This document shows positions 1-64,000 of a stretch of DNA of 64,000 bases, in pieces. The DNA lies in contig OX638329.1 in NCBI GenBank assembly GCA_951812755.1, forward strand, positions 4,100,522 through 4,164,521. The letters run 5' to 3'. The position numbers and the translations under genes are program-made. Below the pieces are notes generated by a model. It was not told the DNA's origin, made no database searches, and saw nothing but the letters and a program-made list of their open reading frames with translations. Source of the DNA: an uncultured Latescibacterota bacterium. Its GTDB lineage: Bacteria; Latescibacterota; UBA2968. Within the stretch, counting starts at the first letter, position 1; every line of letters starts with the position of its first letter.

Positions 1-370
1 CATCGCCAGCCATTTTATCCAACGTGTCCAAGCGACGAATGCTCTGCCGAATAGTTTGAAAATTCGTCAGCATGCCCCCCAACCAGCGGTTGTTGACAAA
101 AAACATATCGCAGCGTTCAGCGGCATTTACAATGATGTCTTTGGCCTGTTTCTTCGTGCCGACAAAAAGTATCGGCTGACCTGTTTCAGCAGCCTTGCGC
201 ACAGCTTGATATGCCGTTTCGATTTGCATCTGCGTCTTTTGCAAATCGACAATGTAAATACCATTGCGTTCTGTAAAAATGTACTTCTGCATCTTTGGAT
301 TCCACCGCCGGGTTTGATGCCCGAAGTGAACCCCAGATTCGAGCAGTTGCCTCATAGAAACAACAGCCAT
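1..370 (-). CDS. rpsB: 30S ribosomal protein S2 (3' part outside the window)
   Basis: Structural protein of the small ribosomal subunit. The reverse strand reads from ATG at 370: [20 protein letters not shown], then [12 protein letters not shown], a VGTKKQAKD segment and [16 protein letters not shown], all hallmark S2 motifs. About 123 residues are visible; the C-terminal half lies left of base 1. A strong ribosome binding site (GGAGGTAAC) immediately precedes the ATG. It follows rplM and rpsI on the same strand, so the three are probably co-transcribed; the rpsI-rpsB gap is 112 bases. Identity is secure. Confidence 0.96.
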
Positions 371-482
371 GTTACCTCCTGCACTTTGGGTTTGTCCTCT
401 GCATCCCTCATATTGCCGCACTGCCATCTGGCACCCGTGAAGCAATCAGGATACATGTGATATCCAGATAAGATACTCTGGT

Positions 483-878
483 CTAACGCTTGGAAAACTG
501 GAATTTTTTGCGTGCTCCGGGCTGCCCGGGTTTTTTGCGTTCCACTTTGCGCGGATCGCGCGTGAGCAACCCCGCCTGTCGCAGGGGTTTGTGATTGCCC
601 GTATTCACGCGCTGCAAACTGCGCGCAATACCCAATCGCACGGCACCGGCCTGACCGGTCAAACCGCCACCCTTTGCTTTGGCAACAATATCATAAGTCC
701 CTCGGGTCTCGGTCACATCTAAGGGCTGTTCGATAATCATCACCAATGTCTCTCGTTTGAGATAGTTGAGCGCGGAAAGCCCATTGATAATAATCGACCC
801 CGTTCCGGGAAAAAGTTTCACATGCGCTGTCGATGTTTTGCGACGCCCCGTAGCAGAACTCAGTGGTTCAACTGCCAA
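483..878 (-). CDS. rpsI: 30S ribosomal protein S9
   Basis: Small-subunit ribosomal protein whose basic C-terminal tail reaches the decoding site. The chosen start is TTG at 878, seven bases after AGGAGG, giving 131 residues, the normal S9 length; an upstream in-frame ATG at 947 would add an untypical extension overlapping rplM. Visible motifs: TGRRKTSTAHV near the N-terminus, PGTGSIIINGLS, a GGGLTGQAGAVRLGIARSL core and the final KKPGQPGARKKFQFSKR, matching the usual S9 ending. It lies 13 bases after rplM, the classic L13-S9 pair. Confidence 0.95.
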   Translation of the reverse strand: MAVEPLSSATGRRKTSTAHVKLFPGTGSIIINGLSALNYLKRETLVMIIEQPLDVTETRGTYDIVAKAKGGGLTGQAGAVRLGIARSLQRVNTGNHKPLRQAGLLTRDPRKVERKKPGQPGARKKFQFSKR

Positions 879-891
879 ACAATCACCTCCT

Positions 892-1323
892 CTATAAATC
901 AATAGGCTCAGGTGACTGAGCCTGGTGTGGGTGCTCTGGCCCGGCATAAATACGGACCTTTTTGATCATCTGTCGCCCCAACTTGTTGTGAGGCAACATG
1001 CCCCGAATCGCGTGCTCGAGTACAAACGTGGGGCGCTTTTCCAGCGCGTCTTCCAGCGTTTGCTTCTTAAGCCCGCCGGGATATCCACTATAGCTCGTAT
1101 AAACCTTTTGCTGGGCTTTGTTATTGCCCTTCACCTGAATTTTTTCGGCATTTACAATAACCACATGATCCCCTGTATCAACATGGGGAGTATAAAAAGG
1201 CTTGTGTTTGCCGCGCAAAATTCTGGCAACGCCACTGGCAAATCGCCCGAGCACCTTGCCTTCTGCATCGGCGACATACCAGGTCTGTTCAACATCATCT
1301 TTTTTGGCACTAGGTGTCATCAT
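892..1323 (-). CDS. rplM: 50S ribosomal protein L13
   Basis: Early-assembling large-subunit protein. The 143 residues include [37 protein letters not shown], a [10 protein letters not shown] segment and [20 protein letters not shown], in the expected L13 order, and the length is typical. The sequence starts with two consecutive ATG codons at 1323 and 1320. The best Shine-Dalgarno sequence (AGGAGG, complement of 1364-1369) is about 40 bases upstream, separated from the start by a potential hairpin. First gene of the rplM-rpsI-rpsB operon. Confidence 0.95.
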
Positions 1324-1330
1324 CGTCTCA

Positions 1331-1356
1331 ATCGCGCCGCATGGTTATGGCGCAAT
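1331..1356 (-). promoter_or_regulatory. Hairpin between Shine-Dalgarno and start of rplM
   Basis: The arms ATCGCGCC (1331-1338) and GGCGCAAT (1349-1356) form an eight-pair stem, with one G-U pair on the RNA, around a ten-base loop. It lies in the rplM leader between AGGAGG and the ATG. Folding would bring the ribosome binding site closer to the start codon, so it could aid or regulate initiation, for example by ribosomal-protein feedback. The pairing is visible; the function is inferred. Confidence 0.45.
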
Positions 1357-1405
1357 GCGCTCACCTCCTCTCCTGATTTTAGAATCTTTAAGCCTTTGAA
1401 AGTAC

Positions 1406-1426
1406 AGTATAATCCAATTTTGTCAA
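1406..1426 (-). promoter_or_regulatory. rplM: Probable promoter of rplM-rpsI-rpsB
   Basis: On the minus strand a TATACT hexamer (complement of 1406-1411) and a perfect TTGACA (complement of 1421-1426) lie close together in the gap before rplM. Their spacing is nine bases, too short for one sigma-70 site. TATACT more likely pairs with a weak -35 about 17 bases upstream (TTTCTA), placing the transcript start near 1399, downstream of the terminator at 1441-1492. Moderate to low confidence in the exact element. Confidence 0.4.
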
Positions 1427-1440
1427 GTTAGAAAGCCACA

Positions 1441-1492
1441 AAAAAGCGCCACACGTCGGGTGTCGGGTAACCGACCCATCTCCGTGCGGCGC
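1441..1492 (-). terminator. Rho-independent terminator
   Basis: On the minus strand GCGCCGCACG (complement of 1483-1492) pairs with CGTGTGGCGC (complement of 1446-1455), ten pairs with one G-U, followed directly by a U run (TTTTTT). The interior contains a second small stem, GTCGG-TTAC-CCGAC. It ends the small transcript that begins near 1690 and lies upstream of the likely rplM promoter; it could alternatively be an attenuator for the ribosomal operon if transcription reads through. Confidence 0.7.
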
Positions 1493-1631
1493 ATCGTCTG
1501 ACGGAAGTCTCTGCCTCGCGACTATCAAAAAATCGCCAATATGGCAGATAACAAACCGCTCAATGGCTGTCTTGGATTGCCAGGTGCGCTACCATTCGAG
1601 ATGCTATACCCCGCTCCTGGCAGAGGCGCAC

Positions 1632-1667
1632 CTAACGACAGCCACCTCCACTGGTCATTTCACTCAT
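1632..1667 (-). CDS. 11-residue leader-like peptide
   Basis: ATG at 1667 is placed seven bases after a strong AAAGGAGG (complement of 1675-1682) and encodes MSEMTSGGGCR before TAG. The last codons (Gly-Cys-Arg) form one arm of the outer RNA stem (1637-1643), so a translating ribosome would open that stem; this is the geometry of leader-peptide control. A longer frame from 2024 reads into it, but that is an antisense frame through the YWTD repeats and is not believable. No homologue recognised. Confidence 0.45.
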   Translation of the reverse strand: MSEMTSGGGCR

Positions 1668-1695
1668 TCGACCACCTCCTTTCTTGTGTGGTTCC

Positions 1696-1724
1696 AATAT
1701 AGCGCATGCAAGGGCGAAAGTCAA
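1696..1724 (-). promoter_or_regulatory. Sigma-70 type promoter of the small transcript
   Basis: On the minus strand TTGACT (complement of 1719-1724) is followed after exactly 17 bases by TATATT (complement of 1696-1701). Each hexamer matches the consensus at five of six positions. The predicted start near 1690 gives a 5' leader of about 22 bases before the 11-codon ORF. Confidence 0.65.
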
Positions 1725-1743
1725 CCCATGAAAAGGTGAGATA

Positions 1744-2544
1744 TTAGAAGCAGCATAAGGCAATCCCAGATGGCCGATCCAATCCCACGGTAACGAGATC
1801 TTCAACATCTGAACCATCTGTGTTCGCACATTGAATTTTAGACGTGCCATAGTTGTCATAGTCCCCCCAGTACATCTTCCTTTTGACGACATCCAGAGCA
1901 ATCCCAGATGGCCGATCCAATCCCACGGTAACGAGATCTTCAACATCTGAACCATCTGTGTTCGCACATTGAATTTTAGACACACCAGCCCCCTTATAGT
2001 TCGTCCAGTACATCTTCCCTTCACCCACGTCTAAGGCAATCCCCAATGGCAGTAATTCGGTGAAAACGAGGGTTTCGACATGAGAGCCATCCAGATCCGC
2101 TCGTTGAATTTTAGTTAAATCTGTCCAGTATATCTTACCCATGTCCAGATCCAAGACAATACCGTTGGGAATACTCATTTCGGTGAAAACGAGGGTTTCG
2201 ACATGAGAGCCATCCAGATCCGCTCGTTGTACTTTGCACCCCATGGTCTCTCCCCAGGCCGCATCTGTCCAATATATTTTTTTCTTCTTTCCATGCACGG
2301 TCATTCCACCTGGAAGATACACGTCGGTAACAACGAGGTCTTCGACATCTGAACCGTCTGTGTTTGCACGCTGAATTTTGGACGTCCCAGCGTCCGTCCA
2401 GTACATCTTCCCCTCATCCTCATCTATGGCGATACTATTTGGAATACGCAATCCAGTAGCAACGAGATCTTTGACATCTGAACCGTCTGTATTTGCACAC
2501 TGAATTTTAGAAGTTCTCAGGTCTGTCCAATACATTTTTCTCAT
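1744..2544 (-). CDS. YWTD (LDL-receptor class B) repeat protein
   Basis: 266 residues made almost entirely of about 42-46-residue repeats of the form KMYWTD..TSKIQxANTDGSDVEDL, the YWTD beta-propeller module. Such repeats form six-bladed propellers that bind protein or glycan ligands; the role here is unknown. There is no signal peptide, and the end (PSGIALCCF) breaks off inside a repeat, so the gene may be truncated at its 3' end. Two 83-bp blocks (1761-1843 and 1899-1981) are identical, as are two blocks of about 50 bp near 2055 and 2189, indicating recent duplication or homogenisation. Divergent from the XRE gene. Confidence 0.75.
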   Translation of the reverse strand: MRKMYWTDLRTSKIQCANTDGSDVKDLVATGLRIPNSIAIDEDEGKMYWTDAGTSKIQRANTDGSDVEDLVVTDVYLPGGMTVHGKKKKIYWTDAAWGETMGCKVQRADLDGSHVETLVFTEMSIPNGIVLDLDMGKIYWTDLTKIQRADLDGSHVETLVFTELLPLGIALDVGEGKMYWTNYKGAGVSKIQCANTDGSDVEDLVTVGLDRPSGIALDVVKRKMYWGDYDNYGTSKIQCANTDGSDVEDLVTVGLDRPSGIALCCF

Positions 2545-2575
2545 AGCGGCTCCAATTCAAAAATGCAAACGTGTA

Positions 2576-2593
2576 ATATGTATAAATACATAT
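2576..2593. promoter_or_regulatory. Palindrome in the divergent intergenic region
   Basis: ATATGTAT-AA-ATACATAT is a perfect eight-base inverted repeat with a two-base spacer, located between the divergently transcribed YWTD gene and XRE regulator. Position and symmetry suit an operator for a dimeric regulator, but the region is AT-rich and the palindrome may also be part of promoter elements. Confidence 0.4.
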
Positions 2594-2636
2594 TTTTAAT
2601 CGCAATATATGCCTATGAACATAAATAAACCCATAA

Positions 2637-2688
2637 AATTCCCTTATTTTTCATTTATGATTGTAACTGGACGAAAAATAAGGGAATT
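2637..2688. promoter_or_regulatory. Perfect 16-bp inverted repeat around the XRE start codon
   Basis: AATTCCCTTATTTTTC (2637-2652) and its exact reverse complement GAAAAATAAGGGAATT (2673-2688) flank a 20-base loop that contains the ATG at 2657. The right arm lies inside the coding sequence (codons for GRKIREL). It could be an operator bound by the XRE dimer, or an mRNA hairpin presenting or hiding the start codon. Confidence 0.6.
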
Positions 2689-3073
2689 ACGGCACGCAAA
2701 AAACTGGTCTCAACACGACCTCGCCAATGCGGCCAATATTGACCAGGCGACAGTATCTCGCATTGAAGCAGAGACAAAAGTGCCCCGAGCCGATACCCTG
2801 GTCGCTATTGCTACTGCTCTGGGCGTTTCGCCGGATGTCCTTTTGGGTGCGAATCCCGAAACGACTATTGTTTACCCGCGAGAGCGCGATCCCGAGTTGA
2901 GTAGTATTGTAAGCGACCGGATTAATACACTCACAATAGAACAACTCAGAGAACTGAATATTTTACTCTCTTCCGAAGACGGAAAAGCTGTGCTTTCTGC
3001 ACTACTACGCTTGCAAACAAAGGAATCACTGGAAAAAGTTCGCAGGCTTCTCGAAGTCTTAGGAGAGGAGTAA
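2657..3073 (+). CDS. XRE-family transcriptional regulator
   Basis: DNA-binding regulator, 139 residues from ATG 2657 (MIVTGRKIRELRHAKNWSQH); another in-frame ATG at 2609 would add 16 residues, and neither has a clear ribosome binding site. The helix-turn-helix spans about residues 5-60 (WSQHDLANAANIDQATVSRIE, then TLVAIATALGVSPDVLLG). The remainder is a helical tail with leucine-rich segments (LRELNILLSSEDGKAVLSALLRL) likely used for oligomerisation. Its start region carries a perfect inverted repeat, suggesting autoregulation; it may also control the divergent YWTD gene. Confidence 0.85.
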   Translation: MIVTGRKIRELRHAKNWSQHDLANAANIDQATVSRIEAETKVPRADTLVAIATALGVSPDVLLGANPETTIVYPRERDPELSSIVSDRINTLTIEQLRELNILLSSEDGKAVLSALLRLQTKESLEKVRRLLEVLGEE

Positions 3074-3100
3074 ACCACTCCCGCGGTACCTCATTCCGTA

Positions 3101-4339
3101 TTACACAGGCTCCATCGCCCTGTACGACGCCAGCACATCCTTCACATCCCGCGCCTGGGAAAAAAAAGACAACACGCGCAACAGCACACCATCCACTACT
3201 GCATCGGGACACGATGCACCACATGTCAGTGCGACATCCACAGGTTTTTTATCGGGCAACCAATTCTCGGCAATCTCCACCCCGTGCGACTTGAGACAAT
3301 AATGCCGAATTTCGCATTCTGAAATCAACTCCTCGGCATCCTTCACAAAAAACGTCGGCATGGCTTCCTCGCACAATTCCACAATATGCGACGTATTCGA
3401 AGAATTGTATCCCCCCACAACCAGAGCGATATCTGCCCCTTGCTCAATAAGTGTGTATGTCGCATTCTGATTTTCGTTGGTAGCATAACAAAGCGTATCT
3501 GATGTATCCGCAAAATGGTCTTCGATATTCTCCGCTCCGTACCGATCCATGAGTGCCTGCCGAATGATCCTGGCGATTTTATGCGTTTCAGTAGCCAACA
3601 TCGTCGTCTGATTCACCACACCGATGCGCGACAAATGGATGCTGGGGTCAAATCCCTGTGAGCACTTGTATCTAAAATACCGTTCAAAAGCACCGAGACC
3701 GCGTTTGCCCCGAATAATATTTGCTAAAATACGCGCCTCTTTCAAATTCAATACGGCTACGACCTCTGCATTTTGAACCGCGTGTGAAAAAGTTGCCCGC
3801 GTCTCTTCGTGTATGGTCTTCCCGTGAATGACGACAGTATAATCCCCATCTCCCAATTGGGCACTGCGCTTCCACACCTTTTCGACAAATGGACATGTGG
3901 TATTGTACTGATATGGGTCAATCCCCCGCCGGGCCAATTCCTCTTGCGTTCCCACAGTTGTACCAAAAGCTGGCACGACAACGATATCTTCGGGAACAAG
4001 TTCTTCCCACGGAATAAGCTGTTCGCCAGACGGCGTAAACATAAACTGCACACCGCGATCCTGCAAATCTGCGTTCACATTGGGATTGTGAATCATCTCA
4101 CTCAGAAAAAACACGCGTCGGTCCGAATGCGCTTCCAGGGTTTTATACGCAATTTCAATGGCATTCTCCACGCCAAAGCAAAACCCAAAATGCCGCGCTA
4201 AAAAAAATCGCACAGGCCCAAAATCCAGCACCGAGGGCTGCAAATCGCGCTTTTTTGGATCCGATAGTTGTCTCGCTCTTTTGACCTGCGAAATAATCGG
4301 ACTTTTGTAAAATTCTGGAATATCAAATTTTCGCGCCAT
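3101..4339 (-). CDS. ispH: 4-hydroxy-3-methylbut-2-enyl diphosphate reductase
   Basis: Last enzyme of the MEP pathway, reducing HMBPP to IPP and DMAPP with a 4Fe-4S cluster. The three cluster cysteines are visible in GFCFGVENAIEIAY, TTCPFVEKVW and CGASCPDAVVDG; substrate-binding histidines appear in HNPNVNADL and in the HGKTIHEET segment, and the VVGGYNSSNTSHI motif is present. At 412 residues it is longer than the roughly 316-residue E. coli form and resembles the extended cyanobacterial or plant-like type with an N-terminal extension. It lies 6 bases after the Gfo/Idh gene on the same strand. Confidence 0.93.
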   Translation of the reverse strand: MARKFDIPEFYKSPIISQVKRARQLSDPKKRDLQPSVLDFGPVRFFLARHFGFCFGVENAIEIAYKTLEAHSDRRVFFLSEMIHNPNVNADLQDRGVQFMFTPSGEQLIPWEELVPEDIVVVPAFGTTVGTQEELARRGIDPYQYNTTCPFVEKVWKRSAQLGDGDYTVVIHGKTIHEETRATFSHAVQNAEVVAVLNLKEARILANIIRGKRGLGAFERYFRYKCSQGFDPSIHLSRIGVVNQTTMLATETHKIARIIRQALMDRYGAENIEDHFADTSDTLCYATNENQNATYTLIEQGADIALVVGGYNSSNTSHIVELCEEAMPTFFVKDAEELISECEIRHYCLKSHGVEIAENWLPDKKPVDVALTCGASCPDAVVDGVLLRVLSFFSQARDVKDVLASYRAMEPV

Positions 4340-4345
4340 GATGTC

Positions 4346-5359
4346 TCATTCCTCAAACGGAAGCACAATTGTTTCACCCGTTTCAATGGACTGATAAGCA
4401 GCCAACGCAATCTCCACGGCTGCCCGACCATCTACACCAGAGACCGGTGGGTCCTCTCCATTGAGCACCGCTTCGCAAAACGCGCGAATCTCCTGACTCA
4501 CCGGGCTTTCGTCTTGCGATAAATCCGATGCAGCAACAGCCGTTTCATCCCCATCGTATCTCTTGTATCGCAAACCACCTTCACCGCCCCAAAACGACGG
4601 AAAGACCGCCGAGCCTTCTGCACAATCCAACCGCCCGCCATAACCGCCAATAGTACTTGCTTGACTGGAATGCAAGACACCTACCCCACCGTTTCTGAAT
4701 CGGATCGACACGAGTGCCACGTCTGGAAAATCCGTCTCCATCTGCACGAACTGCCCCCCCACCCCAGAAACCGATTCCGCATCGCCCATCACAAAACGCA
4801 TAAAATCGATTTCATGCGCATTCACTTCCATCAGTGTACCGCCACTTTTTGCTCTTGACTCTCGCCATGTTGCAGACCACACACCACCCCATCCACCGCC
4901 CAGGCGATGAACCATCAAACACAAAGGCGAACCCAAATCGCCCCCGCGAGCCAAATCGCGCACCTTGCGATGCACCGGATGAAAACGACACACCAGCCCA
5001 ATACCCAACTTAATCCCGCCTTGCTCACACGCGGCGATCATCGCATCACACCCCGCCAGCGTCGGCGACATGGGCTTCTCGCAAAACACATGCACGCCCG
5101 CCTGGGCTGCTGCTATTGTGGGATCACTGTGCAAAAACGGCGGCGTGGCAATCATGACCGCCTGCACATCCTCCCGCGCCAGCATGATGTGATAATCCAC
5201 CTCGTAATCGCAATCCATTTTCTCAGATAGTGCCTGACCTTTTTCACTATCCACATCGCTGACACAAACCACTTCCGCGCAGTCCAAATCCCGCGCACCA
5301 TTGGCCAGACTCGCGCCCATATTGCCGCATCCAATCACACCCAATCCGAGTTTTGTCAT
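4346..5359 (-). CDS. Gfo/Idh/MocA family oxidoreductase
   Basis: NAD(P)-dependent sugar or inositol dehydrogenase family. The N-terminal Rossmann motif is GVIGCGNMGASLANGA; the catalytic-region signature appears as VFCEKPMSPTLAGCDAM, with the conserved Lys in EKP. The start at 5359 (MTKLGLG) follows GGAGG with good spacing; an upstream in-frame ATG overlaps the ribosome binding site. 337 residues, typical length. A Cys-rich dinucleotide fold followed by a beta-sheet domain is implied; substrate unknown. Upstream of ispH on the same strand. Confidence 0.9.
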   Translation of the reverse strand: MTKLGLGVIGCGNMGASLANGARDLDCAEVVCVSDVDSEKGQALSEKMDCDYEVDYHIMLAREDVQAVMIATPPFLHSDPTIAAAQAGVHVFCEKPMSPTLAGCDAMIAACEQGGIKLGIGLVCRFHPVHRKVRDLARGGDLGSPLCLMVHRLGGGWGGVWSATWRESRAKSGGTLMEVNAHEIDFMRFVMGDAESVSGVGGQFVQMETDFPDVALVSIRFRNGGVGVLHSSQASTIGGYGGRLDCAEGSAVFPSFWGGEGGLRYKRYDGDETAVAASDLSQDESPVSQEIRAFCEAVLNGEDPPVSGVDGRAAVEIALAAYQSIETGETIVLPFEE

Positions 5360-5506
5360 CCATTCCTCCAAACTATATTGAATACAAAACAGGTTATACC
5401 ATATTTTGGGGAAAAAGTCAATCTCCTTTCAACCCGTTTCAAAAATCGCTTTGAAATTATCCAAAACGAAAATACCATGTCTTAATATAGAGAAAGGAGC
5501 ATCCCA

Positions 5507-6658
5507 ATGCCTGCACTCAACGCCACCATGTGGACCTATCCCTGGGATTTGCGCGACGAAGGTTATAGCGCCGTCCTCCACAAACTCCGCGAAGAAGTCA
5601 AACTCGACGCCATCAACCTGGCATCGGCTTACCACACCTTTGACATGCTGCGCCCCCATTTACCCGCCAACAACACACTCGCGGTCTCACAGGCAGCAAT
5701 TTATTTCGAGCCACAGGAATCGCTTTACGGCGCGATCAAACCACACGTCAGCCCTTTGATGCAATATGAAAACTGGTGGGGCGAAGCAGCAAAAGCCGCA
5801 TCATCCGCTGGTATAAACCTCAATTCCTGGACCGTCTTTTTTCACAACTCCTATCAGGCGCAATCCCATCCCGAATGTGCCGAAGTCCGCTGCACAGGTG
5901 ACATCAGCACATCGGCCCTCTGCCCTGCCAATCCAGACGTACGCGCCTTTGCCATCGCGCTTTCTCGCGATCTCGTTCTCAACTACGGCATCTCCCTCCT
6001 CGAATGTGAATCCCTTGCCTACTCCGGCTGGGGCCATCTGCATTACCACGCCAAACACGGTATTGATCTAAGTTCTGGCGGACGCTACCTCTTTTCACTC
6101 TGTTTCTGCGACAGTTGCAAAAAACGAGCCCTGGAAACCAATATCGACATTGCACAGCTACAAAGCGCTGTCACCGCAAAAATCCGCACGGCCTTTGAAA
6201 CCGGTCAACCCGTTCGGGAAACGATCGCAGAACTCAAACGCACAATACCCGATCTCGCAACATTTGACGCCATGCGCGAAGAAATTGTCACATCTCTCGT
6301 GCGCGAACTCAAAGCGTCCGTTGATGTTCCGCTCTCCTATATCTTGATGGGCGATTCAACAATCACGGGATCGAATCCCAAAGCCATTGCACAAATTGCT
6401 GACAGTGTAGAAATTCTTTCTTATACTGCCGATCCCCAACGCACCAGAACGCGAGTCTCTGAACTTTTACCCATCATCCAGAGTCCAGACCAACTCGTTG
6501 TCGGACTTCAAGCCTATCCCCCAGCCTCCCCCGATGCAGAAACTCTCTGTGCCAATCTTCAGGCGGCCCGAGAACAAGGCGTGACCAAATTCGCCTTTTA
6601 CAACTACGGCATCATGCCGCTCTCCGCGCTCGATTGGGTTCGCCAGGCGATCCAATAG
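5507..6658 (+). CDS. Putative TIM-barrel glycosidase-like protein
   Basis: 383 residues, no signal peptide. It starts MPALNATMWTYPWDLRDEGY, has acidic and aromatic motifs typical of sugar-active barrels (NLASAYHTFDMLRPHLP, LLECESLAYSGWGH) and a CFCDSCKKRA cluster followed by an RETIAELKR helix. The pattern resembles uncharacterised glycoside-hydrolase-like proteins of environmental bacteria in which a CxxC follows the active-site strand. No family can be named confidently. AAAGGAG precedes the ATG. The next gene begins 48 bases downstream, so both may form an operon. Confidence 0.6.
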   Translation: MPALNATMWTYPWDLRDEGYSAVLHKLREEVKLDAINLASAYHTFDMLRPHLPANNTLAVSQAAIYFEPQESLYGAIKPHVSPLMQYENWWGEAAKAASSAGINLNSWTVFFHNSYQAQSHPECAEVRCTGDISTSALCPANPDVRAFAIALSRDLVLNYGISLLECESLAYSGWGHLHYHAKHGIDLSSGGRYLFSLCFCDSCKKRALETNIDIAQLQSAVTAKIRTAFETGQPVRETIAELKRTIPDLATFDAMREEIVTSLVRELKASVDVPLSYILMGDSTITGSNPKAIAQIADSVEILSYTADPQRTRTRVSELLPIIQSPDQLVVGLQAYPPASPDAETLCANLQAAREQGVTKFAFYNYGIMPLSALDWVRQAIQ

Positions 6659-6706
6659 TTAAACACTGGCACACACACCCATCCTTTTCGAAAGGACATA
6701 CACTAT

Positions 6707-7753
6707 ATGCCCACTATTGACGCAACGCACCTTCGAACCCTGCAACGCGAACTCTACAGCGCTGCGGGATTCCCAGAAGATCAGGCTCACATCGTAGCCG
6801 ACCACCTCGTGGATGCCAACCTCTACGGGCACGATTCGCACGGTGTTATTCGCACGCCGGGCTACATTCGCGTCATCACAAGCGGCAACATCAAACCCGT
6901 GCGCGAACTCAAAATTATTCGAGAAACCCCGGTCTCAGCCGTCATTGATGCCGAGCGCACCATCGGTATTGTCGTCGCCCACAAAGCCATGCAAATGGCT
7001 ACTGACCGCGCTCTCGAACACACCATTGGTGCCATAGCTGTCCACCGATCCAGTCACATCGGTCGCCTGGGCGATTATCCACCCAAAGCGGCTGAACGCA
7101 ACTGCATTGGCCTGCTCATGCTCAATGGCGGTGGGCGATTCACCGCTCCCTTTGGCGGCACGAGCCGACGCCTACCTCCCAATCCCATAGCCTTCAGTGC
7201 CCCCACACCCAACGGACCTCCCCTCATGCTCGACATAACCACCAGCATGTCTGCCGGTGGCAAAGTCGATGTGTATCGCGCGCGCGGGCAAAAAACACCC
7301 GAAGGCTGGCTCGTAGATGCAGACGGCAATCCCGTGAATGACCCCAACCGCTTCAAAGGTAGCGACGTGGCGATGCTGCCCCTGGGCGGCCCTCAGGGCC
7401 ACAAGGGATATGGCCTGGGCATGATGATCGACGCCATCGCGGGCGGTCTCTCATGGGCGGGATGTAGTTCGGAACAACCCACGCGAGGCGGCAGTGGCTA
7501 TATCGCCATCGCCATCAAAATCGACAGCTTTATCGATCTCTCTGATTATCTCAACGAAATTGGCCGTCTCTGCGACTGGATCAAGTCCTCTCGCACCCAG
7601 CCCGATGTCGATAAAATCTATCTCCCAGGGGAAATCGAACACGACACACGCGCCAAACGCGAAGCCGAAGGTGTCTTTATCGAAGACGAAACCTGGGACA
7701 ACACAGTCGAAACAGCGAATGAACTGAGTGTGTCAATACCTGCAGTGAGATGA
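6707..7753 (+). CDS. Malate/L-lactate dehydrogenase family (Ldh2) oxidoreductase
   Basis: NAD(P)-dependent oxidoreductase of the Ldh2/ComC/ureidoglycolate dehydrogenase family, distinct from Rossmann-type LDH. Diagnostic segments: ANLYGHDSHGVIRTPGY with the catalytic His, then AAERNCIGLLMLNGGGRFTAPFGG, LPPNPIAFSAP and PLGGPQGHKGYGLGMMIDAI. 348 residues, the normal length. GAAAGGA lies upstream of the ATG. The substrate is probably a 2-hydroxy acid or sugar acid; specificity is not readable. Likely co-transcribed with the preceding TIM-barrel gene. Confidence 0.88.
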   Translation: MPTIDATHLRTLQRELYSAAGFPEDQAHIVADHLVDANLYGHDSHGVIRTPGYIRVITSGNIKPVRELKIIRETPVSAVIDAERTIGIVVAHKAMQMATDRALEHTIGAIAVHRSSHIGRLGDYPPKAAERNCIGLLMLNGGGRFTAPFGGTSRRLPPNPIAFSAPTPNGPPLMLDITTSMSAGGKVDVYRARGQKTPEGWLVDADGNPVNDPNRFKGSDVAMLPLGGPQGHKGYGLGMMIDAIAGGLSWAGCSSEQPTRGGSGYIAIAIKIDSFIDLSDYLNEIGRLCDWIKSSRTQPDVDKIYLPGEIEHDTRAKREAEGVFIEDETWDNTVETANELSVSIPAVR

Positions 7754-7787
7754 GGTGTGCAAAGCATTCTCTCTTCCCGCTAATTTC

Positions 7788-7816
7788 TTGACAACATATA
7801 GTGATTATCGTAAACT
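7788..7816 (+). promoter_or_regulatory. Sigma-70 type promoter
   Basis: TTGACA (7788-7793) and TAAACT (7811-7816) are separated by exactly 17 bases, giving a perfect -35 and a good -10. The predicted transcript starts near 7823, about 45 bases before the UVR-motif gene at 7868. Confidence 0.65.
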
Positions 7817-7867
7817 GCTTTCGAGCTTATTTTCCTCAATCAATTTATCAATGGAGGATACGCCCCG

Positions 7868-8617
7868 ATGAGTAAAGATATTCAGCCACTTCTGGATGAC
7901 TGGCCTTGTGAACCCGGTCAATTGTGTGTTCGCAAAATCAGAGGAAATGATGGTCGCGCCAAAGTTCAACTCCGCATCGAAATGGGTATCTTGCAAATGG
8001 ATGTCACAGGTCGCCCCGACGGCCAAGAGCCCGAAGGGTATGAATCGCTCCTGCACTATTACAAAGCGCAGGCACAAAAACCAGGCTCAGAAGACTTTGT
8101 GCTCGATTCTGAAAGCTGCATGGCCCTCCAAATGGAAGCCCTCCAATATTATCATCGCCGCATTAGCTTTCTCGAAATAGGCGAATATCTCAACGCCAAA
8201 AAAGACGCCGAACGCAACCTCGAACTTTTCGACTTTGTCAAAGAATACGCAGAAGACGAGGAAGACCGTATGGCGTTTGAGCACTATCGCCCCTTTGTCA
8301 TTGGACACCGCGTAAGAGCTGAAGTCCTGATGTATCTCGAACGCGAAGCCTACGATATGGCACTGTCAAAAATTGACGAGGGCATTGACGAACTCCGAGC
8401 CTTCTTCAGAGAATTTGACCGTCACGACCTCATCGAAGAAAGCGAAGAAATCGCCTTCCTCCAGGAATGGGCAGACGAAATTCGTCGCGACCGCCCCAAA
8501 TCCCTGTCCCAGGACCTGCGCGACCAGATCCGCGAAGCCGTGGGTCTCGAAGACTTCGAACGCGCCGCAGAACTGCGCGATCGGCTTCTGTCTCTGAAGG
8601 AAAAGACCGAAATTTGA
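7868..8617 (+). CDS. UvrB/UvrC-motif (UVR) protein
   Basis: 249 residues. The first part (about 1-75) has a beta-rich segment (CVRKIRGNDGRAKVQLRIEMGILQMDV); the middle is highly acidic and helical, with TPR-like spacing (HRRISFLEIGEYLNAKKDAER). The C-terminus carries a UVR motif, LRDQIREAVGLEDFERAAEL-RDRL, a helical hairpin used for protein contacts in UvrB, UvrC and McsA-type proteins. It lacks the nuclease or helicase domains, so a direct excision-repair role is not indicated. GGAGG precedes the ATG and a good promoter lies upstream; it appears monocistronic. Confidence 0.75.
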   Translation: MSKDIQPLLDDWPCEPGQLCVRKIRGNDGRAKVQLRIEMGILQMDVTGRPDGQEPEGYESLLHYYKAQAQKPGSEDFVLDSESCMALQMEALQYYHRRISFLEIGEYLNAKKDAERNLELFDFVKEYAEDEEDRMAFEHYRPFVIGHRVRAEVLMYLEREAYDMALSKIDEGIDELRAFFREFDRHDLIEESEEIAFLQEWADEIRRDRPKSLSQDLRDQIREAVGLEDFERAAELRDRLLSLKEKTEI

Positions 8618-8756
8618 TCTATAAATTAGTTGCGAAAGGTATGAATCAAACTAAAAGCTCATGTCCTCTGGATGTGGGCTTTTATCTCTATATCAAAGCG
8701 ATGGTTAGAAGCACGCGATAAAGTGTAGTACTGATATAACAGGAAGAAAAACCAAT

Positions 8757-9626
8757 ATGAAACCAACCTTTCAGAATGTCCCTTATGGCCCTCACGAGAG
8801 AAATGTGCTTGATGTTTATAAGGCACCTTCAAAAAGTCCCTCTCCTATTTTTGTATGGATACATGGCGGCGGATTCTACTTTGGGGACAAATCTGAAAGA
8901 GGACCTCGTCTCGTTCCCATCCTGTTTGACCAGGGCATATCTCTTGTTACGATAAATTATCGCTTTTCTCAACATGCAATATATCCCGCCCCCTACTACG
9001 ATTGCAGACGAGCATTTCAATTTGTCAGATATCACGCACCATCCTGGGGCCTGGATCCGCAACGTATCGCCGCAGGTGGATTGTCTGCTGGGGCTGCTAT
9101 GTCGCTCTGGTTGGGGTTTCGTCCTGATATGGCTGAACCAGAAAGCGATGATCCTATCGAGCGGGAACCGACCAGACCTGCCTGTATATATATAATAGAT
9201 GGACAAACCTCATACGATCCTCGTTTCATCTCACAACTGATAGGTGGCAAGGTCCACATTTATGAACAAGTATTGGCGGACCTTTTTGGTGTACCGAGGG
9301 ATGTTTGGCCACATCTTGATGAGCGTGCCGTGCAGTTAGTGGAGGACGGATCTCCGATCAATTTTCTCTCTCAGGATGCTCCGCCTGTTCTATGTGCTTA
9401 CAATTTGTCCCGGGAACATGAACCAGACATCCATCACCCTCAATTTGGAGATGATCTTAAAGAACGCATGGATACGCTAAATTTAGAATGCACTGTCGTA
9501 GTGAATAATGAAGATGCTATCAAGCGGTTGAACAAAGACCAACAGGATGGCAGTACCGGCCAAATAACTTTCATGGATGGGACGTATCCGGGTGATTTCC
9601 TGGCTCGTCACTTGAATGTCTCCTGA
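8757..9626 (+). CDS. Alpha/beta hydrolase (HSL-type esterase/lipase)
   Basis: 289-residue carboxylesterase-like protein. The oxyanion-hole motif WIHGGGFYFGDKSERG and the nucleophile elbow GGLSAGAAM (GxSxG) identify the hormone-sensitive-lipase-like branch. The expected acid and histidine should lie in the last third, where HEPDIHHPQFG is visible, but the end (FLARHLNVS) is short, so the catalytic His is not certain. No signal peptide. It is the last gene before the cassette-like region; a folded site follows its stop. Confidence 0.8.
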   Translation: MKPTFQNVPYGPHERNVLDVYKAPSKSPSPIFVWIHGGGFYFGDKSERGPRLVPILFDQGISLVTINYRFSQHAIYPAPYYDCRRAFQFVRYHAPSWGLDPQRIAAGGLSAGAAMSLWLGFRPDMAEPESDDPIEREPTRPACIYIIDGQTSYDPRFISQLIGGKVHIYEQVLADLFGVPRDVWPHLDERAVQLVEDGSPINFLSQDAPPVLCAYNLSREHEPDIHHPQFGDDLKERMDTLNLECTVVVNNEDAIKRLNKDQQDGSTGQITFMDGTYPGDFLARHLNVS

Positions 9627-9664
9627 AATCATTTATAAAAAACTGAACGAAGCAAAACCAAATT

Positions 9665-9755
9665 CTACGGTATGCGCTACGCGGCATACGCCGCTTGGCC
9701 CTATCGGGCAACCCCTTGACAAGCTCGGGGTTCGCAAACCGGAGAATCGTTAGAT
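9665..9755 (+). other. Degenerate attC-like recombination site
   Basis: Ends in the box GTTAGAT (9749-9755), preceded by an imperfect stem in which AACCCC (9710-9715) pairs with GGGGTT (9727-9732), and by the GGTATGCGCTACGCGGCATAC palindromic segment. The right half resembles an integron attC (L' then R'), but no clear RYYYAAC box is visible on the left. The site abuts the ribosome binding site of the following methyltransferase. Confidence 0.4.
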
Positions 9756-9777
9756 GAAATGCGACCGAGGAGAATCC

Positions 9778-10594
9778 ATGTTTCCGAGCACGCTTGAATA
9801 TAACCGCCGGGGGAACGCGAATATCTGGATGGATCCGCATGTATCTCAAGCGATGCTCTCTGCTCACTTGGATCCAGATTCGGATGGGGCCAGTCGAAAG
9901 CCTCATATTATCAGCAAAACGATTGACTGGGTGGCGGAGCAATGTAAAGGAACAAAACGCATCTTGGATCTAGGATGTGGCCCAGGCTTATACTCAACCA
10001 AGCTGGCAACCAAAGGGTTCAGCGTAACCGGTCTGGACATTAATCCGATGTCTATTGAGTACGCCAAGAAGAGTGCCCGAGAGAGCGATCTTCGGATCCA
10101 CTATGAATGCGGAGACTATCTCTCTGATCCTATTGAAGGCATGTATGACGCGGCTATCTGCATCTATTGCGACTTTGGTGCTTCTCTTGCCACGTGAACA
10201 AATGACGTTTCTGAGTCGCGTTCATGAACACCTCGTAAAGGACGGATTGTTTCTCTTCGACATATTTGGGCCACGCTTGAGCGACAGCAAATGCGAATCA
10301 CGAGACTGGAACTACGTTTCCGGTAGCGGATTTTGGGCGAACTCTTCGCACTTCTTGTTGAACGAGAGCAAACACTTTCCGGACCAGAGAGCTTGGGGAA
10401 TACGAACAGTAGTACTGGAGGACAGGCAAGATCCAAAGGAGTACATCACGTGGGACCACTATTTCCCCGAAAGCGAGATCGAGAGCCTATTGGCAACGAA
10501 TGGCTTCGACATAAGTTCAACGCAAGGCGATATAGTCGAAGCGAACGACTTTGCTAGCGAGGATGTCTTGTTCGTGGCATCAAGGAAGCGATAG
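9778..10594 (+). pseudogene. Frameshifted class I SAM-dependent methyltransferase
   Basis: Two overlapping frames make one methyltransferase. The first (ATG 9778 after GAGGAG) has motif I, RILDLGCGPGLYSTKLA, and the GLDINPMSIEYAKK segment. It breaks after YCDFGA, and the second frame continues with LLPREQMTFLSRVHEHL and ends at 10594 (EDVLFVASRKR). Removing a single T near 10184 restores one continuous frame of about 271 residues. The break could be a real mutation, a sequencing or assembly error, or, less likely, programmed slippage. First gene of the cassette-like array. Confidence 0.75.
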
Positions 10595-10604
10595 CTCGCA
10601 CTTC

Positions 10605-10673
10605 ATCTAACAGCACGGTTCGCGCTATGGCACATTCGCGCCTTCGCGTAGGGCACTGGAGAAAAAGCTAATG
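10605..10673 (+). other. Weak attC-like site
   Basis: Begins with ATCTAAC (10605-10611), a good RYYYAAC box, and contains CG-rich imperfect inverted segments (CGCGCTATGGCACATTCGCG). The right end, GCTAATG, departs from GTTRRRY. The ATG of the next gene overlaps its last bases and GGAG inside the site may serve as ribosome binding site. Probably a decayed cassette boundary. Confidence 0.4.
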
Positions 10674-11384
10674 ACTGAAGTCAGATACAACAGGCCAATT
10701 TGGGCGAGTAGAATCCCTCGGCAGAAAATCGCGGAGCTCTATGCTAAGGACGCTCAAGGAATCCGGGATGAAGAGCTAATCAACGAAGTGGGGATTGGCC
10801 TGCTTGTGAGAATCGAGAGTATTTTCCAGGCAAGGGATGCGAACAACGGTCTCGCGAGATGTCCCCACTGCCAACGCGGGCTTGAGCACAACTTCGATAA
10901 GGAGTTCTTACTTCGCTGTGAATCATGTAACTGGGAATTGACGTGGGCTGAATACCAGAAGTCGTTTCGAGGCAAACACCTTATTGCATCCGGCATGACA
11001 GCGTTCCTTAAAGAATACGTGCAAAAGTATAGGGTCGCGCGATCAGTTCAAGAAAAAATGATCCTGATCGATACTCTGATTCATAGGTATCATTGGGAAC
11101 TTGAGGGAGGACTGACTCGGCCTGGAGCCACAGATTTAATTGGAGGAAGACAGCATGAAATTATAGATTTTCTAAACAAGCTTTCATATGGCGAAAAGAG
11201 TAGCCCTGAAATCTTAGCCAATAGAGCAGAATGGATTCAGAAGGTTAAAAAAAGCCAACGGCATCGCAAAACAAAAAGAGAGGAACGGCAGAAAAAAAAG
11301 GAAGAGCGGGAGAGAAAGAAGAACTTAAAGAGAAAAGTTAGACAACAGATGTTGGCGCAGAGGGACAAATCGAGTAAGTCATGA
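10671..11384 (+). CDS. Zinc-ribbon protein with basic coiled-coil tail
   Basis: 237 residues, function unknown. A CPHC...CESC pair (about residues 64-87) is a zinc ribbon; before it is a helical segment (ELINEVGIGLLVRIESIFQA). The last 50 residues are almost entirely Lys, Arg, Glu and Gln (RQKKKEERERKKN), a highly charged helix suited to nucleic acid binding. Single-cassette gene between two attC-like or hairpin elements; the start overlaps the upstream site. No known family recognised. Confidence 0.6.
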   Translation: MTEVRYNRPIWASRIPRQKIAELYAKDAQGIRDEELINEVGIGLLVRIESIFQARDANNGLARCPHCQRGLEHNFDKEFLLRCESCNWELTWAEYQKSFRGKHLIASGMTAFLKEYVQKYRVARSVQEKMILIDTLIHRYHWELEGGLTRPGATDLIGGRQHEIIDFLNKLSYGEKSSPEILANRAEWIQKVKKSQRHRKTKREERQKKKEERERKKNLKRKVRQQMLAQRDKSSKS

Positions 11385-11722
11385 TTTTCCACCGAGTTGT
11401 GTTCAGTCGGGGGTGAATCTGAAGAATTGAGATGGAACCTCTGCATGCCTGAAAAGGCAGAAAACCAGAAAAGCAGATTGTCTATGACGCTCGCGGTATT
11501 CACGCCCTGATCTCAGGGGTTGAAAGTGGCGAAACCACCCCTTCGCGACTGCCGATAACAAGGGACCTGCGTACATCCTCCCAGCCCGATGCCACCCAAG
11601 CCGCCCTAAAAAACAGGGCGGCTTCGCAGATCCCGACCGTTACACGCAAGCGGCGCAGAATTACCCAACAACCCCACTCCGACAAATTGTGCACAAGAAA
11701 AATCGGAAGACAGGTAGGCTTA
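11385..11722 (+). other. Non-coding stretch with a strong hairpin
   Basis: No convincing gene. It contains AAGCCGCCCT (11598-11607) pairing with AGGGCGGCTT (11615-11624) across a seven-base loop, a ten-pair hairpin without a T run. Further right, TTACACGCAAGCGGCGCA and a CCAACAACCCCACTCC motif recur in nearly the same form at 20801-20840; they look like cassette-boundary remnants. Confidence 0.45.
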
Positions 11723-12322
11723 ATGCGTTTTCACTTTATTCGTCACGGTAAGAGAGATCGCAAGATCGGCGATCCTTCATTGACGTCAAAGGGTCGAGAA
11801 GAGGCAGAACGACTCGCAAGGAAGTTAGCATCAAACGGCATCGCACGAATCTTCAGCAGTCCACTGGCGCGAACAAGACAGACAGCAGAGATCATCGCCA
11901 CCATTTTGAATCTTGAAGTTACTGAAGATTCACGGCTATGTGAACGAATGAATTGGGGTGACATCGAAGGCCAATCTTTCGATGAATTCATGGCTCAGTG
12001 GGAGCGTTGTAATAGAGAACGAGATTACCGACCCAGTGTTGGCGATTCAAGCATTGAGGCTGGCAGACGCATTGAGGCATTTGTTTCCAATTGCTATCTT
12101 CAGTCATCCAAAGATACTGTAATTGGGGTGACCCATGGCGGTGTCTTGGCAGACTTCCTTCTCAACGTTTTTTCGTCTGAAGAACTGAGTCGCATTAGTC
12201 CGAAATTCTGCAATGCCCCATACAGTGGTGAAGTAGTGCGTGAATGCTCCGTTACGACAATTGCATACGATGGCAACCAATATCGACTCGACGCTGTTGG
12301 AGCCATCTTGTTTGAGAATTAA
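11723..12322 (+). CDS. Histidine phosphatase superfamily protein
   Basis: 199 residues from ATG 11723, right after AGGTAGG; an ATG at 11687 in frame would add 12 untypical residues. The phosphoglycerate-mutase-like signature MRFHFIRHGKRDRK carries the catalytic RHG; the second conserved region ARIFSSPLARTRQTAEII and the later GVTHGGVLADFLL with the second catalytic His are in place. Likely acts on a small phosphorylated metabolite. Its last 11 codons reappear at 48954-48986 in front of the second methyltransferase copy, so this gene and the next formed a unit that was partly duplicated. Confidence 0.88.
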   Translation: MRFHFIRHGKRDRKIGDPSLTSKGREEAERLARKLASNGIARIFSSPLARTRQTAEIIATILNLEVTEDSRLCERMNWGDIEGQSFDEFMAQWERCNRERDYRPSVGDSSIEAGRRIEAFVSNCYLQSSKDTVIGVTHGGVLADFLLNVFSSEELSRISPKFCNAPYSGEVVRECSVTTIAYDGNQYRLDAVGAILFEN

Positions 12323-12364
12323 CTTTGGGCAGGAGCCACCGGCATTATCCTGGAGGCATACAAC

Positions 12365-13123
12365 ATGAGTGACGGGTCTGGAGCCGATCTTGAAACCGTA
12401 CCTGTCCGGCAAGGCTACGCTCGTTGGTCTGAGACGTACGATACGCAGGACAATTCCTTGATCATTTTGGAAGAGCCGCTATTGCGATCCCTGTTGGGGG
12501 ATGTCCAAGAACTCAGCGTCGCTGATATCGGCTGCGGTACGGGACGTCATACCCTCTATCTGTCAGAAGCAGGTGCCAGGGTGACCGCAATTGACTTCGC
12601 TCCAGAAATGATGGCGCAAGCTATTGAGAAGACGAAAGACCACGATGTGCGATTCGTTACCCATGACCTGACAGAGCGCCTCCCATTCGACAATGACACC
12701 TTTGATCGCGTCCTATGCTGCCTCGTCCTGGAGCACATTTCTGACTTGGATCCAGTAATCAGAGAAATGGCGAGGATCTGTCGGCCAGAAGGTTTCATTC
12801 TCATCTCAGAACTCCACCCAACGATGCGTCTCCGTCGCCTACAGGCTCGCTTCACTGATATGAAGACAGGCCAAACAGTTAACGTCGAGGGCTATCACCA
12901 CCAGATCGCGGACTATGTCAATGCAGCCTTGAAGGCCCAACTTCAGATTGATCGCATTGAGGAGCATCTTGCTGACGAATGCCTACTTGAGAAGTCGCCC
13001 AGAGCGAAGGAGTACTGGACTGAGTTTCCGGAGGATTTTGATCTTGGTTGGCCGATGTTATTACTCATGAGGTTGGAAAAACCTCTATCCGGTCCCCACA
13101 GGGTGCTTAACACGTCCACATAG
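12365..13123 (+). CDS. Class I SAM-dependent methyltransferase (copy 1)
   Basis: 252 residues. SAM-binding motif I is VADIGCGTGRHTLYLSEAGA, followed by VTAIDFAPEMMAQAIEK, FDRVLCCLVLEHISD and the GFILISELHP motif, a UbiE/COQ5-like small-molecule methyltransferase. GGAGG stands seven to eight bases before the ATG. A close paralogue lies at 49029-49775; they differ mostly by point substitutions and share flanking sequence on both sides. Downstream a GCTTAAC box (13105-13111) overlaps the end of the gene. The C-termini differ (HRVLNTST here, PPSGA in copy 2). Confidence 0.88.
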   Translation: MSDGSGADLETVPVRQGYARWSETYDTQDNSLIILEEPLLRSLLGDVQELSVADIGCGTGRHTLYLSEAGARVTAIDFAPEMMAQAIEKTKDHDVRFVTHDLTERLPFDNDTFDRVLCCLVLEHISDLDPVIREMARICRPEGFILISELHPTMRLRRLQARFTDMKTGQTVNVEGYHHQIADYVNAALKAQLQIDRIEEHLADECLLEKSPRAKEYWTEFPEDFDLGWPMLLLMRLEKPLSGPHRVLNTST

Positions 13124-13203
13124 AACTGCATCCGTTCTGGTGTTTATGTAATCGAGCCAACAAGCTCGTAAGAGGCCGTTTTGGGTAGAACGCTACAGCC
13201 ATC
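13105..13203 (+). other. Decayed attC-like left half
   Basis: GCTTAAC (13105-13111) is followed by CACGTC; a small hairpin CGAGC-CAACAA-GCTCG lies near 13160. No GTTRRRY box closes the site, only GAACGCTACAGCC before the next gene. The same GCTTAACACGTC follows methyltransferase copy 2 at 49770, so the box belongs to the duplicated cassette. Confidence 0.35.
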
Positions 13204-14601
13204 ATGGGGGCTGCCTTGCTGAACACCAAGTTGATCTTTGTGGAAGGAATCCCAGGCTCTGGGAAGACCAATACTGCAGAGTTCCTTTGCTCACAGCTTG
13301 AACGGAACGGGATACCAGTCGCACACGTTCACGAGAAGGATCCAAATCACCCAACTCGGATGGAGTGGCAAGGCGAGGCCTCCCGGATAGAAGAGAGTCT
13401 GGAAAGATGGCGGGACTTCGCATCCTCAAGAGCGCAGAGCGATTCGGTCACCATCCTTGATGGCCAACTATTTCATCGCAATACGGCGGAGTTGTTCTTC
13501 AACGACGTTGAACTGGGCACAATCGCGAACTACGTTCGAGACGTCATTGATGCAGTTTCGCAACTCAACCCGACTGTGGTTTATCTGATTCAGTCTGACG
13601 TGCCGAGTTTCCTGCGACGTACCTGTGATGACCGAGGAAATCGCTGGGAGAACACCCAGATCAACCTGAAGGTCACCACACGGGCTCGGGCTAAGAGGAA
13701 TGGGTGGAGAGGATTCGCTGGCTACGCCCAACTCTATACCGCGTTTCGAGAAATGACGGATGAGCTAATTGGCAAGCTGGACGTCCGAGTATGCAGAATC
13801 AATATGACCGACCATCAATGGTCTGAATACCTGACGACAATCCTTTCCTACCTATCACCAAGCCTCCAGGAGAAGGACATATCGCACAATCGTCTGGCTG
13901 CCACGTACGGTGATCTATGCATCTTCCGGTGCGATGGTCTTCATAGCATTACCCAATGTGAGACCATCACCAATGTAGCGCGAGATCTGAAGCTTATTCG
14001 GAATCCCGATCTGCTCAACCTGGATGGGCTCAATGTAGAGAGAGTAGGCAGAGACATTTACATGCTCTGCAACGACTCACTACAGAGCATCACATCTCTA
14101 AACAGAGTCAAAACTGTACCAAGGGATCTCCGCGTGGACGGCCATCCAAAGCTGGCGTCGCTGGAGGGGCTTCATAGGATCGAGTCTATTGGTGGTCGCT
14201 TGCTGATCGTATCTAACCACTCCCTGCGAGACCTGCAGGGGCTGCGAAGTCTAAGGTACGTCTCCCGCGGCATACATGTTACGGCCAACAACAACCTAGC
14301 CGTCCTCGATGGTCTGCAAGCACTAAAGGAAATCGGAGGCTTCCTCTACATACGCCAGAACGAACAACTGGAGAGTCTGGAAGGACTGGAGCATCTTGCA
14401 TCCATCGGCGGCCATTTGGAAATCAGCAACAATCCGCGACTAAGAAGCCTGAGAGGACTGGAGAACCTAACTCACTTGGGTGGCCGGCTTATTATAGGCA
14501 GAAATGATATCTTGAGTCAGGCGGAGATCGATGGCTTCGTGGCGCAAATCAAAGAGAGAGGTTTCTCGGGGGACCTTTCTACAGAGCTTCTCCCTCCATA
14601 A
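13204..14601 (+). CDS. P-loop kinase fused to receptor-L-like repeats
   Basis: 465 residues. The N-terminal 220 residues look like a nucleoside- or thymidylate-kinase-type P-loop domain: KLIFVEGIPGSGKTNTAEFL (Walker A at residues 15-22), VTILDGQLFH (Walker B-like) and VVYLIQSDVPSFLRRT. From about residue 230 to 465 are repeats of the type LxxLxGLxxLxxIGGxLxIxxNxxL, the pattern of receptor L / leucine-rich domains. Such repeats usually occur on extracellular proteins; there is no signal peptide here, so the fusion is probably cytosolic. Substrate unknown. It occupies one cassette-like slot between degraded attC-like sites. Confidence 0.75.
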   Translation: MGAALLNTKLIFVEGIPGSGKTNTAEFLCSQLERNGIPVAHVHEKDPNHPTRMEWQGEASRIEESLERWRDFASSRAQSDSVTILDGQLFHRNTAELFFNDVELGTIANYVRDVIDAVSQLNPTVVYLIQSDVPSFLRRTCDDRGNRWENTQINLKVTTRARAKRNGWRGFAGYAQLYTAFREMTDELIGKLDVRVCRINMTDHQWSEYLTTILSYLSPSLQEKDISHNRLAATYGDLCIFRCDGLHSITQCETITNVARDLKLIRNPDLLNLDGLNVERVGRDIYMLCNDSLQSITSLNRVKTVPRDLRVDGHPKLASLEGLHRIESIGGRLLIVSNHSLRDLQGLRSLRYVSRGIHVTANNNLAVLDGLQALKEIGGFLYIRQNEQLESLEGLEHLASIGGHLEISNNPRLRSLRGLENLTHLGGRLIIGRNDILSQAEIDGFVAQIKERGFSGDLSTELLPP

Positions 14602-14616
14602 CGAAGTGTGCACATC

Positions 14617-14671
14617 GCATAACACGACTGTACACTGTTTCGGCTATTCGTCCTTCGCCCAACAGTTAGCG
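14617..14671 (+). other. attC-like site
   Basis: GCATAAC (14617-14623) opens and GTTAGCG (14665-14671) closes a 55-base element; inside, GACTGTACACTGTTTCGGC and TTCGCCCAAC give an imperfect fold. Box spacing and orientation (RYYYAAC left, GTTRRRY right, next gene on the plus strand) fit an integron cassette junction. The APH fragment begins four bases after it. Confidence 0.5.
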
Positions 14672-14674
14672 AAA

Positions 14675-14968
14675 ATCGCGGCAGTTAATCCTCTTTGGCA
14701 GGTCCCCAGGCCACCATTGGCTTCCAGCTACTACCTGGAGAGAATCAGAGACACCTTTCCAGATATCATGTGGACAAATTACAGAAGAGTTCAGACCATT
14801 GCCGATCATGTAATTATTCTGTTGGACAATGGCATCGCTTTCCGATTCGAGAACGATGTGGATACAAATCTGACGAGGGATCGGATCGTCCTGGATGCCC
14901 TTAGAAGCAGCCTGAAGGCAATACCCATTTTACTCTACCCTTTCCAAGCTAATTGCGGTATTTTATAA
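14675..14968 (+). pseudogene. Truncated aminoglycoside-phosphotransferase-like gene
   Basis: The translation IAAVNPLWQVPRPPLASSYY to ALRSSLKAIPI matches the first 90 or so residues of the intact gene at 34156-35088 with few changes, missing a two-residue Pro-Asp insert. Similarity begins at ATCGCGGCAGTTAATCC directly after the attC-like site and stops abruptly after GGCAATACCCATT, where unrelated sequence (LLYPFQANCGIL) follows to a stop. This is a 3'-truncated duplicate without a clear start codon of its own. Confidence 0.8.
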
Positions 14969-15011
14969 GCATGGTCAAAGGTCACGCCCTTAGAGCTACT
15001 TGGAGACAACA

Positions 15012-15185
15012 ATGAAAAAGAATCAGAATGACCCAGTCATAGACGAAATTCGGAAGATACGTCACCGTATCTCAGCACGTTTCGACCATGATCCTGCACA
15101 ATTGGTCGCTTACTACCTGGAATGCCAGAAAGAGTATCAGGATCGATTGATAGGATCCAAACCAGTAACTGAAAATTTAGTTTGA
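15012..15185 (+). CDS. Small helical protein, possibly toxin-antitoxin associated
   Basis: 57 residues from ATG 15012, six bases after GGAG; an in-frame ATG at 15000 is less well placed. The sequence NDPVIDEIRKIRHRISARFDH followed by DPAQLVAYYLECQKEYQDRL is a compact amphipathic helix pair; similar small proteins are common beside toxin genes in environmental genomes, but I cannot name a family with certainty. The downstream AATCCC...GGGATT hairpin near 15270-15300 may terminate it. No partner gene is visible. Confidence 0.5.
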   Translation: MKKNQNDPVIDEIRKIRHRISARFDHDPAQLVAYYLECQKEYQDRLIGSKPVTENLV

Positions 15186-15313
15186 TCGTTTGATATTCTA
15201 CACTATTGACTCCTGTAGGTATGCCGCGTAGCAAATTTAGTCTGCCATTATCAACTATTTCTACACCATAAAATCCCTGCGAGATAAGTTTTCTGGCGGG
15301 GATTCTTTTCAAG

Positions 15314-15343
15314 AGCGGTTCGGGCACGGCGAAAACGTTAGGC
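15314..15343 (+). other. Right half of an attC-like site
   Basis: GCGGTTCGGGCAC followed by GGCGAAAAC and GTTAGGC (15337-15343) is almost identical to the right half of the complete site at 42111-42184 (GCGGTTCGGGCACGGCAAGAACGTTAGAC). The left half is missing, so this is a broken cassette boundary in front of the sulfotransferase. Confidence 0.55.
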
Positions 15344-15377
15344 ACCATTGGCCCAGAGAGGGGTTTCATTTTCCCAA

Positions 15378-16280
15378 ATGGCTTCGTCTATGAACTCCGT
15401 GGCGCAGATTCGCCCGATTATCGTCATAGGGCCGGAACGAAGCGGAACCTCCGTGGCCGCGGAGATGATCTTGACGTGGGGGGCATATCCTGGAGAACCC
15501 GAGAGTCTCCGAAAGGCTGATGTCCAGAATCCCAGAGGCTACTTTGAGTATCTCCCTATCTGGGATTTCTTGTCCGATTTGGGTGTGAATTGGTGGGACC
15601 CTGGCTTCCAGGAGAGGCTTTCCGAAAAAGCTTCCGATCCGCATCATCGGCAGAGGGCCGACGAGCTGGTGGCTCAGATGGAGAAGGGAGGAAGGTCCTG
15701 GGTCTGGAAAGATCCGGCCCTCAGTTTCTTTCTTCCGTTCTGGAACCGTATCTGGAAGGATCCCATCTACGTCGTATGTGTTCGAAATCCATCAGATACT
15801 GCAAGATCGTGGGCGAAGTTCACACTGCCCAGCGATGCACGGGACAAGGATCCATTTATCCAAGCCAATCTCTTGAGGTGGCACTACATCATGCTTCTCA
15901 TCCTCAGCAACACGGAAGATGTGGAATCGAAGATTTTTCTGTCGTATGAAAAGCTGATGAAAGATCCTGCCGACGAGGCCCGAAAGCTGGCGATGTTCCT
16001 CAACGCTGAGTGCGGAATGATAGATTCGGGTTCGTTGAGTGCCTCTGCGATGGCCGGGGCCGTTGATCCACAACTTTGGCACAATCGTAGCGGCGCAACA
16101 CCGGAGGCCAACTTACACTTGAAAAATCTCTATGGCTTCGTTGCTGGCAAAACTGTGATCTCCTCAGAACCATTTCGTCCAGAGGATTTTCCATTGCCTC
16201 CTAGATGGAGAGAAACTGTAGTCACAAGCGAGCGGCAAGCAAGGATCTACAGAGACATGTCTGGGCCAACGAACGCCTAA
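15378..16280 (+). CDS. Sulfotransferase family protein
   Basis: About 300 residues. The 5'-PSB loop of PAPS-dependent sulfotransferases is visible as PIIVIGPERSGTSVAAEMI, and the 3'-phosphate-binding segment as YVVCVRNPSDTARSWAKF; a FLSYEKLMKDP segment follows, also typical. The start is uncertain: ATG 15378 (MASSMNS) or an upstream TTG at 15348. The family transfers sulfuryl groups to hydroxyls or amines of glycans or small molecules; the acceptor is unknown. The stop overlaps the opening box of the attC site at 16275, as is usual for cassette genes. Confidence 0.8.
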   Translation: MASSMNSVAQIRPIIVIGPERSGTSVAAEMILTWGAYPGEPESLRKADVQNPRGYFEYLPIWDFLSDLGVNWWDPGFQERLSEKASDPHHRQRADELVAQMEKGGRSWVWKDPALSFFLPFWNRIWKDPIYVVCVRNPSDTARSWAKFTLPSDARDKDPFIQANLLRWHYIMLLILSNTEDVESKIFLSYEKLMKDPADEARKLAMFLNAECGMIDSGSLSASAMAGAVDPQLWHNRSGATPEANLHLKNLYGFVAGKTVISSEPFRPEDFPLPPRWRETVVTSERQARIYRDMSGPTNA

Positions 16281-16355
16281 CACGAGCACCCCCGGCTCCG
16301 GTCATTTAGCCTTCGCCCAACCCCTACGCGGTTCGCAAGCCATAAAACGTTAAAT
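16275..16355 (+). other. attC-type recombination site
   Basis: One of the three best sites: GCCTAAC (16275-16281), about 67 bases of GC-rich imperfect dyad (GAGCACCCCCGGCTCCGG ... CTACGCGGTTCGCAAGCC), then GTTAAAT (16349-16355). Box consensus, length (81 bases) and orientation towards the next plus-strand gene match integron attC sites. The left box overlaps the 3' end of the sulfotransferase and a GNAT gene follows 34 bases later. Confidence 0.7.
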
Positions 16356-16389
16356 GTAATGAGAAATACATATTATCGGGATCACTCCA

Positions 16390-16839
16390 ATGATCAGAAC
16401 TGCAAAAGCTGAAGAAAATGAAGAGTTGAGTAGCCTTGCAATGCGCTCAAAAGCGCATTGGAACTACGATGCAGATTTTCTTGAAGCATGCCGCCAGGAT
16501 CTAACTTATAGCCAACAAGATATTAACCATCACACCGTCTATGTGGTAGAAGAAATGGGACAGGTCGTCGGCTTTTATAGGTTAGAAATCAGGGAGAATA
16601 GACTCGAACTGTCTGATTTTTTTATTGAGCCAAGCAAAATAGGCCAGGGATATGGGAAGAGACTTTGGGATCATGCGATTGATCAAGCGAGGCAGTTAGG
16701 TTTTCACAAAGTGTCTATCCACTCAGACCCGTATGCGGAATCATTTTATTTATCAAGAGGTTCCGTTCGAATTGGAGAAGTGCCTTCCGGGGTCATTCCG
16801 GGGCGCACTATTCCCTTATTAGAATTTGCACTTAAATAA
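16390..16839 (+). CDS. GNAT family N-acetyltransferase
   Basis: 149 residues. Acetyl-CoA-dependent acyltransferase with the diagnostic pyrophosphate-binding motif A, FFIEPSKIGQGYGKRLWDHA (Q/RxxGxG/A as IGQGYG). N-terminal MIRTAKAEENEELSSLAMRS and VVEEMGQVVGFYRLE are also typical. The substrate is unreadable. Preceded by a complete attC and followed by a left-half box ATTTAAC at 16871, the exact reverse complement of the upstream GTTAAAT, as expected for one cassette. A 62-bp piece of this gene reappears at 26323-26384. Confidence 0.88.
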   Translation: MIRTAKAEENEELSSLAMRSKAHWNYDADFLEACRQDLTYSQQDINHHTVYVVEEMGQVVGFYRLEIRENRLELSDFFIEPSKIGQGYGKRLWDHAIDQARQLGFHKVSIHSDPYAESFYLSRGSVRIGEVPSGVIPGRTIPLLEFALK

Positions 16840-16870
16840 GAGCGCCTGAAACAAGACGAGAGATCACTAC

Positions 16871-16940
16871 ATTTAACACAGCGAATCACGCGGCGGCGCT
16901 GCGGATCGATCTGCCGGAACACCTGCCTATCGGTGGTCAT
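16871..16940 (+). other. Left half of an attC-like site
   Basis: ATTTAAC (16871-16877) then ACAGCGAATCACGCGGCGG; no GTTRRRY box follows before the next gene. The box complements the R' box of the preceding site (GTTAAAT at 16349). The right half appears to have been replaced by sequence leading into the APH-like gene. Confidence 0.4.
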
Positions 16941-17894
16941 ATGAAAGAAGCTGAACAGGCTCTGGGAACCTGGGATATCTCCGTCCAGTCCATCAGAGCA
17001 GCCACAGTCTCAAAGGTGTATCACGTCAAGTCAACCACAGGCGAGCGCTTCGTTCTGAAGAACATCGGTGCGCCTGATGTGCTTGTACGTACTGAGACCT
17101 GGTTCCGAGTGGCTCGTCATGTTCATGAGTCAGGTCTTCCCATAGCCTACCTGGTCGAGACCAATATGGGCTCGTTTTATAGCAGAATCGACTCGTCTAT
17201 CTATATTCTAATGCCCTTCCTGCCAGACGACGATCCCAACTTTTATGGCCCAGATTCAGCCCCTCTCTACCAAACTATAGGAGCAGCCTACGGTCGATTG
17301 CACGCCATCTTGGCCGACTTTGACGGGCCCATAGAAACGTGGGAGGACAACGCCTACGACCCACTGTTCAAAGGCTATGTGCCGGAGGCACTGCCCAAAC
17401 TGCCTGGTGAGGCGAGACGAAGGGTAAAGGACGCGCTGAGTGAAGTTAAAGACCACCTGCGGATGATCGCGTCTTCGTTGCCGATGGAGCCCATATTCCA
17501 GGACGTACATCGCGGAAACGTTCGGATGGTCAAGGGTGAGTTTTGTGGCTTCATCGACTGCGATCACATCTGTATCGGACAGCGGATTGACGACATCACG
17601 ACAGCTCTGATTTCTATGATCAAGTACCGAGGTCGCAATGGCCTGCCTTCAGAGGATGAGACTGATGAGCACCGTCACTGGTGGTTGGCTCACTTTGGCG
17701 AGTTTCTGACATCTTACAACGCGGTCAATCCGCTTCGTCCGCTGGAGAGAGACCACATGCTGTATGTAATGCTTGCGCGCTGCCTCCCAGAACTTGAGGA
17801 GATAGAAGGAGGAACTGCCAGTTTGGAACTCATGGATTGGTTCTATGCTCATCGAACGGAGATAGAGATCGGAATTATGTCGATTGGCGGGTAG
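16941..17894 (+). CDS. Aminoglycoside-phosphotransferase (APH)-family kinase
   Basis: 317 residues with the APH/choline kinase-like fold: YHVKSTTGERFVLKNI (ATP-binding Lys), the catalytic loop QDVHRGNVRM (HxxN pattern) and the metal-binding GFIDCDHICIGQRIDDI. Family members phosphorylate antibiotics, choline, homoserine or sugars; nothing here proves resistance. It is related in fold to the genes at 34156 and 52021 but not a close copy. Start ATG 16941 lacks a strong ribosome binding site. Confidence 0.85.
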   Translation: MKEAEQALGTWDISVQSIRAATVSKVYHVKSTTGERFVLKNIGAPDVLVRTETWFRVARHVHESGLPIAYLVETNMGSFYSRIDSSIYILMPFLPDDDPNFYGPDSAPLYQTIGAAYGRLHAILADFDGPIETWEDNAYDPLFKGYVPEALPKLPGEARRRVKDALSEVKDHLRMIASSLPMEPIFQDVHRGNVRMVKGEFCGFIDCDHICIGQRIDDITTALISMIKYRGRNGLPSEDETDEHRHWWLAHFGEFLTSYNAVNPLRPLERDHMLYVMLARCLPELEEIEGGTASLELMDWFYAHRTEIEIGIMSIGG

Positions 17895-17947
17895 AATGCA
17901 GTGTATGGTAGCGGGTCATCACCATTGGAGTCGAGAAAGATCACCGG

Positions 17948-18424
17948 ATGAATCATTCAGACATTTCTTGCCGAGTTGCGACCAGATCAGACGTCGAATC
18001 TCTGCTAAATCTCTTTCCGCAGATCACGAGCCGCCCCCATAGTCTTTTGGCCAAAACTCTCGGACTCGAAGAGTCGATCCGGATCTTCGATGAGATGTCT
18101 GACTACGGCAACATATTCATCGTTCTGGGAGAATCGGACAAGGAAATAGTCGCCGCGCTCATAATGGCAATCGTTCCGAATTTTACTTACGAAGGGCGCC
18201 CTTGGGCTATCATCGAGAATGTCGTTGTGGCACGCGAACAAAGGGGCAAGGGATTTGGGAAGAAGCTGATGACATTCGCGATGAACCTTGCCGAAGAGAA
18301 GGGCTGCTACAAGCTACAGTTACTCAGCGGTCCAAACGAAGATCAGGTGGGATTCTATAGAAGCCTTGGAATGCAAGATGGGACGAGTCGCGGATTTAAG
18401 AAGTATTTCGTGGCGCGCGAGTAG
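17948..18424 (+). CDS. GNAT family N-acetyltransferase
   Basis: 158 residues. Motif A is visible as IENVVVAREQRGKGFGKKLMTFAM (R/QxxGxG as RGKGFG), followed by AEEKGCYKLQLLSGPNEDQ and FYRSLGM, the typical C-terminal half. Likely acetylates an amine of a small molecule. It follows the APH-like gene by 53 bases with no recognisable attC between, so these two may share a cassette or the site has decayed. A gene-tail remnant begins directly after its stop. Confidence 0.85.
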   Translation: MNHSDISCRVATRSDVESLLNLFPQITSRPHSLLAKTLGLEESIRIFDEMSDYGNIFIVLGESDKEIVAALIMAIVPNFTYEGRPWAIIENVVVAREQRGKGFGKKLMTFAMNLAEEKGCYKLQLLSGPNEDQVGFYRSLGMQDGTSRGFKKYFVARE

Positions 18425-18438
18425 GCTCACATCTCAGG

Positions 18439-18531
18439 CATTACAAATTTGAACCTGACGCAAAATTCTTTCTGAGGAACCTGGAAGAAGAGATCAAAGA
18501 CTTTACTTCAAAGACGAAATGGGTTGACTGA
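18439..18531 (+). pseudogene. 3' remnant of an unknown gene
   Basis: An open frame without start reads HYKFEPDAKFFLRN then LEEEIKDFTSKTKWVD before TGA (18529-18531). The segment 18471-18513 recurs at 20267-20310 with one inserted base, on the other side of the FAD-oxidoreductase gene. It appears to be the tail of a gene lost by rearrangement. Confidence 0.5.
18471..18513 (+). repeat. Direct repeat, left copy, flanking the FAD gene
   Basis: About 43 bases including GGAAGAAGAGATCAAAGACT; a nearly identical copy stands at 20267-20310, 52 bases after the stop of the FAD-dependent oxidoreductase. The pair brackets a gene of about 1.6 kb and could mark an insertion or a tandem duplication. Confidence 0.75.
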
Positions 18532-18597
18532 TACGAGTGAAGATGATTAGACTCCTTCTTCCCTTCACCGCGGACGAACGCACGGAGGTCACAGCCG

Positions 18598-20220
18598 ATG
18601 TCGAATCTCAAATACTTCCATCACGACTGGATTGAACCTACAACTGAAATCATCGAAACGGATGTCTGCATCTACGGCGGCTCGTCAGGAGGTATCGCTG
18701 CAGCCGTCACAGTCGCACGGGCCGGGCTACGTGTCGTCATCCTCCAGCCGGGCCAACACATCGGTGGCATGACAACCGGCGGACTCGGGTGGACGGACTT
18801 CGGCCGCAAGCACGTTATCGGTGGACTGAGCCGATCCTTCTACAACCAGGTCGGACAGCACTACGGACAGAATGAGGAGTGGCAGTTCGAGCCTCACGTC
18901 GCCGACGCTGTTTTCGATGCGTGGGTTTTGGAAAACGGTATCGATGTCCGGTACGGTCAGTATCTGGACGCTGTCGAATCTATTGATCGACGTATCGTTT
19001 CCATCACGCTCCTTGGCGGGCTCCGGGTCCGCGCCAAGATCTTTATGGACTGCTCCTACGAGGGGGACCTGATGGCGAAGGCTGGCGTCTCCTTCCACGT
19101 CGGGCGTGAGGCGAATGAGATCTACGGTGAGACGCTCAACGGCATCCAGGTGCGAGAAAAACATCAGTTCGGTCTTACCGTAGATCCCTACGTGGAACCG
19201 GGTGACCCGGACAGCGGGCTGCTGCCTCAGATCGAGGAGACCGATCTGACGGCACGACAGGGCGAAGGCGATCACCGTGTGCAAGCCTACTGCTTCCGCG
19301 TATGCATGACCGATGATCCTGCGCTCAAGATCGACTGGACTAAGCCGGACGCGTTCGATCCTGCCCAGTATGTCCTTGCGACACGCTGGTTCAACACTGT
19401 GGGCGGAGACAGCCAGAACCCGAATCACAGCGCCGACCCGGTTGCCAACATAAGCGACAGCGGAGTACCCAGGAAGTTCGACATCTTCCCGAACAGAACA
19501 CCCGGCGGTTACTGTAAAACCGATACCAACAACAACGGCCCCATCAGCAGTGACTTCATCGGGAGATCGTGGGGATGGCCCGCCGCCAGCTATGAGGAGC
19601 GGGAGGCCATATTCCAGGCGCACGTCAATTACCAGCGTGGTCTCTACTGGCATCTGGCCAACGAACCGGCGATACCCCAGCGCGTGCGTGACGCCTACAG
19701 CCGCTGGGGTCTATCCAGTGACGAGTTCACCGATACCGAGCACTGGCCGCATCAATTGTATATCCGCGAGTGCCGCCGGATGATCGGCGACTACGTCATC
19801 ACGGAGCACGACTGCTATCAGAAGTCAGTCGCAGAGGACTCGATCGGGATGGGTAGCTACACCATGGACTCGCATAATTGCTCCCGATTCGTACGTGTCG
19901 AAGGAGGCTTAGCATGTGTCCTCAACGAGGGGGATGTGCAGATCCCCCCGACCAATCCTTATCCCGTAAGCTACCGGAGTATCGTGCCAAAGAGGGGGGA
20001 GACAGCAAATCTGTTCATCCCCGTATGCTTCTCGGCCTCTCACATATCCTACGGTAGCGCGCGCATGGAACCGGTCTTCATGGTCCTGGGAGAGTCTGCT
20101 GGGCTGGCGGCAAGGCTGTGTCTGGATGCCGATTGCGACACGCAGGATCTGCCGTACGATGAGTTACGCCCCGAGTTGTTGAAGGCAGCGCAGATCCTCG
20201 AGTTGCCCGACACCCGGTAG
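18598..20220 (+). CDS. FAD-dependent oxidoreductase (FAD_oxidored family)
   Basis: 540 residues. N-terminal dinucleotide-binding motif CIYGGSSGGIAAAVTVARAG (GxSxGG variant), then GQHIGGMTTGGLGWTDFG, a conserved segment of this family, and the C-terminal FIPVCFSASHISYGSARMEP with GESAGLAARL. Such proteins are abundant in polysaccharide-degrading bacteria, often beside sulfatases; the substrate is unknown. GGAGG is well placed before the ATG. The higher GC and lack of attC suggest separate acquisition; direct repeats flank it. Confidence 0.85.
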   Translation: MSNLKYFHHDWIEPTTEIIETDVCIYGGSSGGIAAAVTVARAGLRVVILQPGQHIGGMTTGGLGWTDFGRKHVIGGLSRSFYNQVGQHYGQNEEWQFEPHVADAVFDAWVLENGIDVRYGQYLDAVESIDRRIVSITLLGGLRVRAKIFMDCSYEGDLMAKAGVSFHVGREANEIYGETLNGIQVREKHQFGLTVDPYVEPGDPDSGLLPQIEETDLTARQGEGDHRVQAYCFRVCMTDDPALKIDWTKPDAFDPAQYVLATRWFNTVGGDSQNPNHSADPVANISDSGVPRKFDIFPNRTPGGYCKTDTNNNGPISSDFIGRSWGWPAASYEEREAIFQAHVNYQRGLYWHLANEPAIPQRVRDAYSRWGLSSDEFTDTEHWPHQLYIRECRRMIGDYVITEHDCYQKSVAEDSIGMGSYTMDSHNCSRFVRVEGGLACVLNEGDVQIPPTNPYPVSYRSIVPKRGETANLFIPVCFSASHISYGSARMEPVFMVLGESAGLAARLCLDADCDTQDLPYDELRPELLKAAQILELPDTR

Positions 20221-20266
20221 AAGAAAGAGCCCGAAGGCGGTGGTCGCTCTCGAAACTTGAGGAATC

Positions 20267-20310
20267 TCTGAGGGACCTTGGAAGAAGAGATCAAAGACTT
20301 TACTTCAAAG
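20267..20310 (+). repeat. Direct repeat, right copy, flanking the FAD gene
   Basis: Matches 18471-18513 apart from one substitution and one inserted T. In the left copy it is the tail of an open frame (LEEEIKDFTSK); here the insertion breaks that frame. Confidence 0.75.
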
Positions 20311-20314
20311 TGGA

Positions 20315-20452
20315 TTTCAAGATCGTGATGCAGCACTAGATGCTCTAACCAAACCAAGTCAATACCCGATAGCTCTATTTCATTGCCAACAACTGGCAGA
20401 AAAGGGTATGAAGGCGGTTTTAAGATCATCCGGGTTCAGTGAAAAAAAATAA
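20315..20452 (+). pseudogene. Gene remnant, unknown
   Basis: A 45-codon frame without start reads FQDRDAALDALTKPSQYPIA then LFHCQQLAEKGMKAVLRSSG before TAA. The composition is protein-like; HCQQLAEKGMKAVL resembles HEPN-type helices, but this is too little to assign a family. It directly follows the right direct repeat. Confidence 0.35.
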
Positions 20453-20556
20453 AAGAGATAAGGCATGATCTCAGGAGATTACATAGAGAATGTTTTCAAA
20501 AATACCCTGTATTTGGTACGGTTACTCACGAGGCCCGAAGTCTTTCCTCAATTGGG

Positions 20557-20754
20557 ATGAATGTTCGTTATGATAATCCTGTTATTTATCCTCACCAAGC
20601 AGTAAGAGCTTATTGGGCGGGATTAAGGGTAACTGCTTTATGTACCTGTATCATATGTAGAATCAATAGAAGAGTAATCAAGGATGTAAAAGCTCAAGAT
20701 TCAAAGGAGCCAATTCAGTTAGTAGAAGGCGTTATGGCCTACAGAGAATTATAA
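20557..20754 (+). CDS. Small hypothetical protein
   Basis: 65 residues, MNVRYDNPVIYPHQAVRAYW to VEGVMAYREL, with a CTCIICRIN cluster of cysteines. No recognisable family and no strong ribosome binding site. A 31-codon frame (ATG 20466, MISGDYIENVFKN) lies just upstream; both could be pieces of one broken gene. Coding status uncertain. Confidence 0.3.
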   Translation: MNVRYDNPVIYPHQAVRAYWAGLRVTALCTCIICRINRRVIKDVKAQDSKEPIQLVEGVMAYREL

Positions 20755-20878
20755 AAGAAAATTCCGTTTGAATACGCGGGGTCGTAAATAGAGAGCATGT
20801 TACACGCAAGCGGCGCAAGAGTTTCCCCAACCCCACTCCGTGACAGTACAACTTGAAGTAGAGGTAGAAATCTGCGGC

Positions 20879-20968
20879 ACCTAACATATCCATTCACGCT
20901 ATGGCCCATTCGGCATTTAGCCTCCGGTAACCCGCTTCGCGGTTTCGCAAGTGGAGAGAACGTTACCT
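20879..20968 (+). other. attC-like site with cassette tail
   Basis: ACCTAAC (20879-20885) opens and GTTACCT (20962-20968) closes a 90-base element with the inner dyad CCGGTAACCCGCTTCGCGG and TTTCGCAAGTGGAG. The 70 bases spanning the left box (about 20840-20912) are closely similar to 48205-48275, including a short coding tail (VQLE..AEI), so two cassettes shared this 3' end. The right box departs from consensus. Confidence 0.5.
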
Positions 20969-21068
20969 GAAATTGGCGCACAGGCAAGTGTCCAACCACT
21001 CCCCAAAAAATCAAAATCGCGCACAAAAACAATAACCACTACATTTATGTTGGCCCCTTTAAGATGAT

Positions 21069-21621
21069 GTGTTTAGCGGTTGGGCGGTATCGCAGAAGGC
21101 CAAAGAGAATCCTGAACTCTACGAGCCAGGCAAGAACAAAGACAGCCCGCCGCCTACCAAAGATCAAAAGAGAGGGGCAAAATTAGAGGGTCTAAAACAG
21201 ACCATCAAAAAAAGACCCTCTGGAACGCCTGGACAAAAACGAACATTCAAGACCCGGCCAACTGGCGATGCGGCGTTTGAGCCTATCGACAACATTCCAG
21301 AGTCGGATTTCTTTCTATATTTTCACGCACTTTATGATGTCGTTCTGCCGTCTCTCAAACCGTCAGATCGTCTGTCCCGTCTGATCCTATGTGTGCTTTT
21401 CTGGAAATCTCATGGCAACCATCAGAACTTTTGTCAGGTGTCCTTCAGAGAGCTTGAGCGCATTACTGGCGCGGGGCGCAATACTATTCGCAGGAATCTG
21501 GAGCCATTGATCAAGGACGGCTGTGTGTATTATCTCTGATGGGTATAGGGAAGCCACTACGTATGGCTTGCGGATCCCGCTGGAGTCAAATAGAGGGTCT
21601 AAAATAGAGGGTCTAAAATAG
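21069..21621 (+). pseudogene. Winged-helix DNA-binding protein, frameshifted
   Basis: The first frame gives 156 residues: a low-complexity basic N-terminus (KKRPSGTPGQKR) and a winged-helix domain, VSFRELERITGAGRNTIRRN then LEPLIKDGCVYYL, ending at 21539. A one-base shift lets it continue SDGYREATTYGLRIPLESNR into GSKIEGLK and a stop at 21619-21621, inside the repeat array. Homologous-looking proteins usually carry repeated GSKI-type linkers after the domain, so the second frame is probably the original C-terminus. Start chosen at ATG 21069 without a clear ribosome binding site. Function likely regulation or plasmid/phage maintenance. Confidence 0.55.
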
Positions 21622-21744
21622 AGGGTCTAAAATAGAGGGTCTAAAATAGAGGGTCTAAAATAGAGGGTCTAAAATAGAGGGTCTAAAATAGAGGGTCTAA
21701 AATAGAGGGTCTAAAATAGAGGGTCTAAAATAGAGGGTCTAAAA
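21591..21744 (+). repeat. Eleven perfect 14-bp tandem repeats
   Basis: TAGAGGGTCTAAAA is repeated eleven times without a mismatch. An exact twelfth copy lies inside the upstream winged-helix coding sequence (21184-21197) and a partial inverted copy (AGACCCTCT) near 21213. As 14 is not a multiple of three, each unit changes frame and contributes TAG stops. It may be an expansion of a GSKIEGLK-coding linker or an iteron-like binding array for the adjacent DNA-binding protein. Confidence 0.95.
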
Positions 21745-21890
21745 CTTACACACTGTAATTGACGCGCGACCTCGAAAGGAAGGAACACTTGTGGAAAATT
21801 TATTCGACAGGAACTTGAAAGCCCTCTATATTGGGACAACCCACCATTCTTTCCACAGTCTGGAAAGAGCCATATTCACAGGAGGTAGAA

Positions 21891-22373
21891 ATGAAAACTC
21901 GTGTATTTGCATTAGTTGTCTGTTTGGGGATCGCGTCAGCGGTCTTCATGGCCGGATGTGCATCAATTATGCATGGAACATCACAAGATGTTGGTATATC
22001 AAGCACGCCGACAGGAGCCACAATTACTGTTGATGGCCAAATTAAAGGGACAACCCCAGCTGCTGTCAAACTTAGCCGCAAGGATACCCACACTGTTAAA
22101 ATTGAATTGCCTGGCTATTTGCCATTTGAATCAATGATCACTCGCCATGTAAGTGGCTGGGTGTGGGGAAATATTATTTTTGGTGGGCTAATAGGGCTTG
22201 CTGTTGATGCAATGACTGGTGGCCTTTACAAATTGAGCCCAGAACAACTACAAGCGACACTTGCAAAGGAAAATGCAGGGATTCTTTACAACAAGGACGC
22301 AATCTATGTATCAGTTGTTTTGCAGGCCGATCCGTCATGGAAACAAATAGGAAATCTAGTTCCCCAACAATAA
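21891..22373 (+). CDS. PEGA-domain lipoprotein
   Basis: 160 residues from ATG 21891, after AGGAGGT. The N-terminus is a lipoprotein signal (KTRVFALVVCLGIASAVFMA then GC, lipobox around residue 22). A PEGA-type beta domain follows: VGISSTPTGATITVDGQIKG, TTPAAVKLSRKDTHTVKIEL, PGYLPFE. A hydrophobic glycine-rich segment (WGNIIFGGLIGLAVDAMTGG) comes next. Probably anchored to the inner leaflet of an outer membrane or to the cytoplasmic membrane; PEGA domains may bind surface polymers. The in-frame ATG at 21831 would add a non-signal extension. Confidence 0.82.
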   Translation: MKTRVFALVVCLGIASAVFMAGCASIMHGTSQDVGISSTPTGATITVDGQIKGTTPAAVKLSRKDTHTVKIELPGYLPFESMITRHVSGWVWGNIIFGGLIGLAVDAMTGGLYKLSPEQLQATLAKENAGILYNKDAIYVSVVLQADPSWKQIGNLVPQQ

Positions 22374-22475
22374 TCTGCCAAAAGCCATTTGGCTGGCATC
22401 ATTATGTGGACTTGACCTGTTTCGGCGGGTACCTTCGCAGGCTTAAAACCCAAGCCCTAAATACTCCACCAAAAC

Positions 22476-22583
22476 GATGCTGTTGCCGAATTGGTCGAGA
22501 GGTAGTCAGCAGTTGTAAAAACGGCTATTTGTGGCCTGAATACAAGCTCTGTATGGACAGAATTCGAATTCGGCAACAGCATC
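22476..22583 (+). repeat. Inverted-repeat-bounded element, copy 1
   Basis: GATGCTGTTGCCGAATT (22476-22492) and its perfect reverse complement (22567-22583) bound a 108-bp element. Its interior (GTTGTAAAAACGGCT) is found inverted in copy 2. The left arm and interior read DAVAELVER then VVKTA in one frame, so the element may derive from a gene fragment arranged head-to-head, or be a small MITE-like unit. Confidence 0.7.
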
Positions 22584-22780
22584 TGAAGCGGGGTAACTCC
22601 ACTTGTATGAGTTAGAAAAGTACCTCACTCTCTCTAAAAACTGGTCGGCAAGCAACGCGAATTGTCCGAATTTCGGGGCGTCACCGGCTCCCCAGGCGAT
22701 TTTTAGAGGGATTTTGGTGGCTTCCCCAGGCAGGCAAAGAATTTAACGACAAGGCCGCCCACAAGTGGGAAACGGCACTA

Positions 22781-22816
22781 AGAAAGCCCGTCAGTCAAAC
22801 TGACAGGCTTTCTTTT
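22781..22816 (+). terminator. Rho-independent terminator
   Basis: AGAAAGCC-C-GTCAG (22781-22794) pairs with CTGAC-A-GGCTTTCT (22800-22813), with a five-base loop and a T-rich tail (TTTTG). No coding gene directly precedes it; it may end the transcript that starts at the lipoprotein gene or serve a lost gene. Confidence 0.6.
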
Positions 22817-22928
22817 GTACTCGAGTTTTTTTAAGGCATTCTTCCATCGCCTACCATGCGCCGATGGCTTATGAAAAGCTGCATCTATCACAGGCTTGAT
22901 ACACAAGCCCTAAAGTCTCCACTGAAGC

Positions 22929-23058
22929 GATGCTGTTGCCGAATTCCTAATTATGTCTCAATGCAACTAAACATAGGGCTTACAGAGCCTGCATTTCGGC
23001 TCTAAACAGCCGTTTTTACAACCGTAGATTTCCTCTCGAACAATTCGGCAACAGCATC
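22929..23058 (-). repeat. Inverted-repeat-bounded element, copy 2
   Basis: The same 17-base arm GATGCTGTTGCCGAATT (22929-22945) and its reverse complement (23042-23058) bound 130 bp. Read on the minus strand the interior resembles copy 1 (TCGAGAGG, GTTGTAAAAACGGCT). The two copies therefore have opposite orientation and share a flanking CAAGCCCTAAA..CTCCAC sequence on the left. Confidence 0.7.
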
Positions 23059-23343
23059 CTTTAAGGCTTCACTCGAAGGGGACCACGCCAACTTCAGGTA
23101 ATAAACGGTTGTCGGCTTTGAACTATTCGGCTCTTCATCCAAATACTTGGGCATAGAGAAAATTTCGCTGGAAATGACCTGCACAGGAAGCTATATTGTA
23201 TAATAGTAGCCAAACCGAAGCCGAACCAAACAGATTATTCTGGAAGACCTGACTCCAGATGAAGAATTGGCCTGAAGAGGCACTGGAACACTGGCAGATC
23301 AAGCGGGACAAAACACGACGTGGAATAGTAGAGGTGATCAGCG

Positions 23344-23553
23344 ATGATTCAGAACGATCAGGAACTTGAGGCGACCAAGGAACGCATCCAGTATTTTCAG
23401 CAACAAGTAGAAAAGCTTCGACAGGTTGAAACCAATCCACAGAACTATTGGTTATCGGCAGGCGGCTATCTGGCCGAAATAGATCGGATGAATCTCGAGG
23501 TGAGAGAGTATCTTTCGCTTCATCCAAGTGAACGAAGAGAGCGGGTTACCTGA
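23344..23553 (+). CDS. Small helical protein, possibly antitoxin-related
   Basis: 69 residues, MIQNDQELEATKERIQYFQQ QVEKLRQ then LAEIDRMNLEVREYLSLHPS, an all-helical protein of a type commonly found alone or beside toxin genes. The start follows GAGGTGATC. An upstream frame ending LEDLTPDEELA could be the tail of its partner. A strong terminator follows 30 bases after the stop, so this is a complete transcription-unit end. Family assignment tentative. Confidence 0.5.
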   Translation: MIQNDQELEATKERIQYFQQQVEKLRQVETNPQNYWLSAGGYLAEIDRMNLEVREYLSLHPSERRERVT

Positions 23554-23583
23554 GTTTATCATAGAACATGTTTCGTGATATAG

Positions 23584-23620
23584 ATCCCCGTTCAGGAGGT
23601 TATCTGACGGGGATTTTTTT
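23584..23620 (+). terminator. Rho-independent terminator
   Basis: ATCCCCG-T-TCAG (23584-23595) pairs with CTGA-CGGGGAT (23604-23614), with one bulged base and an eight-base loop, followed by a run of seven T. It ends the small gene at 23344-23553. Confidence 0.8.
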
Positions 23621-23741
23621 CAACATTTATCTTGCTCTTAATACGCGCAACGCCAACAATAAAAGTTTTTGACCGCAAGCGGCAAAAACTGAAAGCGCGC
23701 AAGAACCACTCCCCGCCACCTCGAAATTTTGGAGATGTGAA

Positions 23742-23897
23742 ATGAATGATTCCCTGTCATATTCAGTTGCGGTAATTGCAGATATTCACGGCAACGTCGC
23801 TTTGATGGGGATCATCAAGTTGGATATGCCAGAGTGTGGTGGGATGGGCAGGAATGGCATAAGGAACTCTGACCTCTTCGTCCATTCTCTTCCGTAA
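23742..23897 (+). pseudogene. Truncated calcineurin-like metallophosphoesterase
   Basis: ATG 23742 encodes SYSVAVIADIHGNVALMGII, where ADIHGN is the first metal-binding motif (DxH) of metallophosphoesterases. After about 25 residues the sequence loses family character and ends at TAA 23897 (51 residues). Only the first active-site motif remains, so the gene is a fragment; the normal length would be near 250 residues. Confidence 0.6.
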
Positions 23898-23923
23898 CTG
23901 CCTGTCGTTCACGGGAGGAAACC

Positions 23924-26305
23924 ATGCTCAGAAATTATCTTACTGTTGCCATCCGAAATCTGATGCGCCACAAAACCTATTCTGTGATCAACACCCTCGG
24001 GCTCTCGGTGGGGATGGCCTGTGGCATTTTAATCCTGCTTTTTATTCAGGACGAATTCAAACATGCCAGTTACCATCCCAATGGATACAGGATTTTCAAA
24101 GTCTGGAGAGAGATCAAACATCCTGCAGGAAAATCTGTATTCAAAGAGTGGCACGAGGGCAAGATTGCACTTGCTATGCGAAATCAATTCCCGGAAATCC
24201 AGGTCGTGGCCAGAGCCAATGCGTCGCACTTTACCGAGCAATGGATACGGGTTGCGCATAAGATGCGCCGTGAGTTCTTCGTAATTGTAGATTCTGAATT
24301 TCTGGAAGCGTTTCACTACCCAATGGTCAGTGGCGATCTCTCAGCCGCCCTGGCACAGCCAGGTTCGGTTTTGATCACCGAAGGCGCGGCCAAACGGTTT
24401 TTCGGAGACGAAGATCCTATTGGAAGAATTGTTACAAACGTCAAATACGACATGGATTTCAGAATCACCGGCGTCATGCGCGACATCCCTAGATATGCGC
24501 ATTTGCGTTTTGACTTTCTTACCTCTACTCATCACCCTCAGGCGTCGGAGCGGTTTCGAAGAAGCTGGGATCATTCGAATAAAATCTACCTGATGTTGCC
24601 CGAGGGACACTCTCATCTGAAATTGGAAAGCAAACTCCGTGATTTCTACGCACGACATATGGACGAAGACGTTGCCGGCGAAAACATCCTGCGTCTTCGT
24701 CCGGTCAGCCGGGAATACCTTTATGGGTTGAGTGGGGGGCAACCCCGTATTGGGCAGATTCATCAGCTTGCCCTATTCGGGGTTGCTGTTCTGTTGATTG
24801 CCTGCATCAACTTTATGAACCTGGCCACGGCTCGGTCAGCGGATCGGGCGAAAGAGGTGGGTATGCGAAAAGTGGTCGGTGCCTTCCGGCGGCAATTGAT
24901 TGTACAATTTCAAGGGGAGTCCATTTTGCTGTCCTTGATTGCACTTGTCTTCGCTTATGGATTGACCAAACTCATGTTGCCTACATTTAATACACTGGTG
25001 ACCAGGCAACAGTCGTTTCCGATGAACTTGACTTTGGAAGCTACCAGTCAGGGTATGATGTTCCTGAGCCTTGTGGGTCTCGCCCTGATTGTCGGCATCA
25101 TTGCGGGCAGTTATCCGGCTTTCTTTCTCTCTGCCTTTCAACCGGTAGAAACTTTAAAAGGAACGATAAGAACTGGCACAAGACGTATTGGTTTTCGAAA
25201 AGGGCTCATCATTTTTCAGTTTACCGTTTCAATTTGTCTCATTCTCAGTACCCTGGTCATAGATCAGCAAATGGAGTTTATCAGAAACCGGGATCTAGGT
25301 TTTGACCAAGATTACATCGTTCGAACTCCCATCTTAAACCAAGATCCGTCTCTACTAAACCAGTATGAAGCCGTCAAACGGTCTTTCCAGCAACATCCCA
25401 ACATCTTGAAAATGTCTGCATCTCAGCGTGTCCCGGTGGAAGTGAAGGATGTGTCCACTGTTTACTTGGAAGGCGATCCAAACAATGAGCGGAACGTTGT
25501 GGTGTTCGGTATTGATGAACATTTCTTGGACACTTTCGGTATGGAGCTTGTTGAGGGCCGCAATTTGGATTTGAGGACAGCAAGCGATTCAACAGAGGCG
25601 TTTCTCCTGAACGAATCAGCTGTCAAGCAATTTGGATGGCCAGAACCGATAGACAAATCCATTACGTATCGGGGCCGGAAAGGTCGCGTTGTCGGCATTG
25701 TGAAAGATTTCCACTATCGGTCGCTCCATCACCCCGTCGGGCCTGCGATGCTGCTTTATCATAGGCCGAGTCATGGTTTCTCCTTTCGCATCAGTCCAAA
25801 CAGTGTCCAGGAAACCATGACATTTTTGCGAAACACTTGGTCGAAATGGATACCCCATCAACCGCCGAGATTCAACTTTGTGGACCGAATGATCACACTT
25901 AGCTATCGGGAGGAAGTACGTCTGAACCGAGTATTGAATCTGGTATCAGGATTAGCGATCCTGGTAGCCTGTCTGGGGCTGTTCGGACTGGCATCCTTTA
26001 CTGTAACCCAGCGGACCAAAGAAATTGGTATCCGCAAAGTACTCGGCGCTTCCATACCCGATCTCATCTTCTTACTTTCTAAGGATTTTATGATACTGAT
26101 CATCATTGCGAATATCATTGCCTGGCCTGTTGTGTATTATACTATGAATGCGTGGCTGCAAGACTTTGTCTATCGAATTCAACTTGGCATTTGGCCGTTT
26201 CTGCTAGGAGGGATTCTATCGCTTGTAATTGCGCTGATGACAGTGAGTTCTCAAACCGTAAGGGCCGCAATTTCCAATCCAGTAGATGCTCTACGGTATG
26301 AATAA
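23924..26305 (+). CDS. MacB/FtsX-type ABC transporter permease
   Basis: 793 residues. Two MacB-like modules: an N-terminal membrane helix (IRNLMRHKTYSVINTLGLSV then GMACGILILLF) followed by a large periplasmic MacB_PCD domain, and FtsX blocks containing the conserved NFMNLATARSADRAKEVGMR and later FGLASFTVTQRTKEIGIRKV with LGAS. This eight-helix, two-domain form is the Bacteroidota/acidobacterial type of permease; it works with an ATPase to export peptides or lipoproteins. No ATPase gene lies nearby, making it an orphan. GGAGG precedes the ATG. Typical length for the family. Confidence 0.88.
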   Translation: MLRNYLTVAIRNLMRHKTYSVINTLGLSVGMACGILILLFIQDEFKHASYHPNGYRIFKVWREIKHPAGKSVFKEWHEGKIALAMRNQFPEIQVVARANASHFTEQWIRVAHKMRREFFVIVDSEFLEAFHYPMVSGDLSAALAQPGSVLITEGAAKRFFGDEDPIGRIVTNVKYDMDFRITGVMRDIPRYAHLRFDFLTSTHHPQASERFRRSWDHSNKIYLMLPEGHSHLKLESKLRDFYARHMDEDVAGENILRLRPVSREYLYGLSGGQPRIGQIHQLALFGVAVLLIACINFMNLATARSADRAKEVGMRKVVGAFRRQLIVQFQGESILLSLIALVFAYGLTKLMLPTFNTLVTRQQSFPMNLTLEATSQGMMFLSLVGLALIVGIIAGSYPAFFLSAFQPVETLKGTIRTGTRRIGFRKGLIIFQFTVSICLILSTLVIDQQMEFIRNRDLGFDQDYIVRTPILNQDPSLLNQYEAVKRSFQQHPNILKMSASQRVPVEVKDVSTVYLEGDPNNERNVVVFGIDEHFLDTFGMELVEGRNLDLRTASDSTEAFLLNESAVKQFGWPEPIDKSITYRGRKGRVVGIVKDFHYRSLHHPVGPAMLLYHRPSHGFSFRISPNSVQETMTFLRNTWSKWIPHQPPRFNFVDRMITLSYREEVRLNRVLNLVSGLAILVACLGLFGLASFTVTQRTKEIGIRKVLGASIPDLIFLLSKDFMILIIIANIIAWPVVYYTMNAWLQDFVYRIQLGIWPFLLGGILSLVIALMTVSSQTVRAAISNPVDALRYE

Positions 26306-26322
26306 GAAGACGAAAAACAATA

Positions 26323-26384
26323 GGATATGGGAAGAGACTTTGGGATCATGCGATTAATCAAGCGAGGCAATTAGGTTTTCACAA
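26323..26384 (+). pseudogene. Fragment of a GNAT acetyltransferase gene
   Basis: 62 bases match 16648-16709 (motif A region, GYGKRLWDHA.NQARQLGFH) with two substitutions, then similarity stops. It is an orphan internal piece of the GNAT cassette, placed 18 bases after the permease stop. Confidence 0.8.
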
Positions 26385-26403
26385 TACGACGGACCGTTCA
26401 AAG

Positions 26404-26808
26404 ATGCCATCACATTACGTAAAAGCAGGCGTTGCCGGGGTGATTCTCAGAGGCAACCAAATTGTAATGATTCGCCGCAAATACGGGACAAACAAAGGGA
26501 AGTGGTGTATCCCTTGCGGGAATGTTGAGGTTGGTGAGGACGTCCGAACTGCCGTGAGACGCGAGATTAAGGAAGAGACTGGTCTGGATGTGGAAGTTGG
26601 TGACGTCGTGGACGTGCTCTCGACTCATCACTCGCCTGAGAGGAGTGTGGTAGGAGTGTGGTTTCTCGTTAAAGAAAAAGGCGGTAATCTGGTCGCAGGG
26701 GACGATGCCGCTGAAGTCCAGCTATTCCCTCTCGAGGAGCCGCCAACAGATATGGCATTCGAGGCGGATAGGAAGATAATTGAGCGACTGAAAACCACGA
26801 GCTTGTGA
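26404..26808 (+). CDS. NUDIX hydrolase
   Basis: 134 residues. The Nudix box is visible as GNVEVGEDVRTAVRREIKEE followed by TGLDVEVG (Gx5Ex7REUxEExGU with G and E in place). The N-terminus AGVAGVILRGNQIVMIRRKY is typical for this family, which cleaves nucleoside diphosphates linked to another moiety. It differs from the second NUDIX gene at 47681. A short attC-like palindrome follows. Start ATG 26404 without a strong ribosome binding site; it may be expressed from the upstream junction. Confidence 0.88.
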   Translation: MPSHYVKAGVAGVILRGNQIVMIRRKYGTNKGKWCIPCGNVEVGEDVRTAVRREIKEETGLDVEVGDVVDVLSTHHSPERSVVGVWFLVKEKGGNLVAGDDAAEVQLFPLEEPPTDMAFEADRKIIERLKTTSL

Positions 26809-26844
26809 AGGTCTCACGAGACCGAAGGCGCGGCCAGCACCATC

Positions 26845-26876
26845 GGCTAACACGGTGTATGCGGGCTGCGTTAGCT
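26845..26876 (+). other. Short attC-like palindrome
   Basis: GGCTAAC (26845-26851) and GTTAGCT (26870-26876) face each other over an 18-base loop. Boxes and orientation suit a cassette boundary, but 32 bases is much shorter than usual attC sites, so it may be a deletion product. Confidence 0.35.
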
Positions 26877-26975
26877 TCGCTCTCTAGAGATTATCAGACG
26901 TTTCGAGGAGATTAGATCGAAGTTAGAACGTGGAGAAATCTCTGATTTTCAACCTGTAGGTCGATCCTTTCACGT

Positions 26976-27962
26976 ATGATAAAATCATTCTTAATATTGA
27001 TCCTGGCTATTTTTACGATTGCTTGCGTGTCAGATGGTTTGTTTGCTGGAGAGTCTCAAATGCGTGAGATTATTGTCAGTTGCCCTGATAAAAATAACAT
27101 ACTACAACTCTATCACATCAAGGAGGACGGTTCATCCAGGCGCAAAATTACAAATTCCAATCATGAATGTATGATGCCTGCCGTGTCTCCTGATGGCAGT
27201 AAAATTGTATTTGTGCAACAGAGCGGAAAAGGAATGGCTCTTTGGATCTCCAACTTTGATGGCAGCAACCAGAAAGCACTCACAGAATCGGGGAGAAATT
27301 TGATACCTTCCTGGTTTCCTGATTCTAAACACATCGTATGGATGATATTCAAACCAGGAAAAGACCCCGCTGAAAACAGCCAGTTGCACATCATGAACAC
27401 GGAGACCATGGAATCAAGGCGACTGTTCAGCGATCCTCAGCAAATTAAGTTCAGCAATTCGATGGCCGTTGTCTCACCGAAAGGAACAAAGGTGGCCTTT
27501 GTTTCAAATCGAAGCGGCAACTATAGGGTTTGGTTGAGCAATCTCGATGGCAGTGATGCCAAACCAATTTCACCAACGTCTGCTGAACATGACGGGACCC
27601 TCAAGCTGCCCATCGAACAAAAAGTCCCTGCCTGGTCGCCGGATGGCAAGTGGATCGCCCATTGGGAAGGTGTGGAGATGATCCATATGAGCAAATTCAC
27701 AGGGAGACAAGATCGCGAAAGAGACAAGCTGATCGGTGAAACCTGGAATGTATGGGTTGTCGATAGTGATGGGAATAATAAGCGAAAAGCAGGGCGTGGT
27801 GATGATCCGACATGGTCTCCCGATGGATTTGTGACTCGGGCTTTTCCAGATCCTAAAAAGGGCGGCCCGAAAATCATGGTTGAAACCAGGTCCGGGTGGG
27901 AGGAGTTACCGATCGTGCCTCCAAAAACGCCTCGATATGGTCGGTTCGCCTGGAAGCCGTGA
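26976..27962 (+). CDS. Secreted TolB-like (WD40-like/PD40) propeller protein
   Basis: 328 residues with an N-terminal signal peptide (MIKSFLILILAIFTIACVSD, possibly a lipobox at C17). Repeated PD40 motifs are visible: AVSPDGSKIVFV, SWFPDSKHIVW, SPKGTKVAFVSNRSGNYRVW and AWSPDGKWIAHW, forming a TolB-type beta-propeller. Likely periplasmic or secreted, with a binding rather than catalytic role. It stands alone; the FAD-oxidoreductase-sulfatase cluster begins 124 bases downstream. Confidence 0.82.
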   Translation: MIKSFLILILAIFTIACVSDGLFAGESQMREIIVSCPDKNNILQLYHIKEDGSSRRKITNSNHECMMPAVSPDGSKIVFVQQSGKGMALWISNFDGSNQKALTESGRNLIPSWFPDSKHIVWMIFKPGKDPAENSQLHIMNTETMESRRLFSDPQQIKFSNSMAVVSPKGTKVAFVSNRSGNYRVWLSNLDGSDAKPISPTSAEHDGTLKLPIEQKVPAWSPDGKWIAHWEGVEMIHMSKFTGRQDRERDKLIGETWNVWVVDSDGNNKRKAGRGDDPTWSPDGFVTRAFPDPKKGGPKIMVETRSGWEELPIVPPKTPRYGRFAWKP

Positions 27963-28085
27963 TAGAACTCTTTAAAAGTTACAGTAGCATATAAAAAATC
28001 GACAACATAAAGAGATTGCCAATCCATCAAGCATCCCACATATTTTCCGAACTAAAGGTTCGTTTTTTTAAAGAAAGCAGAAACT

Positions 28086-29360
28086 ATGGAACATATGAAA
28101 GACGATGTAGATGTGCTCGTAGTTGGCGGAGGCACAGCGGGCACGATTGCTGCGATACAATCTGGGCGCGCGGGACTTCGCACGGCTCTGGTTGAATCTG
28201 GCAGTCAACTCGGTGGTGTCACCACAACAGGCGGCGTTTCCTTCCCCGGGCTTTTTCATGCCTGGGGAAAGCAGATTGTCGCGGGCATTGGATGGGAACT
28301 GGTTATAAAAGCAGTAGCACTTGACAGTGGCCAACTGCCGGATTTTTCAGTCTCTCCTGAGCGCCATTGGATGCACCAGATACGCATCAATGGCCCTGTA
28401 TATGCGGCACTTGCAGAAGAAGCCTGTACTCAAGCAGGTGTGCAATTGCACTTTTATGAAATACCGACGCAAGTTTTAGAAACAGACAGAGGTTGGAAAA
28501 TCGAGTCTGTCGGAAAAAACCTGCGGCGCACCATCCTGACCAAACAGTTAATTGACTGCACCGGCGGAGCAAATATCGTGGGCCAGATCGGTTTTTCTCG
28601 TTTGCGCGAAGAAGAAACACAACCGGGCACATTGATTTTTAAACTGGGTGGTTATGATGTTGATACGCTGGACGAAGATGTCATTCAGAGACAGTTTATC
28701 GCAGCCATGAAAGATGGCCGATTACAACACGGCGATGTAAGCAATCCGCGCGCACGGTTCATCGGCTACCTTGGAAAAGGCGGAGAAAATGCCCAGCACG
28801 TATTTGGCGCTGATGCATCGACCTCTGACAGGCATACAAAAACCAACATTGCAGGGCGACAATCTTTGTTGCGGATTTTGCGGTTTGTACGTTCACTGCC
28901 TGGATGCGAAAATGCCCGCGTTTTAAAAGCGCAGGCAGAAACCGCTGTGCGCGAAACCTATCGCATTGTTGGAGAGGTGCAGATAACCCACGATGATTAT
29001 ACCTGTGGCCGACATTTTGAGGACGCTGTATCGTACTCTTTTTATCCAATTGACCTCCATGACAAAGACGGTGTAAAGCCCCAACCCCTGTCTGAAGGCA
29101 CAGTTGCAACAGTTCCTTTACGCGCACTGATCCCTAAAAACAGTCATAATTTACTCGTCGCTGGACGCAGTGTGAGCAGTGACCGACTTGCAAATTCTGC
29201 TTTGCGAGTACAGGCATCCTCAATGGCTATGGGACAGGCAGCTGGTGCAGCAGCAGCTGTATCTGTGCGTTTGGAAACAACACCCCGCGACGTTCCGCTT
29301 TCTGATTTACACGATCTACTCGTGCTACACGGCGCAGTTGTCCCCGAAAAAGACACCTAA
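28086..29360 (+). CDS. FAD-dependent oxidoreductase
   Basis: 424 residues. N-terminal FAD-binding motif VLVVGGGTAGTIAAIQSGRA (GxGxxG) and QLGGVTTTGGVSFPGLFHAW; C-terminal GRSVSSDRLANSALRVQASS MAMGQAAG, the family's FAD-contact segment. Same broad family as the 18598 gene but shorter. The start may be ATG 28086 or 28095. It leads a same-strand cluster with sulfatase, PhyH, hydroxyacid dehydrogenase and GH4 genes, so it probably oxidises a sugar or sugar acid released from a sulfated glycan. Confidence 0.85.
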   Translation: MEHMKDDVDVLVVGGGTAGTIAAIQSGRAGLRTALVESGSQLGGVTTTGGVSFPGLFHAWGKQIVAGIGWELVIKAVALDSGQLPDFSVSPERHWMHQIRINGPVYAALAEEACTQAGVQLHFYEIPTQVLETDRGWKIESVGKNLRRTILTKQLIDCTGGANIVGQIGFSRLREEETQPGTLIFKLGGYDVDTLDEDVIQRQFIAAMKDGRLQHGDVSNPRARFIGYLGKGGENAQHVFGADASTSDRHTKTNIAGRQSLLRILRFVRSLPGCENARVLKAQAETAVRETYRIVGEVQITHDDYTCGRHFEDAVSYSFYPIDLHDKDGVKPQPLSEGTVATVPLRALIPKNSHNLLVAGRSVSSDRLANSALRVQASSMAMGQAAGAAAAVSVRLETTPRDVPLSDLHDLLVLHGAVVPEKDT

Positions 29361-29381
29361 AAAACAAAGGCCGAACTTTTT

Positions 29382-30806
29382 ATGCCTGAAAAACCTGATA
29401 TTATCTGGATTTACTGTGACGAACTGCGCACCGATGCGCTGGGCTGTTATGGGCATCCCAGATTGCAATTGCACACGCCAAATCTCGACCGTTTGGCGTG
29501 CAGCGGTGTGCGATTCACAAACAACTTTTGCAATGCGCCTGTTTGTGTTGCCTCCAGATATTGCACTCTAACTGGTCTATATCCCGAAGACACAGGCGTG
29601 TACAACAATGAAGGTGCATGGCCAAATTTCCGGTTGCCCCGTATCCTGCAAACTTTCCCTAACGTATTTTCACAGAACGGCTATTCAACTGCCAATTTTG
29701 GAAAGATCCACGTTGTCCCCGAAATACGTCCAGGTGCCAATCCAGAGCATGAAATCTTCCAATACCACGACGGAACTGGTGGTGAAATGAAAATCTGGGA
29801 ACATCTTGGCGAAGACGCTGTGCAGATGATCCGCTCGCCCTACGGCGGCATGAACGGCGGTATTTTCCCCGACGGTGAACCCTATCCTCCCGACTCAGTC
29901 GTTGAAAATGCCTTACACTGGCTCGAAACAACAACCTCCCCTTATCTTGTGCGCATTTCCCTTCTTCAGCCACACACACCGGTATTACCTCCAGCACAAT
30001 ATGTAAGACTTCTCGACGATCAGGATCCCGGCCTGCCCGATCCGCTGCCTGACACCCTCTCTGCATTTGAAAAACGCGTTGCCGAAGTTTTTGGTGTGGC
30101 CAGAATGGATCTCGAAAAACTCCGTGCAGGACGCCTTCACTACTACGCACAGGTCGCCTGGATTGACGCTCAAGTCGGACAGGTCTTAGATTTTCTTGAG
30201 AAAACTGGACGACAGGAACAAACCCTCATCGTATTTGGTGCGGACCATGGCAATCCACTTGGAGAGACAGGCGCCTTCGAAAAACTGACTTACACGCCCA
30301 CAGTGCATCGCGTGCCACTTCTAATATCTTGGCCAGGCTCCATACCTGCAGAGCAAGTGCGGGATGACATCTGCGACAGTCTGGACATTGCACGAACACT
30401 CTTTTCTTTTACCAACATCGAGACACCTTCGCAATTCAAAGGTCGCAATCTTTTCACTGATCCACCACCCGACTGTATCTACTCTACAATCGGATATGGC
30501 CAGCCATTCAGCAAGATGGCACCCAACGGTGGCCGTGGCGACTGGTATGGTGATCGCGGTTGGCCACGGCGAAGCTGCATACGCACGAGCCAGTATCGCC
30601 TTGATAAAAATGTGTTGCTTGATGGCGAAAAAACGAAACCTGAAGATGAAGACATCTTCCTCGCAGATGTGTACGCTGATCCAGAAGAATTCACAAATAT
30701 AGCACAAGATCCAGAATATGCAGATGTTGTCCACCAATTGTCTGATCAACTGGACAAACACACAGCAAATTCTGTGGAAGTAGATCCGTCATGTTTGCAG
30801 AGATAA
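29382..30806 (+). CDS. Sulfatase (formylglycine-dependent)
   Basis: 474 residues. The maturation motif is C55-V-A-S-R59 (PVCVASRYCTLTG), the C-x-A/P-x-R form converted to formylglycine. The N-terminal metal site IIWIYCDELRTDALGCYG (DE instead of the usual DD/DQ) and the later VFGADHGNPLGETGAFEK segment (D-H pair) are also visible. No signal peptide, so probably cytosolic. Starts 21 bases after the FAD gene stop, indicating co-transcription. The substrate is likely a sulfated sugar; the needed formylglycine-generating enzyme is not in this window. Confidence 0.9.
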   Translation: MPEKPDIIWIYCDELRTDALGCYGHPRLQLHTPNLDRLACSGVRFTNNFCNAPVCVASRYCTLTGLYPEDTGVYNNEGAWPNFRLPRILQTFPNVFSQNGYSTANFGKIHVVPEIRPGANPEHEIFQYHDGTGGEMKIWEHLGEDAVQMIRSPYGGMNGGIFPDGEPYPPDSVVENALHWLETTTSPYLVRISLLQPHTPVLPPAQYVRLLDDQDPGLPDPLPDTLSAFEKRVAEVFGVARMDLEKLRAGRLHYYAQVAWIDAQVGQVLDFLEKTGRQEQTLIVFGADHGNPLGETGAFEKLTYTPTVHRVPLLISWPGSIPAEQVRDDICDSLDIARTLFSFTNIETPSQFKGRNLFTDPPPDCIYSTIGYGQPFSKMAPNGGRGDWYGDRGWPRRSCIRTSQYRLDKNVLLDGEKTKPEDEDIFLADVYADPEEFTNIAQDPEYADVVHQLSDQLDKHTANSVEVDPSCLQR

Positions 30807-30864
30807 AAGATGCCTTGGACTGATAGAGGCGAACCACGATCACGAGAAGAGTAAGAAGGAGGGA

Positions 30865-31734
30865 ATGGCGGTGAAAACGGAACTCACAGACGAAGACCTG
30901 GAGCACTTCCGCGAGAACGGTTACCTGGTGCTCCCACAGGCATTCAACGCCGAGGAAGTCGCTCGCATGCAACGCGAAGCGGACCGGATACTCGAGCTCA
31001 TCATCAACTCTTCCCTGGCCAACGGACGAAAAAGCGGGCGCCTCGATATTCTGCAGACATCTACGGGTCCGATGGTGCGCAAGATCCAGCCCATTAACGA
31101 CCTGTCGCTGTTCCTGGCCAAAGTGTCTGCCGACGAACGGCTCATCGGACCCATGCGTCAGATCATGGGGGACGAGCCGATTCTCATGGAGGAGAAGCTG
31201 AACTACAAAGAGCCGCTGCCCGAAGCGATAGAGGGCATCCCATTGGTCGATAGCGAAGACCGGTTTCCGGTTCACAACGATTGGGCGTATTATCTGGCCC
31301 AGGATTACCCGCAAGAGATCATATCTTCGGCCGTGACCATAGATCCGTGCGACGAATCGTCCGGACCGCTTCACGTCTGGCCGGGAAGTCACAAACAGCA
31401 CCTAAAACATCACCGACCGCCCAACAAAAGAGGGTGGGAAGTGCTACCGGATTTAATAGATTTCGATGGAGGAATCGACCTGTTGGCGCCGCCCGGCTCC
31501 GTCATGCTCTTCCATTCGGTGCTGGTCCACAACTCCAGACCGAATATTTCCGGTCGTCCGCGGAGGCTCATGATCTACAGCCATTACCCCAGGCAAAGCG
31601 ACATCGGGCACGATGTAAGGAACGGGCCCAGCAGACTCAGGGAATCGCCCTACGAGTGGGAGTATCAGCGGGCGAAGGACCGCGGTGAATTCGAGGATGT
31701 GTTCCAGGCGCCGGTGTTTTCCCGATTCCTCTGA
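30865..31734 (+). CDS. Phytanoyl-CoA dioxygenase (PhyH) family protein
   Basis: 289 residues of the Fe(II)/2-oxoglutarate-dependent oxygenase fold: LTDEDLEHFRENGYLVLPQA at the start, the iron-binding HNDWAYY (HxD) and GSVMLFHSVLVHNSRPN (distal His) with Arg nearby (SGRPRRLM). AAGGAGG precedes the ATG. Family members hydroxylate diverse small molecules; substrate unknown. The segment is more GC-rich than its neighbours. It lies in the FAD-sulfatase-GH4 cluster. Confidence 0.88.
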   Translation: MAVKTELTDEDLEHFRENGYLVLPQAFNAEEVARMQREADRILELIINSSLANGRKSGRLDILQTSTGPMVRKIQPINDLSLFLAKVSADERLIGPMRQIMGDEPILMEEKLNYKEPLPEAIEGIPLVDSEDRFPVHNDWAYYLAQDYPQEIISSAVTIDPCDESSGPLHVWPGSHKQHLKHHRPPNKRGWEVLPDLIDFDGGIDLLAPPGSVMLFHSVLVHNSRPNISGRPRRLMIYSHYPRQSDIGHDVRNGPSRLRESPYEWEYQRAKDRGEFEDVFQAPVFSRFL

Positions 31735-31781
31735 GCCGAGTAACAGTGGCGTTTGTTTACTACCTGAAAAGGAGAGATCTC

Positions 31782-32786
31782 ATGAGCAGTTGCATTGTCG
31801 TTCACAGTAAATTCAAGCATTCATGGCCCTTTGCAGCAGACCATTTTCACAAGCTGTGGCAAAAGCAGGGAGATGTGTCTTTTGTGGAATTACAACCGGA
31901 CGACGAGCGTCTGTTGGGTGAGGTTGTGCCGCATCCAGAACAGGTCCAGCGTCTCGTTAGTCTTCATATGCCTGTGAGCCTCGACTGTCTGAAAGCACTC
32001 AAGAACCTCAAGGAAGCCGTTTTCCAGCCTGGTCTAAAGGATGAACTTCGCACATATGCAGATCAAGCTGGTGTAAAACTGTATCACCATACAAGCGTGG
32101 AATTCTGGGGCCAATCTGTTTCCGAGTGTGGTTTAGCACTCACTTTATGCGGTCTGCGCAGAATTCCACAACTCCACCACGAAATAATCACGGACCTGAA
32201 GCCCTGGAACTACGGATACCAGACAGGGCCAGATGGTTACGTCAAAGCCGGGCAATTCTGTGACGATGTGCGTTTTACCAATGGAACGGTGCATGGCAAG
32301 AAGGTGCGCGTGGTTGGAGCTGGCAACATCGGCAGCCGATACGCCAGCTTCATGAACATGCTTGGAGCGGATGTTGCTACCTGGGACCCATTTGCCAGCG
32401 ATCCGTGTTTTCACCGTGCTGGGGCGCGGAAAGTATGGCACCTGGAGGAACTGGTCAGGGATGCGGAGATCTTCGCGCCCATGGTCCCTCTCAGAGACTC
32501 TACCAGAGGGCTTATCAAGGCAGAGCATATTCGCGCGCTCCCCAAGGGATGCCTGATTGTGCTGGTAACACGGGCCAGGATCTGTGATACGGATGCCATT
32601 CGTGAACGTGTACTGGCCGATGAAGTCGCGCTGGTGGCTGATGTTCATGATATTGAGCCACTGCCTCTTGACGATCCGTTAGTGGGCAGACATAATGTCG
32701 TTCATACACCGCATATCGCCGGTCGCACCATGGACGCCAATAAGCAATGGGCAGAGCGGCTTGCGGCGCAGTTTCTCTCTTCATAG
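31782..32786 (+). CDS. D-isomer-specific 2-hydroxyacid dehydrogenase
   Basis: 334 residues from ATG 31782 after AAAGGAGAG. NAD-binding motif VRVVGAGNIGSRYASFMNML (GxGxxG), the catalytic Arg region LIVLVTRARICDTDAI, and VHTPHIAGRTMDANKQW with the catalytic His. Similar in type to the gene at 54264 (IAGGTD ending), but not a close copy. Probably oxidises or reduces a sugar-derived 2-hydroxy acid in the cluster's pathway. Confidence 0.85.
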   Translation: MSSCIVVHSKFKHSWPFAADHFHKLWQKQGDVSFVELQPDDERLLGEVVPHPEQVQRLVSLHMPVSLDCLKALKNLKEAVFQPGLKDELRTYADQAGVKLYHHTSVEFWGQSVSECGLALTLCGLRRIPQLHHEIITDLKPWNYGYQTGPDGYVKAGQFCDDVRFTNGTVHGKKVRVVGAGNIGSRYASFMNMLGADVATWDPFASDPCFHRAGARKVWHLEELVRDAEIFAPMVPLRDSTRGLIKAEHIRALPKGCLIVLVTRARICDTDAIRERVLADEVALVADVHDIEPLPLDDPLVGRHNVVHTPHIAGRTMDANKQWAERLAAQFLSS

Positions 32787-32855
32787 CGTTTTTTGATTTT
32801 TTGCTGCTTACACATAATTCGCTGAGTTCATTACCTTTTAATACTGGAGATTTTA

Positions 32856-34163
32856 ATGTCAAAAATTGTAATCATAGGTGCTGGCAGTGGATTCGGAAGC
32901 CGACTGTCCCTCGATATTTTATCTCGTGAATTATTAAATGATTCCACAATCGCACTCTGTGATATCAACGAAGAGCGATTGACTCAGGTACACGATTACG
33001 TGAACCGCGCCATTGATGGCCATGGACTCCCTGGCAAATGCATCGCCAGCACAGATCGCGAAGAATTATTGCCCGGCGCAGATTTTGTCGTCACTGCCGT
33101 ATCCATTGGGGGCGCAGCCTACTGGGGCGAACCTTACGCATCTGAAATCAACATCCCCAAAAAGTACGGCATTAACCAAACTGTCGCCGACACAGTAGGT
33201 GTAGGAGGTGTGTTCCGTTATCTTCGCACCGCACACGAGCACTTATCATTTTGCAAAAGCATGGAAAAACACTGCCCCGATGCACTCATGTTAAATTATA
33301 CCAACCCCATGGCCATGCTCACCTGGATGCATTCTATCGGTTCATCCATCCAAAACGTCGGCCTCTGCCACAGCGTACAGGGCACAACAAAAAAACTGGC
33401 AAATGGCATTGACGTTCCTTACGAAGATGTGAGTTACCTCGTTGCAGGGATTAACCACCAGGCCTGGATTCTAAAATTCAATAAAGACGGCGAAGACCTG
33501 TACCCTCGCATCTTCAAAGCCGTTGACACCCATCCCAGTTTCAAAGACGACCTGGTGCGGGTCGAGATGATGAAGCAATTTGGTTATTTTGTTACCGAAA
33601 GCACGCGACACAATTCAGAATACCTCCCCTACTTCCAGCGCACTCAGGAACTGCGGGACATCTACAACCTGCCAGAACGCGATCCCGTCTATATGGAATT
33701 GCCCGAGGGCCGCAAACGTTCCTGGATGAAAGACACAGGCATCACAGACGACGATACCGAAGTCCCAAAACTGCAAGCATCCCACGAATACGCTTCTTCA
33801 ATCATAGAAGCAAAGATCACAGGTGTCCCATTTGTCTTCAACGGCAACGTTATGAACAACGGATCTATCATCAATCTTCCCGACGAATGCTGTGTTGAAG
33901 TACCCTGCATGGTCGATAGAGAAGGCATTCATCCCTGTTACGTTGGTGAACTCCCGCCTCAGTGCGCCGCATTAAACATGACCAACATCGCCGTACAAGA
34001 ACTCTCCGTCAAAGCTGCAATGGAAAAAGATAAAGAAGCGGCATTCCATGCTTGTGCATTGGACCCACTTACTGCATCTGTCGTATCTTTACCCGACATC
34101 CGAAAAATGTTTGAAGAACTCTGGGAAGCAGAAGGCGATCGACTCAGTTATTTTGATGCCTGA
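32856..34163 (+). CDS. Glycoside hydrolase family 4 protein
   Basis: 435 residues. GH4 enzymes cleave glycosides by an NAD+- and Mn2+-dependent redox-elimination mechanism. Visible signatures: IVIIGAGSGFGSRLSLDIL (NAD motif), VSIGGAAYWGEPYASEI, LNYTNPMAMLTWMHS (family N motif), GLCHSVQGT (metal-binding Cys and His region) and VAGINHQAWIL with the second metal His. Likely an alpha-galactosidase, glucuronidase or related enzyme; specificity not assignable. Last gene of the 28.1-34.2 kb cluster; its final codons overlap the start of the APH-like gene by 8 bases. Confidence 0.92.
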   Translation: MSKIVIIGAGSGFGSRLSLDILSRELLNDSTIALCDINEERLTQVHDYVNRAIDGHGLPGKCIASTDREELLPGADFVVTAVSIGGAAYWGEPYASEINIPKKYGINQTVADTVGVGGVFRYLRTAHEHLSFCKSMEKHCPDALMLNYTNPMAMLTWMHSIGSSIQNVGLCHSVQGTTKKLANGIDVPYEDVSYLVAGINHQAWILKFNKDGEDLYPRIFKAVDTHPSFKDDLVRVEMMKQFGYFVTESTRHNSEYLPYFQRTQELRDIYNLPERDPVYMELPEGRKRSWMKDTGITDDDTEVPKLQASHEYASSIIEAKITGVPFVFNGNVMNNGSIINLPDECCVEVPCMVDREGIHPCYVGELPPQCAALNMTNIAVQELSVKAAMEKDKEAAFHACALDPLTASVVSLPDIRKMFEELWEAEGDRLSYFDA

Positions 34164-35088
34164 TATCGCGGCAGTTAATCCTCTTTGGCAGGTCCCCATG
34201 CCCCCATTGGCTTCCGGCTACTATCTGGAGAGAATCAGAGACGCCTTTCCAGATCTCATGTGGACAAATTACAGAAGAGTTCAGACCATTGCCGATCCCG
34301 ATCATGTAATGATCCTGTTGGACAATGGCATCGCTTTCCGGTTCGAGAACGATGTGGATACGAATCTGACGAGGGAGCGGATCGTCCTGGATGCCCTTAG
34401 AAGCAGCCTGAAGGCAATACCCATTCCCGACTATGCATTCGTGCCGAAGGCGTCAGATTTTGCAGGATACCACACAATTCCGGGGACTCGGCTCTCGCCG
34501 TGGCGGTTTTGGAGACTTTCCAAGGCGAACCGCAACGAGGCCGCTCAGAGGCTGGGCGCTTTTATCAGCGGACTTCATAGCTACCCGGTCGCGAAGGCCC
34601 GGAGCCTCGGCGTAGAAGAGGGCGACGCATCTGTTAGGCGCCGCAGGATGTGGAAAGAGTTATTCGCTGAACGGGCAGACGAGCTTCAACATGAGGTCCG
34701 CAATGTTTTCGAAGCATGGATCGAAAGAAGTGACAGTATCGATCATTCATACGAGCCTGTGCTGGCTCACAACGACCTCTGGTACAAACACATCTATCAT
34801 GACCCCTCGACTGGAAGACTTACTGGGATCATAGACTGGGGAGACGTCGAAATCACGGATCCCGCTAAGGATTTCTATGGGTTCTGGGTTTATGGAGAGT
34901 CATTTCTCGACGAGGTCCTGTCGCACTACGAATACTGTGACGCGAATCTAAAAGACAGATCCTTTGAGCACTTTTGGGGAATCGCAATTAGTAGCTGGTT
35001 TAGCCGTCCCCCAGGCGGGCGATTCTTCAGGCGATCAACGTGGCAAGGTAGGCCGACCTCGGAATGGCCTATGGGGCAGGTGCGGTGA
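34156..35088 (+). CDS. APH-family phosphotransferase (intact relative of 14675 fragment)
   Basis: 310 residues from ATG 34156, whose first bases overlap the GH4 stop. The kinase core includes VMILLDNGIAFRFENDVD, the catalytic loop VLAHNDLWYKHIY (HND) and metal motif GIIDWGDVEITDPAKDFYG. The tail from about residue 280 (SRPPGGRFFRRSTWQGRP) looks unlike the family and may be foreign, since the DNA soon enters a NUDIX fragment. Homology to the fragment at 14675 begins right at ATCGCGGCAG, so this copy was joined to the GH4 gene at a cassette edge. Confidence 0.8.
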   Translation: MPDIAAVNPLWQVPMPPLASGYYLERIRDAFPDLMWTNYRRVQTIADPDHVMILLDNGIAFRFENDVDTNLTRERIVLDALRSSLKAIPIPDYAFVPKASDFAGYHTIPGTRLSPWRFWRLSKANRNEAAQRLGAFISGLHSYPVAKARSLGVEEGDASVRRRRMWKELFAERADELQHEVRNVFEAWIERSDSIDHSYEPVLAHNDLWYKHIYHDPSTGRLTGIIDWGDVEITDPAKDFYGFWVYGESFLDEVLSHYEYCDANLKDRSFEHFWGIAISSWFSRPPGGRFFRRSTWQGRPTSEWPMGQVR

Positions 35089-35100
35089 GGGCAGGTCCCC

Positions 35101-35190
35101 AGAGTCAAGCCCGGTCCTTGTCCCTTACTCCGCTGGGGCATTCGCAGTTGACTTGGCCTGGCCGAGACCTTAGCTGCGTTCTGTTGGTGA
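35101..35190 (+). pseudogene. 3' fragment of a NUDIX gene
   Basis: 90 bases match 48054-48144, the end of the NUDIX gene plus 17 bases beyond its stop, with about three changes and one missing G. The frame is shifted relative to the intact gene, so it is not functional. It marks the joint after the APH-like gene. Confidence 0.85.
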
Positions 35191-35274
35191 TACGGACTGA
35201 AATTCCAGCATAGAGAAACACAACACCCGAAAAATCGCGCAAAAAAATCATCTCTTCTTAAGGAGTAATTCATA

Positions 35275-36915
35275 GTGTGGCCAACACTGCGAGACTTTCT
35301 GCAAGTTCCTGTTGAGCTTACGGGAAAAGGTGTCCGTATTGCTGTTGTCGATGGAAGATTTTCAAATCATCCCGATATTAGTACAAATAGACACCGTACA
35401 ACCCACATAGTACATGTGATGGATTCTGAACCACACCCCGAAGTGTTTTATCCAGAACCCGAACCCTGGGCAGCAGGTAGTTCGCACGCACTGCGTGCCG
35501 CCGCTGGTGCTGCAGGGTCGGGGGCTGCATCGCAGGGATTATACACAGGTGTAGCACCAGAAGCAGACCTGTTTCTCATTGCTATGTACTTCCCGGAGCA
35601 TAAATCGAATCCTGATAGATATTTACCAGACATGAAGGCGCTGGAATGGGTTCGGGATAATTGGCGAAAGTATGAGATTCGAGCAGTTATGGCAGCACAC
35701 ATATTTCGGACAGACTCAGGCATTCTTCCCTGGCAGATGGAACCGCTTCGCATTTTGTGCGAAGAACTGACCGAGGAAGGTGTGCTTGTCATCTCGGGAT
35801 CGGGTAATGTGCCTGACCAGACTGCTGCTACAGCGCAGGCCGCATCCCCTTCTGTGCTATCCGTGGGTGGCATCATAATCCCACCGAGCGGAGATCCGTC
35901 CCGAGCCGAAATATATCAAGGATGCCGTGGAACGACATTTGAGAGAAAATGGGTTCCTCAAATTCTGGCACCTGCTGCGAACATTGCCCTCCCTAATGTA
36001 GAGATCGCGCAACTCCTTTATGCGAAAATGGACAACCTTCCAGATGGCTATGCCCGCACGAATGGCACATCGTTCTCGGGACCAATGCTGCTTGGAGCAG
36101 CCGCCTGTTTGTGGCAAGCCCACCCCGATTGGACAGCTACGGAAATGAAGTCTGCGCTCATCACCTCATCAAAGAAAGAACCTCAATGGTCAGATTTGCG
36201 TGCAGGCCTTGTATCCGTGCGTGATGCGCTGGCAATCGAAGAAACAGAGATTACACCTGAGCCTTCGATTACCCCCTACCGAAACTGGTCATCGTGGCGG
36301 AGTAGCCCCTTAGAACAGAGATTGGCAAAACTCAATAGCACTGATCATGAGGAAGTGAAGGATGCAATCCTTTCTTTTTTTGGGGATGCCATTCCACCTC
36401 AAGCAATAGAGCCAATATGCGAGAACTTAAAACACCCTATAGCGGATGTTCGCACGGTAGCCTTATGTGCTCTGGCAACCGAACCGACCCAAATAAACGC
36501 GAACTATATACTGAGCGCGTTCCAAGATTCTTCGCCGAACGTTCGGATGGCGGGCGTTTACTTGCTGGAAAAGTGCCAGAATTTATGGCTCAATTGTAAA
36601 ACGGCATTCAGTAATCTCTTCAACGATGAAAGTTTAGATGTCCGTTATCAATCGCTTCTACTGGCCGCAATAATGGCTTATCCAGATTTTACCGCAGAAA
36701 TCGCCGCTGGCCTTGAAGAAGACGCCCAAATGGGTCGCGTAGCGAACTTCACGGCCCGAAGAGATGCGTTAGAAGCAATAACAGGACAGCAGTTTCCGCT
36801 TAACTCACCTCCAGAACCAGGAAAAATACCCCATTCGAACTCGCTTCGAGATGCGCGAATGGATTTGGCACGTCAATGGGAGGACTGGCTCAGTCGTGAG
36901 TGGATGACAGAATGA
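35275..36915 (+). CDS. Subtilisin-like protease with HEAT repeats
   Basis: 546 residues, GTG start 35275 nine bases after AAGGAG. The S8 domain (about 1-310) has the Asp motif GVRIAVVDGRFSNHPD, a His-containing AAGSSHALRAAAGAAGSG and the Ser motif NGTSFSGPMLLGAAACLWQA. From about residue 350 come HEAT-like repeats (VRTVALCALATEPT, VRMAGVYLLEKC, VRYQSLLLAAIM). No signal peptide, so probably intracellular. A protease with protein-binding repeats is often part of toxin, defence or proprotein systems; no partner is evident here. The His motif lacks the usual HGT, so activity is likely but not proven. Confidence 0.82.
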   Translation: MWPTLRDFLQVPVELTGKGVRIAVVDGRFSNHPDISTNRHRTTHIVHVMDSEPHPEVFYPEPEPWAAGSSHALRAAAGAAGSGAASQGLYTGVAPEADLFLIAMYFPEHKSNPDRYLPDMKALEWVRDNWRKYEIRAVMAAHIFRTDSGILPWQMEPLRILCEELTEEGVLVISGSGNVPDQTAATAQAASPSVLSVGGIIIPPSGDPSRAEIYQGCRGTTFERKWVPQILAPAANIALPNVEIAQLLYAKMDNLPDGYARTNGTSFSGPMLLGAAACLWQAHPDWTATEMKSALITSSKKEPQWSDLRAGLVSVRDALAIEETEITPEPSITPYRNWSSWRSSPLEQRLAKLNSTDHEEVKDAILSFFGDAIPPQAIEPICENLKHPIADVRTVALCALATEPTQINANYILSAFQDSSPNVRMAGVYLLEKCQNLWLNCKTAFSNLFNDESLDVRYQSLLLAAIMAYPDFTAEIAAGLEEDAQMGRVANFTARRDALEAITGQQFPLNSPPEPGKIPHSNSLRDARMDLARQWEDWLSREWMTE

Positions 36916-36984
36916 GGTTAAAATAACGGAGTAAGAAAATAAAACGACAAATCATTAATAATCACTAATAAGGAGATACTCGCA

Positions 36985-37434
36985 ATGAAAACATATATAC
37001 CACTCATCAGCACCCGGACGAAGGGCCCGTTGGGATTGGTTCATCTTCCGAGGTTATGGTTGAAAATGCGCCTGTCGGCAAAGGGTAAGTTGGCAGATGA
37101 ATACAGAGCGGGCGAAGGCGGGTTCGATGGCCTGCTGCTCGAAGCTCTGGGAATTGATTCGACCACCGCTGTCGCTTTCGTAAGCGCGTCGCAGCCGGGC
37201 TATCTGGCATTCGAGGCCTGGGTGAAAGAAAATGCGAAACCGGGAAGCCTGACACCGGAAGCGATTGACCAATTCAACGAGCGCATCCTCTCGTTCCCCA
37301 AGCCAGAGCCTGGCCGAAGCGAAATGCTTGAGATTCTTGGGTTGCCTCAGTCTGACAAAGAGTGGCTCGGCACCGACCTCAACGATCTCGACGACTGGCA
37401 CGGCTTTCATCTGGCGTTACTCGATGAGGAGTGA
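36985..37434 (+). CDS. DUF5069 family protein
   Basis: 149 residues. The GLVHLPRLWLKMRLSAKGKL segment followed by FDGLLLEALGID and WVKENAKPGS matches the DUF5069 pattern as I remember it (YVHLPRMIDKAR...FL). Function unknown; cytosolic, no motifs for catalysis. AAGGAGA precedes the ATG. Its last 32 bases (ACTCGATGAGGAGTGAGCAA..) recur at 38499-38530 with three transitions. Confidence 0.7.
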   Translation: MKTYIPLISTRTKGPLGLVHLPRLWLKMRLSAKGKLADEYRAGEGGFDGLLLEALGIDSTTAVAFVSASQPGYLAFEAWVKENAKPGSLTPEAIDQFNERILSFPKPEPGRSEMLEILGLPQSDKEWLGTDLNDLDDWHGFHLALLDEE

Positions 37435-37524
37435 GCAAGCGATTCTATAGCAAATTTCGCCACAGGTTGTATTTCCGTCCAGTATAACGCTTGTCGTTTA
37501 ATGCTTAACGTTATATATTGTTGC

Positions 37525-37806
37525 ATGATACGATCCTTCAGAGATCGAGAAACCCGACGAATATTCCAACGCATCCGATCTAGAAAGCTACCCAGCGATA
37601 TTCAACAGACCGCCCTTCGCAAGCTTCGCATGCTCAATCGTTCAACGACACTTGCTGATCTTCGGGTGCCACCAACTAATCGCCTCGAGAAACTCCGTGG
37701 CGATCGGGCCGGCCAGTATAGTATTCGAATCAACGACCAATGGCGAATCTGTTTCACTTGGCAAAATGGGGATGCCTACAACGTTGAGATTGCAGACTAT
37801 CACTAA
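37525..37806 (+). CDS. higB: HigB-type toxin (RelE superfamily)
   Basis: 93 residues from ATG 37525 (MIRSFRDRETRRIFQRIRSR); an in-frame ATG at 37501 adds eight residues. Segments LRKLRMLNRSTTLADLRVPP, LEKLRGDRAGQYSIRINDQW and RICFTW are the RelE/HigB ribosome-dependent mRNA interferase signature. The antitoxin gene follows 12 bases later, the reversed toxin-antitoxin order typical of higBA. Cassette arrays often carry such pairs. Confidence 0.93.
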   Translation: MIRSFRDRETRRIFQRIRSRKLPSDIQQTALRKLRMLNRSTTLADLRVPPTNRLEKLRGDRAGQYSIRINDQWRICFTWQNGDAYNVEIADYH

Positions 37807-37818
37807 GGAGATAGACCT

Positions 37819-38127
37819 ATGTGTGCTCAGAGATTGGCTCCTATTCATCCCGGGGAAGTGTTGTTGGAAGAGTTTCTCAAGCCCATGAATCTGAGTCAAA
37901 ACCGCCTCGCGCTTTCCCTCGGGGTGGCGCCCCGACGTATAAACGAGATTGTGTTGGGAAAACGAGGCATTACTGCTGATACGGCCCTGAGGCTCGCTCG
38001 CTACTTCAACATGTCACCCAAATTCTGGATGGGCATTCAGATGGACTATGCGCTAGATGTAGCAGAGGACGAGCTATCGGACCGCTTGGAGCGAGAAGTG
38101 CGACCGCACCTGGATAGAAATGGGTAA
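37819..38127 (+). CDS. higA: HigA-type antitoxin (XRE family)
   Basis: 102 residues. LAPIHPGEVLLEEFLKPMNL is the characteristic HigA N-terminus, with a helix-turn-helix in SQNRLALSLGVAPRRINEIV and ADTALRLARYFNMSPKFWM. It neutralises HigB and represses the operon. AAGGAGAT stands before the ATG. A textbook attC site follows its stop by 24 bases, so higBA forms the content of one cassette. Confidence 0.93.
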   Translation: MCAQRLAPIHPGEVLLEEFLKPMNLSQNRLALSLGVAPRRINEIVLGKRGITADTALRLARYFNMSPKFWMGIQMDYALDVAEDELSDRLEREVRPHLDRNG

Positions 38128-38150
38128 CTCGTTCCTTGAAGGACAACGTC

Positions 38151-38232
38151 TGCTAACACAGTGCCCCCGGCTCCGGGTCATTAGGCCCGTAGTCCAACCG
38201 CTACGCGGTTCGGGGGCACTAACACGTTAAAT
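38151..38232 (+). other. attC-type recombination site
   Basis: The clearest site in the window. TGCTAAC (38151-38157) and GTTAAAT (38226-38232) are the outer boxes; AGTGCCCCCG (38160-38169) and CGGGGGCACT (38211-38220) form a perfect ten-base inner stem; the middle (GGCTCCGGGTCATTAGGCCC...CTACGCGGTT) is partly palindromic. Length 82 bases. The orientation matches the other sites and the higBA genes before it. Confidence 0.75.
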
Positions 38233-38514
38233 GCCCTGCCGGTATTTTCAGGTACATATCGCCGTCTGTTTCCACCGGAGTACCTCGCTTCGGCCAAGCC
38301 TGTTGGATATGAGCTTGCGTTCTGGGCACTGTGGGGTCAATTTCTGCGCGGCGGGTTCCGCCCGGATATTGAGGTGATTACCCGGTTCCGAACTGCAATC
38401 GCCAGAGCCGACTCACCTGAAGAATGCGAACGATGCTTTACCTACGAGGTTCTGCGTCCTGAATGCGACATTCAGCACTTCTACAGGCATTTCAAGATAC
38501 TCGATGAGAAGTGA
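38233..38514 (+). pseudogene. Start-less gene fragment, unknown
   Basis: An open frame of 93 codons without a start codon begins immediately at the attC end: ALPVFSGTYRRLFPPEYLAS, then FWALWGQFLRGGFRPDIEVI and CFTYEVLRPECDIQHFYRHF to a stop at 38512-38514. The sequence is protein-like, but I recognise no family. The 5' end seems to have been removed by recombination at the GTTAAAT box. Its tail overlaps the 32-bp repeat shared with the DUF5069 gene end. Confidence 0.5.
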
Positions 38515-38543
38515 ACAAACGATTCTATAGAAAAGGAGCCTTT

Positions 38544-39536
38544 ATGCCCGACTTCCCGTCCCAATCGCGTTACGACAGCATGACATATAGACGGTGCGGC
38601 ACCAGCGGTATTCAACTCCCCCTGCTCTCTCTCGGCCTATGGCATAATTTTGGCGGCGTTGATGTGTTTGAAACCGGGCGTTCTACGGTGCGCACCGCCT
38701 TCGATCACGGCATCACACACCTGGATTTAGCCAACAACTATGGACCGCCCTATGGCTCTGCGGAAGAGACCCTCGGCCGCATCCTTCATCTCGACCTGGC
38801 GCCTTACCGGGACGAACTGATCATCTCAACTAAGGCCGGATTTGATATGTGGCCCGGACCCTATGGTAATTTTGGCTCGCGGAAATACCTTGTTGCCAGC
38901 CTCGATCAAAGCCTCAAACGCCTGGGGGTAGAATATGTCGATATCTTCTACCACCATCGCCCCGATCCCGACACGCCGCTTGCAGAAACCATGGGTGCCC
39001 TCGATTTCGCTGTCCGTTCAGGTCGCGCCCTCTATGTTGGCATCTCCAATTATCCGCCCGACAAAACCAAAGAGGCGGCGCAAATCCTGCGCGACCTGGG
39101 TACGCCCTGTCTGATCCATCAGCCCAAATACAATCTGCTTACCCGACAACCAGAAAACAATGGCCTCTTCGACGTACTACAGGAGGAAGGCATCGGCTGC
39201 ATCGCCTTCTCCATCCTCAACAGCGGCATGCTCACGGATAAATACCTGGACGGCATCCCCGAAGACTCTCGCGCTGCTCGCCCGGGTCACCAGCTCAAAA
39301 ATCGCCTCGACAAAAAAACCATCGACAAAATCAGCAAGCTCAACAACCACGCCTGCGCCCGCGGCCAGACCCTCGCCCAGATGGCCATCGCCTGGGTCCT
39401 TCGTCAAGAAGCGGTCACGACCGCGCTTTGCGGAGCCAGCCGCCCCGAACAAATCGAGGACAGTCTCGGTGTTCTCGACAACCTGAATTTCACCGAAGAT
39501 GAACTGCAGACAATCGATAACATCTTAGCGAATTAA
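38544..39536 (+). CDS. Aldo/keto reductase
   Basis: 330 residues from ATG 38544, after AAAAGGAG. AKR fold: ITHLDLANNYGPPYGSAEET (Asp and Tyr), LIISTKAGFDMWPGPYG (Lys), VDIFYHHRPDPDTPLAETMG (His), with late NADPH-binding ALCGASRPEQIEDSLG. It resembles the YghZ-like AKR14 group acting on L-glyceraldehyde-3-phosphate or related aldehydes; the true substrate is unknown. A degenerate copy of its 3' end lies at 47490-47605, and its downstream flank (AAACGACCTGCTG) reappears at 44872. Confidence 0.9.
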   Translation: MPDFPSQSRYDSMTYRRCGTSGIQLPLLSLGLWHNFGGVDVFETGRSTVRTAFDHGITHLDLANNYGPPYGSAEETLGRILHLDLAPYRDELIISTKAGFDMWPGPYGNFGSRKYLVASLDQSLKRLGVEYVDIFYHHRPDPDTPLAETMGALDFAVRSGRALYVGISNYPPDKTKEAAQILRDLGTPCLIHQPKYNLLTRQPENNGLFDVLQEEGIGCIAFSILNSGMLTDKYLDGIPEDSRAARPGHQLKNRLDKKTIDKISKLNNHACARGQTLAQMAIAWVLRQEAVTTALCGASRPEQIEDSLGVLDNLNFTEDELQTIDNILAN

Positions 39537-39679
39537 ACGACCTGCTGGGATCGCTTTAAAGCCAAAAAACTATTCCTGGCACCGTCCATAATCCCCTTGT
39601 TTATTCCAACGGATAGCACTATTTTTTTTTATAAGATTGGCCGAGGTTATACCAGACAGATTGAAAATGGAGTAAATGT

Positions 39680-39907
39680 ATGACAAATTGGAAAACATGC
39701 GATGCGGTTGAGCGCCATCCCAAAAAGGTCAGCGGAGCCTGGATATTTCGTGGCACTCGGGTTCCTGTATCCGCGCTTTTCGAGAATCTCAAAGATGGAG
39801 CTTCGATTGAGCAGTTTCTGGAATGGTTCCCAGGCGTAAAACGATGGCAGGTAGAAACGGTTCTCGATCACGAAGTGAAGGCGTTGGCGAGCTCCATTGA
39901 TTCATGA
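39680..39907 (+). CDS. DUF433 antitoxin
   Basis: 75 residues. SGAWIFRGTRVPVSALFENL and IEQFLEWFPGVKRWQVETVL is the DUF433 pattern, a small helical antitoxin usually paired with a PIN-like DUF5615 toxin. The stop overlaps the start of the next gene (ATGA at 39904-39907), indicating translational coupling. Confidence 0.88.
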   Translation: MTNWKTCDAVERHPKKVSGAWIFRGTRVPVSALFENLKDGASIEQFLEWFPGVKRWQVETVLDHEVKALASSIDS

Positions 39908-40221
39908 GGATTCTATTTGATCAGGGCACCCCCGTGCCTCTTCGACGATATCTGTCAAATCACTCAGTCGATACCGCCTTTGAGCGGGGATGGTCCCACC
40001 TTCAAAACAGCGAGTTGCTTCAGGCAAGTGAGCAGGATGACTACCAACTCTTGATCTCTACAGACCAAAATCTTCGATACCAACAGAATCTGTCCGGCAG
40101 ACAGCTGGCGATCATCGTTCTGCTCTCGACTTCATGGCCACGCATCCAGTTGCGAATTGGTGACATCCAAACTGCTGTTGATAAAATAGCTCCAGGTGAC
40201 TACATAGAGGTTCCGATCTGA
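39904..40221 (+). CDS. DUF5615 (PIN-like) toxin
   Basis: 105 residues. MRILFDQGTPVPLRRYL with the leading Asp, then HSVDTAFERGWSHLQN SELLQ and LLISTDQNLRYQQNLSGRQ are typical of DUF5615 proteins, PIN-fold putative ribonucleases (first acidic residue in FDQG, second in STDQN). Partner of the DUF433 gene directly upstream. The second toxin-antitoxin pair within 3 kb. Confidence 0.88.
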   Translation: MRILFDQGTPVPLRRYLSNHSVDTAFERGWSHLQNSELLQASEQDDYQLLISTDQNLRYQQNLSGRQLAIIVLLSTSWPRIQLRIGDIQTAVDKIAPGDYIEVPI

Positions 40222-40453
40222 GGCTGTAGCGATCATAGACGCGGTCCTTCCAACCACTACCTGAAGCGGTATATCAGAAGTGCTTATACGTTGTGCGAAG
40301 CTGGCGCAAAAATAGCTCCCAAATCTCACCCTGCTAAATCGCGCACGAAAAGCAATATCCTCAATTGCTAACTTTCCTCTATAGCTTGGTCGAAAAACCT
40401 AAACCCTTCAAAAAAAAGCACTGTTTTGACTCTATACAGAGGTTTAATTTCCA
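40222..40453 (+). other. Non-coding gap
   Basis: 232 bases with no gene seen. Contains CCAACCACTACCTGAAGCGG, resembling the CCAACCACTCC motif found near several cassette joints, and an AT-rich stretch before the HAM1-like gene that may hold its promoter. Confidence 0.3.
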
Positions 40454-41050
40454 ATGCAGAAGATTCTATTTGGAACGGCTAATAAAGAAAAAATTCGTCA
40501 TGTTAGACATATTTTATCGCCGTTTTCAATTGAAATTATAGACCCTATCCAATTGGGACTAAAATTAGAGGTAACTGAAGACGGTGATACCCCTGAAAAG
40601 AATGCGATCAAAAAGGCAATAGCTTATTATCAAACATCGGGCCTCCCATCTTTTGCGATCGATTCTGGGCTGGTGATCAGTGGATTGTCAAATAAGGAGC
40701 AACCCAACGTTTTTGTCCGGCGAATTTGTTCCCAAGAGCAAGAGGTCACAGATCAGCAGATTATCGACCATTATGTAAAAAAAATACGTTCTGTTGGTGA
40801 CTCAACTTTTGGCACCTGGCACAATTGTATTGCTCTGGTTCACAGTGAGGCTGCTCCCCTTCTTCACAGTTGGCAAATGGAAGTGATATTTACTTCAAAT
40901 CAAAGTCAAAAAACTACTCCTGGTGCGCCTCTCAATTCGATAATGTGTGATCTTGATAGTAGATGTTATTTTTCAGACATGGCTTATATGGATAGGCCGG
41001 ATTCCAGGGCTATTATGAGTTTTTTTGATCGCAATCTGGATGAGTGGTAA
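40454..41050 (+). CDS. RdgB/HAM1-like non-canonical purine NTP pyrophosphatase
   Basis: 198 residues. Begins KILFGTANKEKIRHVRHIL (the T/SxNxxK motif of the family), then LEVTEDGDTPEKNAIKKAIA (acidic residues) and SFAIDSGLVISGLSNKEQPN. Family members hydrolyse dITP, dUTP-like or XTP to monophosphates. The C-terminal part diverges from housekeeping RdgB, so it may be a specialised or phage-type variant. AT-richer than its neighbours, suggesting a different origin. Start without a strong ribosome binding site. Confidence 0.75.
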   Translation: MQKILFGTANKEKIRHVRHILSPFSIEIIDPIQLGLKLEVTEDGDTPEKNAIKKAIAYYQTSGLPSFAIDSGLVISGLSNKEQPNVFVRRICSQEQEVTDQQIIDHYVKKIRSVGDSTFGTWHNCIALVHSEAAPLLHSWQMEVIFTSNQSQKTTPGAPLNSIMCDLDSRCYFSDMAYMDRPDSRAIMSFFDRNLDEW

Positions 41051-41244
41051 ACTGGCTTTTGTAAGAAAAAGAATGAAGACTATCGATCGTATCTCAGGAA
41101 TTCTGATCACGCAAGATGGCCTCTTATCTTGCGGAAATACATTGTCCCCCAACTTAAACAACAACGGCTTTAGATTATACTGTTGACTTGACTGATCTCA
41201 GGATAAATGCCATATGCAGATTCCCAACTTGAGGAGTTCCTACG

Positions 41245-41308
41245 ATTGGTAAAGCACTACGATCCGACCTGGCCTTCGGCGGGTTCGCAAGTGGCCAGAA
41301 CGTTAGGC
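41245..41308 (+). other. GrpB start fragment joined to attC right half
   Basis: 41245-41277 is identical over 33 bases to 49853-49885, the first codons of the GrpB gene, and then runs directly into GGCGGGTTCGCAAGTGGCC AGAAC and GTTAGGC (41302-41308), the right half of an attC. The GrpB similarity starts one codon inside the gene and ends at GGCCTTC, the junction. Confidence 0.75.
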
Positions 41309-41352
41309 GACGTAGAAAGATCGCGGCCAGAGAGAATTCCACCGGGTATGAT

Positions 41353-42077
41353 ATGAACGAACTTACCAATAGCCTTGGGCAGCCAATCAGCTTCGCACTA
41401 CCGGATTGGACGCCAGCACCCAATCCACCGCGAGAATGCCTGGAAGGCCGCTTCTGTCGATTGGAACCACTTCAAATCGATAGCCATCTTGATGACTTTA
41501 TCAGGCTAACGCCTTTGATAAGGATGGTAGGAGTTGGACATACTTGGCATACGGTCCATTCTCCGACAAAGATAGCTACCGGAACTGGATGACCAAGACG
41601 TGCCTATCGGAAGACCCACTATTCTTTGCAATCGTGGACAAGGGCGTAGGGGCAGCCTGTGGTGTTGCGAGTTATGTCAACATCGAACCTTCAAGCGGTG
41701 CTATTGAGGTGGGGCATATCCACTATTCCCCACAGTTGCAGCGAACGCGAACAGCCACCGAATCCATGTACCTGATGATGAAGAAGGCATTCGAATTGGG
41801 CTATCGACGCTATTCGTGGAAATGCGACAGCCTGAACAAAGCATCGCGTGCGGCCGCTCAACGTCTGGGATTGTCGTTTGAAGGGATTTTTCGTCAGGCA
41901 AAGATATACAACGGACGAAATCGCGACACCGCATGGTACGCAGCGATTGATTCAGAGTGGCCTCAGCTCGAGAAAGCCTTCGTCACGTGGTTAGCCCCAG
42001 ACAATTTTGACAAGCAGGGTAAGCAACGAGTAAGTCTTTCAGATCTCACTATGTCTATTCTCAAGAAGACTGACTGA
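41353..42077 (+). pseudogene. GNAT (RimJ/RimL-type) acetyltransferase with frameshift
   Basis: The first frame (ATG 41353, MNELTNSLGQPISFALPDWT then CLEGRFCRLEPL) breaks near 41507; the second frame continues ANAFDKDGRSWTYLAYGPFS, DPLFFAIVD and AIEVGHIHYSPQLQRTRTAT to 42077. One missing base after GACTTTATCAG would restore a single product of about 241 residues. A likely mutation or assembly error. It is enclosed by GTTAGGC (41302) and a complete attC (42111-42184), so it forms one whole cassette. Confidence 0.75.
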
Positions 42078-42110
42078 CCGTGAAGATCAAGAGGTGTGTA
42101 GTCCCACGTC

Positions 42111-42184
42111 GCCTAACACAGTGCTCCCGGCTTCGGCCATTCGCCTAACCGCTGCGCGGTTCGGGCACGGCAAGAACGTTAGAC
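42111..42184 (+). other. attC-type recombination site
   Basis: GCCTAAC (42111-42117) and GTTAGAC (42178-42184) are the outer boxes; GTGCTCCCG (42121-42129) pairs with CGGGCAC (42162-42168) with two unpaired bases, as attC stems typically have extrahelical bases; the centre includes GCCTAACCGCTGCGCGGTTC. Length 74 bases. Right after it starts the next gene. Confidence 0.75.
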
Positions 42185-42206
42185 GGCAATTATGAAGGAG
42201 AGCCGT

Positions 42207-42836
42207 ATGAAGAGGACCGTTTTTTTCTCTGGAATTTTCGCTGTCACTGCACTATTGGGGCCAAGTTTAGGATTTGAATGCAGTATCTTTCCGGGTGAAG
42301 GTCCCCACAGGATCCAGGCTTCTGGAGATGAGATAGTCCTGAGAACTGCACCCACGGCGCAAGCCAGTGTTGCGGATACGATTAGCCCCGTCCGCGGTGA
42401 GATGATCATGCATAGCGATGTCCGCTTCAGAACCATTATGCCCGGTCTCTTTCTTGCTCGGGAAGATGGCGCAATCCACGGTACCTCGTACGGAAGGGTG
42501 TTCTATTTGTCTAGAACGGATTACTACCGAGGTGGTAGCGGGTACGATACCTTTAGTTTTTCGAAGGGAGATACAATCGAATATCTCCAGTATCGTGCAG
42601 AGGGTGGGACATTCCTGAGAATAGATGGGGTTGTTGTGTGCGCCGATTTGTTATCTGAGCGGGCAGTGCCGCTGAAAGAAATTCGGCGACCACAACTTGA
42701 GCTTTGGATCCAAGTGGCGGACGTGGATGACAACCCACTCGGATGGTACAAGTTAGAAGTCAATCAGTTCTTTCAACCGACAGCAGGCTGCATGAGGCCA
42801 GGTCCAGAATTTCTGCCTGATATCTCTCATCGTTAG
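42207..42836 (+). CDS. Secreted hypothetical protein
   Basis: 209 residues from ATG 42207 (AAGGAG six bases upstream; ATG 42192 in frame is inside the ribosome binding site region). A signal peptide is clear: MKRTVFFSGIFAVTALLGPS LGFE. The mature part is beta-rich (TISPVRGEMIMHSDVRFRTI, YGRVFYLSRTDYYRG). No family recognised; the exported protein could bind or modify the cell surface. Typical single-gene cassette: an attC directly before, a GTCTAAC box (42849-42855) directly after, complementary to the upstream GTTAGAC. Confidence 0.65.
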   Translation: MKRTVFFSGIFAVTALLGPSLGFECSIFPGEGPHRIQASGDEIVLRTAPTAQASVADTISPVRGEMIMHSDVRFRTIMPGLFLAREDGAIHGTSYGRVFYLSRTDYYRGGSGYDTFSFSKGDTIEYLQYRAEGGTFLRIDGVVVCADLLSERAVPLKEIRRPQLELWIQVADVDDNPLGWYKLEVNQFFQPTAGCMRPGPEFLPDISHR

Positions 42837-42848
42837 AGGCTCATCGTC

Positions 42849-42911
42849 GTCTAACGACCAGTTGCCGCTGCGTCGCCTGCGCTCCTTTACCTCTTGCTCT
42901 TTTGTAAATAG
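42849..42911 (+). other. Left half of an attC-like site
   Basis: GTCTAAC (42849-42855) followed by GACCAGTTGCCGCTGCGTCG; the right half is absent and a methyltransferase tail begins at 42912. The box is the reverse complement of GTTAGAC at 42178, as in one cassette. Confidence 0.45.
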
Positions 42912-43055
42912 GAAGCACCTCCCTATGATTTGGACATTCCTCATCATATCTCTCTGCTATCAAAAGTCGGGTTTGAGAGAGTTGATGTGCTTTGGAAGAA
43001 GGGTCTGTTCGCTCTCTACGGAGGCTTTGGAAAGGCGGACGAAACCCGGTACTGA
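42912..43055 (+). pseudogene. 3' end of a lost methyltransferase gene
   Basis: A 47-codon frame without start, after an in-frame TAG, reads EAPPYDLDIPHHISLLSKVG then FERVDVLWKKGLFALYGGFG and KADETRY before TGA. This resembles the C-terminus of small-molecule SAM methyltransferases (GFERVDVLWK..). No other copy is in the window. Confidence 0.6.
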
Positions 43056-43149
43056 TCCCCCCTACTGTTTCTTATGAGATCCAAACCTGTAACAGGTCCA
43101 CTTGCGCTTTTGTTACTGACCACACACTGCCCAGATTGAGGAAAACAAC

Positions 43150-44238
43150 ATGACAGATGCCGAATCTGAGAAACAGCGTGATGCCGATATTGCACTCGAA
43201 CCGGCGACGGTCATTGTCAATCCGTGGAAACAGCATGTGCCGCCGACCACACGACAGGGCGTGCCAGGCATCGAACGCACCGCGAAGGGACGGTTGTGGG
43301 CAGTTTACGGGCGGGATGTCGAAAGCCCGCGAAACTACCAGGTCTTGATTCGCAGTGATGACGATGGACACACCTGGTCAGATCCAAAAGTCATGGTACT
43401 GCCCTGTAGGGGCGTTCGGGCTATGTCCGCTTCCATCTGGACCGACCCCCAGGATCGGATGTGGGTTTTCTGGGGACAGAGTTTTGGTCAACAAGATGGT
43501 CGTTACGGCATATGGACTATTGTCACCAGCAATCCAGATGCTGAGAACCCAACATGGTCGAAACCGCGTCGATTGGGGAATGGCATCATGCTGAACAAAC
43601 CAACGGTACTATCGAATGGCGACTGGCTCTTTACCTCGTCTGTATGGAAGACTGACAACAGCATCAAGGTCTACGCCTCGCGCGATCAGGGCAAGACCTT
43701 CGAGCTTCGTGGTACTGCCAATATTGTCAACGCGGAATTGCGAGGCCCTGATGAACCGATGATTGTTGAGCGAAAGGATGGCTCACTTTGGATGCTGGTG
43801 CGAGTTCGTGGCATCGGTCAGACAGTTTCTTATAATCATGGAAAGACCTGGACGCCCGTTAAACGTCTTAAAATACCACATCCTACCACCCGATTTTTTG
43901 TGCGTCGTTTGAAATCTGGCGCATTGTTATTGGTCAAACATGGATCCATGAGCGAAAAGACGAGACGCGAGAAACTGGTGGCGGTTGTATCCGATGATGA
44001 AGGCCAGACGTGGAAGGGCGGACTCATGCTGGATGCACGAGAGAAGGTCACCTATCCCGATGGCGTGCAGGCAGGCGATGGAACAATCTACATCATTTAT
44101 GATTACAATCGCACTCCAAATGGAGCGGTTTTCATGGCAAAGTTCAGGGAGGCAGACGTTCGCGCTGGTAAGATCGTAACAGAGAATGCCCGACTGCGTG
44201 GGGAGGTCGCACGGCTGTCGAATGGTGATAGGCTTTGA
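43150..44238 (+). CDS. BNR-repeat sialidase-like protein
   Basis: 362 residues, a six-bladed propeller with Asp boxes (SxDxGxTW): SDDDGHTWSDPK, SRDQGKTF, SYNHGKTWTPV and SDDEGQTWKGG. The catalytic arginine triad of true sialidases is not clearly identifiable, so call it exo-alpha-sialidase-like. No signal peptide. GAGG precedes the ATG. Families of this kind hydrolyse or bind terminal sugars; a related but distinct gene is at 58032-58862. Confidence 0.82.
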   Translation: MTDAESEKQRDADIALEPATVIVNPWKQHVPPTTRQGVPGIERTAKGRLWAVYGRDVESPRNYQVLIRSDDDGHTWSDPKVMVLPCRGVRAMSASIWTDPQDRMWVFWGQSFGQQDGRYGIWTIVTSNPDAENPTWSKPRRLGNGIMLNKPTVLSNGDWLFTSSVWKTDNSIKVYASRDQGKTFELRGTANIVNAELRGPDEPMIVERKDGSLWMLVRVRGIGQTVSYNHGKTWTPVKRLKIPHPTTRFFVRRLKSGALLLVKHGSMSEKTRREKLVAVVSDDEGQTWKGGLMLDAREKVTYPDGVQAGDGTIYIIYDYNRTPNGAVFMAKFREADVRAGKIVTENARLRGEVARLSNGDRL

Positions 44239-44312
44239 CATATAAGAGCCACCGTAATATATTCTACAAGTCTCTTATTTTTCAATTGCACATTGGACGC
44301 CACAGGAAAAAA

Positions 44313-44765
44313 ATGACCCTCGTACGGAGTGTTTTGTTAGTGCTTCTTTTTACTGTGCCTGTCTTGGCTCAGGATGCCAATGAAAGCAGGGAACAACGAC
44401 GTGAGAGGAACTTTGCCCGGCGTGATACAAATAAGGATGGTCGAATCAACGATCCTGCGAAGTTTTGGACACCAGCTATTATTGCCAAAGTTCAAGACAA
44501 AGTAAGCCGTTTTCAAACTCCCCTGCTCGTCCTTCACGGAGATGTCCACCCTTTGAAACACGTCAATATGGATTATATTATTCCTGCGATTAGGGATGGT
44601 GGAAAGACGATCGAAGTGAAAATTTATCCAGGCAAAGACCATGGATTCTACTGGGGTAGGCGAGTGGATGAAGCATTTGTTGTAGCTATGATAGAGGATA
44701 TTCACAGCTTTGCCGTCCCCCTCTTGAAAACAAAGCCCGTTTTAATAGATCAAAAGTTCTATTAA
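44313..44765 (+). CDS. Secreted alpha/beta-hydrolase remnant with EF-hand-like motif
   Basis: 150 residues from ATG 44313, with signal peptide TLVRSVLLVLLFTVPVLAQD. Then a basic segment with one EF-hand-like loop (RRDTNKDGRINDP), then TPLLVLHGDVHPLKHVNMDY and IYPGKDHGFYWG, which are the acid and His ends of S9/prolyl-oligopeptidase-like hydrolases. The nucleophile Ser region is absent, so the protein looks like an internal deletion product lacking activity. An in-frame ATG at 44235 would hide the signal peptide. Confidence 0.55.
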   Translation: MTLVRSVLLVLLFTVPVLAQDANESREQRRERNFARRDTNKDGRINDPAKFWTPAIIAKVQDKVSRFQTPLLVLHGDVHPLKHVNMDYIIPAIRDGGKTIEVKIYPGKDHGFYWGRRVDEAFVVAMIEDIHSFAVPLLKTKPVLIDQKFY

Positions 44766-44882
44766 AAAAAGTGAAATGCATTGGCAGAATCATCAGTGGA
44801 GGCTGCGGAAGAACTCGTAGTCTCCTTTATTTTTTTATTGAGTACGCAAAATAACTTCTGAGCCTATTAAACGACCTGCTGA

Positions 44883-45032
44883 GATCGATATCTCGATTTT
44901 GTCGCAGCTTACTACACCATTCGCAGAAATCTTGGAAATGAGTGGATTCCTTTGTTTTTCCATGAATATGGACATGAATTGGATCAGGCCAAATTGAGCG
45001 TATATCAAAGAATCCATGACTTTGCTGGCTGA
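44883..45032 (+). pseudogene. 3' fragment of an APH-like phosphotransferase
   Basis: 50 codons, DRYLDFVAAYYTIRRNLGNE then WIPLFFHEYGHELDQAKLSV, matching the C-terminus of the protein at 52021-52986 with few substitutions. Just before it, 44872-44884 equals the sequence that follows the AKR gene stop (AAACGACCTGCTG), so two cassettes were joined here at GATCG. No start codon. Confidence 0.85.
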
Positions 45033-45053
45033 GAACGATATGGTGAGGGATAT

Positions 45054-46214
45054 ATGAAAAACGTCATCGACAATTTAGCCCCTAAACGACTCTTGCCCCC
45101 TTTGATTATTTCCTTTTCCCTGTTGATTGCCAATATCAATGTGCTTTACGCTGACGATAACGATATTTATCAATGCGCTACAAGCAAGGATGTTTACGAT
45201 GCATTGGATACCGTCAAGCCAGGGGATACGATTGTACTTCAGGGCGGCAAAGTGTATGAAATCGATACGAGTTTTAAGCTATATGCAAATGGGTCCGATA
45301 AAAATAGAATCACCCTTACATCAAAAGACAGCACAGGCCAGGGTCGATATGCTGTAATTTCCACAGTTGGCCAAAAAAAGGAAGATGATTTGGTAGCAAT
45401 CAAACTAAGTGGCTCGTTCTGGAACATTTCCCGCATAGAAATAACTGGGAAGAAAGTGTCTGTAGGCAAGGGGTATTGGAACACGCATGGTTTTCGTATC
45501 GGTTTATATTTATTGGGATCGGGATCACACCATAATATTATTGAAGATGTGCATATACATCATACACATAACACTGCTGTAGCCATCAGAAATGAAAGTC
45601 ACCATAACACCTTTAGAAGAATGAAAATTCATCATATTGGAGAATGGCTGGATAAAGATTATAACGCTCATGAAGGAGAAGGCTTTTATATTGGTTCATC
45701 AAAAGGGCTTGAAGAAAGAGGAAAAATGGCAAGAGCCCATAATATCATAATTGAGGAAAGCATATTGGGACCGGGATTACTGGGGCAATATATCGATATC
45801 AAATACGCGGCCTCATCTGTAACCGTCCGGAATAATATTCTATACTGTTATGAAAAATCTTACAATGAAGAGGTTGTCAAAATAGCGGGATTTGCCAACA
45901 TCATAAAGGATAATAAATTCATCGGATCTAATAAGAACCTGACTCGATATATTCAGATTTTAAATAAAAAAACAAACGATCCAGTAAGGGTAGATTATCT
46001 TGATCAGAAAAATATCCCTGCGCCAACAGGGAGGAATAACACTGTTGTGAACAATGTTTTTTATACCAACGATCCAAAGATATTAGTTGTTGAAATTGAT
46101 GTTGCTCCAATAGATCGTCCATCAGTTATTGCTGAGAATAATAAAATCGAACCATTTGATGATACGCTACCTACCAAGAATCCTCTGCAACACTTGTTTC
46201 CCACTCAAAAATAA
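45054..46214 (+). CDS. Secreted right-handed beta-helix protein
   Basis: 386 residues with a signal peptide (LLPPLIISFSLLIANINVLY). The body has parallel beta-helix rungs: NISRIEITGKKVSVGKGYWN, HNIIEDVHIHHTHNTAVAIR, HNTFRRMKIHHIGEWLD and later VRNNILYC. This suits a pectate- or alginate-lyase-like or DUF1565-type enzyme; catalytic residues cannot be fixed by eye. Likely secreted and active on acidic polysaccharide. AT-rich compared with its surroundings. GAGG precedes the ATG. Confidence 0.72.
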   Translation: MKNVIDNLAPKRLLPPLIISFSLLIANINVLYADDNDIYQCATSKDVYDALDTVKPGDTIVLQGGKVYEIDTSFKLYANGSDKNRITLTSKDSTGQGRYAVISTVGQKKEDDLVAIKLSGSFWNISRIEITGKKVSVGKGYWNTHGFRIGLYLLGSGSHHNIIEDVHIHHTHNTAVAIRNESHHNTFRRMKIHHIGEWLDKDYNAHEGEGFYIGSSKGLEERGKMARAHNIIIEESILGPGLLGQYIDIKYAASSVTVRNNILYCYEKSYNEEVVKIAGFANIIKDNKFIGSNKNLTRYIQILNKKTNDPVRVDYLDQKNIPAPTGRNNTVVNNVFYTNDPKILVVEIDVAPIDRPSVIAENNKIEPFDDTLPTKNPLQHLFPTQK

Positions 46215-46228
46215 GATAACAAAAACAA

Positions 46229-46254
46229 CACGGACGCTTAACCATGTGTCCGTG
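46229..46254 (+). other. Hairpin carrying a GCTTAAC box
   Basis: CACGGAC (46229-46235) and GTCCGTG (46248-46254) form a seven-base stem whose loop begins with GCTTAAC (46236-46242), an attC-like left box. No GTTRRRY box follows before the MFS gene, so it is a decayed cassette boundary or a simple terminator-like hairpin. Confidence 0.35.
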
Positions 46255-46310
46255 CTTCAGTCGCTGCGCTCCTTCGACCATTCGACAACCTGCCCTATAG
46301 AGGAAGAGGA

Positions 46311-47480
46311 ATGACATCTGACCTGCACAGGATGTATGCCATCGGCTTGATGGCGTTCATCATCTTCCTGAGTACTCTCGTCAGCCTTCCCGTATTGCCG
46401 AGACTCAGCACGGAACTCGGAGCTGAAACATACCAGATACCCATAGTCGTGTCGGCCGCCCTTGCCACAGTGGTCGTCGCCCAATTCTTCGCAGGTGCCC
46501 TTGCGGATCGCTTCTCACGGAAACGTCTCATTCTGGTAGGCACAGCCCTCGGTTCAGTTTCATCTCTATTGTGTCTGATTGCGAGCGACTGGGTCCATCT
46601 GGTAATTCTTCGAGTCCTCGGTGGTGTCGCTGATGCCATCTCGATGCCCGCCCTCCTGGCAATTACTTCAACGCTTGGCAAGGATGCCCCAGGGCGGTTC
46701 TTCGGGATCCTCAGAAGCAGCCAGGGACTGTCCTTCGTGGTTGGCCCCGCCCTGGGAGCAGCGCTTTCATTGGCTTCGCTTCGGGCCCCATTCCTTGTAG
46801 ATGGGCTTCTCTCACTCGTGGCCTTCTGTGCTGCTTTCTATCTGATCAAGGGTGGAGAACGTGCCCCATCGGAGCACCATCTGGGCGTTTTTCGCAGCCT
46901 TGGTGCAACCTTTGGAAACGGTCACGTATTCGTCTATCTTCTGATGGGGTTCTCGGGGCTGTTTGCCTTCGGGATTTTCGGAGTGTTTGTGCCGACAAAG
47001 GGCGAAGTGTTGGGATTCGAGGCCTGGGAGATCGGGCTAATTCTGACAACCGGTTCGTTTGCATTCAGTGTGTCCTCATACTTCACCGGGGTGATCTCTG
47101 AGAAAGTGGGAAGGAAACTCTGTGTTCTTGTCTCTCTCGGGCTCCTGGTTCTATCGGGAGTGGGGCTGGTCTATGCCGACAGTCTATCCCTGCTGATAGG
47201 GTTCTACGTTCTCTTCTGTCTTACAAATGCAGTTCCATATTTATTATCATTCGTGTACGCTTCAGAGGCGTTTGACACTTCGTATATAGGAGCCGCCATG
47301 GGGGCATTTGATTCCCTCATGGATCTCTCTTTGTTGATCGCTCCGCTACTTGGAGTCGCAGCACTCGGGATGACAGGCGAAATGGCCTATCCATTGTTGC
47401 TGGCAGTCCTTCCGGCATTTCTTGCACTCTTTGTAACCTTTGCATTTTTGCGAGAATCGCACGCTCCAAAACAGATGTAA
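46311..47480 (+). CDS. Major facilitator superfamily transporter
   Basis: 389 residues, about twelve predicted membrane helices (MAFIIFLSTLVSLPVLPRLS, VVVAQFFAGALADRFSRKRL, LALFVTFAFL at the end). The loop motif GALADRFSRKR between helices 2 and 3 is the MFS signature (GxLaDrxGrkr). The drug:H+ antiporter group is likely, but the substrate is unknown. GAGGAAGAGGA precedes the ATG. The gene is followed within ten bases by an AKR fragment. Confidence 0.9.
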   Translation: MTSDLHRMYAIGLMAFIIFLSTLVSLPVLPRLSTELGAETYQIPIVVSAALATVVVAQFFAGALADRFSRKRLILVGTALGSVSSLLCLIASDWVHLVILRVLGGVADAISMPALLAITSTLGKDAPGRFFGILRSSQGLSFVVGPALGAALSLASLRAPFLVDGLLSLVAFCAAFYLIKGGERAPSEHHLGVFRSLGATFGNGHVFVYLLMGFSGLFAFGIFGVFVPTKGEVLGFEAWEIGLILTTGSFAFSVSSYFTGVISEKVGRKLCVLVSLGLLVLSGVGLVYADSLSLLIGFYVLFCLTNAVPYLLSFVYASEAFDTSYIGAAMGAFDSLMDLSLLIAPLLGVAALGMTGEMAYPLLLAVLPAFLALFVTFAFLRESHAPKQM

Positions 47481-47489
47481 AGGGCGTCG

Positions 47490-47605
47490 AGCCGCCCCGA
47501 ACAAATCGAAGACAGCATCGGTGTTCTCGACAACCTGAATTTCACCGAGGACGAGTTGTAGACAATCGACAATATCTTAGCGACGTAAATGACCTGCTGA
47601 AACTG
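47490..47605 (+). pseudogene. 3' fragment of the aldo/keto reductase gene
   Basis: About 110 bases resemble 39440-39553, the last part of the AKR gene (RPEQIEDSIGVLDNLNFTED) and its first downstream bases, with several changes including an in-frame TAG for Gln. It therefore represents a decayed duplicate. Confidence 0.85.
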
Positions 47606-47680
47606 TTCGTTAATACCGTGGTTAGGCGACATGGAAAAACGAACTGAAAGTGGCTAAACTGATCAAGAAAGGTAAGCAGA

Positions 47681-48127
47681 ATGTCTTCAGCCTCCGATAC
47701 TCCGCGCGTGTACCTGGGTGCCTATGGATTCTGTCGTGATCCGTCAGATCGACTTCTCTTGGTTCGCATGGCGAGCGGGCTGGACGAAGGTAGATGGACG
47801 ATTCCAGGTGGCGGTATTGAGTGGGGGGAGCATCCGGATGCTACGGTGCTTCGCGAGTTGGGAGAGGAGACGGGCATCGTGGACGTTGAGTCCCTTAGAG
47901 TCGCCGAGGTATATTCACATACGTACACCAAAAGTGTGGAGCGTCCAGAAGACTCGGTACACCATGTCGGCATCGTCTATAATGTGACTGTTGATTCGCT
48001 CGATCTCAGGTTCGAACAAGACGGCTCGACTGATCGTTGCGAGTGGTGTACCAAGAGTCAAGCCCGGTCCTTGCCCCTCACTCCGCTGGGGGCATTCGCA
48101 GTTGACTTGGCCTGGCCGAGACCTTAG
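47681..48127 (+). CDS. NUDIX hydrolase
   Basis: 148 residues. Nudix box GGGIEWGEHPDATVLRELGE followed by ETGIVDVES (Gx5Ex7REUxEExGU). The N-terminal YLGAYGFCRDPSDRLLLVRM and a C-terminal FAVDLAWP are typical of this subfamily. Its 3' end is duplicated at 35101-35190. Cleaves a nucleoside diphosphate-X substrate; specificity unknown. GAAAGGT precedes the ATG by eight bases. Confidence 0.88.
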   Translation: MSSASDTPRVYLGAYGFCRDPSDRLLLVRMASGLDEGRWTIPGGGIEWGEHPDATVLRELGEETGIVDVESLRVAEVYSHTYTKSVERPEDSVHHVGIVYNVTVDSLDLRFEQDGSTDRCEWCTKSQARSLPLTPLGAFAVDLAWPRP

Positions 48128-48204
48128 CTGCGTTCTGTTGGTGAAGTGGAGGGAACCCACAGCAAGAAGTTCAAGTTCGTTCAGCACGCGTCGCGTAACT
48201 CGTG

Positions 48205-48280
48205 ATGGTGCAACTCGAAGAGGAGGCAGAAATCTACGTCGCCTAATATTTCCATTCACGCTATGGCTCATTCGGGTTTG
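48205..48280 (+). other. Cassette tail with attC-like left half
   Basis: A short coding tail (VMVQLEEEAEIYVA, stop TAA) ends in CGCCTAA and is followed by TATTTCCATTCACGCTATGG, closely similar to 20840-20912. No right box is present. Two cassettes ending in the same gene tail and site half are therefore represented in the window. Confidence 0.5.
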
Positions 48281-48317
48281 AAACCACAAGGCTTATTTGC
48301 CGAAAGAATCACAGACC

Positions 48318-48917
48318 ATGATAAGGCTCATCATTTCCGATCTCTCTGAGGTACTTATTTCTGGTCTGTACGGCATAGAAGTAGAACTTCAATTAATACT
48401 GGGAATCCCACAAGATGAAATCCTCCCATGCTTTGGTGGAAATCTGCTCGCAACTTTGTTCGTGGGGCGGATAACGGAGGACGAGTATCTTAGCGAAATA
48501 ATCTCCGAGAACTGCTGGCCAATCACTGTAGAGGGGCTGCGAGAAACTATAAGGCGGAATCTTCTTCGATCCGACAATCGCGCCATCGCACTCGTTACAT
48601 CGCTGGCAGAGAAGATGGATGTAGTCATCCTTTCAGATCATGCAAGAGAATGGGGTGATTTCGTCAGACAAAATCACTCTTTTTTGAAGGTCTTTGAGCG
48701 GCAGTTCTATTCATATGAGACTGGATTCACCAAGATTGATCCACGAGCGTTCACACATGTGCTGCGAACCCTGCGTGTTGCTGCAGAGGAATCCCTGTTC
48801 ATCGACGACAGGCTGCCAAACATTGAAACTGCTATTTCCGTTGGACTGAATACCCATCACTATACAACCATAGAGGCGCTCGAATCCTATCTGGTCTCCA
48901 GAGGGATCCTGGTCTGA
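48318..48917 (+). CDS. HAD-like hydrolase
   Basis: 199 residues from ATG 48318 (MIRLIISDLSEVLISGLYGI). Motif I is DLSEVL (first Asp present, DxS instead of DxD), motif II VVILSDHAREW, and motif IV SLFIDDRLPNIETAISVGLN. This pattern is the epoxide-hydrolase/phosphatase branch of HAD. Missing the second Asp of motif I may lower phosphatase activity. No strong ribosome binding site; the upstream sequence is the cassette tail at 48205. Confidence 0.75.
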   Translation: MIRLIISDLSEVLISGLYGIEVELQLILGIPQDEILPCFGGNLLATLFVGRITEDEYLSEIISENCWPITVEGLRETIRRNLLRSDNRAIALVTSLAEKMDVVILSDHAREWGDFVRQNHSFLKVFERQFYSYETGFTKIDPRAFTHVLRTLRVAAEESLFIDDRLPNIETAISVGLNTHHYTTIEALESYLVSRGILV

Positions 48918-48953
48918 CTGAACTGGATGGTGTTATCCTCAAAAAAACGTCTT

Positions 48954-48986
48954 GAAGCTGTTGGGGCCATCTTGTTTGAGAATTAA
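48954..48986 (+). pseudogene. Tail of the histidine phosphatase, duplicated
   Basis: The last 11 codons (EAVGAILFEN, stop) of the phosphatase gene at 11723-12322, with one residue changed, sit in front of methyltransferase copy 2. Together with the following intergenic bases they are a partial copy of 12290-12364. Confidence 0.8.
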
Positions 48987-49028
48987 ATTTGGGCTGGAGC
49001 CACTGGCGTTATCCTGGAGGCATAAAAC

Positions 49029-49775
49029 GTGAGTAATGAGTCTAAGGCTGATCTTGAAACCGTACCTGTCTGGCAGGGCTACGCTCGTTGGTCGGAGACC
49101 TACGATACGCAGGACAATCCTTTGATCATATTGGAGGAGCCACTATTGCGATCCCTGTTGGGGGACGTCCAAGAACTCAGCGTCGCTGATATCGGCTGCG
49201 GGACGGGACGTCATACCCTCTATCTGTCAGAATCAGGTGCCAGGGTGACCGCAATCGACTTCGCTCCAGAAATGATAGCGCAGGCCATTGAGAAGACGAA
49301 AGACCACGATGTGCGATTCGTTATCCATGATCTAACAGAGCGCCTCCCATTCGACAATGACACCTTTGATCGCGTCCTATGCTGCCTCGTCCTGGAGCAC
49401 ATTTCTGGCTTGGATTCAGTAATCGGAGAAATGGCGAGGATCTGTCGGCCAGGAGGTTTCATTCTCATCTCAGAACTCCATCCAGCGATGCGTCTCCGTG
49501 GCCTACAGGCCCGCTTCACTGATATAAAGACAGGTCAGAAGGTCAAGGCCGAGAGCTATCGCCACCAGATCGCGGACTATGTCAATGCAACCCTGAAGTC
49601 CCAACTCCAGATTGATCGCATTGAGGAGCATCTTGTTGACGAATGCCTGCTTGAGAAGTCGCCTAGAGCAAAGGAGTACTGGACTGAGTTTCCTGACGAT
49701 TTTGATCTTGGTTGGCCGATGTTATTACTCATGAGGTTGGGAAAACCTCTATCCGGTCCCCCATCTGGTGCTTAA
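49029..49775 (+). CDS. Class I SAM-dependent methyltransferase (copy 2)
   Basis: 248 residues, GTG start at 49029, after the same CTGGAGGCATA upstream as copy 1. The same motifs (ADIGCGTGRHTLYLSESGA, DFAPEMIAQAIEK) with mostly conservative differences from the 12365 gene. Differences cluster in the C-terminal third (QKVKAESYRHQ versus QTVNVEGYHHQ). Followed by GCTTAACACGTC, the same box as copy 1. The pair is a segmental cassette duplication that has since diverged. Confidence 0.88.
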   Translation: MSNESKADLETVPVWQGYARWSETYDTQDNPLIILEEPLLRSLLGDVQELSVADIGCGTGRHTLYLSESGARVTAIDFAPEMIAQAIEKTKDHDVRFVIHDLTERLPFDNDTFDRVLCCLVLEHISGLDSVIGEMARICRPGGFILISELHPAMRLRGLQARFTDIKTGQKVKAESYRHQIADYVNATLKSQLQIDRIEEHLVDECLLEKSPRAKEYWTEFPDDFDLGWPMLLLMRLGKPLSGPPSGA

Positions 49776-49841
49776 CACGTCGAATTGACCTTTTTTGATT
49801 TTCATGATGCCGATGAAGAGAGATCATAATATCTGAATAAA

Positions 49842-50396
49842 ATGAAAGTTACATTGGTAAAGCACTACGATCCGACCTGGCCTTCAAGGTTCGAAGAGTT
49901 GCGACACCGTTTTGAATCTGTTTTGTCAGAAAGGTATTGCAGCATTGAGCATGTCGGTAGCACATCTGTCGCCGGAATGACTGCAAAGCCCATCATTGAT
50001 GTTGACATTGTCATTGAGCGGCAGAATTTTGAGAGCACGATGGACCGGCTTGCAGAGATCGGATATTTCCATGAAGGTGATCTGGGTATTCCCGGAAGAG
50101 ATGCCTTTGATCTGTCGGATAGCGGACTGAAAGAATCTTTGCCCGCCCACCATACGTACGTTTGTGACAAGTATGGCGAAGCCTTGAAGCGGCATCTTGT
50201 CTTCAGGGATTTCCTCAGACAAAGTCCCGAATATATTTATAGGCTTAGTAACCTGAAATGGCAACTCGCTGAAGAGCACGACAATGACCGTCAGTCGTAC
50301 ATGGACGGAAAAGCCGCTTTGTGCGAGGAGATCTATGAGAAAGGGCTGGAAGCTCTGGAATGCCAGCGTAGTCTGTACTTACCATTTGACAAATAG
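49842..50396 (+). CDS. GrpB family protein
   Basis: 184 residues. The start KVTLVKHYDPTWPSRFEELR and IEHVGSTSVAGMTAKPIIDV are diagnostic for GrpB/DUF157 proteins, a nucleotidyltransferase-like fold (GSTS and DVD motifs). The role is unknown; some members are fused to dephospho-CoA kinase. A 33-bp piece of its start also lies at 41245-41277. Start ATG 49842 with no strong ribosome binding site. Confidence 0.88.
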   Translation: MKVTLVKHYDPTWPSRFEELRHRFESVLSERYCSIEHVGSTSVAGMTAKPIIDVDIVIERQNFESTMDRLAEIGYFHEGDLGIPGRDAFDLSDSGLKESLPAHHTYVCDKYGEALKRHLVFRDFLRQSPEYIYRLSNLKWQLAEEHDNDRQSYMDGKAALCEEIYEKGLEALECQRSLYLPFDK

Positions 50397-50442
50397 TATG
50401 GAGCAACGCCAACAATAGAGGAAAGGACTGTCTCAAAAAGTA

Positions 50443-50535
50443 ATGGATGCACAGCAAATCTCGATAAAGCCATTTGAGAGCGAAGATCGAGAAGCTGTCC
50501 AGAGCCTAATTTTAGCTGGCCTTGCCGACAGATAG
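50443..50535 (+). pseudogene. N-terminal fragment of a GNAT-like gene, copy A
   Basis: 30 codons, MDAQQISIKPFESEDREAVQ then SLILAGLADR, match copy B at 54124 and look like a GNAT beginning. The frame is cut where the convergent sulfatase gene ends (50512), so a junction with that gene truncated it. Confidence 0.65.
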
Positions 50536-51951
50536 CGGGTCGGTGGAGATCCGCTCCAGACCGTCCAGATCGCCGACATCACGGAGTTTATCGCGAAGCT
50601 GTTGGTGGAGTCGCTGAGCAACGGGGTGCGACCCAGAGTGTTCCAACAGATTGTCCGTGTCGTAAGGATCGCGTTCGGTATCGATCAATAGCGTGCTCTC
50701 GTCTGCGTCGAAGGACACGGCATAACAGTATCTGCCATCGTGAACGGCGCGCCAGTTGTGCAGTCCCATCAACACCACTTCAGACCCTGGCTCGGTTTGG
50801 CCCCCCTCTCCCACTTTCACAGAGCGGCCGGGCAGGTCTGTGGCCGGGGGAAGTCCGGCAAGATCGAGAATTGTCGGAAGCAAATCCACACTGCCGACGG
50901 GCGTATCGACTTCAGTCCCCGGCGGGATGCCAGCACCCGCAATGATCAACGGCACCCGGTACGCATTCTGATACGGCCGACTCTTGCGGCGGTAACGGTC
51001 AGTCAATTTCGAATGGCTACCTACCAGGTCGCCGTGATCGGACGTATAGATAATCGTCGTATTTTCCCTTAGATGGAGGGCCTCGAGCGCCGCGACGATC
51101 CTGCCGAGTTGGTCGTCGAGGGACGACACCATGGCGTAGTACTCCTTGAGCATGTGGCGCATGACCGGCCTGAGGTGATACTCGACGTTCGGCTCGACCT
51201 CGATCTGATCGGCGTCATACTGGTCGAGGTTCCGGTAAGGGACGACCCGCTGCAGCAGGTGGAACGGGAAGCGGTGTTTCAATGAGTCGGAGTCCTGGAA
51301 GAACGCGTCGGGAAGGCCGAATTCGAGAGATCGGTTCAACTGCCGTGCCCGCGCGAGCGCGTCTTCGTCGAGAAACTCAATCGGCGCATGCGGCGGCGTC
51401 CAATTGAGTTGCAGGACCCAGGGGCGATGGCGGTTGGCGCCGATAAACTCTATCGCCAGATCGGTCTGTACCTCCGGATTGTAGCGACCGCGATACCGGT
51501 TGGTGAGTTCGCCGCGGTGGTCGAAGTCCGGCGGATCGTAGAACCAGTTGTGATTGTTGCACGCATGCCAGGTCTCCCACCGCAGGCGGTGGCTCTCCGG
51601 GACGAAGCCTGGCGTCTCGTTGCCATACCAGTGCGCCTTGCCAATATAGCCAGTGGCAAAGCCAGCATAGCGGAAGTGGTCTGCCAGGCACCGGAAGGAC
51701 GGATCCAGGACATGGCCGTTGCTGTAGGCACCGTGCTGGTGCATGTAAAGGCCGGTCTGCAAAGTGCACCGGTAGGGCGCGCAGACTGGATGGTTCGAGA
51801 TACATATTCGATATAGCGCACCCTCGGACGCCAGTGCGTCGAAGTGCGGGCTGTGCACCTGTTCGTTGCCATAGCAGCCCAGAGCACTCCACCGATGTTG
51901 GTCTGAAAGAAGCAGCAAGATATTTCTGTGCTCTGGCAGACTTTCAGCCAC
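50512..51951 (-). CDS. Sulfatase (formylglycine-dependent)
   Basis: 479 residues. Maturation motif C57-A-P-Y-R61 (NHPVCAPYRCTLQTG, CxPxR), N-terminal metal site ILLLLSDQHRWSALGCYGNE and a TIIYTSDHGDLVGSHSKL segment (D-H pair). No signal peptide. It is one of few minus-strand genes between 9.6 and 58 kb, and GC-richer than neighbours; its end overlaps a GNAT fragment on the other strand. Substrate probably a sulfated sugar. The best start is 51951 (MAESLPEHRN). Confidence 0.9.
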   Translation of the reverse strand: MAESLPEHRNILLLLSDQHRWSALGCYGNEQVHSPHFDALASEGALYRICISNHPVCAPYRCTLQTGLYMHQHGAYSNGHVLDPSFRCLADHFRYAGFATGYIGKAHWYGNETPGFVPESHRLRWETWHACNNHNWFYDPPDFDHRGELTNRYRGRYNPEVQTDLAIEFIGANRHRPWVLQLNWTPPHAPIEFLDEDALARARQLNRSLEFGLPDAFFQDSDSLKHRFPFHLLQRVVPYRNLDQYDADQIEVEPNVEYHLRPVMRHMLKEYYAMVSSLDDQLGRIVAALEALHLRENTTIIYTSDHGDLVGSHSKLTDRYRRKSRPYQNAYRVPLIIAGAGIPPGTEVDTPVGSVDLLPTILDLAGLPPATDLPGRSVKVGEGGQTEPGSEVVLMGLHNWRAVHDGRYCYAVSFDADESTLLIDTERDPYDTDNLLEHSGSHPVAQRLHQQLRDKLRDVGDLDGLERISTDPLSVGKAS

Positions 51952-52020
51952 GTTGTCCTCCTTTGAGTATCAGTGGACTGCGGATCCGTGCCATTGAAAT
52001 CCGCTACTGTATGAGGTGAT

Positions 52021-52986
52021 ATGCTCGGAGTAAAAAACTTTCGCGATGTTGGAAACAGCTTGAATCAAATTCTTGGGTCTGAGTTCTTCAAGTCAAGCAT
52101 CCTCTATCGAAGTGGGGCTCTGGATAAAATCTCGCCCCAGGATAACCTACCCCAATTAAAGACAATCGTCAACGTAACTCTCGAAGGCAGGTTGGCCTTG
52201 AAAATCCAGGATCTTCCAAATTCAGTCCAGGTCCATCTGAAGGGTTTCACCTCAAATGGCAACAATCTCAGGACTGCATCGTGCGCCGATGTATTCTCAT
52301 TTACCCACCCAAGTAAACGCGGCTTGTTCCTCAAAGTCAGAGATTCGCTTGCTGTGCCGCAGGAGCCGGACCTTCTCGCTGAAAAGGCCGCCATGTCCTG
52401 GCTGCACGGCAAATTGAGTGTGCCTCGCGTGGTTTGCTACCACGAGGAGGATAGTACTCAGTATCTGCTCATGACCCGAATCGCTGGTGTCTCTGGTATC
52501 CACAAAGACGCCAAAAGTGATATTCCGGGCCTTGTACGCCTGTTTGCTCATGGTCTTCGCGAAATTCACGCGATAGCGGTCAATTCATGCCCCCTGGATT
52601 GGCGCATGGAACGCTATTTTGCGTGGGCGACAGACCTGATTGACTCAGGTGTGTTAGATAGTCAGATACCAAATGGTGAAACGAGGAATGTTCTTCGGGA
52701 TGATCTGGACAGCATACGGGCCGACCTCCCGCCAGAGGATCTGGTATTCACCCACGGGGATTATTGCCTGCCCAACGTTATGATCCACAATGGCCACCTG
52801 AGCGGTTACATTGATTTGGGCTATGCGGGAGTCGGAGATCGATATCTCGACTTTGTCGCAGTCTGTTACACCATTCGCAGAAACCTTGGCAATGAGTGGA
52901 TTCCTTTGTTTTTCCAGGAGTATGGGCAGGAATTGGATCAGGACAAATTGAGCGTGTATCAAAGAATCCATGACTTTGCCGACTAA
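52021..52986 (+). CDS. Chimera: protein phosphatase start fused to APH-type kinase
   Basis: 321 residues. Residues 1-60 (MLGVKNFRDVGNSLNQILGS then FFKSSILYRSGALDKIS) look like the start of a tyrosine/serine phosphatase of the YRSGAL type, but its catalytic CxxxxxR is missing. From about residue 75 the sequence is an aminoglycoside-3'-phosphotransferase-like kinase: KRGLFLKVRDSL (Lys), DLLAEKAAMSWLHGKLSVPR, LVFTHGDYCLPNVMI (HGD..N) and GYIDLGYAGVGDRYLD. The APH part is nearly complete but lacks its own first residues. A fragment of its end lies at 44883-45032. Confidence 0.75.
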   Translation: MLGVKNFRDVGNSLNQILGSEFFKSSILYRSGALDKISPQDNLPQLKTIVNVTLEGRLALKIQDLPNSVQVHLKGFTSNGNNLRTASCADVFSFTHPSKRGLFLKVRDSLAVPQEPDLLAEKAAMSWLHGKLSVPRVVCYHEEDSTQYLLMTRIAGVSGIHKDAKSDIPGLVRLFAHGLREIHAIAVNSCPLDWRMERYFAWATDLIDSGVLDSQIPNGETRNVLRDDLDSIRADLPPEDLVFTHGDYCLPNVMIHNGHLSGYIDLGYAGVGDRYLDFVAVCYTIRRNLGNEWIPLFFQEYGQELDQDKLSVYQRIHDFAD

Positions 52987-53035
52987 GGACGCTGTCCTGC
53001 GAAGGTCGCACCCAACCACTCCGAACTGCACCAGC

Positions 53036-53089
53036 GCTTAACAGCGCACCCCCGACTTGCTTCGCTCGATCCATAGGAAGTGCCCCCTT
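53036..53089 (+). other. Left half of an attC-like site
   Basis: GCTTAAC (53036-53042) followed by AGCGCACCCCCGACTTGCTT; the sequence GCGCACCCCC resembles the inner stem arm of the 38151 site. No right box precedes the trpD-like gene; AGGAAG in this piece may serve as its ribosome binding site. Confidence 0.4.
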
Positions 53090-54106
53090 ATGATCTCGAA
53101 ATACATCGATAAGCTCAAAGAGGGTGAATCTCTCCAATCCGATGAGGCTGAACAATGCCTGAGTTCAATCCTGGAAAGTAACCTGCCAGACGAACAGATC
53201 GCAGGACTACTCATAGCGTTTTCTGAGAAGGGCGAGACTGCCGATGAAATTCTCGGATTTTCGAGAGCTTTATTGGCTAAGTCGAGACCTGTTCCTCTCC
53301 CTTCCAACGCTATTGATTCGTGTGGAACAGGTGGAAGCGGTTTAAATCGATTCAACGTATCTACAACTGCCGCGTTCGTTTTATCTGCTGGCGGCGTTCC
53401 GGTTGTGAAACACGGCAATAAAGGCTCAAAGAGACCGAATGGCAGCTTTGATTTGCTGGAGAAACTCGACTGCGAGTTTGATTTCAGAGATGACCGTTTG
53501 GAAGACATTTTCAAGAGGACAAATGTGTGTTTTCTGTTTGCCCGCACATACCACCCAGTAATGAAAAAAGTTGTGACCGCCAGACAAATGGTTGACAGGA
53601 GAACGATTTTCAATCTCAGTGCTCCGTTATGCAATCCTGCCAATCCTCAATATCAGATACTCGGAACAATTGATGTCGATATGGGCAGACAACTGGTAGA
53701 AGTGCTCCGCCATCTTGGGCGTAAACGCTTCTTGATTGTTGTCGGAGAGCCAGGGATTGATGAGATCTCCATTTCTGGACACACTCATATCTTTGAAGTA
53801 GCCGGAGGTATGACCAGGGAATACCAGATATCGCCTGCAGATTTTGGGATAGCTAAACGGGATTACAGTGAGATTCCAGGTGGTGATAGTGATGAGAATG
53901 CCGAAATCTTCCTATCTCTTTTAGATTACCAAACCCCCGAACCGATTCTGGACATGGTTTGTTTGAATGCCGGTGCAGCTTTCTACTGTTTTGGACGAAC
54001 AGATTCGATCAAGGAAGGCTTTGATCTGAGCAAGGATCTCTTCGCAAAGGGGTTGGTTCAAGAGAAATTTCTTGAATATAAGCGACTGTCCAGTAAGCAG
54101 AAGTGA
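53090..54106 (+). CDS. trpD: Anthranilate phosphoribosyltransferase-like protein
   Basis: 338 residues from ATG 53090 (MISKYIDKLKEGESLQSDEA). Glycine-rich motif NAIDSCGTGGSGLNRFNVST (CGTGGS instead of the usual CGTGGD), then GVPVVKHGNKGSKRPNGSFD and a NPANPQYQILGTIDV segment (variant of NPA motif). Known TrpD enzymes join anthranilate to PRPP in tryptophan synthesis. No other trp genes are nearby, so it may be an orphan or a cassette-borne nucleoside-phosphoribosyl variant. Symbol given by family resemblance. Confidence 0.8.
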   Translation: MISKYIDKLKEGESLQSDEAEQCLSSILESNLPDEQIAGLLIAFSEKGETADEILGFSRALLAKSRPVPLPSNAIDSCGTGGSGLNRFNVSTTAAFVLSAGGVPVVKHGNKGSKRPNGSFDLLEKLDCEFDFRDDRLEDIFKRTNVCFLFARTYHPVMKKVVTARQMVDRRTIFNLSAPLCNPANPQYQILGTIDVDMGRQLVEVLRHLGRKRFLIVVGEPGIDEISISGHTHIFEVAGGMTREYQISPADFGIAKRDYSEIPGGDSDENAEIFLSLLDYQTPEPILDMVCLNAGAAFYCFGRTDSIKEGFDLSKDLFAKGLVQEKFLEYKRLSSKQK

Positions 54107-54123
54107 AAGAGAAGAAAGATAGA

Positions 54124-54282
54124 ATGGAGGATGCACAGCAAATCTCGATAAAGCCATTTGCGAGCGAGGATCAAGAAGCAGTCCAGAGCCTGATTTTAGC
54201 TGGCTTTGCCGAGCACTGGGGAGAAATTGGCCCAACCTTAAATTCGTATTTGGAGGAAAGCCCATGCATTTTCTTGTGTTAG
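54124..54282 (+). pseudogene. N-terminal fragment of a GNAT-like gene, copy B
   Basis: 52 codons, MEDAQQISIKPFASEDQEAV then QSLILAGFAEHWGEIGPTLN, typical GNAT start. The remainder is lost because the dehydrogenase gene begins at 54264 inside this frame, whose GGAGG is supplied by the fragment. Copy A lies at 50443-50535. Confidence 0.65.
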
Positions 54283-55301
54283 AGACGGATTCCCATCGAC
54301 AGCGGAAGTACACCGACGAAGGCTGTGCGTTCCTTGAGGCCCATGGCGAAGTCGAAATCGTCCGCCAGATTGATCAACAGGACAGGGAAGCATTCCCTCA
54401 ATTCCTCAAGCGTATTCCCGTTGCCGATGGTATTGTGATAGGCCCCTGGCACCGTCCAGCAACCACCCCTCAAGACTGGCAATCTGCCGAGCGGATGAAG
54501 GTCCTGGCGGGGACGTTTGACAATCGCTTCAATGACTGGGTCAATCTGCAGGAGTTAGCAGACCGCGACGTCCCGCTTATTGATACTTCGCGCAGCATGA
54601 CGCCATCGGTTGCCGAGTTTGCGCTCGCCATGACACTCAATCTCATCCGCGATATCCCAGAATCGCTCTACCTCGCACGCCAGGGCAAATGGAAGTCTTA
54701 CGCGTGGAACAAACCGGGCTTTGTCCATGGTGACCTGACAGGCAGGCGTGTGGGACTCGCCGGATTCGGCAGCATCAACCGGAGTTACGCCGAACTGATT
54801 GCGCCATTCAAGTGCACCACGAGAAGCTACGACCCCTATGTCGCAGATGCCGCACTTGCGGCACACGATGTCGAGCGTGCCCCATCACTTGTGGAACTGG
54901 CTGCGTCCAGCGAAGTCTTTGTCATCGGCCTTCCTCCGACGCCAACAACCCAGCAGATTATCAGCAGAGAAGTCATCAACGCCTTGCCACGAGGTGCTTT
55001 GTTCGTGCTTGTCACGCGCATGGCAGTAGTTGAGCAGGACCCGCTGTGGAAACGCATTGAGGCCGGGGAGATTGCTGCGGCGATTGATGTGTTCGCACCG
55101 GAACCTCCCCCGCCAGATGCCTGGTTTCGTCGGCATCCCAACGTGCTGGCAACCCCTCACATCGCAGGTGGCACGGATTTCTGCCATCGACGTTGTTTCA
55201 CCGATGCGTGCAAGGATGCGGTTGCAGTACTAACGGGTAATGAGCCACGCTTCCAGGCGACCCTATGGGATGATGCCTGCTATCAGGGGAAACTCGACTA
55301 A
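54264..55301 (+). CDS. D-isomer-specific 2-hydroxyacid dehydrogenase
   Basis: 345 residues. NAD motif RRVGLAGFGSINRSYAELIA, the Arg-containing ALFVLVTRMAVVEQD, and VLATPHIAGGTDFCHRRC with the catalytic His. It starts at ATG 54264, seven bases after GGAGG. Same class as the 31782 gene. The region after its stop continues with a catabolic cluster: secreted glycosidase-like and esterase genes follow within 30 bases. Confidence 0.85.
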   Translation: MHFLVLETDSHRQRKYTDEGCAFLEAHGEVEIVRQIDQQDREAFPQFLKRIPVADGIVIGPWHRPATTPQDWQSAERMKVLAGTFDNRFNDWVNLQELADRDVPLIDTSRSMTPSVAEFALAMTLNLIRDIPESLYLARQGKWKSYAWNKPGFVHGDLTGRRVGLAGFGSINRSYAELIAPFKCTTRSYDPYVADAALAAHDVERAPSLVELAASSEVFVIGLPPTPTTQQIISREVINALPRGALFVLVTRMAVVEQDPLWKRIEAGEIAAAIDVFAPEPPPPDAWFRRHPNVLATPHIAGGTDFCHRRCFTDACKDAVAVLTGNEPRFQATLWDDACYQGKLD

Positions 55302-55330
55302 TTCAGGTTTAAGGAAAAGAGGAAACAGTT

Positions 55331-56788
55331 ATGACGCTTCCACAAACTCTATTCAGAACAGCAACGCTCTTCTTGTTTTGTACAGCCGTATTTAGTCATT
55401 CTATTGCTCAGATCGGCGAGGAAGACACAGTTAGAATCATCGGGAACAAAGAATATGTCCACCTGGAGGAGGCAGGAGGGATTTGGACCATGGTTAACGG
55501 TGATGGCGAACCCTTTATTCCCCTTGGAATGAACCATGTAGGGCCCCTGTACAGATTTGCCAGTTACAACAAAGAACACTGGGTCGAGAAAATCGGTGGA
55601 GGGATCATGAAGGGGAAAAGAGTCGATTTTAAGTCCGAAGGAGCCAAGACCTGGCTGGAGATAATCGCTAAGGATCATAAAAATTACGGTTTCAACACCC
55701 TGGCATTTCATCATCCACACGTAATGCCCACGGATTACTGCAACGAATTGAAGTTGTATTATTTCGGCAAGCTGCGAATGAGCCATGTTCACCCCAAACG
55801 GGTCAAACAGTGGTCAGCCGACAAGCGCTTCCCCGACGTGTTTGATCCCGCATGGAAACAAAAACTCGACCATTTTGTCAAAGCTTACACCTCAAAGCAC
55901 AGGGATTCAAAGTATCTGTTAGGATACAGTTACGAAGATCTACCTGCTTACACAATTCATAATTTGGGAAAGCCAATTAGAAATTTTGAGCACCATCCCT
56001 GGATCATGGACATCTTGTCTCGTCCCGGCAAGACACCGGGTAAAAGCGTTTGGATTGGTGTGTTACAAGATCAGTATTCTTCTGCTGCTGAGGCTGGGAA
56101 AATGTACGGATTAAATGTAAATACGTGGGAAGATTTTTTCGAAATAAGTGAGTATGGTATGCCCGGGGATCCCAAAAGGGGGTTTACCGATCAGGCACTT
56201 ATGAATGCAAAAATCGTTGACGCTTATCTCAAGGCTCACCACGATGCCATCAGGAAATACGATCCCAATCATTTGATTCTTGGCGACAAAATCCAAAATG
56301 CGAGGTCCCAACCCGATTGGGTCTGGAATATTGTGAAGAATTACGTAGATGTGGTGCTGATTCAGGATTACGATTTCTATACGCCTGCTCACGAACAAAA
56401 ACTGCGGAGAATTTATGAAAAGACGGAAAAGCCCATCATCAACGGCGATCACGCCTATGGATTCATACGCCCCCAGATGCATAAGGTGAAGGGAGTGGAG
56501 GTCCCCACAATCGAGGATAAAGGCAAGCAGTACGCCATATACTTAAAGGGAATCATGAACCTGTCCTTTATGCTGGGCTGGCAGACGTGTGGGTATATCG
56601 AAACCTGGGCCGGAACGCATGACGCTACGGGTAAGTCCCAAACCGGGTACTTCGATCCTATGGGAGAGCCTATTACCGAGGCGCTCAAGTATGTCAAAGA
56701 CGCCAATGAACAGGCATTGGAATGGCATAAAAAGGCCGGAACTTTGGAAGGCGTCTATTCTTCGATGAGGCGGAAGCCCTTCAAATGA
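55331..56788 (+). CDS. Secreted TIM-barrel glycosidase-like protein
   Basis: 485 residues with a signal peptide (TLFRTATLFLFCTAVFSHSI). Recurring features resemble agarase-like or GH42-like barrels: FIPLGMNHVGPLYRFASYNK, GFNTLAFHHPHVMP, YLLGYSYEDLPAY, HDAIRKYDPNHLILGDKIQN and KPIINGDHAYGF. Acidic residues in YSYEDLP and VLIQDYD are candidate catalytic ones. No family claimed firmly; secreted polysaccharide hydrolase is the best guess. Its stop overlaps the next gene's ATG (ATGA), indicating co-translation. Confidence 0.65.
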   Translation: MTLPQTLFRTATLFLFCTAVFSHSIAQIGEEDTVRIIGNKEYVHLEEAGGIWTMVNGDGEPFIPLGMNHVGPLYRFASYNKEHWVEKIGGGIMKGKRVDFKSEGAKTWLEIIAKDHKNYGFNTLAFHHPHVMPTDYCNELKLYYFGKLRMSHVHPKRVKQWSADKRFPDVFDPAWKQKLDHFVKAYTSKHRDSKYLLGYSYEDLPAYTIHNLGKPIRNFEHHPWIMDILSRPGKTPGKSVWIGVLQDQYSSAAEAGKMYGLNVNTWEDFFEISEYGMPGDPKRGFTDQALMNAKIVDAYLKAHHDAIRKYDPNHLILGDKIQNARSQPDWVWNIVKNYVDVVLIQDYDFYTPAHEQKLRRIYEKTEKPIINGDHAYGFIRPQMHKVKGVEVPTIEDKGKQYAIYLKGIMNLSFMLGWQTCGYIETWAGTHDATGKSQTGYFDPMGEPITEALKYVKDANEQALEWHKKAGTLEGVYSSMRRKPFK

Positions 56789-58023
56789 GAATGATTAAAT
56801 TGACGGTTATTTTCACAGCAATGCTGGGGACTTTGAGCGTGCAAGCTGACTACCGCACTGAAGAATTGAGAATACTCGCACTGGCAGAACTGACAGATAC
56901 GCCGGTTGTCCACAATGAAAAGGAGCAAATCGTCAGTATTGGTGCTGGTGAGTTAAAGACGATCTACTTTGATGCGCTTATGTACGAGGGAAAACCAACC
57001 CGCATCTATGCCTGGATCGGTATCCCTGAGGATGCCTCGTCGAGCCATAAGGTCCCGGGGATCGTGTTAATCCATGGCGGTGGCGGAACTGCCTTTAAGG
57101 AGTGGGTTGAAAAGTGGAATGCCCGCGGATACGCGGCAATCAGTATCGCAGTGGAAGGGCAGACAGATGAACGGGAACCCGGGAAACCCGGCGTCACCAG
57201 GCGCAACAGATGGAAAAAACATCCCTGGCCGGGACCAGCTCGCGCAGGTATTTACGGTGACTCCGACAAACCGATTGAAGAACAGTGGATGTATCACGCC
57301 GTTGCCGATGCAATCCTCGCTAATTCGCTCCTTCGTTCCCTGTCGCAGGTAGATAGTACGAGAGTCGGCCTGATGGGTATCTCCTGGGGGGGCATTATTG
57401 CAAGCACTGTTATCGGTATCGACAACCGCTTTGCTTTTGCCATTCTGACGTACGGATGCGGGAACATGTCCCAGGCGGCCAATCAATACGGCAGGGCACT
57501 TGGAAATAATGACCTTTACAAGGAAGTCTGGGATCCTGTTCTGCGCTTAAAGAAAGTGAAAACCCCGACCCTGTGGCTCTCCTGGCCGGGAGACCAGCAC
57601 TTTCCATTGGACAAGCAGGCCTCCTGCTATCGCACTGTATCTGGGCCCTACATGGTATGTCTGATCCCCGGCATGAAACACGGACATCAGGCTGGCATGA
57701 AACCTCCGGATAGCTATGCCTTCGCAGATAGCGTTGTCAAAGAGGGTAAACTCTGGGCCAGGCAAATTTCGTCCAGGACTGAGAGCGGACAGTTCACAGT
57801 GATTTTTGAATCATCAAGGCCTTTGGATGAGGCCTTTCTGATATCAACCACTGATACTGGGATAACCGGCAAAAGGAAGTGGATCGAATCACCTGCAAAG
57901 CTGGAGAGGAGAGCCGAGCAATGGGTGGTAACCGCCACGCAGCCGAAAGGGACAACCGCATGCTTTATTAACGTAAAGTCGGGTGGTTTAACTCTCACCT
58001 CCAACTATACAGAAATAGAATAA
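56785..58023 (+). CDS. Secreted alpha/beta hydrolase (acetyl-xylan-esterase-like)
   Basis: 412 residues with a signal peptide (MIKLTVIFTAMLGTLSVQAD). Catalytic features: GIVLIHGGGGTAFKEWVEKW (oxyanion region), GLMGISWGGIIASTVIGIDN (GxSxG, Ser in GISWG), SWPGDQHFPLDK and PGMKHGHQAG (His). A C-terminal beta domain (about 330-412) follows. Carbohydrate esterase or dipeptidyl-peptidase-like; overlaps the preceding glycosidase gene by four bases, pointing to joint action on an acylated polysaccharide. Confidence 0.85.
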   Translation: MRMIKLTVIFTAMLGTLSVQADYRTEELRILALAELTDTPVVHNEKEQIVSIGAGELKTIYFDALMYEGKPTRIYAWIGIPEDASSSHKVPGIVLIHGGGGTAFKEWVEKWNARGYAAISIAVEGQTDEREPGKPGVTRRNRWKKHPWPGPARAGIYGDSDKPIEEQWMYHAVADAILANSLLRSLSQVDSTRVGLMGISWGGIIASTVIGIDNRFAFAILTYGCGNMSQAANQYGRALGNNDLYKEVWDPVLRLKKVKTPTLWLSWPGDQHFPLDKQASCYRTVSGPYMVCLIPGMKHGHQAGMKPPDSYAFADSVVKEGKLWARQISSRTESGQFTVIFESSRPLDEAFLISTTDTGITGKRKWIESPAKLERRAEQWVVTATQPKGTTACFINVKSGGLTLTSNYTEIE

Positions 58024-58031
58024 ACGACATT

Positions 58032-58862
58032 TCAGCGGTAAAACTCCGCCAGTGGATAAATGCGCAGCACCATCTCGCGCGGCTTCCTCGCTCTCCCTTT
58101 CCGTTCCCCCAATGTCACCGCTTCCCCGGCATCCTCGTCCGCTTCGACCCAGTTCCGGTGGTAAGTCAGGTACACCTGATCGCCCGCAAACCACACGTTG
58201 GGGTAGTCGAAGGTGGCGAAACCCTCCGGCAACGTACCCACTTCGGGCAGCCCGACCACCGGCGTAATCGGCTCCTGCGGCACCACCCGATCCACGTCCT
58301 CCATACCGTCGCTCACCTCGATAGTCTTGAACCGCTCCCAACTCGCGCCACTATCCCTGGCTATCGCCGCCGACAGCCGCCCCCGCCGATAGCCCCGTCT
58401 GATCTCATCCCGCGACACCTGATTCCACACACACAGTAAGTCGCCCGTGCTCGGAATTTGCCGCAGCCTCGGCGGCGAATACGAACTCGCCAGATCACTC
58501 GGCAAAATCGGCGTCCAGGTCTGGCCATCGTCTTCAGACACCGACAGATAAAAGGGATTCCAGTTGAACATCTCCGTCCCCCGTCCCGCCTCCTCCCTCC
58601 CCCGGTGCGCCAGCGCCAGCTTGCCCGACTGCATCTTTATACACGACAGGTTGGACGGACTTCCCATCGCCTCGCAGTTCAGCGGCCGCGACTCGCCCCA
58701 GGTCTGTCCGCCGTCAATCGAGATATGAAAACGACTCCCCACAACCATCATCAAGGAGCCGTCGTCTAAGACCACCATCCCATTGCCTGTACCAGTACCG
58801 ATGTCGGTCAGTTCCACCACCCCTTCCGGTGCTGGCTTGCGAAAACTCGGTTTAGCCGCCAT
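58032..58862 (-). CDS. BNR-repeat sialidase-like protein
   Basis: 276 residues from ATG 58862, after CGGAGGA; an in-frame ATG at 59123 would add a Rossmann-unlike 87-residue extension with no family character. Asp boxes SIDGGQTWGES and SEDDGQTWTPI, and GRGTEMFNWNPFYLSV mark a sialidase/BNR propeller. Related to but not closely similar to the 43150 protein. Convergent with the esterase gene and divergent from the M55 gene. GC-rich. Confidence 0.8.
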   Translation of the reverse strand: MAAKPSFRKPAPEGVVELTDIGTGTGNGMVVLDDGSLMMVVGSRFHISIDGGQTWGESRPLNCEAMGSPSNLSCIKMQSGKLALAHRGREEAGRGTEMFNWNPFYLSVSEDDGQTWTPILPSDLASSYSPPRLRQIPSTGDLLCVWNQVSRDEIRRGYRRGRLSAAIARDSGASWERFKTIEVSDGMEDVDRVVPQEPITPVVGLPEVGTLPEGFATFDYPNVWFAGDQVYLTYHRNWVEADEDAGEAVTLGERKGRARKPREMVLRIYPLAEFYR

Positions 58863-59067
58863 CCGTCCAATCCTCCGAAAAAATCGATCCAGGTAGCAAA
58901 ATATCTTCCAGAGGGCAAGATAGGAAGCGGCCATGCCGAAGTCAAACGCAATTGGACAGAGCATTCCTTGTTGGAAGATAGGCGGGCGCATCTCTGCTTG
59001 CAGGAGTGCCTTATAATCATGTACTTTGACAACATGAAATATCGTCAATTTCATCAGGAGACTTTCC

Positions 59068-59853
59068 ATGAGAATTCTTATCTTATGCGATCTGGAGGGC
59101 ACTGCCGGCGTCGTAGATTTCAAAACCCAGACTTACGACGGGGGTCGCGACAACGAACAGGCCAAATATCTGGCCACTCTGGAGATCAACGCTCTCATAG
59201 ACGGTGCTATGGAAGGAGGCGCCACAGATCCTATCGTGCTGGACGGACACGGCAGTGGTGGAATCAATATCGAACACATCCACCGTGAAGCCCGGGTGAT
59301 ATTTGGCCGCCCCAGAGGCTCTGCGTGGGAGATGGGATTGACATTTGAGGCGCAGTTTTTGTATGGTCATCACGCGATGGAAAACACACCTGATGGCGTG
59401 CTGTGTCACAGCTGGAGTTCCCGAAGCATTGCCAACTGCTGGTTGAACGATGAACTGATAGGCGAAATTGGTTTCAACATAGCTCATGCCGGTGAGGTTG
59501 GCGTACCCACAGTTTTCGTCAGCGGGGATCGGGCTGCTGTAGATGAAGCCCGACGTTACGTTCCCGACATCGAAGGCGTTGTCGTGAAAGAGGGGCTCAG
59601 CCGCACGGCTGCCCTCTCCCTCTCCCCCACTAAAGCTCGGGATTTGATCCAGGAGGGCGCTCGCAAAGCCATGGGGCGGATCGGAGAAATCGCACCTTAT
59701 ACAATCCCATCCCCGTATATATTCGCGACCGAATATCAGTCCGCTGATAGTGCCGAGGCCAGAGCTGCCCGTGAGGACGTTGAGCGAGTAGATACCCACA
59801 CCGTCAAAATAACCGGCGATACCATCGCTGAAATTAGTAAAAAAAGAAGATAG
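59068..59853 (+). CDS. M55 family D-aminopeptidase (DppA-like)
   Basis: 261 residues. Zinc-binding and catalytic features of M55: MRILILCDLEGTAGVVDF (D8, E10), VLDGHGSGGINIE, LYGHHAMENTPDGVLCHSWS and GEIGFNIAHAGEVGVPTVFV. Enzymes of this family hydrolyse D-Ala-D-Ala and related D-peptides and form decamers. CAGGAGA precedes the ATG. Could salvage peptidoglycan D-peptides. Followed 37 bases later by a Gfo/Idh gene on the same strand, probably one operon. Confidence 0.88.
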   Translation: MRILILCDLEGTAGVVDFKTQTYDGGRDNEQAKYLATLEINALIDGAMEGGATDPIVLDGHGSGGINIEHIHREARVIFGRPRGSAWEMGLTFEAQFLYGHHAMENTPDGVLCHSWSSRSIANCWLNDELIGEIGFNIAHAGEVGVPTVFVSGDRAAVDEARRYVPDIEGVVVKEGLSRTAALSLSPTKARDLIQEGARKAMGRIGEIAPYTIPSPYIFATEYQSADSAEARAAREDVERVDTHTVKITGDTIAEISKKRR

Positions 59854-59890
59854 TGAACGTTCGAATTTCAGAAAAATTAAGGTATTTGCC

Positions 59891-60925
59891 ATGAAGCGTT
59901 ACAAATTCTTGATTAGCGGCTGTGGAAGCGCTGGCCGTCACGTCGCCCAGGTAGCCGCCGCCGATGGACGTGGAGAAATTGTGGGGCTTGTCGATCCACA
60001 GCCAGCACAGTTGGACATTATGCAGGAGCAATATCCGGATGCCTCGACTGGCCACGAGTACGCTCGACTCTTGCGAGAAACACAGCCCGATGTTGTAGTC
60101 GTAGCAGGACCGGATCACTTGCACGCAGACCAGACTGTCATGGCATTGGAGCAGGGCTGCCACGTCCTGGTGGAAAAACCGCTTGCTACCACAGTGGCAG
60201 ATGCCCAACGCATCCTCGGCGCGGAGGCAGAGAGTGGCCGGCACGTCATGACCGACCAAACCATGCGCTACCTGCATCCCTGGCACGAAATGGCACTGAT
60301 GGCCCAATCCGGCGAGATTGGCGATGTTTTCTTTGTCCAGGGCGATTACATACATGATATGTGGAGTCATTATTCACCCGAGGGCAAAAACCACACACCC
60401 TGGCGCATTGATCAGCAAAATCCCCAGAACATCCTGTTGGGCGGCGGTTGCCACCCTCTTGATCTGATTTTGTGGACGGTTGAATCCCCGGTTGCGGAGG
60501 TCTATGCCTATAGCAATAAGCTCAGCATCCCGGTGTTTCCAGATGATGACTGTTACATTGTGGTCCTTCAATTTGAAAATGGCGTCACAGGCAAAGTCTT
60601 TGTGACAAGCGGCTGCTCCGGACATGGCATGGGCGAGGGAATGGGCGGTGGCTTTCTGGCCGTATATGGCACCGAGGGCACGTTGTGGAAAGGTCAACTT
60701 TTCCGCCGTGGCCATGAGCCAGTTCCAATTGAAGAATCATCTGCACATGAAGTGATTGGAGGACACGGCTGGGGACGCTCTGTGGTCGATTATCTGAATC
60801 TGCTCGACGGCAAAATCAGTAATCCGATCCCGGCTCGATGGGGTGCACGCATAGTTTCTATCTGTGAGGCAGCACTGGATTCGATTCGCACGAAGCGCCC
60901 TCAATCCCCTCATTGGTTTGAGTAG
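59891..60925 (+). CDS. Gfo/Idh/MocA family oxidoreductase
   Basis: 344 residues. KFLISGCGSAGRHVAQVAAA (NAD motif), CHVLVEKPLATTVADAQRIL (EKP Lys), and a barrel half with GGGCHPLDLILWTVE containing the family's catalytic HPLD. Different from the 4346 paralogue. The start ATG 59891 has AAGG upstream. Substrate unknown sugar; context with M55 peptidase suggests amino-sugar or muropeptide-derived sugars, an inference only. Confidence 0.9.
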   Translation: MKRYKFLISGCGSAGRHVAQVAAADGRGEIVGLVDPQPAQLDIMQEQYPDASTGHEYARLLRETQPDVVVVAGPDHLHADQTVMALEQGCHVLVEKPLATTVADAQRILGAEAESGRHVMTDQTMRYLHPWHEMALMAQSGEIGDVFFVQGDYIHDMWSHYSPEGKNHTPWRIDQQNPQNILLGGGCHPLDLILWTVESPVAEVYAYSNKLSIPVFPDDDCYIVVLQFENGVTGKVFVTSGCSGHGMGEGMGGGFLAVYGTEGTLWKGQLFRRGHEPVPIEESSAHEVIGGHGWGRSVVDYLNLLDGKISNPIPARWGARIVSICEAALDSIRTKRPQSPHWFE

Positions 60926-61247
60926 CCCACTAATATACGGGGCACCAATGAGCCAAAGGTTTCGCGGATCATACCACCTGACATCCAGCCAGCATTCGCT
61001 TGTGCTTTTCTGAATTAAATTTTATCGGATAGCCCGTAAAACCCAACAGCTTTAGCGTTGGGAGTAGTCACACTGAAGATATTTAAACAATTACTACTCT
61101 AACAAGTGCATATTTAGATCACTGGATATCTCCAACCACTTCTCTCCTCGTGGCTTCACCAAATAGAGTGCTACTCAGAACGAATCTTTGCCAGATTGAG
61201 AGAGAGCCGCATTCGAGCCTGCAGTCAATCCTAACCGAGATTGGACA
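60926..61247. other. Intergenic stretch with a small hairpin
   Basis: About 320 bases, no gene. CCCAAC (61042-61047) and GTTGGG (61057-61062) make a hairpin with loop AGCTTTAGC; the boxes resemble AAC/GTT cassette boundaries, but the element is too short. TCTCCAACCACTTC near 61130 echoes the CCAACCACTCC motif. The region also carries AT-rich sequence that may hold the promoter of the next gene. Confidence 0.35.
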
Positions 61248-62276
61248 ATGAGACCCATCATCTTCGAAGATGACCTTTCGCAACTGCTGGATCAGTTTGA
61301 GCCATCGATGCTATTCGAAGGCTCAACGGTCGATGAACTGGAGAGGTGGCAGGATCGATTTCGGTCAACAGTAGTGGAACTGTTGGGCCTTCGCCCGGAA
61401 CGGTCGGACCTTTCTCTGGAATTCCTGACTGAAACGGATTGTGGGGATCACGTACGCCATCGCATTCGCTACCAGACGGAGTTGGACCTGTTCGTACCGG
61501 CTTATTTGCTCGTTCCCAAGGAGGTACAGAATCAGGTTCCGGGTCTCCTTTGTCTGCACGGGCACAGCCAGTTTGGGAAAGATGGTGTGGCGGGGATCGA
61601 CATTTCACCCGAGCGGAAAGAAGAAATTGTTACGAAGGGATACAACTTCGGCCAGAAATTCGCACAGCAGGGCTACGTCACCCTGATGCCCGATCTACGC
61701 GGGTTTGGCGAACGACGGCCCAATTATCCAAATCCCCGGGTTGACTATTGCATGCGCAACTACCTTTGTGCAACGCTGATGGGCACAACCGTTGTGGCAC
61801 TACATCTGTGCGATCTACAGGCAGCACTCGATGTGCTTCAGTCCCTTGATTATATCGACAGTGAGATGCTTGGCTGTGCGGGGATTTCGCTCGGCGGTCG
61901 AATGGCCATGATGATCTCTGCTTTTGATTCACGGGTCAAGATTGCCGTACCCTCGGGCTGTCTGAGCATGTACCAGGAACGTTATCAGGCTTTGAAGAAG
62001 TGCGGCGCACAACTCATCCCGGGACTTCTCCAGTATGGGGATACTCCGGAGATCTTCTCTCTCATCGCCCCCCGCCCTATGGTGATTGAATGGGGGTTGG
62101 AGGATCGACTGGCGCCACACGAATGGGCGGAGAGAGCCCTGGTCAGAGTGCGGAAGGCATATGGGGCAGCCGGTGCTTCGGATCGGTTGTTTATCGACCA
62201 ATTTAATGGCGGACACCAGTTCAATATGAAAGTCGCCAGCGATGTCCTGAACAAATGGAGAAACGGTGGTCTCTGA
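61248..62276 (+). CDS. Alpha/beta hydrolase (acetyl-xylan-esterase/dienelactone-hydrolase type)
   Basis: 342 residues. LLVPKEVQNQVPGLLCLHGH (oxyanion), GYVTLMPDLRGFGERRPNYP, LGCAGISLGGRMAMMISAFD (GxSxG) and the later DRLFIDQFNGGHQF (Asp/His). No signal peptide, so cytosolic. Typical of glycan deacetylases or esters of sugar acids. The next gene lies 29 bases downstream and shares strand. Confidence 0.85.
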   Translation: MRPIIFEDDLSQLLDQFEPSMLFEGSTVDELERWQDRFRSTVVELLGLRPERSDLSLEFLTETDCGDHVRHRIRYQTELDLFVPAYLLVPKEVQNQVPGLLCLHGHSQFGKDGVAGIDISPERKEEIVTKGYNFGQKFAQQGYVTLMPDLRGFGERRPNYPNPRVDYCMRNYLCATLMGTTVVALHLCDLQAALDVLQSLDYIDSEMLGCAGISLGGRMAMMISAFDSRVKIAVPSGCLSMYQERYQALKKCGAQLIPGLLQYGDTPEIFSLIAPRPMVIEWGLEDRLAPHEWAERALVRVRKAYGAAGASDRLFIDQFNGGHQFNMKVASDVLNKWRNGGL

Positions 62277-62305
62277 TCACATACCAAGTTGCATAGGAGA
62301 ATACC

Positions 62306-63607
62306 ATGGCACAATCACTTCTGGCAATTGAAGGAGGCCCAAAGGCCGTTACGGCTCCTGTAGGGGATGGGTGGGAAAATATCGGGCCGCTTGAAAAGTC
62401 GTACGTGAACGAGGTACTGGACGATCCGAAGAAAGCCCGGCGACATCTCGAGCTCTTCGAATCTGATTTCAGCAAACTGGTAAAGACCCAGCACGCGATC
62501 TGTACGTGCAACGGAACCGCAGCTTTGCACTCGGCCATTTTTGCTGCGGGCGCCAGTGTTGGCAAAGAAGTGATCGTGCCATCAGTCACCTGGCATGCCA
62601 CGATTTCACCCATCCTCCACTGCGGCGCAACACCAGTATTCTGCGAAGTAGATCCGAACACCTTCTGTGCGGATCCGGAAGATGTAAAGCAACGAATCAC
62701 AGACAGGACATGCGCGATTGTCGTCACACACGTCTATGGGAATCCAGCGGATATGGATGGACTGCTGGACCTGATCGCCGGAACCGATATCAAGCTGATT
62801 GAAGACGCCTCTCACGCACACGGCGCTCTGTGGGATGGCAAGCCAGTGGGCAGCATTGGCCACATTGGATGCTTCAGTCTGCAGGGCAGCAAGCCAGTTA
62901 CGGGATTGGAGGCCGGGTTGGTGGTGACAGATGACGATGATCTCTATGACCAGATGATGGCATTGGGCCAGTACGGTCGTTGCGGGGAATCGTGGAAAAC
63001 CGATCGGTTTACGGGATTGCACAACATGGGCCTGGGCGTCAAATACAGGGCGAATCCTTTTGGTATCGCGATGGCTCGGGGGCGGCTCGAACGCCTTTCA
63101 GAGCTCAACGAAAAGCGCCGAAAGTGGTTTGCACAAATGGACGAGCTTCTCGAGAATGTAGAGGGGGTTGAGACTCAGAAGGTCTATCCAAAGGCTACCC
63201 GCGGCGGTCTCCTGTTGTATGCGGGTTTGGTCGATCCTGAAGCTTATGGGGTACCCGTGTCGAAGGTTCTGGAAGCGCTGGTAGCCGAAGGGGTGCGGAC
63301 AAAACCGGAGATAACGCCTTACGGTTATGGTGTGATGCATCTGGAGTCACTGTTCAACGATTTCTCATTCGAGGGCCTTGGGGGTCCCTGGGGATATCTT
63401 CCAGATAACGCGAGGAAATCGTATCGACCGGGCAGCCTGCCGATCAGCGAAAGGATACATAGCACGTGCTTCTGGCTATCTACCCCTGTAGATCCCGATC
63501 CGATCTGGGTCGAACAAACGGCAGAGGCATTTCAGAAGGTATATGACAACCGTTCGCAGCTTTCTGAATTAACGGATGATACCGTATGTCAAAAAACGCT
63601 CGCATAG
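62306..63607 (+). CDS. DegT/DnrJ/EryC1/StrS family aminotransferase
   Basis: 433 residues. PLP-dependent sugar aminotransferase fold: LVKTQHAICTCNGTAALHSA (substrate loop), VIVPSVTWHATISPILHCGA, DIKLIEDASHAHGALWDGKP (Asp holding PLP) and IGCFSLQGSKPVTGLEAGLV with the PLP lysine in GSK. Usually adds an amino group to a keto-sugar; the GSK rather than the SYH/NK arrangement resembles AHBA-synthase-like branches. Next gene starts inside its 3' end (63586). Confidence 0.9.
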   Translation: MAQSLLAIEGGPKAVTAPVGDGWENIGPLEKSYVNEVLDDPKKARRHLELFESDFSKLVKTQHAICTCNGTAALHSAIFAAGASVGKEVIVPSVTWHATISPILHCGATPVFCEVDPNTFCADPEDVKQRITDRTCAIVVTHVYGNPADMDGLLDLIAGTDIKLIEDASHAHGALWDGKPVGSIGHIGCFSLQGSKPVTGLEAGLVVTDDDDLYDQMMALGQYGRCGESWKTDRFTGLHNMGLGVKYRANPFGIAMARGRLERLSELNEKRRKWFAQMDELLENVEGVETQKVYPKATRGGLLLYAGLVDPEAYGVPVSKVLEALVAEGVRTKPEITPYGYGVMHLESLFNDFSFEGLGGPWGYLPDNARKSYRPGSLPISERIHSTCFWLSTPVDPDPIWVEQTAEAFQKVYDNRSQLSELTDDTVCQKTLA

Positions 63608-64000
63608 AGTGGATCCATGCCTCGATTCCCGGGGATGAACCCGACGGATTTGAGGTCCTGTTTCGAGGTGCAGATGGTTCTGTTGCATCGGGATCCACAT
63701 TCAATCTGCCTGCTGGGAAAGTCGGCACATGGGAGATCACATTTACTGCTGCAGCGGATGTGCAGGATGGTGGAGGATTCTGCTTCTTCCGCCGCGGATT
63801 CCTCATGGGCCACGCCCCTCAGCTGAATAACCCACTGGGACGCGACTATGTGACAATGGAGTCAAATTCTGACGCCAGGCTGGACCTGGCTGTCAATTCC
63901 GACCATGGTCACGAACCCGAAGTTGCGAGGGTTCGCGTGTCGAAAGGGATCCTTCGAAAGGGAGATTGGGTCAGATTGCGAATCGGTGATCGCTGCGGGG
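63586..64000 (+). CDS. Unknown protein, runs off the window
   Basis: ATG 63586 opens a frame overlapping the aminotransferase end by 22 bases, reading MSKNARIEWIHASIPGDEPD then NLPAGKVGTWEITFTAAADV and HAPQLNNPLGRDYVTMESNS, still open at 64000 (138 residues visible). Beta-rich; probably a galactose-binding or beta-sandwich N-terminus of a larger protein. No family named. Confidence 0.5.
   Translation, partial: MSKNARIEWIHASIPGDEPDGFEVLFRGADGSVASGSTFNLPAGKVGTWEITFTAAADVQDGGGFCFFRRGFLMGHAPQLNNPLGRDYVTMESNSDARLDLAVNSDHGHEPEVARVRVSKGILRKGDWVRLRIGDRCG

Follow-up and report, generated by a model that had tools for sequence, protein, structure and literature searches.

A thymidylate-kinase-fold protein with a C-terminal leucine-rich-repeat solenoid in a reordered cassette array of Latescibacterota

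Small nucleotide kinases function without an extra domain. Those with the thymidylate-kinase fold have a closed pocket for small acceptors, to our knowledge no protein substrates have been described for the fold, and the thymidylate kinases themselves carry a signature DR motif directly after strand beta-3. Leucine-rich-repeat (LRR) solenoids are mostly ligand binders, the ligands typically being proteins or glycans, and cassette arrays are a setting that can carry defence genes. The literature searches recovered no paper on the PRK06761 family, no paper on a fusion between a thymidylate kinase and LRRs with a P-loop, and nothing that was on topic by title for integrons in Latescibacter; as far as these searches reach, the kinase-LRR fusion described here is unpublished. 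LRR proteins are listed among the eukaryotic-like proteins in a study of sponge-associated Latescibacterota (PMC12993501).

The window, i.e. the complete stretch of 64,000 nucleotides that was analyzed, comprises bases 4100522-4164521 of the genome of an uncultured Latescibacterota bacterium (6.53 Mb on a single contig). The kinase-LRR gene starts with ATG and encodes a product of 465 amino acids, the first residues of which are uncertain as the start codon is not conserved among the orthologues. An initial reading of the bare sequence (the original prediction) had described the product as a Walker A kinase followed by L-domain-type repeats, without signal peptide and located in a gene-cassette slot. 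The two-part nature of the protein was recovered in the open reading frame and in the profile matches, and the frame is open in four further genomes: the fusion is real. The features of the gene and its surroundings are collected in Table 1.

Table 1. Coordinates (window numbering) of the kinase-LRR gene, its parts and the surrounding array.
Feature	Position	Strand	Basis
Kinase-LRR gene, whole	13204..14601	+	open reading frame, Pfam and NCBIfam profile matches, orthologues
Kinase domain, residues 1-222, predicted thymidylate-kinase fold, PRK06761-like	13204..13869	+	profile, alignments, model, Foldseek, VIA-align
Walker A GIPGSGKT, residues 15-22	13246..13269	+	invariant among four orthologues
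D86, end of beta-3	13459..13461	+	kinase alignments, model; putative role
R139, R144, G145, W148 of the LID region	13618..13647	+	alignments; putative role, from nucleotide kinases
LRR / L-domain-like solenoid, residues 238-453, 24-residue repeats	13915..14562	+	Pfam, model, VIA-align, periodicity
C-terminal cap, residues 439-459	14518..14580	+	by eye; helix 439-451 in model
Cassette array (outer end tentative), predominantly single-gene units, chiefly on +	8757..55301	+	comparison with congeners
Mobile unit holding the kinase-LRR gene	13163..14657	+	homology to the arrays of congeners
Degenerate attC-like site after the gene	14614..14675	+	by eye; not recovered in the window by the R1 model
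attC-like repeat	9674..9758	+	R1 training member
attC-like repeat	16274..16358	+	R1 training member
attC-like repeat	20879..20971	+	R1 training member
attC-like repeat	38152..38234	+	R1 training member; bottom-strand fold z -4.39
attC-like repeat, RYYYAAC...GTTRRRY ends	42110..42187	+	R1 training member

On profile evidence, the kinase half lies near the uncharacterised PRK06761 family (NF005250). Two separate stretches of it align with the two ends of the profile (positions 2-51 and 126-277), the best covering residues 67-218 (E 5.2e-34), and it possesses the P-loop, R..RG.W and GF.G motifs. The protein differs from the family in three respects: the score amounts to 117.6 bits where the curated cut-off is 270, the stretch between the matched parts is missing, and a C-terminal LRR part of some 220 residues is added. 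The curated cut-off was exceeded in none of the 64 genomes of the phylum. According to the alignment the same three motifs are also found in a relative of 277 amino acids that is encoded on viral contigs. Sequence searches of the PDB yielded only P-loop stretches and apparent chance matches and no further relative. A model of the kinase half alone, for which the input consisted of five aligned sequences (two of them one and the same viral-contig protein), reached a pLDDT of 78.8 and a pTM of 0.79. Comparison of this model to the PDB with Foldseek retrieved 80 matches at E 0.001 or below, the best being a thymidylate kinase (E 8.1e-6), and VIA-align aligned 189 residues with dTMP kinase 4rzx (Z 14.4, rmsd 3.4). 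The modelled fold is thus of the thymidylate-kinase type and agrees with the small-molecule or nucleotide kinase that had been foreseen.

What the kinase half shares with the thymidylate kinases (TIGR00041; PDB 4rzx, 5xb5) is the fold and the P-loop, but not the family signature. It scores only 19.2 bits to TIGR00041 (cut-off 83.25), over residues 8-44, and residues 85-91 after beta-3 read LDGQLFH, without the DR motif, whereas the dTMP kinases of the congeners read SDRYVDS at this place. A separate true dTMP kinase (162.7 bits) is encoded elsewhere in the genome. Identity as a dTMP kinase is ruled out by these three observations taken together, and a role as replacement dTMP kinase was rejected in view of the last. 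The four close orthologues show no variation in the Walker A motif, E44, H49-P50, W69, D86, Q130, D132, R139, R144, G145, W148 and GF.G; of these, the Walker A motif, E44, H49-P50, W69, D86, R139, R144, W148 and GF.G are largely retained in distant relatives as well, and G15, G18, G20, K21, P50, W69, R144, G145 and G170 are among the positions that are invariant across a wider alignment of eight rows. The conserved residues are also kept in the structure model. By analogy D86 is a candidate catalytic base or metal ligand; its position holds D or E in eight of the nine rows of both kinase alignments together and His in the fusion protein of genome G007. We consider it likely that the kinase half is catalytically active, but we infer this activity, since the Arg of the dTMP kinases is missing after beta-3 and the G007 fusion carries the His. 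Like the NLR/STAND proteins, the window protein combines a P-loop and LRRs in one polypeptide; it differs from these in its predicted nucleotide-kinase fold and in that no further effector domain was found. Both STAND-type Pfam families stayed below their cut-offs (nSTAND3 18.1 against 27.2 bits, NPHP3_N 16.5 against 24.8) and touched the protein only at the Walker A motif (residues 5-42 in the case of nSTAND3).

The repeats recur every 24 residues, a period at which the self-identity is 0.236 (next best 0.148 at 30; periods 18-31 scanned), and they match Pfam Recep_L_domain (PF01030) above its cut-off of 21.8 bits (33.4 bits, E 5.5e-8), best over residues 366-438. In a full-length model, which had three near-identical sequences as input, the ten-residue blocks 261-460 of the LRR part have a pLDDT of 58-88; the kinase is poor in this model (blocks up to residue 240 at 24-41), so that the relative placement of the halves, or a contact between them, is not readable from it. 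VIA-align aligned 214 residues of the repeats with a receptor LRR structure (Z 14.5, rmsd 3.6); repeat folds easily reach such Z values, and the match therefore indicates an LRR solenoid and no function. Foldseek with the whole full-length model returned nothing at E 0.001. The profile match and the modelled solenoid together bear out the L-domain-type repeats that had been read from the sequence.

Similar repeats occur in LRR-only PF01030 proteins of the phylum, which are 30-40% identical over the repeats in the loci examined and have a similar cap by eye. The 12 LRR-only loci that the protein search of the genomes returned as loci have a hydrophobic stretch near the N-terminus (12 of 12, several being near-copies of each other; some with a lipoprotein-type Cys by eye) and no Walker A motif, while the window protein has the Walker A motif and lacks the hydrophobic stretch. 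The best 15-residue mean hydropathy is 1.24 in the kinase-LRR protein and 1.80-2.85 in the LRR-only loci, on a crude measure that considers the 90 N-terminal residues of the open frame, may include residues upstream of the true start and is no trained signal-peptide predictor. On this measure there is no sign of an exported or surface location, in line with the absence of a signal peptide that had been claimed. As a separate observation, a piece of 39 bases from the LRR coding region (window 14315-14353) recurs at 97% in G001:C160, and 30 bases of it recur at 100% in G010:C68; the recurring pieces adjoin the region of an aminoglycoside-phosphotransferase (APH) fragment, in an otherwise unrelated coding context.

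A protein search of 60 genomes, including that of the window, gave some match in 28, but both halves occurred in one open frame in only five of them (G000, G003, G005, G007 and G010), all of a single genus that is represented by 11 genomes. Three orthologues from congeners are 92-93% identical to the window protein; the G007 fusion is 33% identical, measures 532 residues from the nearest ATG and has more repeats. Two fusion orthologues were found in a scan of GTDB named contigs with exact peptide patterns, which reaches close relatives only, and a PRK06761 search of 64 genomes of the phylum revealed no further fusion among the translated matches (the G014 match, a frame of 234 residues, was left out). 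The architecture is new, though both its parts are known, and within the genomes searched it is confined to one genus. The five fused members cluster together (support 98/97) in a kinase tree of 11 rows; this fits a single fusion event, although the length of several branches calls for caution. Purifying selection acts on both halves: dN/dS is 0.21-0.51 for the kinase and 0.16-0.37 for the LRR part (six pairs each). The fusion appears dispensable, given that six of the 11 genomes of the genus, most of them incomplete, have no intact copy. In G004 only a remnant is left, without the 5' part and with the equivalents of window 13362-13475 and 14519-14656 directly joined; a frameshift affects the last residues of the G003 copy. 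Outside the genus, in four genomes of other families of the phylum (G015, G022, G043 and G024), what follows the kinase is another stretch, about 90-140 residues long, which in three of the four resembles DUF3471 weakly and below threshold (E 0.08-0.23); the C-terminus therefore seems exchangeable. Another kinase copy, G022:C35, has no extra domain at all (open frame of 235 residues). It may be mentioned that the record of L023 (JAPPIE010000005.1) is titled Gemmatimonadota, yet its genome was placed in the window's genus here.

The gene-cassette slot of the original prediction was substantiated and could be narrowed to a unit that is reordered between congeners. Collinearity of the window with G003, G005 and G010 ends at about 8690-8695, and beyond that point the units stand in other orders. 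G003 carries the sulfotransferase, partial methyltransferase, kinase-LRR, zinc-ribbon, GNAT and APH units in a permuted order. Of the units that G010 has in common with the window, kinase-LRR stands nearest to the flank; zinc-ribbon, oxidoreductase, GNAT, GNAT and APH units come next. G005 keeps the window order over the run 11635-14656, only the surroundings being different, and G004 shows still another order. Unit boundaries follow from the ends of homology, with the start at 13163 in G010 and the end at 14613 (G010), 14656 (G005 and G004) or 14657 (G003). The neighbouring genes in the array are acetyl-, sulfo-, methyl- and aminoglycoside-phosphotransferase-like.

A repeat is shared between the unit ends, though it does not occur at every breakpoint. 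We built a sequence model, R1, from five intergenic repeats of the window that were picked by eye. In the stretches of the congeners it retrieved eight further copies at E 5.7e-5 or better (five in L070 and one each in L071, L072 and L074; none in L073), including one directly after the kinase-LRR gene of G003 (L070:7211-7308, 26.7 bits). At E 0.01 it found only the five training sites in the window's own genome, among the 150 of 412 first-look candidates that were scored. A strict scan for attC ends gave four matches, where 40 block shuffles averaged 1.7 and reached at most five, with a single good site (that with the RYYYAAC...GTTRRRY ends), and one of the five sites folds unusually well; with the scan in no clear excess over the shuffles and only one such fold, 'attC-like' is the appropriate term. 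The array thus resembles integron arrays in its mostly single-gene units, their reordering in congeners and the attC-like repeats. It differs in that none of the 11 genomes of the genus contains an integron integrase above the TIGR02249 cut-off. The head of the array in G002 does encode a tyrosine recombinase of 376 amino acids, some 230 bases after the collinear flank (L090:6100-7230, on G002:C51). It scores 214.2 bits to TIGR02249 (cut-off 265), with profile positions 174-234 unmatched, and 215.7 bits to the XerA-type NF040815 (cut-off 220), and its N-terminus shows a weak, sub-threshold likeness to HARP. It is probably an array recombinase of an integron-like system in Latescibacterota.

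Our preferred reading, which we put forward tentatively, is that of a cytosolic phosphotransferase in which the LRR arm recruits the substrate or a partner that carries the substrate. The kinase half would transfer the gamma-phosphate of ATP onto a substrate that is not dTMP; the LRR arm would deliver this substrate, or its carrier, to the active site. The occurrence of another C-terminal domain at the same place in relatives suggests that the kinase is a common catalytic base with exchangeable specificity modules, and from the array neighbours the most likely use would be to modify chemically one particular compound, small or peptide-like, in an environment that varies. A function of the repeats as target-recognition module, as had been proposed, is plausible. 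If the LRR part indeed picks the substrate, the protein would illustrate how a small nucleotide-type kinase can be redirected in nature by a modular binding arm, and the relatives with another arm provide a ready comparison; the protein would also supply a first role for PRK06761-like kinases and would show what kinds of genes circulate in the cassette array of an uncultured phylum.

It is less probable, and in our estimate doubtful, that the LRR part has no contact with the substrate and acts as an oligomerisation, stability or tethering module, with specificity set by the kinase's own pocket. Such a scaffold would agree with the G022:C35 relative and with small nucleotide kinases in general, which need no extra domain, and the differing C-terminal domains of the relatives could be scaffolds equally. 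Among the four orthologues, conservation of the concave LRR face does not significantly exceed that of the remainder (3 of 43 positions vary, against 24 of 177 elsewhere; p 0.31), which likewise fits a scaffold. However, LRR solenoids mostly bind ligands, and eight to nine repeats or so, maintained under purifying selection, would make a costly stabiliser. We regard as unlikely the bolder proposal that a thymidylate-kinase-fold base is re-targeted by C-terminal swaps, phosphorylates a protein, glycan or peptide compound selected by the LRR part, and is spread in its variants by cassette shuffling. Quite unlikely, too, is a kinase directed at macromolecules that would phosphorylate the very protein or glycan bound by the LRRs: these are the typical LRR ligands, and the export-type N-termini of the LRR-only relatives are as expected for surface binding proteins, but the closed pocket for small acceptors and the lack of known protein substrates argue against this use of the fold. 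That the gene is a passenger in decay, fused by chance within a cassette array and now without function, is very unlikely; the truncated and internally deleted G004 remnant, the genomes without intact copy and the frameshifted G003 end would fit, but dN/dS is well below 1 in both halves and the frame has stayed open in five genomes, in one of them at 33% identity. A defence or stress sensor of the NLR/STAND kind, with the LRRs detecting an invader and the NTPase part signalling or killing, is highly improbable: apart from the shared P-loop and LRRs in one cytosolic protein, the array setting and the nSTAND3 contact mentioned above, it could only draw on PADLOC matches of the G007 fusion (weak, LmuB and mad8, 19.3 and 14.2 bits) and of the neighbouring methyltransferase (mad2, 74.2 bits, over a widespread methyltransferase domain), while the window's kinase-LRR protein itself had no PADLOC match at E 0.01 and its N-terminal fold is that of a nucleotide kinase. 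Of the original prediction, then, the kinase with recognition-type repeats in a cassette stands and the sensor or defence role has little backing. Neither of the outcomes that it had named as refuting, repeats that do not fold as an L-domain or a kinase part without its catalytic residues, came about in the models.

A phage origin was considered and rejected. There was no match in 50,697 phage records, the PHROGs matches were weak and limited to the P-loop region (best E 1.1e-4, residues 7-43), and the whole protein found no relative on viral contigs, where the kinase alignment recovered two contigs with one identical kinase, the 277-residue protein introduced above, lacking LRRs. Among 72,556 plasmid records three weak partial matches were found; two of these concern the LRR half, and the third (Cohnella, 24.6% identity) concerns the kinase half.

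Several further repeats were observed within the array. The methyltransferase unit is present twice (window 12284-13116 and 48948-49781, 91.7% identical). A truncated APH-like piece follows the kinase-LRR gene (14675-14929) and has its counterpart at 34165-34425, within a longer APH-like open frame (34048-35088) that is 93.5% identical over the common part. A short element just before the kinase-LRR unit (13116-13162) recurs at 82-89% in nine of ten congeners and once elsewhere in the window's own genome, and is perhaps another type of recombination site. By eye, a tandem repeat with the unit TAGAGGGTCTAAAA was noticed at about 21590-21745, and the kinase-LRR locus of G007 (L073, i.e. G007:C44:86000-105000) was seen to lie among acetyl-, methyl-, sulfo- and phosphotransferase-like genes.
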